The translations under genes and the position numbers were made by a program. Below, one piece after another: positions 1 through 42,012 of a DNA stretch of 42,012 nt. The stretch lies in assembly GCA_021808405.1 (NCBI GenBank), contig JAKBBQ010000001.1:7224-49235 (forward strand). Reading direction: 5' to 3'. The notes below the pieces were generated by a model. It was given only the letters and a program-made list of their open reading frames with translations. It ran no database searches and was not told where the DNA came from. The stretch comes from Pseudomonadota bacterium. Its GTDB lineage: Bacteria > Pseudomonadota > Gammaproteobacteria > Burkholderiales > Burkholderiaceae_C. The first letter of the stretch is position 1. The number at the start of each line of letters is the position of its first letter.

Positions 1-1401
1 CAGTTGGCGCGCTCGCGTCGCGCGCAGCAGCGGGCCTGGCCGCTGCCCCGGCGCGACGCCGGGCTGGTGCAGCGACTGCAGCAAGCGCTGCCCTTCGCCC
101 TCACCGCGGACCAGCTCGGTTGCGTGGCCGAGATCGCCGCCGACCTGCAGCGCGAGCAGCCGATGCATCGCCTGCTGCAGGGCGACGTCGGCAGCGGCAA
201 GACGGTGGTGGCGGCGCTGGCCGCGGCGCAGGCGATCGACTGCGGAATGCAGTGCGCGCTGATGGCCCCGACCGACATCCTGGCCGCGCAGCACCTGCAG
301 CGCCTGGCCGGCTGGCTGCAGCCGCTGGGGGTCGAGGTGGCCTGGCTGCGCGGCGGGCAGCCGCGCGCCGAGCGAGAGGCGGCGCTGGCGCGCGCCGCCA
401 GCGGCGAGGCCGCGCTGGTCGTCGGCACGCATGCGGTGATCCAGGACAAGGTGCGGTTCGCTCGCCTGGCGCTGGCGGTGGTCGACGAACAGCACCGCTT
501 CGGCGTCGCCCAGAGGCTGAGCTTGCGCGCCAAGGGTGCCGGCGAGCAGCGCCAGCCGCACCTGCTGATGATGACCGCGACGCCGATTCCCCGCACGCTG
601 GCGATGGCCGTGTTCGGCGACCTGGACATTTCGACCATCGCCCACGCCCCGCCGGGCCGCCAGCCGGTGCGCACCCGGGTGTTCTCGGAACAGCGGCGCG
701 ACCAGGTCATGCGGCGGGTGCGCGAACTGGTGCTCGCGGGTCGCCAGGCGTACTGGGTGTGTCCGTTGATCGAGCCCGCCGCGGACGCTCCCGCGGGCGG
801 CGGCGCGCAGGAGTTGCGCGACGCGCTGGCCACCCACGCCGAGTTGCAGGCGCTGTTGGGCGAACGCGCCGAGCTGGTGGGCCTGCTGCACGGGCGCATG
901 CCGGCGGCACGCAAGGCGCAGGTGATGGCCGACTTCGCCGCCGCGCGCGTGCGGCTGCTGGTGGCCACCACGGTCATCGAGGTCGGGGTCGACGTGCCGG
1001 CGGCCAGCCTGATGGTCATCGAGCACGCCGAGCGCTTCGGCCTTTCGCAGTTGCACCAGTTGCGCGGCCGCGTCGGCCGCGGCAGCCAGGCCGCGCAATG
1101 CCTGCTGCTGTTCTCCGAGCCCCTGTCGGCGACCGCCCGGGCGCGGCTGCAGGCCCTGCACCAGAGCAGCGACGGTTTCGTGCTGGCGCAGAAGGACCTG
1201 GAGCTGCGTGGCCCGGGGGAGCTGCTGGGGCAGCGCCAATCGGGCCTGCAGGGCCTGCGCCACGCCGACCTGCGCGAGGACCAGGACCTGCTCGAGGCGG
1301 CGCGCGAGGCCGCGCAGGTGCTGCTGCGCCAGCACCCGCAGGCGGCACGCGAGCATCTGCAGCGCTGGCTGGGCGGCGGCAGCGACTGGCTGTCGGCTTG
1401 A
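1..1401 (+). CDS. recG: ATP-dependent DNA helicase RecG, 3' portion (5' end outside window)
   Basis: Walker A 'LLQGDVGSGKTVVA', 'DEQHRFGVAQR', 'MMTATPIPRTLAM', 'QLHQLRGRVGRG' and C-terminal 'LRGPGELLGQRQSG' typical of RecG. The frame is open to the window edge. Confidence 0.96.
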   Translation, partial: QLARSRRAQQRAWPLPRRDAGLVQRLQQALPFALTADQLGCVAEIAADLQREQPMHRLLQGDVGSGKTVVAALAAAQAIDCGMQCALMAPTDILAAQHLQRLAGWLQPLGVEVAWLRGGQPRAEREAALARAASGEAALVVGTHAVIQDKVRFARLALAVVDEQHRFGVAQRLSLRAKGAGEQRQPHLLMMTATPIPRTLAMAVFGDLDISTIAHAPPGRQPVRTRVFSEQRRDQVMRRVRELVLAGRQAYWVCPLIEPAADAPAGGGAQELRDALATHAELQALLGERAELVGLLHGRMPAARKAQVMADFAAARVRLLVATTVIEVGVDVPAASLMVIEHAERFGLSQLHQLRGRVGRGSQAAQCLLLFSEPLSATARARLQALHQSSDGFVLAQKDLELRGPGELLGQRQSGLQGLRHADLREDQDLLEAAREAAQVLLRQHPQAAREHLQRWLGGGSDWLSA

Positions 1402-1462
1402 TCCCGCGAGTCGGGTCCATAGCTTTTGAGCATATCGCTCTTGATGTGCTTTAATGTTGGCT

Positions 1463-2455
1463 ATGACATTGACCGAACTGCGATACATCGTCGCCGTCGC
1501 CCGCGAGCGTCATTTCGGCCGCGCCGCCGAGGCCTGCTTCGTCAGCCAGCCGACCCTGTCGGTGGCGATCAAGAAGCTCGAGGAAGAACTCGACCTGAAG
1601 ATCTTCGAGCGTGGGGGCAGCGAAATCACCATCACCCCGATCGGGGCCGAGATCATCGAACAGGCGCAGCGCGTGCTGGAACAGTCTTCGGCGATCCGTG
1701 AAATCGCCCGCCGCGGCAAGGATCCGCTGGCCGGGCCGTTGCGCGTGGGGGTGATCTACACCATCGCTCCGTACCTGCTGCCCCCGCTGGTGCACAAGGT
1801 CATCGAACTGACTCCGCAGATGCCGCTGCTGCTGCAGGAGCAACTCACCGTGAAGCTGCTGGAAATGCTGCGCAACGGCGAACTCGACGTCGCGGTGCTG
1901 GCCGAGCCCTTCCCCGAGCACGGCCTGGCCACCGCCGCGCTGTACGACGAGCCCTTCGTGGTCGCGGTGCCCAGGGGCCATCGGCTCGCTCGAGGCGAGC
2001 CCGTGCATACCGAGCAGATTCGCGACGAGACCATGCTGCTGCTCGGCACCGGCCATTGCTTTCGCGACCATGTGCTCGAGGTGTGCCCGGAGTTCGCCAG
2101 GTTCTCTCCCGGATCCGAAGGCATCCGCAAGAGCTTCGAGGGTTCGTCTCTGGAGACCATCAAGCATATGGTCGCTTCCGGGATGGGCATCACCATCCTG
2201 CCGACGATGTCGGCGCAGATCGGCCCGGGCGCGACTGGCGGGGGGCCGATCTGCTACGTGCCGTTCAGCGATCCGGTGCCATCGCGCAGGGTGGTGCTGG
2301 CCTGGCGCAAGACCTTCACCCGCACCGCGGCGGTGCAGGCGCTGCGGCGCGCGGTGCTGGAATGCGAGTTGCCCGGAGTGGTCAAGCAGGACGTCGCGCC
2401 GGCGCGAGCCGCGCTGCAACAGGCGTTGCCCGACAAGGCCTCGGCTGCGGCCTGA
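1463..2455 (+). CDS. oxyR: LysR-type hydrogen peroxide-responsive regulator OxyR
   Basis: LysR HTH 'MTLTELRYIVAVARERHFGRAAEACFVSQPTLSVAIKKLEEELDLKIFER'. Redox pair context 'GTGHCFRDHVLEVCPEF', with Cys residues 9 apart as in OxyR. Adjacent to recG. Alternative start at 1454. Confidence 0.92.
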   Translation: MTLTELRYIVAVARERHFGRAAEACFVSQPTLSVAIKKLEEELDLKIFERGGSEITITPIGAEIIEQAQRVLEQSSAIREIARRGKDPLAGPLRVGVIYTIAPYLLPPLVHKVIELTPQMPLLLQEQLTVKLLEMLRNGELDVAVLAEPFPEHGLATAALYDEPFVVAVPRGHRLARGEPVHTEQIRDETMLLLGTGHCFRDHVLEVCPEFARFSPGSEGIRKSFEGSSLETIKHMVASGMGITILPTMSAQIGPGATGGGPICYVPFSDPVPSRRVVLAWRKTFTRTAAVQALRRAVLECELPGVVKQDVAPARAALQQALPDKASAAA

Positions 2456-2461
2456 GTCGGC

Positions 2462-2491
2462 TCGGCGGGGCGGCCAGCACGGCTCCGCCGA
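2462..2491. terminator. Candidate stem-loop between convergent oxyR and lrp-like genes
   Basis: Inverted repeat TCGGCGG ... CCGCCGA located between the convergent stop codons. Confidence 0.4.
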
Positions 2492-2516
2492 CGCTCGCCG
2501 CCGACCGTGGCCCGGC

Positions 2517-2993
2517 TTATTCCACCTGCAGCGCCTGCGTGCTCTTGACTTCCTCCATAACCACGTAGCTGCGGGTTTCACGTACGCCGGGCAGCGCCTG
2601 CAGGACCTTGTGGAGGAATTCCCGGTAGGCATCCATGTCGCTGACGCGGGTCTTCAGCAGATAATCGAAATCCCCGGCGATCAGGTAACACTCGAGGATT
2701 TCCGGTCGTTCGCGCGCCGCTTCCTTGAAGCGCTCGAATACGTCGGGGCTGCTGCGCTCGAGCATCACCTCGATGCACACCAGCAGCGACGCGCCGAGCT
2801 TGTGCGGGTTCAGGCGCGCCTCGTAGCCGAGGATGAACTGCTCGCGGACCAGCCGCCGCACGCGCTCGAGTACCGCGGTCGGCGACAGATGCACCGCCTG
2901 CGCCAGCGCGAGGTTGGACATGCGGCCATCGCCTTGCAGCAAGGCGAGAATGCGCCGATCGACGCGATCGAGGGCGCTGGCGGCATCTTTCAT
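2517..2993 (-). CDS. Lrp/AsnC family transcriptional regulator
   Basis: 'LDRVDRRILALLQGDGRMSNLALAQAVHLSPTAVLERVRRL' N-terminal HTH and C-terminal RAM-like 'ECYLIAGDFDYLLKTRVSDMDAYREF'. Start ATG (cat at 2991-2993). Confidence 0.93.
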   Translation of the reverse strand: MKDAASALDRVDRRILALLQGDGRMSNLALAQAVHLSPTAVLERVRRLVREQFILGYEARLNPHKLGASLLVCIEVMLERSSPDVFERFKEAARERPEILECYLIAGDFDYLLKTRVSDMDAYREFLHKVLQALPGVRETRSYVVMEEVKSTQALQVE

Positions 2994-3279
2994 GGTTTGC
3001 AACCTCCGGAAGTCGGGTTGAGCAGCTAAGGGTGGCGGGGCCGTCCGTGCGGCCAAGAGTCCATTGTCGCTGATTGCGACAGGTGATGACACATTAGTCC
3101 AGCATGATGTGGGCCCTTCCCGCGTGGAGTCTTGCCTCGGCGCAACGTTATCAGTAGAAACCCTGATGTCGCGGACATGCGCTGTTACGGCAAATGTACA
3201 GTGCCCGCGATTCGGTGGACTTTCCTTGCGGCAGGCCCGTGGCAGCCCGCTGCGCGCTGCTTGCGGCGATAATCGCGGC

Positions 3280-4116
3280 ATGAAAGACTTGGTCATCGCA
3301 TTCATCGGCGGCGGCAATATGGCCGGCGCGATCATCGGGGGTTTGCGCAACGCGGGTTTCGACTCCCGGCAGCTGCGGGTGGTCGAGCCGGTCGCAGCGC
3401 AACGCGAGCGGCTGCGCGAGCAGTACGGCGTGCTCGCCAGCGAAGCACCCGATGGCGCGCTGGCGGCCGCCGCGGTCGTCGTCTGGGCGGTCAAGCCGCA
3501 GCACTTCCGAGGCGCAGCGCAGGCCTTGCGCGAGCATGCCGCGGCGGCAGCGGGCGCGCTGCACCTGAGCATCATGGCCGGTGTGCGCTGCGCCAGCATC
3601 GCCCGTCTCAGCGGCGCGGCCCGGGTGGTGCGGGCGATGCCCAACACCCCGGCGCTGATCGGCCGCGGCGTTGCGGGCCTGTACGCCAACGCGGCGTGCG
3701 GACAGGCCGAGCGGGATCGCGCCGAACTCGTGTTGTCGGCCACGGGCAGCCTGGTCTGGGTGGAGCAGGAGGCCGCGCTCGACGCGGTGACCGCGCTGTC
3801 GGGCTCGGGGCCGGCGTATGTGTTCTACCTGCTGGAGGCCCTGACCGCCGGCGGGGTCGGCCTGGGGTTGCCCGAGGCCACGGCCAGGCAACTCGCGCTG
3901 GGCACGGTGGCCGGCGCGGCTGCGCTGGCCGAGGGCTCGCCGCTCAGTGCTGCGCAGCTGCGCGAGCAGGTGACGAGCAAGGGAGGCACCACCGCCGCGG
4001 CATTGGACGTGCTGCGCGCGCGCGACGTGGCCGGCGCCTTCGATGCCGCGCTGCAGGCGGCGGCGCGGCGCGCGGCCGAGCTCGCCGATGCGCTGGAGCG
4101 GGAGGGCTCGACCTGA
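3280..4116 (+). CDS. proC: Pyrroline-5-carboxylate reductase
   Basis: 'IAFIGGGNMAGAIIGGL' Rossmann motif, 'VRAMPNTPALIGRGV', 'ALSGSGPAYVFYLLEAL', 'REQVTSKGGTTAAAL' ProC signatures. Confidence 0.96.
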   Translation: MKDLVIAFIGGGNMAGAIIGGLRNAGFDSRQLRVVEPVAAQRERLREQYGVLASEAPDGALAAAAVVVWAVKPQHFRGAAQALREHAAAAAGALHLSIMAGVRCASIARLSGAARVVRAMPNTPALIGRGVAGLYANAACGQAERDRAELVLSATGSLVWVEQEAALDAVTALSGSGPAYVFYLLEALTAGGVGLGLPEATARQLALGTVAGAAALAEGSPLSAAQLREQVTSKGGTTAAALDVLRARDVAGAFDAALQAAARRAAELADALEREGST

Positions 4117-4238
4117 GCCCGGGGGCCGGCCAGCGCGCGATCCCGCGCCCACCCTTCGGGCGCCTTGCAGCTCATCGCGCAGCGCCTGCGCGCGACCCCC
4201 TCCGGTATTTCAACGGCCTGCTAGGATGTCGGGCTCCC

Positions 4239-4329
4239 GGAGAGATGGATGAGCGGTTTAAGTCGCACGCCTGGAAAGCGTGTAAGGGTGAATAGCCCTT
4301 CGGGGGTTCGAATCCCCCTCTCTCCGCCA
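4239..4329 (+). tRNA. tRNA-Ser (anticodon GGA), with encoded CCA
   Basis: Acceptor GGAGAGA/TCTCTCC, anticodon stem-loop CACGC-CTGGAAA-GCGTG, long variable arm AGGGTGAATAGCCCTT, T-arm GGGGGTTCGAATCCCCC, discriminator G then CCA. Confidence 0.96.
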
Positions 4330-4669
4330 CCCACGGCTTACGACCGTGGCCTGCCAGCGCCTAGGATGGAACGGGCCGCCCGCGCGGTGGCTGCGCCGCC
4401 GCCGAACGTGGCGATGCGGGACATGGCCAGGCGCCTGGAGGTCAGCGAGCGGCATCCGACGCGTGTGTTTCGCGCGGCGCGGGGTGCGACGCCCCAGCCT
4501 TCGCCCGTGCCGCGCGCCGGGGAACTGCGAGCTGGGCGCGGATCGCGCCGGTGTCGCTGCTGTAAGGCAGGCGGTGCATCGCCGCCGCCGCCCCGGCGTC
4601 CGCGGTCCGCCGGCGTGCTACTCTTTTCGGCTTCGCCCGCCGGCGCCCGCCGCGCCAACACACCGAACC

Positions 4670-5524
4670 ATGCACTTCCTCGCCCTCGCCGTGGCCTTCA
4701 GCGTCGCCGTGTCGCTGTGGCTGAAGCAGGCGCCGGCCTGGCGCCTCGATCTGACGCAGATGGTGCTGTGGAACTACGCGGCCGCCAGCGTGCTGTGCCT
4801 GCTGCTGTTGCATCCGCACCTCGACCACCGCACGCTGGCCTCGCTGCCCTGGGGCCTCGTGCTGGCGCTGGGCCTGGTGCTGCCGGGGCTGTTCGTGATC
4901 ATGGGGCGCGCGGTGCAGACCGCGGGCATCGTGCGCGCCGACATCGCGCAGCGCCTGTCGCTGATCCTGTCGCTGGTCGCCGCCTTCACGCTGTTCGGCC
5001 AGGCGGTCGGCGCCTGGCAGCTGGCCGCGTTGGCTCTGGGCTTGCTGGCCATGCTCGCGATGCTGGCGCGCTCCTCGGGGCAGGCACGCCAGTCCGGCGC
5101 GGCACTGTGGCTGCTCGCCGTGTGGGCCGGCTACGCGCTGGTGGACATCCTGCTCAAGCTGCTTGCGTTGCGGGGTGCCGATTTCGGTGCCGTGCTGCAG
5201 AGCAGCTTCGTGCTGGCCTTCGGCTGCATGCTGGCGGCGCAGCTGGTGCGCGCCGCGCGCGGCAGGCGCCCGGACCTGCGCAGCCTGGGCGGCGGGGTGG
5301 TGCTGGGCCTGTTGAATTTCGCCAACATCGACTTGTACATACGCGCCCACCAGAGCCTGAGCCACAACCCCGCGGTGGTGTTCGCCGGGATGAACCTGGG
5401 GGTCGTCGCGCTCAGCACCCTGCTCGGCATGGCCTGGCTGCGCGAGCCGACCAGCCGGGTCAACCGCGCCGGCGTGGTGCTGGCCGGGCTGGCGATCGTC
5501 GCGCTGACCCGCGCCGCGGCCTGA
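4670..5524 (+). CDS. EamA/DMT-superfamily membrane transporter
   Basis: About ten hydrophobic segments with DMT-like features ('LRGADFGAVLQSSFVLAFGCMLAAQLVRA', 'VVLGLLNFANIDLYIRAHQSL'). Confidence 0.75.
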   Translation: MHFLALAVAFSVAVSLWLKQAPAWRLDLTQMVLWNYAAASVLCLLLLHPHLDHRTLASLPWGLVLALGLVLPGLFVIMGRAVQTAGIVRADIAQRLSLILSLVAAFTLFGQAVGAWQLAALALGLLAMLAMLARSSGQARQSGAALWLLAVWAGYALVDILLKLLALRGADFGAVLQSSFVLAFGCMLAAQLVRAARGRRPDLRSLGGGVVLGLLNFANIDLYIRAHQSLSHNPAVVFAGMNLGVVALSTLLGMAWLREPTSRVNRAGVVLAGLAIVALTRAAA

Positions 5525-5552
5525 GGCGCGGCACTCGACCGCTTGCGCCGTG

Positions 5553-6260
5553 TCAGCCCGCGGCCGCGGGCTCGGCCAGCGGGTGGCCCAGATAGGTCAC
5601 CGGGCCGGTGGGTTGGCCGGTCGGCGAGCCGCCGGCCGGCTCGACGCTGATCGCGAAGCCGCGCGCGGTCCGCGCCGCGGCGAGCAGTGCCGGCGGCATC
5701 GCCACGCGCTGGCTGCCGTGCAGGCGAACCAGCCCCGCGGCCAGCGGCTTGCCCTGGCGCGGCAGCACCCACAGTTCGAAGGATCTGCCGGCCGGCGTCG
5801 GCTGGTCGCCGACCGCGGTGAGCACCGCCTGCGGGCCGCGCAACTGCAGCACCGCGGCGTGCCCGGGCGGGCCGGCGAGCACCGCGACCCTGAGCGGCGC
5901 CTGCGCCGGGCGCTGCAGCAGCAACGCCACCACCGCGGCCAGCGCCAGGGCCGACAGCCCGCCGAGCGCCAGCGCCAGGTGCCGCCAGATGCGCGGCACC
6001 CAGCCGGAAGCGGCCGTCGCGCCGCCCGGCTGCGACTGCGGTCCCAGCCGTCGCTGCACGGCCGGCCACACCGCCTCGGGCGTGTGCTCGGGAAGCAGGG
6101 CGCCGTCCAGGCGCTCGCGCCAGCGCTGCAGCGCCTGCGCGGCCAGCGGCTCGCTTTGCGCCAGCGTCTCGAAACGGCGGCGCGCCGCGCTGCCCATGCC
6201 GCCGCTGAGGTAGTCGGCGGCCAGCCGGTCGAGCAGGTCGGGGCGTTCGCGCCAGTCCAT
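5553..6260 (-). CDS. Anti-sigma factor, RskA/anti-sigma-K-like, single TM
   Basis: 'LAADYLSGGMGSAARRRFETL' zinc-finger-like N-term, TM segment 'LALALGGLSALALAAVVALLL', C-terminal 'FAISVEPAGGSPTGQPTGPVTYLG'. ATGA overlap with the upstream ECF sigma gene. Confidence 0.88.
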   Translation of the reverse strand: MDWRERPDLLDRLAADYLSGGMGSAARRRFETLAQSEPLAAQALQRWRERLDGALLPEHTPEAVWPAVQRRLGPQSQPGGATAASGWVPRIWRHLALALGGLSALALAAVVALLLQRPAQAPLRVAVLAGPPGHAAVLQLRGPQAVLTAVGDQPTPAGRSFELWVLPRQGKPLAAGLVRLHGSQRVAMPPALLAAARTARGFAISVEPAGGSPTGQPTGPVTYLGHPLAEPAAAG

Positions 6261-6811
6261 CACGCGGCTCCCGCCAGGCATTCGCGCAAGGCCAGTACCG
6301 AGCGGCGGATGAGGGTCTTGACCGTGCCCAGCGCCAGGCCGCGCCGCGCCGACAGTTCCGCATGGCTCAGGCCCAGGATGTAGGAGTCGCTCAGCAGCTC
6401 ACGCTGGCGCGGCTGCAGTTGGTCGAAGCACTGCTGCAGCCGGCGCTGCGACAGGCTGGCCTGCAAGCGCTGTTCGGGGCCGGGCGCCGAGTCGTGCGGC
6501 TGCGCCTGCTCGGGCAACTGATCGAGGCTCTCGGCGGGGTCGCGTCGGCTGGCGCGTATGCGGTCCAGGCAGGTGTTGCGCACCACCGCGGCCAGCCAGG
6601 CCTCCGCCGCGCCCAGCGCCGGACGGTAGCGCCGGGCCTGGTGCCAGACCTTCACGTAGGCGTCCTGCATCGCGTCCTCGGCCTGCGCGGGGTCGCGCAA
6701 CAGGCGCAGGCAGATCGCCCAGGCGCGGCGCCGCGTCGCCTCGTACAGCTGGGCGAAGGCGTCGCGGTCGCCGAGGGCGCTGAAGGCCAGCAGTCGTTGC
6801 AGGTCGGGCAT
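6260..6811 (-). CDS. ECF RNA polymerase sigma factor
   Basis: Region 2 'LYEATRRRAWAICLRLLRDPAQAEDAMQDAYVKVW', region 4 'LSDSYILGLSHAELSARRGLALGTVKTLIRRSVLALRECL'. Confidence 0.93.
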   Translation of the reverse strand: MPDLQRLLAFSALGDRDAFAQLYEATRRRAWAICLRLLRDPAQAEDAMQDAYVKVWHQARRYRPALGAAEAWLAAVVRNTCLDRIRASRRDPAESLDQLPEQAQPHDSAPGPEQRLQASLSQRRLQQCFDQLQPRQRELLSDSYILGLSHAELSARRGLALGTVKTLIRRSVLALRECLAGAA

Positions 6812-6867
6812 GCGAGGGTCGGTGCACTGCGGCGGCCCCCGCATTGTGCCCCAGGATCCGGCGCGCT

Positions 6868-7458
6868 TCAGGCGATGAACGCCGCCGGCACCGGATCCTG
6901 GCCGAGCGCCTGCAGCAGGATCGCCCAGTGCATGGTCTCGTCGCCCAGGATGCTGGCGGCGGCCTTGGCCAGTTGCGGCATCGCGAAACGACCGACCGTG
7001 CCCAGGTAGGCACTGGCGGCGCCCTTTTCCAGCCCCGCGGCGAATTCCAGCACGTCGGCCTGGTTCTTCAGTCGATCGGTGGGAAAGCCGTAGTCGGCAG
7101 GCTTGCGCGGCTCGACCGCCGTGCCTCCGAGGCGCCGGATGGTCGTCTCCAGCACCCCGGCGTGGGCCTTGTGCTGGCCCTGGAACGACACGGCCAGCGC
7201 CAGCACCGGCTTTTGCAGCAGCCCCGACTCGGCACCGACCTGGTAGGCGGCGATCGCCTGGTACTCCAGCCCGAGCGCGGTGTTGAGCATCTGCAGGTCG
7301 CCGGCGGCCGCGGCCGGTGCCGCCAGCGCGCGGCCGGGCAGCGCCAGCGTGGACGCGGCGCCGAGGCCGGCGACGAAAAGTCCGCTGCGCTTGCACCATT
7401 CGCGCCGGGCGGGAACGCAAGCCTGATCTTGTTGCATGCCTTGCATGGTCATCTCCAT
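6868..7458 (-). CDS. Ferritin-like domain protein, probably exported
   Basis: N-terminal Tat-like leader 'RREWCKRSGLFVAGLGAASTLALPGRALA', ferritin-like helices 'LEYQAIAAYQVG' and 'QGQHKAHAGVLETTIRRLGG'. Confidence 0.82.
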   Translation of the reverse strand: MEMTMQGMQQDQACVPARREWCKRSGLFVAGLGAASTLALPGRALAAPAAAAGDLQMLNTALGLEYQAIAAYQVGAESGLLQKPVLALAVSFQGQHKAHAGVLETTIRRLGGTAVEPRKPADYGFPTDRLKNQADVLEFAAGLEKGAASAYLGTVGRFAMPQLAKAAASILGDETMHWAILLQALGQDPVPAAFIA

Positions 7459-7590
7459 GGTTCGCTTGGATGGATGGAAGCGGCAGGGGGCGCGTCGCCG
7501 CGCCGGGCCCTGCCTGCCACTCTCTACGTCGCAGCCAGCGAAATGGATTCAACCCGCGGATGCAACCCGCGTCGACCGTGTCGCGACGAC

Positions 7591-8298
7591 CTACTGCGCG
7601 GGCAGGTCGAACACCAGCACCTCGGCGTCCGCCGCGTGGTCCAGTCGCAGTGCGGGCGCGTTGCGCAGCTTGAGCGCGTCGCCGCCTTGCAGCTCGACTC
7701 CATTGGCATGCAGGCTGCCGCGCACCACGTGCACGTAGGCCAGCCGGCCCGGCGCCAGAGCAAGCTCGCAGTCCTCGCCGGCGTCGAACAGCCCGGCGTA
7801 CACACTGGCGTCCTGCTGCATCGACAGCGCCCCGTCGTGCCCCTGGCCGTCGACGATCCGGCACAGCCTGGCACGCCGCTGCTGCGGCGTGAAATGCCGC
7901 TGCTCGTAGCCGGGCGCCCCGCCGGGGCTGGTGGGCTTGATCCAGATCTGCAGGAAGTGCACCGGGTGCTCGCTCGAGGGGTTGTACTCGCTATGCAGCA
8001 CCCCGCTGCCCGCGCTCATGCGCTGTACGTCGCCTGCGCGCAACGTCGAACCGTTGCCCAGCGAGTCCTTGTGGGCCAGCTCGCCGCTGAGCACGTAGCT
8101 GATGATTTCCATGTCGCGGTGGCCATGTTCGCCAAAGCCGGTTCCCGGCTGCACGCGATCCTCGTTGATCACCCGCAGCGGCCCGAATTCGATGTGGCGC
8201 GGGTCGTAGTACGACGCGAAACTGAAGCTGTGGTAGGAGTCCAGCCAGCCATGGCTGGCATGGCCTCGCTCGACTGAGCGTCGAATTTCCTGCTGCAC
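7591..8298 (-). CDS. Pirin family protein (bicupin)
   Basis: 'SVERGHASHGWLDSYHSFSFASYYDPRHIEFGPLRVINEDRVQPGTGFGEHGHRDMEIISYVLSGELAHKDSLGN' is a canonical pirin N-domain. Probable GTG start (cac 8296-8298). Confidence 0.93.
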   Translation of the reverse strand: MQQEIRRSVERGHASHGWLDSYHSFSFASYYDPRHIEFGPLRVINEDRVQPGTGFGEHGHRDMEIISYVLSGELAHKDSLGNGSTLRAGDVQRMSAGSGVLHSEYNPSSEHPVHFLQIWIKPTSPGGAPGYEQRHFTPQQRRARLCRIVDGQGHDGALSMQQDASVYAGLFDAGEDCELALAPGRLAYVHVVRGSLHANGVELQGGDALKLRNAPALRLDHAADAEVLVFDLPAQ

Positions 8299-8447
8299 GA
8301 TGTCGCTCTCCCTGTGAGATGGTTGGCGAGGTGTCGGTCGGGTCGGGCAGCCTCGGCTCCAAACCCCGATCGGCCAACTGAACCATAATTCCCAGATAAC
8401 AAGCAATGCCTTTCGGCCTTTCGGGCTGAACCGGAGACCAGTCTGCC

Positions 8448-10562
8448 ATGAATCTTTCCGTTGCGCTGCGCAGCCCGGCGCTCGACGATGCCGACCCCGA
8501 GCGCCTGCGCCAGCGCGTGCGCGCCGACTTCCACGCCACCTTCGACCGCTACGAACAGTTGTTCGAGGTCCTGCAAGGCGAGCAGGCCTATGTCGTCAAG
8601 CCGATCGCTTTGCGACACCCGCTGATCTTCTACCTCGGCCATACCGCGACCTTTTTCATCAACAAGCTGGTTCTGGCCGGCCTGCTCGAGCAGCGCATCG
8701 ACCCGCGCCTGGAGTCGATGTTCGCGGTCGGAGTCGACGAGATGAGCTGGGACGACCTCGACGACACCCACTACGACTGGCCTTCGTCGGCCGAGGTGCG
8801 CGCCTACCGCGATCGCGTGCGGGCCGTGGTCGACGAGTTGCTGTGCCGCATGCCGATGGGCACGCCCATCGGCTGGGACAGCCCCTGGTGGGTGGTGCTG
8901 ATGGGCATCGAGCACGAGCGCATCCATCTGGAGACCTCCTCGGTGCTCATCCGCCAGCACAAGCTGGAGTTCGTGCGGCCGCATCCCGCGTGGCCGCGTT
9001 GCCGCGACGCCGGCCCGGCGCCGGGCAACGACTGGGTGGACGTGGCCGCCGCCGACATGCGCCTCGGGCGCGACCGCGCGCGCCCCGGCTATTACGGCTG
9101 GGACAACGAATTCGGCGAGCAGATCGTGCAGACGGCGCCTTTTCGCGCGGCGCGCCACCTGGTGAGCAACCAGGAGTTCCTCGCATTCGTCGAAGCCGGC
9201 GGCTATGCCGACGATTCGCTGTGGAGCGACGAAGGCGCGGCGTGGCGCCGTTTCGCGCAGGCGCAGCATCCGAGCTTCTGGCTGCGCGACTCGGGGCGAT
9301 GGCAGCTGCGGCTGATGTGCGAAGTCGTGGACATGCCGTGGAACTGGCCGGTGGAGACCAACTTCCACGAGGCGCAGGCTTTCTGCAACTGGAAGGCCCG
9401 CCGCGACGGCCTTCCCGTGCGCCTGCCCAGCGAGGCCGAATGGCACGCGCTGCGCCACGCGGCAGGCATCGGCGACGACCCGCAGCCCCGTCCGGCGCCG
9501 GCCAACCTGGAGCTCGACCACTGGGCCTCGTCGTGCCCGGTCGACCGCTTCCGGCACGGAGACTTCTACGACGTCATAGGCAATGTCTGGCAGTGGCTGG
9601 ACACCCCGACCTACCCCTATGCGGGCTTCGAGGTGCACCCCATCTACGACGACTTCACGACCCCGACCTTCGACGACCGGCACAACCTGATCCAGGGAGG
9701 CTCGTGGATCTCCTGCGGCAACGAGGCGCTGCCTGCGTCGCGCTATGCCTTCCGCAGGCATTTCTTCCAGCACGCCGGGTTCCGCTATGTCTGCGGCGAC
9801 AAGCCCGCCGCGCCCGCGGCGTCGCAGTACGAAAGCGACGCGCTGGTCGCCCAGTACTGCGAGTTCCACTGGGGAGCCAGCTACTTCGACGTACCCAACT
9901 TCCCGCGGGCGGTGGCGCAGCTTGCGCTGCAGGCCATGGGAGCGCAGCCGATGCGCCGCGCGCTCGACCTCGGATGCGCGACCGGGCGCACGACCTTCGA
10001 GCTCGCGCGCAGTTTCGAGCGCGTCGTCGGCATCGATTTCTCCGCCCGCTTCATCGGCGTGGGCACGCGGCTGGCCGAGCAGGGGCGGGTACGCTACCAG
10101 CTCCTCGACGAGGGCGAGCTGCTGTCCTACCACGAGCATTCGCTGCAGGAGTACGACCTGCAGGATGCGGCGTCGAAGGTCGAGTTCGTGCAGGGCGACG
10201 CTTGCAACCTCAAGCCGCTGTTCAGCGGCTTCGACCTGGTGGTGGCGGCCAACCTGATCGACCGGCTGTACAGCCCGGCGCTGTTCCTGCGCGAGGTGCA
10301 CCGGCGCATCGTCCCCGGCGGGCTGCTGGTGATCACATCTCCCTACACCTGGCTGGCCGAGCACACGCGGCGCGAGGAGTGGATCGGCGGCTTCAAGAAG
10401 GATGGCGAGAACTTCACCACGCTGGACGGCCTGCAGCAGGTCCTCGGCGAGCACTTCGAGCGCGTCGCTGCGCCGCGGCAGTTGCCGTTCGTGATCCGCG
10501 AGACGCGGCGCAAGTTCCAGCACACCCTGTCCGAGGTCACGCTGTGGCGACGGCGCGCCTGA
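8448..10562 (+). CDS. ovoA: OvoA-type 5-histidylcysteine sulfoxide synthase fused to 4-mercaptohistidine N-methyltransferase
   Basis: DinB_2/FGE-sulfatase-like N-terminus ('GIEHERIHLETSSVLIRQ', 'NLIQGGSWISCGNEALPASRYAFRRHFFQHAGFRYV') fused to a SAM methyltransferase ('ALDLGCATGRTTFELA'). Length of about 704 aa matches OvoA architecture. Confidence 0.9.
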   Translation: MNLSVALRSPALDDADPERLRQRVRADFHATFDRYEQLFEVLQGEQAYVVKPIALRHPLIFYLGHTATFFINKLVLAGLLEQRIDPRLESMFAVGVDEMSWDDLDDTHYDWPSSAEVRAYRDRVRAVVDELLCRMPMGTPIGWDSPWWVVLMGIEHERIHLETSSVLIRQHKLEFVRPHPAWPRCRDAGPAPGNDWVDVAAADMRLGRDRARPGYYGWDNEFGEQIVQTAPFRAARHLVSNQEFLAFVEAGGYADDSLWSDEGAAWRRFAQAQHPSFWLRDSGRWQLRLMCEVVDMPWNWPVETNFHEAQAFCNWKARRDGLPVRLPSEAEWHALRHAAGIGDDPQPRPAPANLELDHWASSCPVDRFRHGDFYDVIGNVWQWLDTPTYPYAGFEVHPIYDDFTTPTFDDRHNLIQGGSWISCGNEALPASRYAFRRHFFQHAGFRYVCGDKPAAPAASQYESDALVAQYCEFHWGASYFDVPNFPRAVAQLALQAMGAQPMRRALDLGCATGRTTFELARSFERVVGIDFSARFIGVGTRLAEQGRVRYQLLDEGELLSYHEHSLQEYDLQDAASKVEFVQGDACNLKPLFSGFDLVVAANLIDRLYSPALFLREVHRRIVPGGLLVITSPYTWLAEHTRREEWIGGFKKDGENFTTLDGLQQVLGEHFERVAAPRQLPFVIRETRRKFQHTLSEVTLWRRRA

Positions 10563-10634
10563 TCCGGCATGCGCGGGCGCGGTCGGTTACCGGCCGATAC
10601 GTACACTGTAGGTGCCTGCGTCGGCCGCGCCGCG

Positions 10635-11372
10635 ATGAAACCACTGATCGAAACCCTGTTCACCGACCAGCACCGGCTGACGGCGCGCCGCCGGGCGCTG
10701 GCCGTGCTGCACGACCTGTGCCAACGCCATGAGCGGCTGGGCCTGTATGTCGACGGGGCGCTGCGTGAACTTCCGTCGATCCTGCTGGAGGTCGACGAGG
10801 AGCAGCAGCGCCTGGTGTTCGACATTCCCCCGCCCGTCGAAGGGGTCGTCTGGGACCAGCGCGAACCCGTGCTCGCGCTGGCTCGCCATCACGGCGTGCA
10901 CGTGGGTTTCCTGCTCGAGGACATCGCGCCGGTCGAGTGGACCGGAGCCAAGGCACTGTGCGCCGGGCTGGCGCAGCAGGTGTACTACCTGCAGCGCCGG
11001 CAGTACTTCCGCGTTCCGGTGGGCGGCGGCGACGTGCACTCGGTGGTGCTGGTGCGCCAGGGTGCGCCGGCGCTCAGCGGGCGCTGCCACGACCTGAGCG
11101 CCGGCGGCATGCGCGTGCTCGTGCCGGCCGAGCAGGGGCGCTTCGCGCTGCGCGCCGGGGAGTTGCTGCCCGAGTTGCGCTTCGCACTGCGCGGGGTCGT
11201 GTTGCAGACCGAGGCGCGCATCCGCCATGTCGGCGAGCCGCTGCTGCTGCCCGACGGCAAGTCGCTGTCGCCGCTGGGGCTGGAGTTCGTCGACAAGTCC
11301 TTCGCCTTCGACCAGGCGGTGGTGCGCTATGTGCAGCAGCGCGACCGCGACCTGCTCAGCGGGCGCAAGTGA
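10635..11372 (+). CDS. YcgR-like flagellar brake protein with PilZ domain (c-di-GMP receptor)
   Basis: YcgR N-domain followed by the PilZ motif 'RRQYFRVP ... DLSAGGMRV'. Confidence 0.88.
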   Translation: MKPLIETLFTDQHRLTARRRALAVLHDLCQRHERLGLYVDGALRELPSILLEVDEEQQRLVFDIPPPVEGVVWDQREPVLALARHHGVHVGFLLEDIAPVEWTGAKALCAGLAQQVYYLQRRQYFRVPVGGGDVHSVVLVRQGAPALSGRCHDLSAGGMRVLVPAEQGRFALRAGELLPELRFALRGVVLQTEARIRHVGEPLLLPDGKSLSPLGLEFVDKSFAFDQAVVRYVQQRDRDLLSGRK

Positions 11373-11376
11373 AGGG

Positions 11377-12378
11377 TCAGGCCAGCGCGCACACCGAGAC
11401 CGACTGGGTCCAGTCGGTCAGCGCTCCCGACAGATCGGTGCCGCGCCGCACCGCGGTCATTTCGGCCAGGATGCTGATGGCGATTTCCGGGGGCGTCAGC
11501 CCGCCCAGGCGCAGCCCGACCGGCCCGTGCAGGCGCTGCGCCTGCTGCTCGCTGACGTCGAACTGCAGCAGGCGTTCGCGGCGACGCGCGTTGTTCTGCC
11601 GCGAGCCGAGGGCGCCGACGTAGAACGCCGGCGTGCGCAGCGCCTCCATCAGCGCCAGGTCGTCGAGCTTGGGGTCGTGGGTCAGCGCGACCACCGCGGT
11701 GGCCGCGTCGGGCTGCATCGCCAGCACCTCGTCGTCGGGCATGCGGGTCGACAGCGCGATGCCGTCCAGGCCGTCCCAGCCTTCGTGATACTCGATGCGG
11801 GGTTCGCAAACCGTGACCCGGTAGTCGAGCATCACCGCCATCGTCGCCAGGTAGCGCGAAAGCTGGCCTCCGCCGATGACCAGCAGCCGCAGCTGCGGTC
11901 CGTGCACGGTGCGCAGCACCCGCTCGTCGAAGGACAGCTGCTCGCCGCCGCGCGCGCGCTCCAGGCCGACCTGGCCGCTGGTCATGTCCAGGGTGCGCAG
12001 CACCCGCTCCGAGCCTTCGATGCGGCGCAGCAGCTCGGCCAGCCCGCTGGCCTCGCTCAGCGGCTCCAGCACGACCTGCACGCTGCCGCCGCAGGGCAGT
12101 CCGAAACGCCGCACTTCCTCCGCGGTGCGACCGTAGATGGTCGCCTCCGGGCGGTGCAGCGCGAGTTCGCCGGCGGCCACGCGCCGGATCAGGTCGTCCT
12201 CGATGCAGCCGCCCGACAGCGAACCGGCGACCTGGCCGTCATCGCGGATGACCATCAGCGAGCCCGGGGGGCGTGGCGCCGAGCCCCAGGTGCGTACCAC
12301 GGTGCCCAGCACCACCCGGCGACCGCGCTGCAGCCATTGCAGCGCACTGCGCATGACTTCGATGTCCAGACTGTTCAT
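11377..12378 (-). CDS. XdhC/CoxI family protein (molybdenum hydroxylase accessory)
   Basis: 'VVLGTVVRTWGSAPRPPGSLMVIRDDGQVAGSLSGGCIEDDLI' and 'FYVGALGSRQNNARRRERL' signatures. Confidence 0.92.
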   Translation of the reverse strand: MNSLDIEVMRSALQWLQRGRRVVLGTVVRTWGSAPRPPGSLMVIRDDGQVAGSLSGGCIEDDLIRRVAAGELALHRPEATIYGRTAEEVRRFGLPCGGSVQVVLEPLSEASGLAELLRRIEGSERVLRTLDMTSGQVGLERARGGEQLSFDERVLRTVHGPQLRLLVIGGGQLSRYLATMAVMLDYRVTVCEPRIEYHEGWDGLDGIALSTRMPDDEVLAMQPDAATAVVALTHDPKLDDLALMEALRTPAFYVGALGSRQNNARRRERLLQFDVSEQQAQRLHGPVGLRLGGLTPPEIAISILAEMTAVRRGTDLSGALTDWTQSVSVCALA

Positions 12379-12410
12379 GGTTGCGCACTCCGATCCGATC
12401 CAGCCGGCTG

Positions 12411-13052
12411 TCAGCGGCGCCTGCCGAACAGCGAAGCCAGCCACCCCTTGAACAGCGCCCAGGCCAGCGCCAGGCCGTTGAGCTCGCTGGCCGCGTGGCG
12501 CTGCCGCGGGCCGGCCGTCTGCGCCGGCTGCGCGGGCCCGGCCGGCGGCGCCTGCTCCTGGGCAGCCGCCTGCGCCGACGCTGCCGGTGCTTGCGCGGCC
12601 TGCGCAGCGGCGCCGAAGTTCTGCACGAACTGGGTCAGCAGCAGTTCCGAGACCTGCCCCATCATGCGCGCCCCGAACTGGGCGAACTTGCCGTTGACCT
12701 CCAGCCTGGCGTCGCCGTGCAGGGTCGAGCGACCCGGATCGGATGCGTCGGCCTCGATCACCGCGTGCAGGTCCAGCGAAGCCGACGATCCGCCCTTGTC
12801 CGCGCCCTTGCCGCGCAGCGCCATCCGGCGGGCCTCGGGGTCGGTCTCGAGCACCTCCAGCGTGCCGCCGAACTGCGCCTGCGCGGGGCCGACCTTGATC
12901 TTCATCAGGCCCTTGTACGAGTGGTCCGACAACTGCTCGGTGATCTGCGCTCCCGGCATGCAGCCGGCCACCGCGTGGACATCCCGCAGCACGCACCAGG
13001 CGGCCTGCGCGCTGACGGGCAACGGATAGCGTTTGTCGATTCGAACTTCCAT
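12411..13052 (-). CDS. CoxG-like SRPBCC protein
   Basis: '[50 protein letters not shown]' CoxG signature, Ala/Pro-rich linker and C-terminal hydrophobic tail. Confidence 0.9.
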
Positions 13053-13173
13053 GGAATGTCCGGGAAATGGAGCAAAACCGGCATTTCCTGACGGTTTCTT
13101 CGCCGGCAGGCTTGCGATGCCTGGTCAGCTGCCAAGCATACAGCGCCCAGGCCCCTGTCTGCACGGCGCAGCC

Positions 13174-13899
13174 TCAGCCGCCGGCGGCCACCTTGCGATC
13201 GCCGACCAGGCGGCCGTCGACCAGGTCGACGATACGGTCGCAGCGATGCGCCAGCCGCGGATCGTGGGTGACCACCAGCACTGCGCAGCCGAACTCGCGG
13301 TTGAACCTGCGCAGCAGTTCGAACACTTCGTCCGCGCTGTGCGTATCGAGATTGCCGGTGGGTTCGTCGGCCAGCACCAGCGGCGGCCGGGTCAGCAGCG
13401 CGCGCGCGATGGCCACGCGCTGCTGCTGGCCGCCGGACAGTTCGTTCGGGCGCTTGCGGGCATGCGCGGCCAGCCCCACGGCCTGCAGCAGTTCCAGGCC
13501 GCGCTGCTCGAGTTCGCCGTTGCGCCGGGCGCCCTGCACCAGTGCCGGCATCAGCACGTTGTCGAGCACCGGGAAGGCCTGGATCAGGTGATGGAACTGG
13601 AACACAAAGCCGATGGAACTGCCGCGCAGCGCGGTGCGCGCGGCATCGTCGAGCTCGCGGGTCGGGCGTTCGAGCAGGAACAGCTCCCCGCCGGTCGGGG
13701 TATCGAGCAGGCCGATCAGGTTGAGCAGCGTGGTCTTGCCCGAGCCGCTGGGGCCGACCAGTGCGGTGAATTCGCCTCGCCGCAGTTCGAAGTCGATGCC
13801 ATGCAGCACCTCGACCTGCAGCGCTGTGCCGACCTGGTAGGACTTGCGCAGTTGCTGCAGCCGCAGCACCGGCGGACCGCTGGCTGCCGGCTCAGACAT
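13174..13899 (-). CDS. ABC transporter ATP-binding protein (LolD/MacB-N type)
   Basis: Walker A '[15 protein letters not shown]', signature '[15 protein letters not shown]', Walker B '[12 protein letters not shown]'. Confidence 0.95.
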
Positions 13900-15094
13900 A
13901 GCGGATGGCCACCACCGGGTCCAGGCGCGCCGCGCGCAGCGCCGGCAGCGCCGCCGCGGCGATTCCGGCCAGCGTGGCCAGCGCCACCGCCTCCAGCACC
14001 AGCGCCGGCGGCACCGGCACGTAGAACAATCCCGGCCCGTAGTGGTTGAACACCCAGACCATCGCCGTGCCGGCCAGCGCGCCCAGCGCCGAGCCGGCGA
14101 AGCCGACCGCCGCGCCCTCGTACAGGAACACCGCCAGCACGCGCCCGCGGGTGGCGCCCATGGCGCGCAGGATGCCGATCTCCCGCGTGCGCTGCACCAC
14201 GCTGACGGCCAGCACGCTGGCGATGCCGAAAGCCACCGAAAGGCCGACGAAAAAGCGGATCAGCGCGCTCGACAGCGATTGCGAACGCAGCGCGTTGAGC
14301 AATTGCGAGTTGGTGCTCATCCAGCTCTCCGACTTCAGTCCGGTGAGCGCGGCGATGCGCTGCGCGATCGCCTGCGCGTCGAAGATCCTCGCCACCGTGA
14401 GGTCGATCTCGGTGGCGCCGCCGGGCAGTGCGAGCAGCGACTGCGCCGGCTTGAGGCCCATGTAGACGTAGCGCTCGTCGAGGTCGCGCACCCCCAGGCT
14501 GAAGATGCCCGCGACGTCGAAGACCTGCGAGCCCCCCGACGCTCCCTGCACGCGCAGCTTGTCGCCCACGCGCAGCCCCAGGTCCTGCGCCAGGCGGGTC
14601 CCCACCAGCACCTGGCTGGCGCCCACCGTGAAGCTCCCGCGCACCATGTCCTGCTGCAACGGGATCACCTGGACGTAGCGCCGGGGAATGATTCCCAGCA
14701 CCGCGATCGCGCGCACCGCGGTGCCGCGCTGGGCGAAGGCCGGGCCGCTGACCATCGGCGACGCGGCGCGCACTCCCGGCAGGTGCTGCAGCACCCCCAG
14801 CAGGCCCGGCCAGTTGTTGATCGAGCGCAGGCGCTGCGGCCGTGCGTCGGTGGCGCGCAGGTCGACGGTGGCCGGCGGCACCGGCGGAGCCAGCGGCAGC
14901 AGGTCGGGGGCCGACACCACGATATGCGGCTGGGTGCCGAGGGTGCGCTGCACGATGTTGCCCTGCAGTCCGTCGACCAGCGCGGTGATGAACACGATCA
15001 CCGCGGCCCCCACCGCGACGCCCCCGATGATCAGCAGGGTCTGCGACCGGCCGTCGCGCAGGAAGCGCAGCGCGATGTTCCACGACAGGGTCAT
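13892..15094 (-). CDS. ABC transporter permease (FtsX/MacB/LolC-like)
   Basis: '[31 protein letters not shown]' N-terminal TM plus periplasmic domain, '[30 protein letters not shown]' and terminal '[16 protein letters not shown]'. Confidence 0.93.
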
Positions 15095-15120
15095 GACGCC
15101 TCGAGTGCAGGTGGCGCGGT

Positions 15121-16317
15121 CTACTGCACCGGGCCGGCCGCCGCGCCGTCGGCCGCCGCAAGGGTCTGCAGGCGGGCGCGGACCCGCTCGCCGGGCTGCA
15201 CCGAGCCTGCGGCCAGCACCACGTCGCCGGCGCGCAGCCCCCGCAGCACCTGGCTGGCGACCAGGCCGCGCAGCCCCAGGCGGACGGCCTGCGGTCGCGC
15301 CTTGCCGTCGCGCAGCACCAGCACCCGGGCGCTCTCGCCGCTGAGCGCGCGCAGCGCATCGTCGGGAACGACCAGCGCGTGCGCGAGGCGAGCCGTGATC
15401 ACGTCGCACGAAGTGGTCATGTCCTGGCGCAGCCAGGCGGGGGGCGATGGCACGCGCAGCCGCAACTCGATGGTGCCGCTGGTGGTGTCGACCGCAGGCG
15501 CGATGAACACCAGGCGGGCGCCGAAGCTGCGCCGGGGGTAGGCGTCGGTGATGCAGGTGGCGTCTTGCCCGAGCGCCAGGTTCTGCAGGTTCTGCTCGTC
15601 CACCGGAAGCGACACCTCGGTGTCCCCGGCTCGCGCCAGGGTGAACAGCACCTGGCCCGGGGTGACGGTGTCGCCCACCTCGACGTTGCGGGTCAGGACC
15701 TCGCCCGCGACCTGGGAGCGGATGTCCGCGCGCCGCAGCACGGCCTGCGCCGAACCGACGGCTGCCTGCAACTGGGTCGGCAGCGAGCCCGACGGGCGCG
15801 CCGCCAGCCAGGCCGCCCGCGCCGCGAGTTGCTGCTGGCGCGCCGCCTGCTCGGCCTGTTCGGCCTGTTCCAGCGCCTGCCTGGACATCGCCCCTCCGGC
15901 CGCCTGCGCGCGTGCGCGGCGCGCCAGCGAGACGGCCAGGCTCAGCGCCGAGTCGGCGTTGCGCAGTGCGGCGCGCGCCTGCGGCAGGGTCTGCTGCCGC
16001 CACTGCGCCAGCGCCGCGAGGGCCTGCCGCACCTGGGCCTGCGCCTGGTCGTCGCGCAGTCGCAGCAGCACCTGGCCGGGGCGCACCCGGTCGCCGCGCT
16101 CGACCAGGCGGCGCACCACGGTGCCGGTGATCTCGCTGGCCACGTTGACCCGCGACGGGGTGATCAAGCGTCCGGTGGCGACCACGTCCTGCACCAGCGG
16201 CTGCTCGCGCACCCGGTAGGCCGCCACGCGCGGCCCCAGCCATCGCTGCACCCCCCACCAGCCGAGCAGCACAAGCAGACAGGCGGCAGTCACGGACCAG
16301 AGCAGGCGGCGGGTCAT
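15121..16317 (-). CDS. HlyD/MacA-type periplasmic adaptor (membrane fusion protein)
   Basis: 'ASEITGTVVRRLVERGDRVRPGQVLLRL' lipoyl-like motif, coiled coil, 'RSQVAGEVLTRNVEVGDTVTPGQVLFTLA'. Confidence 0.92.
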   Translation of the reverse strand: MTRRLLWSVTAACLLVLLGWWGVQRWLGPRVAAYRVREQPLVQDVVATGRLITPSRVNVASEITGTVVRRLVERGDRVRPGQVLLRLRDDQAQAQVRQALAALAQWRQQTLPQARAALRNADSALSLAVSLARRARAQAAGGAMSRQALEQAEQAEQAARQQQLAARAAWLAARPSGSLPTQLQAAVGSAQAVLRRADIRSQVAGEVLTRNVEVGDTVTPGQVLFTLARAGDTEVSLPVDEQNLQNLALGQDATCITDAYPRRSFGARLVFIAPAVDTTSGTIELRLRVPSPPAWLRQDMTTSCDVITARLAHALVVPDDALRALSGESARVLVLRDGKARPQAVRLGLRGLVASQVLRGLRAGDVVLAAGSVQPGERVRARLQTLAAADGAAAGPVQ

Positions 16318-16405
16318 CGCGGGAACGGAAGACGCAATACGGCCATTGTGCTTGATCGGCGGCCGCCGGCATCGGCCGCGCGGCATGCCGGATTCGTTCC
16401 CACCT

Positions 16406-17623
16406 TCAGGCCAGGCCGTCCTGCGCCGCCAGTTCGGGAAACCTGCGGCGCCACAGCCAGACGATCGCCAGCGTGCCGACGCCGCCCAGCAGCACCGCGG
16501 GCACCGTGCCGAACCAGGCGGCGGTCAGTCCCGATTCGAACTCGCCGAGCTGGTTGGATGCGCCGACGAACAGCGAGTTGACGGCGTTGACCCGGCCGCG
16601 CAGCACATCGGGAGTCTGCAGTTGCACCAGGGTGCCGCGGATGACCACGCTGATCACGTCGGCGCCGCCCAGCACCACCAGCGCCGACAACGACAGGGGC
16701 ATCGACCGCGAGGCTCCGAACACCAGGGTGGCGACACCGAACACCGCCACGGCGCCGAACATCAGGCGCCCGGCATGGCGCTCGATGGGGTGGTGGGCCA
16801 GCCAGCCCGCCATCAGCAGCGCGCCGCCGGCGGGAGCCGCGCGCAGCAGCCCCAGCCCCCAGGGCCCGGTGTGCAGGATGTCGCGGGCGTAGATCGGCAG
16901 CAAGGCCGTGGCGCCGCCCAGCAGCACGGCGAACAGGTCGAGGGAGATCGCGCCCAGCAGCACCCGCTGCGCGCGGATGTGATGGACTCCCTCGAGCATC
17001 GACTGCCAGGTGATGCGGGTGGTCGAGGCGCGGCCGCCGCGCGGCAGGCTCAGCAGCAGCGCGGCGGCGAACAGCTCCACGCCGAAGGTCAGGCCGTAGC
17101 TGGCGGCGGCGCCCAGCGCGTAGAGCAGCCCGCCCAGCGCCGGCGCGATCACCGTGGCAGCCTGGGTGGCCGAGGCGACCAGGGCGACCGCCCGCGCCAA
17201 CAGCCCGGTCGGCACCAGCGAAGGCAGCATCGCCTGCATGCCCGGCATGTCGAAGGCACGGCAGGCGCCGACGGCCAGCGAGGCCGCCAGGATGAGGCCG
17301 CGCCCCGGCCGCAGCCACCAGTGCAGCGACGCGGCCATCAGCAGCGCGGCCAGCAGGGCCTGGCAGGCCAGGCTGGCGGCCACGACGTCGCGACGCTCGT
17401 AGCGGTCGACCACGCTGCCGGCCACCAGCACCAGGACCGCGCGCGGCACGAACTGCAACAGGCCGACCAGGCCGAGATCGAAGGCGCTGCCGGTGATGGC
17501 GTACATCTGCCAGCCGATGGCCACTCCCAGCACCTGGTAGCCGCCGGACAACCCGACCCGCACCAGCCACAAGCGGGTGAACCCCGGGCAGCGCCAGACC
17601 GACTGCGCCTGCGCCCGCGTCAT
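16406..17623 (-). CDS. MFS transporter (EntS-like)
   Basis: 12-TM MFS profile: 'FTRLWLVRVGLSGGYQVLGVAIGWQMYAIT', 'RGRVNAVNSLFVGASNQLGEFESG'. Confidence 0.88.
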   Translation of the reverse strand: MTRAQAQSVWRCPGFTRLWLVRVGLSGGYQVLGVAIGWQMYAITGSAFDLGLVGLLQFVPRAVLVLVAGSVVDRYERRDVVAASLACQALLAALLMAASLHWWLRPGRGLILAASLAVGACRAFDMPGMQAMLPSLVPTGLLARAVALVASATQAATVIAPALGGLLYALGAAASYGLTFGVELFAAALLLSLPRGGRASTTRITWQSMLEGVHHIRAQRVLLGAISLDLFAVLLGGATALLPIYARDILHTGPWGLGLLRAAPAGGALLMAGWLAHHPIERHAGRLMFGAVAVFGVATLVFGASRSMPLSLSALVVLGGADVISVVIRGTLVQLQTPDVLRGRVNAVNSLFVGASNQLGEFESGLTAAWFGTVPAVLLGGVGTLAIVWLWRRRFPELAAQDGLA

Positions 17624-19713
17624 CGGGCCGGCGGCGCGGCGCGCCAGCGCGTCGTGGCGTCGAACAGCCAGCGCGTGGCGTCGGCCTCGGGCAGCGGCTG
17701 GGCGTACAGGTAGCCCTGGGCGAAATCGCAGTCGATCTCTTGCACCTTGCGCTGTTCTTCCTCGGTTTCGATGCCTTCGGCGATGACCTGGATTCCCAGG
17801 CGGTGGGCCATGGCCACCACGGCCTCGCAGATCGCCAGCTTGCGCTCGTCGGCCGGCAGCTTGCGGATCAGCGACTGGTCGATCTTCAGGTAATCGACGT
17901 CGATGCGGCTGAGCGAGGCCAGGTTGGATTGTCCGGTACCGAAGTCGTCGACCGCGACCTGCAGGCCCTGGCGGCGCAACTCGCCCAGGCGCGCGGCAAT
18001 GCGAGGGGAGTCGTCGAGGATCACCGTTTCGGTGACCTCGACCACCATGCAACTCGCCGGCAGCCCGATGGCCTGCAGGTGGGCCGGCCATTGGGCCGTC
18101 GGGTCGGCGTCCGAGCTCAGCTGCAGCGGCGACACGTTGAAGCTGACCTGCGGCGGCTCGGCGCATTGCTCGCGCCAGCGCCGCGCCTGCGCCGCAGCGC
18201 AGCGGAACACCCAGTCGCCCAGTTCCAGGATCAGGCCGCTCTCCTCGGCCAGCGGGATGAAGCGATCGGGGCCGATGATGCCCAGGCGCGGGTGGCGCCA
18301 GCGCGCCAGCGCCTCGAACTTGACCGGTGCGCGGTCGACGTTGCGCACCACCGGCTGGTACAGCAGGAACAGTTCGCCCTGCTGCAACGCGCGGCGCAGA
18401 TCGCCGGCCAGCAGCATCCGGCCGCGGGCGCGCTGGTCCATCGCCGCCTCGTAGCCGACGCTGCGGTTGCGGCCGCTGCGCTTGGCCTCGTACATCGCCA
18501 GGTCGGCGTGGCGCAGCAACAGCATGGCGTCGCGGCCGTCGCGGGGGTAGAGCGCGATGCCGATGCTGGCCGACGCGTGGATCGGGTGTTCGGCATGCTC
18601 GAAGGGCGGCTGCAGCGCGCGGTGCAGCTTGGCGGCCACGGTCAGCGCGTCGCCCGGCTGCTCCAGGCCCGGCAGCAGGACCGTGAATTCGTCGCCGCCC
18701 AGGCGCGCCAGCAGGTCCGAGCCGCGCAGCGCCGAGCGCATGCGCTGCGCCACCGCGACCAGCAGTTCGTCGCCGGCGGCGTGGCCGAGGGAGTCGTTGA
18801 CCGCCTTGAAGTGGTCGAGGTCGACATACAGCACCGCCAACTGCGCCGCGGCGTGCTCGGCGCCGTCGATGGCGCGTTGCAGGTGGTCGCCGAAGGCCTT
18901 GCGGTTGGGCAGCCCGGTCAGCGCATCATGGTGGGCCTGGCGCCAGATCGCCTGGGCGGCGTGGATGCGCTCGCCGATGTCGCGGGCGATCTTCGACGCC
19001 CCGACGACGCGCCCGTTGGCGTCGCGCAGCGGCGAAATGGTCACCGAGACGTCGACCCGACCGCCGTCCTTGTGCAGACGCACGGTCTCGAAATGCTCGA
19101 CCCGCTGACCCATCGCGATGCGTTGGAGGATCATCTCCTCCTCGTGCAGGCGCTCGTCGGGAATCAGCTTGGTGACCGACTCGCCGATCATCTCCGCTGC
19201 GCTGTAGCCGAAAACCCGCTGCGCGCCCGGGTTCCAGCTGGTCACCACACCGTTCAGCGTCTTGGTGATGATCGCATCGTCGGAGCATTCGACCAGCGAC
19301 TCGTAGACATTCATCATCTGGTGCACACGTGTGGCCGAGCCGCCCCCGGCCGCAAGCGTGCGCTGCAGGGGATGCACCGTGAGGAGCCAGCCCAGCGCGC
19401 CCAGCGCGGGGTCGCGGATCGACGAGCGCGTGACCAGCACCGGCAGCAGGCGGCCGTCGCGGTCGCGCACGAAACCCTGGGCGCTCAGTCCGCCGCCGTG
19501 CGGCGCATCGCCGGCCACCGCGCCGCAGTACTGCGGCAGCAGGTGGTGCAGCGGCTGCCCCAGCGCCTGCGCCTGCGCCAGGCCGAACAGTTGCGCCGCG
19601 GCCGGGTTCCAGCTGCTGACCAGCCCTTGCGGGGTGATGCTGAACATCGCATCGTCGTGCGACCGTACGATCGCCTCGAACAGACAGGCGCATGCTGCGG
19701 TGGGAGCGTCCAT
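17620..19713 (-). CDS. PAS-GGDEF-EAL bifunctional c-di-GMP signalling protein
   Basis: Two PAS domains, intact 'LARLGGDEFTVLLPG', intact 'KFEALARWRHP' and 'DDFGTGQSNLASLSRIDVDYLKIDQ'. 4-bp overlap with the downstream MFS gene. Confidence 0.95.
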   Translation of the reverse strand: MDAPTAACACLFEAIVRSHDDAMFSITPQGLVSSWNPAAAQLFGLAQAQALGQPLHHLLPQYCGAVAGDAPHGGGLSAQGFVRDRDGRLLPVLVTRSSIRDPALGALGWLLTVHPLQRTLAAGGGSATRVHQMMNVYESLVECSDDAIITKTLNGVVTSWNPGAQRVFGYSAAEMIGESVTKLIPDERLHEEEMILQRIAMGQRVEHFETVRLHKDGGRVDVSVTISPLRDANGRVVGASKIARDIGERIHAAQAIWRQAHHDALTGLPNRKAFGDHLQRAIDGAEHAAAQLAVLYVDLDHFKAVNDSLGHAAGDELLVAVAQRMRSALRGSDLLARLGGDEFTVLLPGLEQPGDALTVAAKLHRALQPPFEHAEHPIHASASIGIALYPRDGRDAMLLLRHADLAMYEAKRSGRNRSVGYEAAMDQRARGRMLLAGDLRRALQQGELFLLYQPVVRNVDRAPVKFEALARWRHPRLGIIGPDRFIPLAEESGLILELGDWVFRCAAAQARRWREQCAEPPQVSFNVSPLQLSSDADPTAQWPAHLQAIGLPASCMVVEVTETVILDDSPRIAARLGELRRQGLQVAVDDFGTGQSNLASLSRIDVDYLKIDQSLIRKLPADERKLAICEAVVAMAHRLGIQVIAEGIETEEEQRKVQEIDCDFAQGYLYAQPLPEADATRWLFDATTRWRAAPPAR

Positions 19714-19819
19714 GGCCAGACCCCCTGGAAGCGGCCCGGGTCATGCCAGAGCCCAGGCCTTGCAGCAAGGATAGCGAAAAGCGCATGCGTCGGCGCGGTC
19801 GCGCCGGTGCGCCGTCGAC

Positions 19820-20536
19820 TCAGAACGGGTAGTGCACCCCGGGGGCCTGCGCCGCCTCGGGGAAGCGGTCATCCATCCGGCGCAGCCAGGGGCGCAGGCC
19901 GTCGTCGGCCGCCAGCACCGGCTGCGGATCGCACATGCGGGCCCACTGGAAGGCCGAATACGCCACCATGTCGGCGTACAGGGGTTGCGCGCCGCACAGG
20001 AAGTCCTGGGTGCCCAGGGTGCTGCGCAGCGGCTGCAGCACCTTGGTCAGCGCGGCCAGCGACTCGCCGCGAAGGCGACGCAGCTCGTCCATGCTGGCGC
20101 CCAGGGTCGCCTCGCGGGTTTGCACGAAGTAGGCGCGGTCGCAGTCCGCGACCATGTCGGCGATCGCCGGCACGATCACCCGCGCCAGCGCCGGGTGCAG
20201 CGATTCGGCGGCCCACTGGTTGACAAAGCGCGCCAGCGCCTGGCCCGGCGCCGGTCCGAACAGGCTCGGACGGTCGGCGTGGCTGCGCTCCAGGTGGCAC
20301 GCGATGTCCCAGCTTTCGTGCAGCACCAGCCCGCCGTCCACCAGTACCGGCACCTTGCCCTGGCCACTCGCGGCAATGCGCTGTTTTTCGGTGAAGCGCC
20401 AGTCCAGGCGCTCGCATTGCAGTCCCTTGTGGATCAGCGCCAGGCGGATGCGCCAGCAGTTCGGGCTGAAGCGCACCTGGGGGTCGGCCGCCGCCAGTTC
20501 GAACAGTTGCAGGGGCCCGGCTTGCGAGGAGGTCAT
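19820..20536 (-). CDS. Glutathione S-transferase family protein
   Basis: N-terminal thioredoxin-like 'SPNCWRIRLALIHKGLQCERLDWRF ... GQGKVPVLVDGGLVLHESWDIACHLE'. Confidence 0.85.
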   Translation of the reverse strand: MTSSQAGPLQLFELAAADPQVRFSPNCWRIRLALIHKGLQCERLDWRFTEKQRIAASGQGKVPVLVDGGLVLHESWDIACHLERSHADRPSLFGPAPGQALARFVNQWAAESLHPALARVIVPAIADMVADCDRAYFVQTREATLGASMDELRRLRGESLAALTKVLQPLRSTLGTQDFLCGAQPLYADMVAYSAFQWARMCDPQPVLAADDGLRPWLRRMDDRFPEAAQAPGVHYPF

Positions 20537-20554
20537 GGTGTCGTCCAGTGGAGG

Positions 20555-20580
20555 AATTCGGTACCAAACGGTACAGAATT
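20555..20580. promoter_or_regulatory. 26-bp near-perfect palindrome (candidate operator) upstream of the GST gene
   Basis: AATTC-g-GTACC-AAAC-GGTAC-a-GAATT: 11-nt arms with a single mismatch, 19 bp upstream of the GST start codon. Confidence 0.65.
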
Positions 20581-20752
20581 GTGCCCTGGCTTGCGCTTGC
20601 GGGCAAGGGCGCGCTGCCCGCGGGCCCGCCGCAGCGTGCCCTGGCGGGCAGCGGCGTGCGGGACATGGCCATGGCGTGCAAGAATTCGGCGCAATCCCGG
20701 TGGCTCCGTCAGGACGTGCTGCCGGCGGCGACTACAGCCTGAGCACCAATCC

Positions 20753-21325
20753 ATGAACGACCCGGCGGACCACGACCTGCTGCGCCAGATCGAAGCCATG
20801 CGGCCGACCCTGCTGCGACTGGCGCAGATGCAGTTGCGCAACACCGCATGGGCGGAGGATGCGGTCTCCGAAGCCTTGCTCGCCGCGCTGGAAGGCCTGG
20901 GTCGCTTCGCCCGCCAGTCGAACCTGCAGACCTGGGTCGTCGGCATCCTCAAGCACAAGGTGCTGGACCAGCTCAGGCTGCGGCAGCGCGAATTCGAATA
21001 CCAGTCCGAGATCGACGACGAGGGGCTGGAGGATCTGGTCTATGCACCCGACGGCCATTTCCGCGAAGCTCCGCAGCACTGGCAGACACCCGCCGAGTCG
21101 GTGCAGAGGATGCAGTTCTTCAAGGTGCTGGAGGCCTGCATGGACGCGCTGCCGGGGCAACTGGGGCGGGTGTTCCTGATGCGCGAGTGGCTGGAGCTCG
21201 ACACCGAGGCCATCTGTCAGGAATTGAGCATCACTCCGACCAATGTGTGGAAGATGCTGTCGCGCGCGAGGTTGCGCCTGCGGCAGTGCCTGCAATTGCA
21301 GTGGTTCGGTGAGCAGACATCGTGA
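20753..21325 (+). CDS. ECF RNA polymerase sigma factor
   Basis: 'LLRLAQMQLRNTAWAEDAVSEALLAALEGLGRF', 'WVVGILKHKVLDQLR', 'FLMREWLELDTEAICQELSITPTNVWKMLSRARLRLRQCL'. Confidence 0.94.
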   Translation: MNDPADHDLLRQIEAMRPTLLRLAQMQLRNTAWAEDAVSEALLAALEGLGRFARQSNLQTWVVGILKHKVLDQLRLRQREFEYQSEIDDEGLEDLVYAPDGHFREAPQHWQTPAESVQRMQFFKVLEACMDALPGQLGRVFLMREWLELDTEAICQELSITPTNVWKMLSRARLRLRQCLQLQWFGEQTS

Positions 21326-21537
21326 AACGGCCTTCGCTGCGGTCCTGCCGGGATATCTCGGCGCTGGTGCTGGCGCGCGAGGATCGCGCGCTGAATAGGT
21401 ACGAGCGCCTGGCCATCCGCGTGCACTTCCTGATCTGCAAGGCGTGTCCGCGCTTCCAGCGCCAGGTGCAGACCATGCGCGATGGCCTTGCGCTCTGGCG
21501 CAGCTACCGCGACGACGGCGAGGACGGCAGGTCCTGA
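21322..21537 (+). CDS. Small zinc-finger anti-sigma factor (71 aa)
   Basis: ATGA-type overlap with the sigma gene. HxxxCxxC-like 'HFLICKACPRF'. Confidence 0.85.
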   Translation: MKRPSLRSCRDISALVLAREDRALNRYERLAIRVHFLICKACPRFQRQVQTMRDGLALWRSYRDDGEDGRS

Positions 21538-21729
21538 GGCTGCGCGCGGCGGGGCGACGGGCCTGCCGCCGCTGGCCGCGTCGATTGCGCAACAGGCCGT
21601 TTCGAGGAGTCGGCACCGGTAGCGATTGCTGACATTGCGGGGCCCTCCAAGGGCACGTTGGCGCTCGGGTTGCGGCCTATGATGGCAGCCAGGATGCACG
21701 ACACCCCATCCCATGTCGGACACGCTCGC

Positions 21730-22179
21730 ATGACATCCAGCCCGGCTCGCCTTCGGCAATGCGCCGCGGCGCTCGCCGCCGCCGGCGCGCTGGCGGCGCT
21801 GGCGACGTCGCCAGCACAGGCCCAGTACGACCATCCCGGCTACGGCCACCGCGACTTCCGGCATCGCGGCTTCCAGCGCCGTGACCGACCCGCGCCCGCG
21901 TGGAGCGGCGGCTACCAGGGTGGGGGCGGAGGAGGAGGCGGAGGAGGAGGCGGCCTGGTGCTCGGCGCGATCCTCGGTGCCGTGCTCGGCGCCGTGACCT
22001 CCAGCGCCGTGCAGCCGCCTCCCGGGGTGGTGTATGGCGCTGCGCCGCCCCCGCCGCCGCCAGGGGTGTACTACGCGCCCCCGCCGCCTCCCCCGCCGCC
22101 TCCCCCGCAGGCGGGCGGCTACTACCAGCCTGGGCCGCCGCCAGGCTACTACGCGCCGGCCTATCCGCCGGCGCGCTGA
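21730..22179 (+). CDS. Exported Gly/Pro-rich low-complexity protein
   Basis: Signal peptide 'MTSSPARLRQCAAALAAAGALAALATSPAQA', poly-Gly run, glycine-zipper-like 'GGLVLGAILGAVLGAVTSSAV', poly-Pro and repeated GYYAP/GYYQP. Confidence 0.75.
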   Translation: MTSSPARLRQCAAALAAAGALAALATSPAQAQYDHPGYGHRDFRHRGFQRRDRPAPAWSGGYQGGGGGGGGGGGGLVLGAILGAVLGAVTSSAVQPPPGVVYGAAPPPPPPGVYYAPPPPPPPPPPQAGGYYQPGPPPGYYAPAYPPAR

Positions 22180-22242
22180 AGGCGGGCGTGCAGCGGTGTT
22201 GCGCCTGTTGCCTGCCAGCCTCTTCCCAACCGTCGGTCCTGT

Positions 22243-22275
22243 CGCCACGAACCCGCCACGAACCCGCCATGAACC
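22243..22275 (+). repeat. Three tandem 11-bp units overlapping the start codon of the Spy-like gene
   Basis: CGCCACGAACC CGCCACGAACC CGCCATGAACC. The third unit contains the ATG at 22269. Confidence 0.9.
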
Positions 22276-22739
22276 ACACGACCTTTCGCGCCATCGCGCT
22301 GCCGGCGTTGCTGACGCTGGCGTTTTGCGCGTCGCCGGCCCGCGCCGAGGGTGCCGCCTCGTCCGCGCCCGCCCCCAAGGCCCAGCCGGCGGCCGCCGCG
22401 GCGCGCAACCGCTTCGACAGGGTCGAGCAGCGCATCCGCAAGCTGCACCAGGAACTGCACATCACGGCCGCCGAAGCCGGCCCGTGGCACGCCTTCGCGC
22501 AAACCATCCGCGCCAATGCCGAGAGGATGGAGCAGGCCTTCGGCGAGCGGGCGCGCAAGTTGCCGACCATGAACGCCGAACAGGCCATGCAGTCCTACAC
22601 CGGACTGGCGCAACTGCATGCCCGCAACATGGACAAGCTGTCGGATGCCTTCGGCAAGCTCTACACCGTGTTGTCGCCGGCCCAGAAGCACCAGGCCGAC
22701 GTGCTGTTCCGCAACGCCCGCCCGCGTCGCAAGCGCTGA
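22269..22739 (+). CDS. Periplasmic Spy/CpxP-like (LTXXQ) protein
   Basis: Signal peptide ending 'SPARAEG', helical 'RIRKLHQELHITAAEAGPWHAFAQTIRANAERM ... LYTVLSPAQKHQADVLF'. Confidence 0.75.
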   Translation: MNHTTFRAIALPALLTLAFCASPARAEGAASSAPAPKAQPAAAAARNRFDRVEQRIRKLHQELHITAAEAGPWHAFAQTIRANAERMEQAFGERARKLPTMNAEQAMQSYTGLAQLHARNMDKLSDAFGKLYTVLSPAQKHQADVLFRNARPRRKR

Positions 22740-22833
22740 CGGCCAGCGCGGGCCCGCCCCTGCGCGCTGCAGCGGGGGTGGGTACGAACCCGCGCCCAGC
22801 GTGCCTGCGCAGCAGCCGACTGGAGGCCTTGCG

Positions 22834-23628
22834 ATGCCTGAGCCCAAGATCTGGTGCTGCCTGACCCTCGTGCTGGCGCTGGCCTGCGGCAGCGCCGCGC
22901 AGGCCGCCCCCTGCGCCGGCTGCGCCCTGCCCGGTCCCGTCGCCGACCAGCAGGCGGTGGCGAGCGCAGCGGGCACGCAGGCCGGGCCGCAGCCCTCGGC
23001 GCTCGGTTCCTTCGCGTCGGGCACGCTCGACGCCTACCTGCTCGGCGCCGGCCTGGGGCTGCTCGACGTGGCCGGACTGCACCGCCTGGACCACCCGGTG
23101 CATGCCCAGTACTCGGGAATCTGGTCGGTGGGCAAATCCCCGCAGTTCCCGGAAGAGCTGATCGGCCTGACCCTGGCCGCCGCGGTCTGGGAGGGCGGTC
23201 GCTCGACCCTGGGTCGCACGCTGTGGCAGAGCCTGGACGCCGCGGCGATGGCCGGCATCTCGACCCAGGCCCTGAAGTGGACCTTCCAGCGCATGCGGCC
23301 GTCGACCACCAGCAATCCCGACCGCTGGTTCCAGGGGGTGCACAACCAGAGCTTTCCCAGCGGCGACGTGTCGTCGATCACCGCGCTGGTGACCCCGCTG
23401 ATCCTGCAATACCACCGCAGCGCGCCGGCGGTGGACGCGCTGGCCGCGCTTCCGGTGTTCGACATGGCCGCGCGCATGAAGGCCCATGGCCACTGGTTCA
23501 CCGACACCGTCGCCGGTGCGGCGGTGGGCGTGGCCAGCGGCTATTTCGCCCATCGCATGCACAGCCCGTTCCTCCTCGGGCTGTTGCCCGGCGGCTTCTA
23601 CGTGGGCCTGCGCGAACGCTTTCGCTGA
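22834..23628 (+). CDS. PAP2-superfamily phosphatase-like protein with signal peptide
   Basis: 'KWTFQRMRP', 'SFPSGD' (variant of PSGH) and 'ARMKAHGHWFTD' (R-x5-H-x3-D). Confidence 0.85.
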   Translation: MPEPKIWCCLTLVLALACGSAAQAAPCAGCALPGPVADQQAVASAAGTQAGPQPSALGSFASGTLDAYLLGAGLGLLDVAGLHRLDHPVHAQYSGIWSVGKSPQFPEELIGLTLAAAVWEGGRSTLGRTLWQSLDAAAMAGISTQALKWTFQRMRPSTTSNPDRWFQGVHNQSFPSGDVSSITALVTPLILQYHRSAPAVDALAALPVFDMAARMKAHGHWFTDTVAGAAVGVASGYFAHRMHSPFLLGLLPGGFYVGLRERFR

Positions 23629-23641
23629 GCTCGCCGCCGGC

Positions 23642-24532
23642 TCAGGCGGCCGCCCGGAACAATTCGTACAGACGCGCCGCGCTGGCCGACAGCGCGTGGC
23701 CGCGGCGGCGGATCAGTCCCAGGCTGCGCCGGACTTCCGGCTCGACCAGCGGCACGCCGATCAACTCCGGATGGGCGGCGGCGTCGAGCGCCATCGCCGG
23801 CATCGCCGCCACCCCCAGTCCGCCTTGCACCAGGCGCAGCGCGCTGGCGCCGGTCTGCACCTCGTAGGCCACGCGCGGGCGCGCGGCGGCCCCGGCCAGC
23901 GCGCGGTCGACCGCCAACCGGTTGCCCGAGGTGCGCGCCAGCGCGATGAACGGATGGCCGCCGAGTTCGTCCCAGCGCAGCCGCGCATGCCGGGCCAGCG
24001 GATGGTCGCGGCGGCACGCCAGCACGAAGCGCTCCTCGACCAGGGGCTCGAACTCGATGTCGCCTTCTCCGGCATCGACAAAGCTCAGCCCGAAATCCGC
24101 TTCGCCCTGAGCCACCGCGTTGCGCACCTCGTGGGCCTTGGCGTCGAACACCAGCAGTTGCACCCGCGGATGGGTCCGGCGGTACTGGTCCAGCACCCGG
24201 CACACCAGTTGCCCGACCGTCGAGGGCACGCAGGCCAGGCTGACGCGCTCGCCGCGCGTGGCCGGGTCGCCGCGGATGGCCAGCAGCGCGTTGTCGAGGT
24301 CGTCGAGCAGCACCCGCATCTTGCCTTCGAACTCGCGGCCGGCCGCGCTCAGCGTGACCCGCCGGGTCGTGCGCTCGACCAGGCGCACTCCCAGCGCGCG
24401 CTCGAGCTTGTCGATGCGCCGGCTGTACGCGGGTTGCGACAGGTGCACCGCCCGCGCCGCCTTGCCGAAGCTGCCGAGGTCGGCCAGCGCGCGCAAGGCC
24501 ACGAGGTCGTTGAGGTCGAATTGCAGGCCCAT
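23642..24532 (-). CDS. LysR-type regulator, candidate TcuR, divergent from tcuA-like gene
   Basis: 'FDLNDLVALRALADLGSFGKAARAVHLSQPAYSRRIDKLERALGVRLVERTTRRVTLSAAG'. Divergent orientation to a TcuA-like dehydrogenase. Confidence 0.88.
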   Translation of the reverse strand: MGLQFDLNDLVALRALADLGSFGKAARAVHLSQPAYSRRIDKLERALGVRLVERTTRRVTLSAAGREFEGKMRVLLDDLDNALLAIRGDPATRGERVSLACVPSTVGQLVCRVLDQYRRTHPRVQLLVFDAKAHEVRNAVAQGEADFGLSFVDAGEGDIEFEPLVEERFVLACRRDHPLARHARLRWDELGGHPFIALARTSGNRLAVDRALAGAAARPRVAYEVQTGASALRLVQGGLGVAAMPAMALDAAAHPELIGVPLVEPEVRRSLGLIRRRGHALSASAARLYELFRAAA

Positions 24533-24549
24533 CGCGCGTCCCCCGCTGT

Positions 24550-24572
24550 ATTGATGTCGAGTTTCGATCAAT
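24550..24572. promoter_or_regulatory. LysR-type T-N11-A box: ATTGAT-N11-ATCAAT
   Basis: Perfect 6-bp inverted repeat with exactly 11-nt spacer in the divergent lysR/tcuA-like intergenic region. Confidence 0.75.
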
Positions 24573-24660
24573 CGATCGAATCATTGCAATTGACGCAGGA
24601 TACGGCCTGATCGAGACTTCGGGCTGGTCCCGTTCCAGACTGTCCACCGTGTTGCCTGCG

Positions 24661-26076
24661 ATGATGGCCGAGCCCATTCCCGACGTGCTGGTGATCGGCG
24701 GCGGCAATGCCGCGCTGTGCGCCGCGCTGACCGCGCGCGAGCAGGGCGCCTCGGTGCTGCTGCTCGAGGCTTCTCCCCGTGCCTGGCGCGGCGGCAACAC
24801 CCAGCACACCCGCAACCTGCGGTGCATGCACGATGCGCCGCAGGACGTGCTGGTCGATGCGTATCCCGAAGAGGAGTTCTGGCAGGACCTGCGCAAGGTC
24901 ACCTCGGGCCGCACCGACGAGGAACTGGCGCGGCTGGTGATCCGCGCGTCGGCCACCTGCCGTCCCTGGATGCGCAACCATGGCGTGCATTTCCAGCCTT
25001 CGCTGTCGGGAGCGCTGCACACCGCGCGCACCAACGCCTTTTTCATGGGCGGGGGCAAGGCGCTGGTCAACGCCTACTACCGCAGCGCCGAAGGGCTGGG
25101 GGTGGCCATCCGCTACGACACCGCGGTCGATCGCCTGGAACTCGACGAAGGGCGCTTCGTCGCGGCCTTTGCCGGCGAGCAGCGCATCGCCGCGCGCAGT
25201 TGCGTGGTCGCCGCCGGAGGCTTCGAATCCAACCGCGACTGGTTGCGCCAGGCCTGGGGCCGCGACCCGCAAGGCGACTACCCGGCCGAGCAGTTCCTCA
25301 TCCGCGGCACGCGTTTCAACACCGGAGTGCTGTTGCGCCACCTGCTCGACCGCGGCGCCGATCCGGTCGGCGACCCGACCCAGGCGCACATGGTGGCCAT
25401 CGATGCCCGCGCGCCGCTGTACGACGGCGGCATCTGCACGCGCATCGACTGCGTCAGCCTGGGCGTGGTGGTCAATCGCGACGCCGAGCGCTTCTACGAC
25501 GAGGGCGAGGATTTCTGGCCCAAGCGCTATGCCATCTGGGGCCGCCTGGTGGCCCGCCAGCCGGGGCAGATCGCCTATTCGATCATCGATGCCAAGGCGC
25601 TGGGCCGATTCATGCCCCCGGTGTTTCCCGGCACGCGGGCCGACAGCCCTGCGCAACTGGCGCGCGCGCTGGGACTGCCCGAGCAGCGCCTGGTGGCCAC
25701 CTTGCGCGACTACAACCACGCCTGCCGCGGCAGCGGCTTCGACCACACGCGTCTGGACGACTGCCATACCGAAGGCCTGCAGCCGGCGAAATCGCACTGG
25801 GCGCGTGCGCTGGATACGCCGCCCTTCCTGGCCTACCCGTTGCGCCCGGGAGTCACCTTCACCTACCTGGGTTTGCGCACCGACCGCAGCGCCGCAGTGC
25901 GCTTCGGCGGGCGAGCGAGCCCGAACCTGTTCGTGGCCGGGGAAATGATGGCCGGCAATGTGCTCGGGCAGGGTTACACCGCGGGAGTCGGAATGAGCAT
26001 CGGAACCGCCTTCGGGCGCATCGCAGGGCGACAGGCCGCCGAAGCGGCACGACGAGCACTCCATGTCGGGGCTTGA
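24661..26076 (+). CDS. tcuA: FAD-dependent tricarballylate dehydrogenase TcuA-like
   Basis: 'VLVIGGGNAALCAALTAREQGASVLLLEASP' FAD motif, 'RGGNTQHTRNLR', 'AGGFESNRDWL', 'GEMMAGNVLGQGYTAGVGMSIGTAFGRIAG'. Followed by a TcuB-like gene. Confidence 0.88.
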   Translation: MMAEPIPDVLVIGGGNAALCAALTAREQGASVLLLEASPRAWRGGNTQHTRNLRCMHDAPQDVLVDAYPEEEFWQDLRKVTSGRTDEELARLVIRASATCRPWMRNHGVHFQPSLSGALHTARTNAFFMGGGKALVNAYYRSAEGLGVAIRYDTAVDRLELDEGRFVAAFAGEQRIAARSCVVAAGGFESNRDWLRQAWGRDPQGDYPAEQFLIRGTRFNTGVLLRHLLDRGADPVGDPTQAHMVAIDARAPLYDGGICTRIDCVSLGVVVNRDAERFYDEGEDFWPKRYAIWGRLVARQPGQIAYSIIDAKALGRFMPPVFPGTRADSPAQLARALGLPEQRLVATLRDYNHACRGSGFDHTRLDDCHTEGLQPAKSHWARALDTPPFLAYPLRPGVTFTYLGLRTDRSAAVRFGGRASPNLFVAGEMMAGNVLGQGYTAGVGMSIGTAFGRIAGRQAAEAARRALHVGA

Positions 26077-27238
26077 CGACTTGATCGGCCAGGCGGCGGC
26101 CTGCGCCGATCCCGGCGCTTCGGCGCTGCCGCGGCAGGCTGCCGATGCCGAGCAGGAGGCGCTGCGCATCCTGCAGATCTGCAACGCCTGCCGCTACTGC
26201 GAGGGCTATTGCGCGGTGTTCCAGTCGATGACCCGGCGGCTGAGCTTCGACACCGTCGACGTGCGCTACCTGGCGAACCTGTGCCACAACTGCGGTTCCT
26301 GCCTGCATGCCTGCCAGTACGCGCCTCCGCACGAATTCGCGGTCAACGTGCCGCAGACCATGGCGCGGGTGCGCCTGCTCGGCTGGCGACGCCACGCCTG
26401 GCCGCGCGTGCTGGGCCGGCTGTACACCCGCAACGGCCTGGTGCTGGCGTGGCTGCTGGCGGCCGGCAGCGCGCTGTTCCTGGTGCTGGCGCTGCTGCTG
26501 CACGGCACGCTGTGGCACGCGCAGTCCGGCGGCGACTTCTACGCGGTGTTCCCGCACGACCTGATGGCCGGGGTGTTCGGCTTGCTGTCGCTGGGGGTGC
26601 TGCTCGCGCTGGGAGTCGGCTGCGCCGGCTACTGGCGCGAAATCGACCCCGGCGGCCCCGGCGCGGCCAGCCTGGCCGATGCCGTCGGCGCGGTGGCCGG
26701 CCTGCGCTATCTCGGCGGCGGGCACGGCCAGGGCTGCAACAACGAGGACGACCGTTTTTCGCTGGCTCGCCGCAACGCCCACCACGCCTTGTTCTACGGC
26801 TTCGGGCTGTGCCTGCTCGCCACCTGCGTGGCCACGCTGTACCACTACCTGCTGCGGCTTCCGGCTCCCTACCCCTACACCAGCCTGCCGGTGGTGCTGG
26901 GCATGGCGGGCGGAGCGGGCATCGTGGTCGGCGGCACGGCGCTGCTGGCGCTGCGGCTGCGCCGCGACCCGCGGCAGGGCGACCCGGACCAGGCGGCGAT
27001 GGACCTGGGCTTCACCGCCTTGCTGCTGCTGGTGGCGCTCACCGGGCTGGTGCTGGCGGTGCTGCGCGCAAGCGCGGCGATGCCCGCGCTGCTGGCGCTG
27101 CACCTGGGCGCGGTGTTCGCGCTGTTCGCCACCATGCCCTACGGCAGGTTCATGCACGCCCCGCTGCGCGTGATCGCGCTGCTCAAGTGGGCCGTCGAGC
27201 GCAGGCGTGCGGCCGGCGTGGCGGCCGCCGGGGACTGA
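26063..27238 (+). CDS. tcuB: TcuB/CitB-like tricarballylate utilisation membrane Fe-S protein
   Basis: Fe-S motifs 'CNACRYCEGYCAVF' and 'CHNCGSCLHACQYAPPHEF', multiple TM helices, 14-bp overlap with tcuA. Confidence 0.9.
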   Translation: MSGLDDLIGQAAACADPGASALPRQAADAEQEALRILQICNACRYCEGYCAVFQSMTRRLSFDTVDVRYLANLCHNCGSCLHACQYAPPHEFAVNVPQTMARVRLLGWRRHAWPRVLGRLYTRNGLVLAWLLAAGSALFLVLALLLHGTLWHAQSGGDFYAVFPHDLMAGVFGLLSLGVLLALGVGCAGYWREIDPGGPGAASLADAVGAVAGLRYLGGGHGQGCNNEDDRFSLARRNAHHALFYGFGLCLLATCVATLYHYLLRLPAPYPYTSLPVVLGMAGGAGIVVGGTALLALRLRRDPRQGDPDQAAMDLGFTALLLLVALTGLVLAVLRASAAMPALLALHLGAVFALFATMPYGRFMHAPLRVIALLKWAVERRRAAGVAAAGD

Positions 27239-27268
27239 GTCCGACGGCGGCCCGGCGCCGGCCTCGCC

Positions 27269-28579
27269 TCAGGCTTCGCGCTGCAGGTCGACCGACTTGG
27301 TCTCCGGGCTGGCGAGGATGGCCAGGATGGCCGCCGCGGCATAGCCCATGACCAGCAGCCCGATGTACAGGTAGGCGTGGGCGATGCCGTAGGCGCGCAG
27401 GATCTGCCCGGCCACGATGGGGATCAGCCCGCCGCCGTAGACCTGGGAGATCTGGTAGGAGGCGCTGGCCGCCGAGGCGCGGTAGCGGGTCGGGAAATTC
27501 TCGGTATAGAAGCTCGGCACCGCTCCGTATCCGAAGCCGAACACGAAGCCGAAGCCGATGATCTCGGCCAGCGCGGCCAGCGCGAAGTCGTGGCTGTTGA
27601 TCAGGTAGAAGTAGGGGATGGCGAACACGAAGAACACCACCGCCGAGGTCAGCAGCACGGCGCGCCGGCTGATGCGGTCGGCGAGCAGCGAGCCGATGAT
27701 CATGAACACCAGCATCGAGGCGGCGGCGATCAGCCCGATCTCCTCGGCCTGGCTGCCGGTGAAGCCGACGGTCTTCATGTAGCTGGTGCCGAAGATGAAG
27801 CTGAGGAAGAACGCGCCGCCGAACATCGCGTTGACCAGCGAAGCCCGCAGCAGCCGCCAGGGCATGTCCTTCCATACCTGCAGCGCCGGGACCTGCAGCA
27901 GCGGCTTCTCCGACTTGTACTTCTCGAACACGAAGCTGTCCTCGGTCCGCATGCGGATCACGATGCCGACGATGGCGACCAGGAAGCCGATGAAGAAGAA
28001 GATCCGCCACCCCCAGGCGATGAAGCTCTGCGGGGTCATCAGCGACTTGACGAACAGCACCGAGCCGAATCCCAGCAGCAGCCCGATCGGCACCGCGAAG
28101 CCGACCCACGCACCCCAGAAGGCCCGGTGCCGCGACTTGGCCGCCTGCTCGACCACCCAGGTCGACGCGGTGCCGAATTCGGCGCCGAAGCTGATCCCCT
28201 GGGCCAGCCGGAAGACGATCAGCAGCACCGGCGCCGCCACGCCGATGCTGTCGTAGGAGGGGGTGAGGCCGATCAGCAGGGTGCCCACGCCCATCAGCAG
28301 CAGCGCGTACACCATGGCGTCGCGCCGCCCCTTGCGGTCGGCGATGTTGCCGAACAGGTAGGCGCCGATCGGGCGCACGATGATGCCGATGCCGTAGACG
28401 GCGATCGCCGCCGCCACCGCGGCCAGTGCCGGCAGCTTGAAGAACACCTTGCCCCACACGGTCGCGGCGATGATCCCGGTGACCAGGAAGTCGTACTGCT
28501 CGATGATCGACCCGATGATGCTCGCCAGCGCGACCTTGTAGACCTGTTGCGCCGACGGACTGCCGACTTGGCTTGCCAT
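27269..28579 (-). CDS. MFS metabolite:H+ symporter (MHS family)
   Basis: 'IGSIIEQYDFLVTGIIAATVWGKVFF', 'RPIGAYLFGNIADRKGRRDAMV', 'RLAQGISFGAEFGTASTWVVEQA'. RBS AAGGAG upstream of ATG. Confidence 0.9.
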   Translation of the reverse strand: MASQVGSPSAQQVYKVALASIIGSIIEQYDFLVTGIIAATVWGKVFFKLPALAAVAAAIAVYGIGIIVRPIGAYLFGNIADRKGRRDAMVYALLLMGVGTLLIGLTPSYDSIGVAAPVLLIVFRLAQGISFGAEFGTASTWVVEQAAKSRHRAFWGAWVGFAVPIGLLLGFGSVLFVKSLMTPQSFIAWGWRIFFFIGFLVAIVGIVIRMRTEDSFVFEKYKSEKPLLQVPALQVWKDMPWRLLRASLVNAMFGGAFFLSFIFGTSYMKTVGFTGSQAEEIGLIAAASMLVFMIIGSLLADRISRRAVLLTSAVVFFVFAIPYFYLINSHDFALAALAEIIGFGFVFGFGYGAVPSFYTENFPTRYRASAASASYQISQVYGGGLIPIVAGQILRAYGIAHAYLYIGLLVMGYAAAAILAILASPETKSVDLQREA

Positions 28580-28639
28580 GACTGTCTCCTTGTCGAGGAA
28601 GTCCCTCTTGGGGTGTTGTCGTAGGGGTGGGTGGTGGTT

Positions 28640-29872
28640 TCAGTCGCTGCGGCGTACCGGTGCCCAGGCGAAACGGCTGGCCCCGTCGGGCAGCGTGGCC
28701 GCGCAGCGGGCCAGGGCATCGAGGTCGGCGTCCTGCAGGCCGACCGCCTGCAGCACCTGCCGGGTGTGTTCGCCCAATTCGGGCGGCGGCAGCGTCGGCG
28801 CCGCCTCGGCCCCTGGCGGGCGCGGGAATTCCGGCACCTCGAAGTCCAGGCCGCGGTAGCGGATGTCGCGCAGCTTGCCGGGCTGGCGAGCCTGCGGCGC
28901 CTCGAGCACCCGCTCCAGCGGCAGCACCTCGGTGCAGCCGATCCCGGCCGCCTGCAACCGCGCCGCGGCCTCGTCGAAGGCCAGGCGCCCCAGCGCCTGG
29001 CGCACCAGCGCCTCGCAGCGATCGCGTTGCTTGCGGCGGTTGCGCAGGCTGGCCAGCTCGGGGTCATCGGCCTCGGCGAGCTGCATGGCGCGGCAGAACC
29101 TGTGCCAGTGGGAGTCGGTCAGCATCAGCAGGTACAACCAGCGCTGGTCGCTGCTCTGGTAGGCGCCGTAGCCCGGCATGCTGAACTCGCCATGGGGTTC
29201 GCGCTCGGGCCGCCCCAGCAGCCGGGTCTTGAGCTGCACGCCGACCAGGTCGCGCGAGGCCACGTGCAAGCCGGTCTCGTACAGCCCCACCTCGACCGCG
29301 GACGCCGGCTTGCCGGCAGCCTGCTGCAGCAGGCCGGCCAGCACGCCGATCACCGCGTAGGCGCCTGCGAACTGGTCGTGGTAGCTCGGCCCGAGGCGGC
29401 TCGGGCGGCCGTCGATGCGGTTTTGCTCCATCACCCCGGTGGCCGCTTCGGCGACCGGGTTGGACGCCAGGTCATCCTGCAGCGGTCCGCCCGCATAGCC
29501 GCGGATGTGGCAGTAGATCAGCGAGGGCTTGACGGCCCGGCAATCCGCCTCGGTCAGCCGCAGCTTGCGCGCGGCCCTGGGCGCGAGGTTGTGCACCAGC
29601 GCATCGGCGCTGTGCAGCAGCCGGCAGAACGCCGCGTGGCCCTCGGGCTGCGCCAGGTCCAGGCAAACGCTCTTCTTGCCGTGGCTGTAGGCGATGAACG
29701 TGCCGCTGGGGCCGCCTCGCACCAGCGCGCGGGTGGGGTCCCCGTGCGGCGGCTCGACCTTGATGACTTCGGCCCCAAGCTGGCCGAGCAGGTGCGCGGC
29801 GAAGGGCGCAGCCAGCATGGTGCCGACTTCGATGACGCGGCGGCCGGCGAGCGGGAGGGTCGATGTGTTCAT
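28640..29872 (-). CDS. CaiB/BaiF (class III) CoA-transferase
   Basis: 'LAGRRVIEVGTMLAAPFAAHLLGQLGAEVIKVEPPHGD', catalytic-Asp context 'GPSYHDQFAGAYAVIGVLAGL'. ATG at 29870-29872 preferred over TTG at 29878. Confidence 0.92.
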   Translation of the reverse strand: MNTSTLPLAGRRVIEVGTMLAAPFAAHLLGQLGAEVIKVEPPHGDPTRALVRGGPSGTFIAYSHGKKSVCLDLAQPEGHAAFCRLLHSADALVHNLAPRAARKLRLTEADCRAVKPSLIYCHIRGYAGGPLQDDLASNPVAEAATGVMEQNRIDGRPSRLGPSYHDQFAGAYAVIGVLAGLLQQAAGKPASAVEVGLYETGLHVASRDLVGVQLKTRLLGRPEREPHGEFSMPGYGAYQSSDQRWLYLLMLTDSHWHRFCRAMQLAEADDPELASLRNRRKQRDRCEALVRQALGRLAFDEAAARLQAAGIGCTEVLPLERVLEAPQARQPGKLRDIRYRGLDFEVPEFPRPPGAEAAPTLPPPELGEHTRQVLQAVGLQDADLDALARCAATLPDGASRFAWAPVRRSD

Positions 29873-29881
29873 GGACAATGC

Positions 29882-29910
29882 ATTCTATAAGATAGCGATG
29901 GCAGTGGCAA
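29882..29910 (-). promoter_or_regulatory. Sigma70-like promoter for the minus-strand CoA-transferase: TTGCCA-N17-TAGAAT
   Basis: Reverse complement reads TTGCCA-ctgccatcgctatctta-TAGAAT, with 9 nt between the -10 and the ATG. Confidence 0.6.
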
Positions 29911-30019
29911 TTCGCCGCAGCCGGCAGGCAAAATACCGGTTGGCACGTTGCGTGCCGCCAGGTAGACTGGCAAAAAGAATATACAATGCATTTGTTGTCC
30001 CGTGAACGAGGAACTCCCG

Positions 30020-30859
30020 ATGACCCATCCCTACGCCGAGTGGCTGGGGCGCAGCGAAGAGTGCACCGAACGCCTGGGCGTCGGCGCGGTGCGCGCGCTG
30101 GCCGCGACGCTGGATCTGGAGGCCGCGCCGCAGCCGGGCCAGCCGCTGCCGGCGGGCTGGCACTGGCTGTACTTCAACCCCGTGGTGCGTCGCAGCGGCC
30201 TGGGTGCCGACGGGCACCCCAGGCGCGGGGGTTTCCTGCCGCCCATCGAGTTGCCCAGGCGCATGTGGGCGGGCGGACGCATCCGCTACCTGCAGGATCT
30301 GCCGGTCGACGCGCTGGCGACCCGGCGCAGTGTCATCCGCAGCATCGAACACAAGGCCGGCAAACGCGGCGCGTTGTGCTTTGTCACCGTCGAGCACACC
30401 GTGTCGTGCGGGGCAAGCGACTGCCTGGTCGAGGAGCAGGACCTGGTGTATCGCGAAGCGCCGCCGGCCGCGGCGCCGGCCGCGGCGCCCCAGCCCTTCG
30501 ACGGGGTCGCCCAGTTCGGCGACGACTTCGTCGCCGATACGACCCTGCTGTTCCGCTACTCGGCGCTGACCTTCAACGGGCACCGCATCCACTACGACCA
30601 GGCCTACGCCCAGGCCGAAGAAGGCTATCCCGGACTGGTGGTGCACGGCCCGCTGCTCGCCACCTTGCTGCAGCAACTGGCCCTGCGCCAGGCGGCGGGC
30701 CGCAGGCTGCAGCGCTTTGCCTTCCGGGGTGTCAACCCGGTCTTCGTCGACCGCCGCTTCCGCCTCGAAGGCAGGCAGGACCGGGAGGGCGAACTCGAAC
30801 TGTGGGCGCGCGGCCCCGCGGGAGAACAGTTGATGTCGGCCAGCGCCACGCTGGTCTGA
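30020..30859 (+). CDS. Meh/Ich-like hot-dog hydratase (mesaconyl-C4-CoA/itaconyl-CoA hydratase family)
   Basis: HTD2/FAS1-like dehydratase: 'WHWLYFNPVVRRSGLGADGHPRRGGFLPPIELPRRMWAGGRIRYL' and hot-dog 'LLFRYSALTFNGHRIHYDQAYAQAEEGYPGLVVHGPLLATLLQQLA'. Good RBS GAGGAA upstream of ATG. Confidence 0.82.
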   Translation: MTHPYAEWLGRSEECTERLGVGAVRALAATLDLEAAPQPGQPLPAGWHWLYFNPVVRRSGLGADGHPRRGGFLPPIELPRRMWAGGRIRYLQDLPVDALATRRSVIRSIEHKAGKRGALCFVTVEHTVSCGASDCLVEEQDLVYREAPPAAAPAAAPQPFDGVAQFGDDFVADTTLLFRYSALTFNGHRIHYDQAYAQAEEGYPGLVVHGPLLATLLQQLALRQAAGRRLQRFAFRGVNPVFVDRRFRLEGRQDREGELELWARGPAGEQLMSASATLV

Positions 30860-30956
30860 GCCGGCTTGCCGGCTGGCGTGCGCGGTCGTCGCGGGAGTCT
30901 GCGCAGGCAAAGAATGCATTGGGCATCGGAAACACCGCACTACAGGAGCATCCGAG

Positions 30957-32171
30957 TTGAACCACGTCACCAACCCCTCTGAATCCGGCGTCGGCGACGC
31001 CCCGGCGCAAGGCCTGATCACCGACGAAGCGGTGGCCGCGGCCCGGGCGATGATCGGCCTGCACCTGCGTCCCGAAGGCCCGTACCTGCAGGACGCCACC
31101 GCCGACACCTTGCGCAACTGGTGCAATGGCATCGGCGACCTCAACCCCCTGTACCGCGACCCGGGCTACGGGCCGGGCACGCGCTACGGCACCCAGGTCG
31201 GGCACCCGATGTTCCCCATGGCCTTCGGCTGGCTGGGGCGCACGCGCTGGGGGTTGCCGGGAGTCCACGGCTTCTACGCCGGAAACGACTGGGAACTGTT
31301 CCGCCATGTGCGCCCGGGCGACCGCCTGTCGGCGATCGAGCGGGTCGTCGGGGTGGAGGAAAAGCAGAGCAAGTTCTCCGGCCGACTGGTGCTGCAATAC
31401 GTCGAGGCCTGCTACTACAACCAGCGCGGCGAACTCGTCGCGCGCGCGCTGGGCACCTGCACCCGCCACGAGCGCAAGGCGGCGCGCGAAACCGGCAAGT
31501 ACAAGGAAATCACCCAGCATCAGTACAGCGACGAGGAGCGCGACCGCATCGACCAGATGGTCCTCGACGAGTCGAAGAACATCCGGGGCGCCGACGTGCG
31601 CTACTGGGACGATGTCCAGGTCGGCGAGTCCCTGCCGACCATCGCCCGCGGTCCGCTGTCCCTGATGGACACCATGGGCTTCCTCGTGGGCTGCGGCCGA
31701 GGCCATACCCACGGCGTGCTGCTGCAGGCGGCGGTGCGCCATCCCGGCCACTATTTCCGCAACCCGGAAGCCGGCGGCGGGGTGGAATACACCGGGATCG
31801 GCCACCACCGGGAATCGGTGGCCAAGGAAGTCGGGGTTCCCGGCACCTACGACTACGGCCCGCAGCGCTCGGCCTGGATGTGCAGCCTGGTCACCAACTG
31901 GATGGGCGACGCCGGCTTCCTCAAGCGGGTGCGCACCGAAATGCGCCGCTTCAACATCATGGGTGACACCACCTTCTGCAAGGGCACGGTGGTGCGCAAG
32001 TACGTCAAGGACCGGACCGCCCTGGTGGACATCGAGATCGCCGCCGAGAACCAGCGCGGCGAGGTCACCACGCCCGGCCTGGCCACCGTGGCGCTGCCGT
32101 CGCGCGACATCCGTCTGCCGGCGTTCCTCGACGGCGCAGGCTGCGACCTCGAGCTGCCGGTGGTGCGGTGA
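30957..32171 (+). CDS. Double hot-dog MaoC/FAS1-like acyl dehydratase (~404 aa), TTG start
   Basis: 'LRNWCNGIGDLNPLYRDPGYGPGTRYGTQVGHPMFPMAF' plus 'FNIMGDTTFCKGTVVRKYVKDRTALVDIEIAAENQRGEVTTPGLATVALP'. AGGAG before TTG at 30957. Confidence 0.8.
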   Translation: MNHVTNPSESGVGDAPAQGLITDEAVAAARAMIGLHLRPEGPYLQDATADTLRNWCNGIGDLNPLYRDPGYGPGTRYGTQVGHPMFPMAFGWLGRTRWGLPGVHGFYAGNDWELFRHVRPGDRLSAIERVVGVEEKQSKFSGRLVLQYVEACYYNQRGELVARALGTCTRHERKAARETGKYKEITQHQYSDEERDRIDQMVLDESKNIRGADVRYWDDVQVGESLPTIARGPLSLMDTMGFLVGCGRGHTHGVLLQAAVRHPGHYFRNPEAGGGVEYTGIGHHRESVAKEVGVPGTYDYGPQRSAWMCSLVTNWMGDAGFLKRVRTEMRRFNIMGDTTFCKGTVVRKYVKDRTALVDIEIAAENQRGEVTTPGLATVALPSRDIRLPAFLDGAGCDLELPVVR

Positions 32172-33352
32172 CCGCGAGCGCTGCGAGCCGAGCGGGCCCG
32201 GAGCGGCCGCCCGCACCGCCCGCGGCACTGCCGCTGGCCGGCTGCCGGGTGCTGGAGCGCTCGCGCAGCGTGGCGGCCGCCTACGCCGGGCGCCTGCTGG
32301 CCACGCTGGGAGCGCGCGTGCTGATGCTCGAGCCACCGGGCGGCTCGCCGCTGCGCCGCGCGGCGCCGCGGATCGAGCCCGGCGGCGAGAGCGCGCTGTT
32401 CGCCTACCTGGCCGCCGGCAAGCGCAGCCTGGAGTGCGACACCCTGTCGGACGCCGGCCGCCAGAGGTTGCGCCAGGAGTTGCAGGCCGCCGACCTGCTG
32501 CTCGACGACACCCCGCTGGCCGAGCGCGGCGCCCACGGCTTGCAACCGCAGCAGGTGGCCGAGTGCGCGCCCCGGCTCATCCATGTCAGCGTGCTGCCCT
32601 TCGGCGCCAGCGGCCCGAAGGCCGCCTGGGACGGCGAGGAAGTCAACCTGCTGCACGCGGGCGGCGAAGGCTACCTGCTGCCCAACGGCTACGCCCAGGA
32701 GCTGTTTCCCGAGCGGCCGCCGCTGAAGATCTACGGCCCCTTCGCCGGTTACCAGGGCGGCTGCCTGGCCGCGCTGAGCGCGCTGTCGGCCTGGTGGAAG
32801 GTCGACACCGAAGGCGGGCGCTTTGTCGACGTCTCGGTGCAGGACGCGGTGCTGGCGGTGGGGGCCTTCGCGCTGCAGCGGCTGGGCGACGGTTCGCTCG
32901 AGCACCGCGCCACCCGCAAGTTCCGCTATGGGGGGGTGTTCCAGGCGCGCGACGGCTTTGTCGAAATCCTCACCCTCGAGGACCGCCAGTGGGAAGCCCT
33001 GCTCGACTTGTTGCAGCGTCCCGCGTGGAGCGCCGACCCGGCGCTGCGCGACCCGCTGGAGCGCAGCCGCCGCGGCGACCAGATCAACCGGCATATCCGC
33101 GTATGGATGGCCGGGCAGGACGTCGACCAGGTGGTGCGGCGGGCGCAGCAGCTGGGCGTGCCGGCGGCCCGCTACCGCGCCCCCGAGGAGGTGCTGGCCG
33201 GCGAGCACGAGGCCGCGCGCGCGCTGTTCGCCGACATCGACCTGCCGGGCGCCGGCGCGGCGCGGGCGCTGCGGGCGCCCTACCAGTTCCTGCGCACCCC
33301 GCTGCCGGGTGGCGGCCGGGTGCCGCGGCTCGGTGAAGGAGGGCAGCCATGA
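32168..33352 (+). CDS. CaiB/BaiF (class III) CoA-transferase, catalytic Asp apparently absent
   Basis: 'AAYAGRLLATLGARVLMLEPPGGSPLRR ... ESALFAYLAAGKRSLECDT'. 'PPLKIYGPFAGYQGGCLAALSALSAWW' where the family normally has D. Confidence 0.87.
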   Translation: MTASAASRAGPERPPAPPAALPLAGCRVLERSRSVAAAYAGRLLATLGARVLMLEPPGGSPLRRAAPRIEPGGESALFAYLAAGKRSLECDTLSDAGRQRLRQELQAADLLLDDTPLAERGAHGLQPQQVAECAPRLIHVSVLPFGASGPKAAWDGEEVNLLHAGGEGYLLPNGYAQELFPERPPLKIYGPFAGYQGGCLAALSALSAWWKVDTEGGRFVDVSVQDAVLAVGAFALQRLGDGSLEHRATRKFRYGGVFQARDGFVEILTLEDRQWEALLDLLQRPAWSADPALRDPLERSRRGDQINRHIRVWMAGQDVDQVVRRAQQLGVPAARYRAPEEVLAGEHEAARALFADIDLPGAGAARALRAPYQFLRTPLPGGGRVPRLGEGGQP

Positions 33353-34545
33353 GCCACCCGCCCGCGCTGCAGGGCGTGCGCATCGCCGACTTCACCATCC
33401 ACGCGGCCGGGCCCTTCTGCACCCACCTGCTGTCCCAGCTCGGCGCCCAGTGCATCAAGATCGAGAGCCGCGCCAGGCCCGATGCCTTTCGCAAGCCCCA
33501 CGCGGTCTACGGGCGCATGACCGCGGCGACCTTCGACCAGGTCTCGGCCAACAAGCTCTCGGTGCGCTTGAACCTCAAGCAAGCCGAGGCGGTGGAGCTG
33601 GCGCGCCGCCTGGTGGCGCTGTCGGACCTCGCCGCCGAGAGTTTCCGCCCCGGGGTGATGCAGCGGCTGGGCCTGGGCTTCGAGTCCCTGTGCGAGGTCA
33701 AGCCCGACCTGGTGATGCTGTCGCTGTCGGCGAGCGGGCAGTACGGCCCCGATTCGTACTTCGCAGGCTATGCCCCGCTGTTCGGCGCCTGGGGCGGGCT
33801 GGGCTGGATGAGCGGCTACAGCGACGGCCCTCCGGTGGAAATGCGCCATGTGATGGACCACTCGGCCGGGCTGCACGCCGCACTGGCCGCGGTGGCCGCG
33901 CTGCACCAGCGACGCCGCACCGGACAGCCCCAGCATGTCGACGTGGCCGCGCGCGAGGTCGCCTCGGCGATGATCGGCGATGCGCTGGTGCTGGCTTCGC
34001 TGGGCCAGATCGCCGAGCGCCCCGGCAACGCCGACCCCGGATTCGCGCCCTCGGGGGTCTACGCGACCGCCCAGCCGGACCGCTGGCTGAGCCTGGCGGT
34101 GCGCGACGATGCGCAATGGCAGGCGCTGTCGCGGGTCGTCGGCGAGGGTGCCGAGCGCCCGGAGCTGGCGCGGGCCGACGAGCGGCTGCGCCGGCGCGAA
34201 CAGGTCGACCAACTGGTGGGCGGCTGGCTGCGCCAGCGCGACGCCGATGCCACCGCGCGGGCGCTGCAGCAGCAGGGCGTCTGCGCCCATGTGTCGTGGA
34301 CCATGCGCGACATCGCCGGCGACCCCCACCTGCGCGCGCGCGGCGCGGTGGTCGAGGTCGGTTCGCCCGACATCGAGTCGCGCCCGGTGGTCGGCGCGCC
34401 GGTACGATTGGCCCATACCGAGGGAATGGGCATACGGCGCCTGACGCCGGCCCTGGGCCAGGACGAGGACTATGTATTCGGCGAACTCCTCGGGCTGTCC
34501 GCCGAGCAGCGCCGCGACCTCGAGCAGCGCGAGGTGATCTTTTGA
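33349..34545 (+). CDS. CaiB/BaiF (class III) CoA-transferase, catalytic Asp present
   Basis: 'FTIHAAGPFCTHLLSQLGAQCIKIESRARPD', 'GPPVEMRHVMDHSAGLHAALAAVAAL'. 4-bp overlap with the preceding CoA-transferase. Confidence 0.9.
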   Translation: MSHPPALQGVRIADFTIHAAGPFCTHLLSQLGAQCIKIESRARPDAFRKPHAVYGRMTAATFDQVSANKLSVRLNLKQAEAVELARRLVALSDLAAESFRPGVMQRLGLGFESLCEVKPDLVMLSLSASGQYGPDSYFAGYAPLFGAWGGLGWMSGYSDGPPVEMRHVMDHSAGLHAALAAVAALHQRRRTGQPQHVDVAAREVASAMIGDALVLASLGQIAERPGNADPGFAPSGVYATAQPDRWLSLAVRDDAQWQALSRVVGEGAERPELARADERLRRREQVDQLVGGWLRQRDADATARALQQQGVCAHVSWTMRDIAGDPHLRARGAVVEVGSPDIESRPVVGAPVRLAHTEGMGIRRLTPALGQDEDYVFGELLGLSAEQRRDLEQREVIF

Positions 34546-34597
34546 CATCCATGCAGCGCGTCGCCCCCCGCCGCGCGCGGCGACCCACGGAGGCCCC

Positions 34598-35434
34598 ATG
34601 AGCCATGCGCGCGGCTGCGCGCCCGCGACCGCCGCGCTGGCCGGCGCGCGCAGCCTGTTGTTCGTTCCCGCCGATCGGCCCGAGCGCTTTGCCAAGGCCG
34701 CGGCCAGCGGCGCCGACTGCATCGTCCTCGACCTGGAGGACGCGGTGGCGCCGCAGTCCAAGGCGGCGGCCCGCGCCCACGCCGCGCAGTGGCTGGCCGG
34801 CGGCGGCGCGGCCATCGTGCGGGTCAACGCCGCCGACACGCCGTGGTACGAGGACGACCTGGCGATGCTGCGCGCAGCCCCCGCCGCTGCGCTGATGCTG
34901 CCCAAGGCCGACGCGGCCGCGCTGGAGCGCACCGCGACCGCGCTGCCCGGTCGCGAACTGGCGGCGCTGCTGGAAACCGTCGCCGGCTACTTCGACCTGC
35001 GGCGACTCGCCGCGGCTCCCGGCGTGGCCCGCATCGCCTTCGGCAGCGTGGACTTCGCCGCCGACACCGGGATCGTCGACGAAGGCGAGGCCCTGACTTC
35101 GGTGCGCACGTCGCTGGTGCTGGCCTGCCGCGCGGCGGCGCTGCCGCCGCCGCTGGACGGCGTCAGCCTGGAGCTCGACGACGAGCAGCGCATGCGCGAG
35201 GACGCGCTGCGTTCGCGCCGCCTGGGTTTCGGCGGCAAGCTGTGCATACACCCGCGGCAGGTCGCCGCGGTGCACCAGGCCTTCACCCCCGGTGCGCAGG
35301 AACTGCAGTGGGCGCAACGGGTGGTCGAGGCCTTCGAGGCTGGCGGCGGGGCGGCGATCGCCCTCGACGGGCGCATGGTCGACAAGCCGGTGGTGGACAG
35401 GGCGCGACGCCTGTTGGGGCTGGCGGGCCGCTAA
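34598..35434 (+). CDS. HpcH/HpaI aldolase/CitE family CoA-ester lyase (citramalyl/malyl-CoA lyase-like)
   Basis: 'RSLLFVPADRPERFAKAAASGADCIVLDLEDAVAPQSKAAAR', 'RIAFGSVDFAADTGI', 'GFGGKLCIHPRQVAAVHQAFTP'. Confidence 0.9.
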   Translation: MSHARGCAPATAALAGARSLLFVPADRPERFAKAAASGADCIVLDLEDAVAPQSKAAARAHAAQWLAGGGAAIVRVNAADTPWYEDDLAMLRAAPAAALMLPKADAAALERTATALPGRELAALLETVAGYFDLRRLAAAPGVARIAFGSVDFAADTGIVDEGEALTSVRTSLVLACRAAALPPPLDGVSLELDDEQRMREDALRSRRLGFGGKLCIHPRQVAAVHQAFTPGAQELQWAQRVVEAFEAGGGAAIALDGRMVDKPVVDRARRLLGLAGR

Positions 35435-35539
35435 ACTCGGGCCGGCAAGGGCCTTGCGATGGGCAATGCTCGCCTCCCCCTGGCGCGGCGCGCGGCCGGC
35501 GAGTGCAGGCCGGCGCAGGCGCTCGCCCGCGAATCCCCC

Positions 35540-36175
35540 ATGGACTATCGCACCAAGGAAGAACAGGTCGCCGATTTCCTGCGCGAGCGCATCCTCTCGG
35601 GGGTCTACCCGCGCGGCTCGCGCCTGAAGCAGGCGCAGATCGCCGAGCAATTGCGCCTGAGCATCACCCCGGTGCGCGAGGCGCTCAAGCTGCTCGAGGC
35701 CGAGGGGTATGTCAGCGGCAATTCCTACCGCGGCGCGCGGGTGGTGCCCTTCGACCCCGCGGCCTCGGCCGAGATCCTGCAGTTGCGCCTGCTGCTGGAA
35801 GCGCAGTTGGTGCGCGAGGCGGTCGGCAACGCGACCGCCCGGGACATCGAGGATCTGCGCGCGCTGGCCGAGGAGTTTCGCGACGCCTTCGCCAGCGGCG
35901 ACCGGGCCGGCGCTCGCGGCATCAACTACCGTTTCCACCGCCGGCTGTACGACATCGCCCACCTGCCGCAGACCCTGCATTTCGTGCAGATCCTGTGGGC
36001 CAGGTACCCGTTCGACCTGATCAATGCCGTGCAGGGGCGCGGTGGCGACGCCGTGCGCGAGCACGAGGAGATCCTGCAGGCGCTGACCGCGGGCGACGTG
36101 GCCGCCGCCACGCTGGCGATGCGCAGGCATATCGAATCGGGATGGGCCGTGCTCAGGCAGTCGGCCCCCGGATGA
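35540..36175 (+). CDS. GntR family regulator, FCD (FadR C-terminal) domain
   Basis: 'LRERILSGVYPRGSRLKQAQIAEQLRLSITPVREALKLLEAEGYV' HTH and FCD helices 'YRFHRRLYDIAHLPQTLHFVQILW', 'EHEEILQALTAGDVAAATLAMRRHI'. Confidence 0.93.
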   Translation: MDYRTKEEQVADFLRERILSGVYPRGSRLKQAQIAEQLRLSITPVREALKLLEAEGYVSGNSYRGARVVPFDPAASAEILQLRLLLEAQLVREAVGNATARDIEDLRALAEEFRDAFASGDRAGARGINYRFHRRLYDIAHLPQTLHFVQILWARYPFDLINAVQGRGGDAVREHEEILQALTAGDVAAATLAMRRHIESGWAVLRQSAPG

Positions 36176-36548
36176 GCACGGCTGCCCGCGGTCCTTCCGC
36201 GGCCGGATAGGGATTACCCCGCGCCCGCGACCGCCGGCGCCGCCGCGGCGGAGTCGCCCGTCTTTTTGCTGCGACGCGGCAGAAAAGACCGGATGCAGCA
36301 GAGCAAGCGCGCCTGCTGCGCCGCGCAAACCGGGGATTCGAAAGCGACGATCGGGGCATGCGAAGCATGCCGCGGCAGCGTGGGGTGATCGGAGGTTTCG
36401 ATCAATGCAGGGAAAAACGATTAACAGCAGGCCGGCCAGCCCACGTAGCATCCACATAGGTCAATGAAAGAATGAATGCCGGCGGTTTTCGCGGACAAGC
36501 CGAGATTCGGGCGAACGCCAGCCGGTGACCACAAACGAGGAGACAAGG

Positions 36549-37583
36549 ATGCGCAAGCGAGGCTTCCACTGGCTGCGGCCGGTGTTGCTGGCGGCGGGTG
36601 GCGTGCTCAGCGCCGCGGCGAGCCTGCCGGCACAGGCGGCGACCACCCTGGTGATCAACCAGTTGCTGCCTCCGGGCGACCCCTTCAACCAGCAGGTGCT
36701 GCGTCCGTGGGCGAAGGACGTCGAGCGGGTCACCGACGGCCGGGTGCGCATTTCGCTGCCCAACGCCCCGATGGCCGGCCCGGCGCAGCTGTGGAATGCG
36801 GTGACCGGGGACATTGTCGACGGCGCCTATGTGTTCAACGGCCTGTTGCCGAGGCAACTGCCCCTCGAGCAGGTCGCGGCGCTGCCCTTCGTCTCGGGCA
36901 CCGCCGCGGCGACCTCGGTGGCGTTGTGGAAGACCCACGAGAAATTCTTCGCGCGGGCGCCCGAGTATCGCAGCGTCAAGTTGCTGGCCTTGTTCTCCCT
37001 GCCCCCGGGCGAGGTGTTCAGCATGGCCAAGCCGATCGTCCATCCGGGCGACCTGCGCGGCCGGCGCATCTGGGCGCTGCCCGGGGTGCCGCAGCGCGTG
37101 CTGGTGCACAGCCACGCCGGGGTGATTTCCAGCCCGGCGGTGCAGGTCAGCGAACTCGTCGCCGGCGGTACCGTCGACGCGGTGGCGGGCATAGGCGACT
37201 ACAACGCCCGGGCCTTCAAGATCCTGGGCTACATGAAGTCGGAAACGGTCATCCCCGGCGGGCTGACGGTGCCCAGCTTCTCGCTGATCATCAACCGCGG
37301 CAAATGGGACTCGATCGCCCCGGCCGACCGCAAGGCGATCGAGGCCATCTCCGGGCTGGCCTTCGCCAGGCGCATGACCCTGATCACCCGGATCAACCAG
37401 CAGGCGCGCGAGCAGGCGCGCAAGCAGGGGGTGCGGATCCTGCAGGCTTCGCCGGCGCTGGTGGCCGAACTCAAGGGCTACGCCAAGCCGCTGTTCACCC
37501 AGTGGCTGGCTTCGGCGCGGGCGATGCATGTCGACGGGCCGGCGGCGCTGAAGTATTTCGAGTCGCGGGCGCAGGCGCACTGA
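36549..37583 (+). CDS. TRAP transporter substrate-binding protein (DctP family)
   Basis: Signal peptide 'LLAAGGVLSAAASLPAQA', 'LPPGDPFNQQVLRPWAKDVERVTDGRVRISL', 'DLRGRRIWALPGVPQRVLVHSHAG'. Followed by DctQ and DctM. Confidence 0.9.
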   Translation: MRKRGFHWLRPVLLAAGGVLSAAASLPAQAATTLVINQLLPPGDPFNQQVLRPWAKDVERVTDGRVRISLPNAPMAGPAQLWNAVTGDIVDGAYVFNGLLPRQLPLEQVAALPFVSGTAAATSVALWKTHEKFFARAPEYRSVKLLALFSLPPGEVFSMAKPIVHPGDLRGRRIWALPGVPQRVLVHSHAGVISSPAVQVSELVAGGTVDAVAGIGDYNARAFKILGYMKSETVIPGGLTVPSFSLIINRGKWDSIAPADRKAIEAISGLAFARRMTLITRINQQAREQARKQGVRILQASPALVAELKGYAKPLFTQWLASARAMHVDGPAALKYFESRAQAH

Positions 37584-37596
37584 AGCGGAGGCCGCG

Positions 37597-38127
37597 ATGC
37601 AGACGATGCAGGCCATGCGGGGGCCGGGGGGCGGGCTGCGCGCCCGGACGGTGGGGCTGGCGCGGCTGCTGCTGCGCACCGGGGTCGCGCTGAGCATGCT
37701 GGGGATCATGGGGCTGACCGTGGTCAACGTGTTCATGCGCTACGTGTTCGTGCGGCCGATCAGCGGCAGCGACGAGATGGTGCAGTTCATGCTGGCGCTG
37801 CTGGTGTTCTCGGCGTTTCCGCTGGTGACCGTCGAGCGGCGGCACTTTTCGGTCTCGGTGCTGGCGCGCGGCGCGCGCGGCTGGCTGAAGTTCGCCGGCG
37901 TTGCGCTGGAGCTCGCGGTCAGCGCGCTGGGCTGCGCGATCGTCACCTCGCAGCTGTACAGCCAGGCGGCGATGCTGGGCTCCGAGCAGATGACCACCAT
38001 GGTGCTGCAGCTGCCGCTGGCGCCGCTGAACTATGCGATGAGCGCCTTGTCCTCGCTGGCGTTCGTGGGGATCGTGGTGCTGCTGGCCGAGCATGTGCTG
38101 GGCGGCCGCTCGGGGGATGCGAAATGA
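37597..38127 (+). CDS. TRAP transporter small permease (DctQ family)
   Basis: 4-TM protein 'VVNVFMRYVFVRPISGSDEMVQFMLALLVFSAFPLVTVERRHFSV'. Confidence 0.92.
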   Translation: MQTMQAMRGPGGGLRARTVGLARLLLRTGVALSMLGIMGLTVVNVFMRYVFVRPISGSDEMVQFMLALLVFSAFPLVTVERRHFSVSVLARGARGWLKFAGVALELAVSALGCAIVTSQLYSQAAMLGSEQMTTMVLQLPLAPLNYAMSALSSLAFVGIVVLLAEHVLGGRSGDAK

Positions 38128-39416
38128 TCCTGCCGCTGCTGGGATTCGCGGTCGTGCTGGCGCTGGCCTTCCTGGGCGTGCCGCTGTGCTTTTCGATGCT
38201 CACGGTGGGCGTCGGGCTGTTCAGCCTGGTGCGCGGGCTGCACCCGGCGCTGATGATGGCCGGGCAGACGATTTCCGACCTGGCGATGAACGAGGGGCTG
38301 TCGGTGCTGCCGATGTTCATCCTGATGGGCGCGCTGATCTACAAGTCCGAGCTGGCCGAGGAGCTGTACGACGCGGCCTACGCGCTGGTGGGCCACAAGC
38401 GCGGCGGGCTGGCCTACGCGACGGTGCTGGCCAGCGCCGGCTTCGCGTCGATCTCGGGCAGCTCGATCGCCACCGCGGCGACGATGACCAAGGTGGCGAT
38501 GCCCTCGATGCGCCGGCTGCGCTACGACGACAGCCTGGCCAGCGGCTGCGTGAGCTCGGCCGGCACGCTGGGCGCGCTGGTTCCCCCCAGCGTGCCGCTG
38601 CTGATCTACGGCATCATCACCCAGCAGGACATCGCCAAGCTGTTCGTCGCCGGGGTGCTGCCGGGCATCCTGCTGGGCTCGCTGTTCATGGTGGCCATCT
38701 GGTGGACGGTGCTGCGCAACCCGGCGCTGGGCCCGGCGGGTCCCGCGCTGCCCTGGGGCGACCGGCTGCGGCGCATCGCCAAGGTGTGGCCGATCGTGCT
38801 GCTGTTCGCCATCGTCATGGGCGGGCTGTACAGCGGGATCTTCACCGCCAACGAGGCCGGGGGCATCGGCGCGGCCGGCGCGATGGTGTTCACCGCGCTG
38901 CGGCGCAAGCTGACGTGGTCGGTGCTCATCGAATCGCTGGTGGAGGCCGGGCGCACGACGGCGATGATCTTCGCCGTGGCCTTCGGCGGCATGGTGTTCG
39001 CCAACTTCGTCACCATGTCGGGGCTGACCGGCGGCCTGGTGTCGCTGATCGGCGGGCTGCACCTGCCGGTGACCGGGATCATCCTGGTGATCATGGCCGT
39101 CTACGTCGTGCTGGGCTCGATGATGGAGTCGATCTCCATGATGCTGCTGACGGTGCCGGTGTTCGCCGCGGTACTGGCCCCGCTCGGGGTGAGCATGATC
39201 TGGTTCGGCATTTTCGTGGCGATGATGATCGAGATCGGGATGATCCACCCGCCGATCGGCATGAACGTGTTCATGGTCAAGACCATGATGCCCGAGTTGA
39301 GCATCCGCACCATCTTCGCCGGCACCATCCCGTTCCTGGTGGCCAATTTCACCGCGCTGGCGCTGATCATCCTGTTCCCCGCCATCGCCACCTGGCTGCC
39401 CGCCTTCGCGCGCTGA
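38124..39416 (+). CDS. TRAP transporter large permease (DctM family)
   Basis: 'GVPLCFSMLTVGVGLF', 'GFASISGSSIATAATMTKVAMPSMRRLRYDDSLASGCVSSAGTLGALVPPSVPLLIYGI', 'EIGMIHPPIGMNVFMVK'. 4-bp overlap with dctQ. Confidence 0.95.
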   Translation: MILPLLGFAVVLALAFLGVPLCFSMLTVGVGLFSLVRGLHPALMMAGQTISDLAMNEGLSVLPMFILMGALIYKSELAEELYDAAYALVGHKRGGLAYATVLASAGFASISGSSIATAATMTKVAMPSMRRLRYDDSLASGCVSSAGTLGALVPPSVPLLIYGIITQQDIAKLFVAGVLPGILLGSLFMVAIWWTVLRNPALGPAGPALPWGDRLRRIAKVWPIVLLFAIVMGGLYSGIFTANEAGGIGAAGAMVFTALRRKLTWSVLIESLVEAGRTTAMIFAVAFGGMVFANFVTMSGLTGGLVSLIGGLHLPVTGIILVIMAVYVVLGSMMESISMMLLTVPVFAAVLAPLGVSMIWFGIFVAMMIEIGMIHPPIGMNVFMVKTMMPELSIRTIFAGTIPFLVANFTALALIILFPAIATWLPAFAR

Positions 39417-39437
39417 GCCGGGCGGCGCCGCCCCGGG

Positions 39438-39466
39438 CTTGCGCCGATCGCAGCATCGGGCGCAAG
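39438..39466 (+). terminator. Candidate stem-loop terminator downstream of dctM
   Basis: CTTGCGCC-gatcgcagcatcg-GGCGCAAG inverted repeat (8-bp perfect outer stem) just after the dctM stop. No U-tract. Confidence 0.45.
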
Positions 39467-39650
39467 ATCGGGGCCCATGCCGACTCGCCGGCGCATGAGC
39501 GCTGTGGCCGGATCGGGAGTCTGCGTGGGTTTTGTTGTCCGGGATCAAGCCTGCGGTGCCAACTGTCGCCAGAATGGAGCCCCGGCGACGTGCGGGAGGG
39601 CCCGCCGCAGCCTGCGGCGCCGCCGGCGGCGCGACCATCCGACCCATTCC

Positions 39651-42012
39651 ATGAATGCGCAACTGCAAGGGCTGCAGTGGAGCCAGGCGCTGGCCACCGG
39701 GATACCGGAGGTCGACGAGCAGCACCGCGAGCTGCTGGACATTTTCAACCGGGTCGCGCTGGCCCAGGCGCAGGGCACGGGGTCGCAGCAGGCGGGTCGC
39801 TTGCTCGAATCCCTGGTCGAGTACACCCGCTACCATTTCCGCGAAGAAGCCCGGCTGATGCAGCGCTGGTCGATCGCCGAGTCGCATCGCGCGATGCACC
39901 TGCATGCGCATCGGAGTTTCACCCGTTTCCTGCACCGCGCCCAGGCACTGGCCGAGCGCCAGCCGGCCGACGTGATGGTCGACGTGCTGGCCTTCCTGGC
40001 GCAATGGCTGCTGCACCATATCGCCGGGGTCGACGCGCGCATGGCGCGGGAGGTGGGCGCCGCGCAGGGGGCGGCGCAGCCGCGCGCGCCCGGCACGAGC
40101 GACGATGCGCAACTCGAGCAGCTGGTGGAGGCGGTCAGCCAGTTGACCGACACGCTGGGGCAGCGCACCTTCGACCTGCTCGCGCAGCGCCAGCGGCTGC
40201 TCGACCTGCAGGGCTTGTACCGCGCGCTGCTGCGCTCCGGCGAGGTGCTGATCCAAAGCCGCAGCGAGCAGGAAATGCTCGCCAGCCTGTGCGCCAAGCT
40301 GACCCAGGAAACCCCCTTCCACGTGGCCTGGGTCGGGCGCCCCGGCGCCTCGCAGCTGTTCGAGGTGCTGGCCATCGCCGGCGAGGGGGCCGCGCAGGTG
40401 CGCCAGGTCCTTCCCCGTCTGTCCGACCAGCAGGCGGCGCCGGTCGTGGTCAAGGCGTGGAATTCGCGCCAGCCCGTGGTCTGCAACGACACCCTGGCCG
40501 ACGCGTCGTTGCAGCCGTTTCACGAGGGCTTTCGCAGCAACCAGTGGCTGGCCATCCTGGCGGTGCCCATCGTGCGCGAAGGCAGCGTCTGGGCGGTACT
40601 GACCTTTGTCGCGGCGCGTCGCCAGGTGTTCGACGAGCGCACCGTGGAGGTCTGCGGGCGCATCGCCGCGCTGCTGGGCTTCGGCCTCGACGAGTTCGAT
40701 CTCAAGAGCCGCATCCAGAGCCTGCAGGCGCAGGAGGCGCGCATGGCGCGCACCGACTCCCTGACCCAGCTGCCCAATCGCTTCGCCTTCGAGGAATACC
40801 TGCCGGCGGCGATCCTGCGTTCGCAGCGTCGCGGTCGCGCGCTGGCCGTGGGCATGATCGACCTGGACGACTTCAAGCCGGTCAACGACCGCTTCGGCCA
40901 CGAGGCCGGCGACGAACTGCTGCGCGCGGTGGCCGCGCGGTTGCGCGAGCGGCTGCGCGGAGCCGACTTCCTGGCACGCCTGGGCGGCGACGAGTTCGCC
41001 GTGGTGCTCGAGGACCTCGACGCCGGGCAGGTGCTGCAGCAGCTCGGGGCCGCCTTCAGGCGGCTGCACCAGGCGGTGGATCAGCCCTTCGCGCTGGGCG
41101 GCGAGGCCAGCGCCCGCATCGACATGACCCTGGGCGTGGCCATCTATCCAGCCGACGGAGTCGACGCCGACGCCTTGCTGCGCAAGGCCGACGTCACCAT
41201 GTACCAGGCCAAGCAGCACAAGGACCAGCGACCTCAGTGGTGGCGCATGAGCTCGGCGGCCGCCGAGGAGCCCCACTCCGAGGCGGCTCCCGATCCCTTC
41301 GGGGCCGAGTCGCGGGAACTGCTCGAAGGCCTGTGGGACAGCCTGGACAGCGTGGCCGAGCGCTTCGCGCTGCGCTTTCGCGGACATCTGCAGGCCTCGC
41401 CCGAGATGGCATCGATCCTGGCCAGCCTGGACGAACGACAGTTGCGCGAGCTGGCGTGCACCGAGGCCGCTCAGCTGCGCTTCCTGCTCGACCCCCGCAC
41501 CACCGCGCAGGCCGCGCAGAGCGACTGCGCGCGCCTGGGCACGGTCCACGCGTTGGTCGGCGTCTCGGGCGCCTGGATGACCCAGGCCCTCGGGCTGCTG
41601 CGCGAAGTGCTGCACGAGCACCTGGACGCCGCGGTGGTGACCGCGCGCACCCGCTACCGCACGCTGCGCGCGGTCGAGTCCAGGCTGCAACTGGTGCTGC
41701 AGGCCATGCTGCAGGCCATGCGGGGTGTGGCCGACAGCTACCAGGCCTACCTGACCCAGCCGTTTGCCGAAAAGCTGCTGTCCGGCGACGCCATCCAGGC
41801 CGAGCTGGATTCGCTGGCGGCGCTTCCCGGGGTGCGCGCCGCCGTGCTGTTCCGCCCGGATGCCGGCAGCCGCTTCCTCATCGAACAGGCTTCGGGCGCG
41901 ATCGCCCGCGAGCTGATCGAGGCCTTCGCCGCGCGCGAACTGCATCCCATGGTCGACCCCGGCCACGCCCGCGGCCAGGGGCTGGTGGCGCTGGCCTGCC
42001 TCGGCGAGCTGG
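39651..42012 (+). CDS. Hemerythrin-GAF-GGDEF-globin-like signalling protein (3' end beyond window)
   Basis: Translated by eye from ATG 39651: 'LQWSQALATGIPEVDEQHRELLDIFNRV ... YHFREEARLM ... LLHHIAGVD' hemerythrin, GAF segment, 'LARLGGDEFAVVLEDLD' GGDEF, then 'SVAERFALRFRGHLQASPEMASILASLDERQLRELACTEAAQLRFLLDP...ARLGTVHALVGVSGAWMTQAL' globin-sensor-like helices. No stop before 42012, so it is missing from the ORF track. Confidence 0.88.
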   Translation, partial: MNAQLQGLQWSQALATGIPEVDEQHRELLDIFNRVALAQAQGTGSQQAGRLLESLVEYTRYHFREEARLMQRWSIAESHRAMHLHAHRSFTRFLHRAQALAERQPADVMVDVLAFLAQWLLHHIAGVDARMAREVGAAQGAAQPRAPGTSDDAQLEQLVEAVSQLTDTLGQRTFDLLAQRQRLLDLQGLYRALLRSGEVLIQSRSEQEMLASLCAKLTQETPFHVAWVGRPGASQLFEVLAIAGEGAAQVRQVLPRLSDQQAAPVVVKAWNSRQPVVCNDTLADASLQPFHEGFRSNQWLAILAVPIVREGSVWAVLTFVAARRQVFDERTVEVCGRIAALLGFGLDEFDLKSRIQSLQAQEARMARTDSLTQLPNRFAFEEYLPAAILRSQRRGRALAVGMIDLDDFKPVNDRFGHEAGDELLRAVAARLRERLRGADFLARLGGDEFAVVLEDLDAGQVLQQLGAAFRRLHQAVDQPFALGGEASARIDMTLGVAIYPADGVDADALLRKADVTMYQAKQHKDQRPQWWRMSSAAAEEPHSEAAPDPFGAESRELLEGLWDSLDSVAERFALRFRGHLQASPEMASILASLDERQLRELACTEAAQLRFLLDPRTTAQAAQSDCARLGTVHALVGVSGAWMTQALGLLREVLHEHLDAAVVTARTRYRTLRAVESRLQLVLQAMLQAMRGVADSYQAYLTQPFAEKLLSGDAIQAELDSLAALPGVRAAVLFRPDAGSRFLIEQASGAIARELIEAFAARELHPMVDPGHARGQGLVALACLGEL

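Follow-up and report, generated by a model that had tools for sequence, protein, structure and literature searches.

A conserved proteobacterial gene unit marked by a palindromic operator and its candidate role in breakdown of a branched dicarboxylate

Results

Gene content of the locus

The window, which is the whole 42,012-nucleotide stretch of DNA that was analyzed, was annotated by assigning gene families with Pfam and NCBIfam profiles and by finding the closest structures with phmmer searches against the PDB. All gene families named in a preliminary description of the sequence were recovered where it had placed them: three class III CoA-transferases, a Meh/Ich-like hydratase, a MaoC protein of about 404 residues, a CitE-type lyase, a GntR/FCD regulator, and a TRAP transporter. 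The MHS symporter and tcuAB that it also listed are present as well, just upstream of the 28640-39416 range. The features are as follows.

24649..27238, + strand: tcuA-tcuB (NF006130, 753 bits, cut-off 369; TIGR02484, 404 bits, cut-off 246.6)
27269..28579, - strand: MHS symporter (TIGR00883; 182 bits against the TcuC cut-off of 445)
28640..29878, - strand: CT1, class III CoA-transferase (PF02515; catalytic Asp168)
29871..29890, unstranded: operator site 1, CT1 promoter (palindrome ATACAATGCATTGTAT; PWM score 27.8)
29979..29998, unstranded: operator site 2, MehS promoter (PWM score 28.6)
30002..30859, + strand: MehS, Meh/Ich-like double hot-dog hydratase (phmmer 8khg/8huc, E 1e-66)
30907..30926, unstranded: operator site 3, upstream of MaoC404 (PWM score 19.9)
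30957..32171, + strand: MaoC404, 404-residue MaoC/FAS1-like double hot-dog hydratase/dehydratase (PF13452)
32168..33352, + strand: CT2, class III CoA-transferase subunit (PF02515; Gly at the Asp position)
33349..34545, + strand: CT3, class III CoA-transferase subunit (PF02515; Asp170)
34598..35434, + strand: CitE, acyl-CoA lyase (8khl/9nzb, E about 4e-56)
35537..36175, + strand: GntR/FCD regulator (PF00392 and PF07729)
36525..37583, + strand: DctP, TRAP (PF03480; best match 4p56, E 5e-41)
37597..38127, + strand: DctQ, TRAP (PF04290)
38124..39416, + strand: DctM, TRAP (PF06808)

Class III membership of CT1, CT2, and CT3 is borne out by PF02515 matches with E values of 4.5e-60 to 7e-89. CT2 overlaps both MaoC404 and CT3 by 4 bases, the MHS symporter shares its strand with CT1 and follows it at a distance of 61 bp, and the TRAP system (DctP-DctQ-DctM, 36525..39416) is complete. 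Neither an acyl-CoA dehydrogenase nor an MmgE/PrpD protein was found among the genes of the region with Pfam and NCBIfam profiles.

A shared operator and a recurring seven-gene core

The core unit is marked by the palindromic operator ATACAATGCATTGTAT. A PWM trained on loci of other organisms found three strong sites in the window, with the next best place scoring only 2.8, and the exact operator core occurs just twice in the 3.7-Mb genome, at sites 1 and 2. Of 77 cluster loci, 72 contained sites (214 in total), whereas control loci spanning 461 kb contained 2. No site above chance was detected at tcuAB or the TRAP genes in a scan of the window. By this distribution of predicted sites, the operator groups CT1 (with MHS), MehS, and MaoC404-CT2-CT3-CitE-GntR only, leaving out tcuAB and TRAP. 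The GntR protein is presumed to bind it. From its position, the MHS symporter would fall under the CT1 operator and is the probable importer of the regulon; the TRAP system may also import the substrate. Two roseobacter loci carry the same operator ahead of ScpC (a succinyl-CoA:acetate CoA-transferase, scoring over the cut-off), and Bradyrhizobium and Roseomonas carry it ahead of a sucCD-like pair, as expected if succinyl-CoA is the CoA donor and acetyl-CoA a product.

The core, comprising CT1, the Ich-like hydratase MehS, MaoC404, CT2, CT3, the CitE lyase, and GntR, is a real conserved unit. A search for co-occurrence recovered it in near-complete form at 80 loci from many genera of alpha- and betaproteobacteria, some of them on plasmids, and the hosts are many unrelated soil and marine bacteria. 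Variovorax boronicumulans and Cupriavidus pinatubonensis HN-2 are among the strains that have it. Recurrence in the same company, together with a common operator sequence, places the gene set far beyond chance and bears out the conserved synteny that had been anticipated. MaoC404, at 74-89% in other genera, is more strongly conserved than any other protein of the unit, and GntR is 74-83% identical in other betaproteobacterial loci. In seven loci a sucCD-like ligase takes the place of CT1, and at least one Novosphingobium-type locus carries a different CitE.

Transporters and upstream enzymes differ between core loci. LIV-type ABC genes are found in most, and a search of the LivK substrate-binding protein against the PDB was uninformative. 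Most loci also add an isochorismatase-fold protein lacking the Cys, an HIBADH, an SDR, and a lactonase. The genome containing the window has only distant homologs, and no orthologs, of the first three; its sole closer accessory homolog is an SMP-30 protein (56%) encoded elsewhere, beside a LacI-type gene and without an operator. Since these accessory enzymes of most loci lack orthologs here, different lineages may start from different substrates. HMM matches suggested a RutB/biuret-like amide hydrolase for the isochorismatase-fold neighbor, but a consensus Val at the catalytic Cys position weakened this assignment.

The preliminary description had proposed a composite island. On one such reading, tcuAB and TRAP would be functional parts and the substrate a tricarballylate or aconitate derivative. 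TcuAB does adjoin the core in the window and in G159 (where the CT1-MHS order is also kept), and among sampled loci it occurs near the core within the same genus and in two Alcaligenaceae loci (L053 and L062). However, both tcuAB and TRAP lack the operator and neither is a regular neighbor of the core: tcuAB is absent near the remaining cluster loci, save for a 36% TcuA-like match in L108, and TRAP of the window type is kept only in the same genus among sampled loci. TcuA and TcuB pass their models as ordinary family members, and the symporter beside CT1 fails the TcuC model. The composite island is therefore highly improbable, and tcuAB appears to be a neighbor of the regulon only.

MehS and CitE resemble the itaconate enzymes

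The best phmmer match of MehS is the P. aeruginosa itaconyl-CoA hydratase (8khg/8huc), and its active-site motif NGHRIHYD is conserved. A tree places MehS as the sister group of canonical Ich, with split support of 99/92. CitE, whose best match is the acyl-CoA lyase 8khl/9nzb, forms the sister clade of Ccl from canonical clusters. CitE scores 172 bits against the RipC_Ccl model NF038242, under its cut-off of 375. The expected kinship to Ich and Ccl thus holds at the level of sister clades, and the two proteins are predicted to be an itaconyl-CoA/mesaconyl-C4-CoA hydratase-like enzyme and an (S)-citramalyl-CoA-lyase-like acyl-CoA lyase.

These resemblances, together with the lack of a second Ich in the window's own genome, would fit another P. 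aeruginosa-type itaconate/methylsuccinate cluster with spare CoA-transferases. Against this, two core-bearing genomes (G019 and G199) carry a canonical Ich-Mcd-Ict cluster separately, MehS is split from canonical Ich, and the unit lacks an acyl-CoA dehydrogenase, an MmgE protein, and an Ict ortholog. Moreover, MaoC404 and CT2/CT3 are its most constant parts and are unneeded for itaconate. Such a cluster is accordingly unlikely, and plain itaconate or methylsuccinate is the less likely substrate.

CT2 and CT3 are a candidate heteromeric CoA-transferase

The catalytic Asp168 of CT1 is invariant in 26 of 26 orthologs. CT1 and the canonical-cluster Ict share ~30% identity, and CT1 and CT3 share 27-32% with the CoA-transferase that neighbors Ich in canonical loci, so neither is an Ict ortholog. 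We propose that CT1 activates the free unsaturated acid in an Ict-like role. CT2 has Gly at the catalytic Asp position in all 61 orthologs and CT3 retains Asp170 in all 82; because one protein lacks the catalytic Asp and the other has it, the two are probably a heteromeric CoA-transferase with CT3 as the catalytic subunit. The best PDB match of CT3 is the benzylsuccinate CoA-transferase subunit BbsF (9fn0_B, E 1.6e-51), to which CT2 is only weakly similar.

The BbsF match raises the question of whether the substrate is a succinate or malate with an aryl or long-alkyl substituent, taken up by a LIV-type ABC or TRAP system of the aromatic-acid kind. In line with this, DctP is nearest in the PDB to 4p56, which we take to be a mandelate-bound protein, most loci have LIV-type ABC genes, and MehS carries two changes, L52G and A243G, that would enlarge its pocket. 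Yet across the compared loci the core is not accompanied by genes for aromatic ring processing, sphingomonad MehS retains Leu at position 52, and the TRAP genes have no operator, leaving such a substrate doubtful.

MaoC404 is predicted to have an Mch-type fold

A single-sequence search with MaoC404 gave no PDB match at E 0.01, and a profile search returned generic hot-dog proteins only, with Chloroflexus Mch (4e3e) not among the matches. The predicted structure (pLDDT 75) was nearest to MaoC dehydratases in Foldseek, including 4e3e (E 7e-15) and MeaC 8hgn (E 7e-14), with generic MaoC structures outscoring both. The model is thus consistent with an Mch-type double hot-dog fold. The canonical D-x4-H spacing is absent from MaoC404, where six residues separate an acid from the invariant His283 that follows it, and this makes the reaction of the protein and its direction uncertain.

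This fold and the CT2/CT3 pair allow a one-to-one mapping onto the mesaconyl-CoA branch of the 3-hydroxypropionate bicycle, in which a heterotrophic copy would act on 3-methylmalate or beta-methylmalyl-CoA with CT2/CT3 as SmtAB, MaoC404 as Mch, CT1 as an intramolecular Mct, and MehS and CitE as Meh and lyase. However, against the Mct model TIGR04253 (cut-off 725) CT1 scores 40 bits, CT2 42, and CT3 73, and replacement of CT1 by a sucCD-like ligase is hard to fit with an intramolecular transferase; both observations weaken CT1 as Mct. With no detectable sequence relation of MaoC404 to Mch, and with the lactonase and HIBADH of the relatives left unexplained, this mapping is very unlikely.

Discussion

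The set looks like an undescribed cousin of the itaconic acid breakdown pathway. On balance, we consider it probable that CT1-MHS, MehS, and MaoC404-CT2-CT3-CitE-GntR form one GntR-controlled catabolic regulon that encodes a succinyl-CoA-driven pathway for a branched, probably hydroxylated dicarboxylate. We infer all of the reactions, their order, the substrate, and the CT2/CT3 complex. A branched, hydroxyl-bearing dicarboxylate would be imported and converted to its CoA thioester by CT2/CT3 with succinyl-CoA as donor, and MaoC404 would dehydrate this thioester to an unsaturated itaconyl- or mesaconyl-type CoA. The CoA would then shift to the other carboxyl via the free acid, re-activated by CT1 or, in some lineages, by the sucCD-like ligase. 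Hydration by MehS would give a citramalyl-type CoA, which CitE would cleave, yielding acetyl-CoA together with pyruvate or a closely related 2-oxoacid.

A more specific version, which we offer tentatively, is an undescribed route that feeds a hydroxylated branched dicarboxylate such as itamalate (2-hydroxymethylsuccinate) or its lactone paraconate into the itaconate route. In this version, the acid would be prepared by the lactonase and HIBADH-type enzyme that most relatives carry. Itaconyl-CoA would be made by CT2/CT3 together with MaoC404, which would be a new kind of double hot-dog dehydratase, and CT1 or the sucCD-like ligase, MehS, and CitE would complete the route. If true, the trait is mobile and has spread across alpha- and betaproteobacteria. 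The open-access literature, to which the search was confined, yielded nothing pertinent on the gene combination, on itamalate or paraconate, or on 3-methylmalate catabolism.

If the proposed regulon and pathway are right, then a pathway that is widespread and in part carried on plasmids has so far been filed under unspecific labels ("MaoC dehydratase / CoA transferase / CoA ester lyase"). It would open a new way into the citramalyl-CoA route and bring with it a new family of dehydratases for CoA esters as well as a heteromeric CoA-transferase. It would also point toward a soil and marine acid that is used by many bacteria and has been assigned by nobody. The operator offers a simple means of mapping the extent of the regulon in any genome and of identifying its inducer.

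Comparison with known systems

As had been suggested, the set is unlike either the Pseudomonas ict-ich-ccl cluster or the Chloroflexus bicycle. The TRAP transporter adjoining the unit recalls the P. aeruginosa PA0878-0886 region, of which a TRAP transporter is presumably also a part. The known itaconate-methylsuccinate cluster of P. aeruginosa and C. necator comprises ict, ich, ccl, mcd, and msi (PMC12290011, PMC9875883), and the two itaconate variants are reported to share no homology or only a distant one (PMC12290011). The unit in the window shares with this cluster a sister-clade hydratase and lyase and a class III CoA-transferase, but adds MaoC404 and CT2/CT3, lacks Mcd and Msi, has non-orthologous CoA-transferases and its own GntR operator, and coexists with it in two genomes. 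With the Chloroflexus mesaconyl-CoA branch (smtAB, mch, mct, meh, mcl) it has in common two class III CoA-transferase functions and the roles of Mch-fold hydratase, Meh-type hydratase, and lyase; it differs in CT1, which is outside the Mct family, in MaoC404, whose sequence has no detectable relation to Mch, and in having no carboxylation genes. BbsEF (PDB 9fn0) is similarly built from two adjacent, unequal class III subunits, with CT3 nearest to BbsF, whereas the window unit has neither acyl-CoA dehydrogenase nor beta-oxidation genes and its CT2 is only weakly similar to BbsF; the adjacent CT2/CT3 pair has a single catalytic Asp. Finally, the unit shares a CitE-type lyase step with the Yersinia-type RipABC pathway, but its CitE falls far below the RipC cut-off (172 versus 375 bits).

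Gene organization and a shared operator

The gene families and broad chemistry of the preliminary description were correct, and every family it named was found in the window, arranged as follows:

24649-27238, +, tcuAB, further out, past the MHS symporter
27269-28579, -, MHS symporter, 61 bp 3' of CT1 and on the same strand
28640-29878, -, CT1, class III CoA-transferase
29871-29890, operator site 1, weight-matrix score 27.8
29979-29998, operator site 2, score 28.6
30002-30859, +, MehS, hydratase
30907-30926, operator site 3, score 19.9
30957-32171, +, MaoC404, double hot-dog protein
32168-33352, +, CT2, class III CoA-transferase
33349-34545, +, CT3, class III CoA-transferase
34598-35434, +, CitE, lyase
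35537-36175, +, GntR/FCD regulator
36525-39416, +, TRAP transporter genes

MaoC404/CT2 and CT2/CT3 overlap by 4 bases. A hemerythrin-GAF-GGDEF protein lies 3' of the TRAP genes (39654-42011, continuing past the window end; its C-terminal part matches protoglobin weakly), and a PAS-GGDEF-EAL protein is encoded at 17620-19713 (-).

Between CT1 and MehS, a sequence around ATACAATGCATTGTAT is found twice, and these are the only two exact occurrences of this core in the 3.7-Mb genome. The core first came to light in the window and in G159, the sister genome, so only occurrences elsewhere count as an independent test; the window and its genus were excluded from weight-matrix training. Against the three window sites, the next best position scored 2.8, and the best scores in shuffled windows had a mean of 7.4 and a maximum of 22.0. 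The operator was present in 72 of 77 cluster loci (214 sites, chiefly 5' of MaoC404, LivK, CT1 and MehS), as compared to two sites in 461 kb of control loci. On the basis of this shared site, the core genes, CT1 and MehS through GntR, are very probably co-regulated, with GntR the presumed binder. The matrix scan of the window yielded no sites at tcuAB or the TRAP genes, which are therefore not counted as regulon members; including both in the island was too generous. A tcuAB pair with a LysR gene also lies near the core, as in the window, at about 18600-21000 in L053 and L062 (one Pusillimonas, one other Alcaligenaceae strain), perhaps by coincidence or through a functional link.

A sporadic but conserved unit

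Close MaoC404 orthologs were found in four other genomes among 201 sampled from the family, and in none of a phylum-wide spread except the window's own genome, making the unit a sporadic trait. A species-genome scan gave 130 relatives, from which 80 alpha- and betaproteobacterial loci were retained. In nearly all of them MaoC404 has CT2, CT3, GntR, a CitE and a MehS as neighbours, and CT1 as well wherever the flank extends far enough; the core is a real, conserved unit. Plasmid copies occur in Cupriavidus, Agrobacterium, Salipiger and Qingshengfaniella. Accessory genes encode an isochorismatase-fold protein (72/84 loci), HIBADH (65) and an SDR (43), and a majority of loci add a lactonase, either SMP-30 or AiiA-like, together with an ABC transporter of the LIV type. 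All of these are absent beside the core in the window and G159, where TRAP and MHS stand in their place, and searching the window's genome for the isochorismatase-fold protein, HIBADH and SDR returned only distant homologs. Plasmid records label the isochorismatase-fold gene (L022-L116, e.g. L023:13818-14423) 'cysteine hydrolase'; the catalytic Cys position is non-Cys in a 70-sequence consensus. A catechol 1,2-dioxygenase-type gene lies near one core (L022:16806-17789, G199).

Proposed CoA activation and candidate substrates

The catalytic Asp is invariant in CT1 (26/26 orthologs) and CT3 (82/82), and is Gly in all 61 CT2 orthologs. The simplest reading of these sequences is a CT2/CT3 heteromer in which CT3 would be the sole catalytic subunit, with CT1 separate. 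A sucCD-like ligase, preceded by the operator, occurs without CT1 in seven loci (six Bradyrhizobium, one Roseomonas) and together with it in another. Succinyl-CoA synthetase is known to stand in for a missing Ict in itaconate activation (PMC12290011), so CT1 probably activates a free acid. Alternatively, the ligase could regenerate succinyl-CoA. Two operator copies precede a succinyl-CoA:acetate CoA-transferase gene, ScpC, on a Salipiger plasmid and at a Sulfitobacter locus (L082:18590-20101 and L197:6011-7552; model score 830 bits, cut-off 500). ScpC would convert product acetyl-CoA into succinyl-CoA donor, and its operators support these assignments of donor and product.

The best sequence relatives are P. 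aeruginosa itaconyl-CoA hydratase (PaIch, 8khg; E 1e-66) for MehS, lyase 8khl/9nzb (E about 4e-56) for CitE and benzylsuccinate CoA-transferase subunit BbsF (9fn0_B; E 1.6e-51) for CT3. A single-sequence PDB search with MaoC404 found no relatives. Its predicted structure is a double hot-dog (pLDDT 75), nearest to generic MaoC dehydratases, followed by Chloroflexus Mch (4e3e), the mesaconyl-CoA hydratase MeaC (8hgn) and PaIch. A second MaoC family (380-400 aa, 32-39% identity to MaoC404) occupies a separate operon in L025-L035 (G019, G070, G151, G106, G023, G175, G086, G149, G140, G137), several with AMP-ligase, MaoC, class III CoA-transferase and TctC-type SBP in order.

Because a second transferase and an Mch-fold enzyme are needed, a hydroxylated starting acid is suggested, which would be dehydrated before MehS and then CitE act. 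Itamalate/paraconate would also account for the relatives' lactonase and HIBADH; the substrate may instead be 3-methylmalate, itatartarate or an acid with a bulkier substituent.

Comparison with the canonical itaconate cluster

An Ich homolog is present in half of the family genomes sampled. In G019 and G199 the unit coexists with a separate Ich-acyl-CoA dehydrogenase-Ict cluster like that reported from C. necator (PMC12290011), its neighbours identified by gene order and sequence rather than family search. In the hydratase tree (n=103), one branch (99/92) splits canonical from unit sequences, and unit CitE forms a single clade (94/82) adjoining canonical Ccl, with the exception of one Novosphingobium sequence. 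Unit hydratases retain the active-site motifs, and only four positions distinguish them from canonical ones, two changing towards Gly. The unit lies outside the known itaconate clusters, and its proposed chemistry follows the itaconate route, preceded by additional entry steps.
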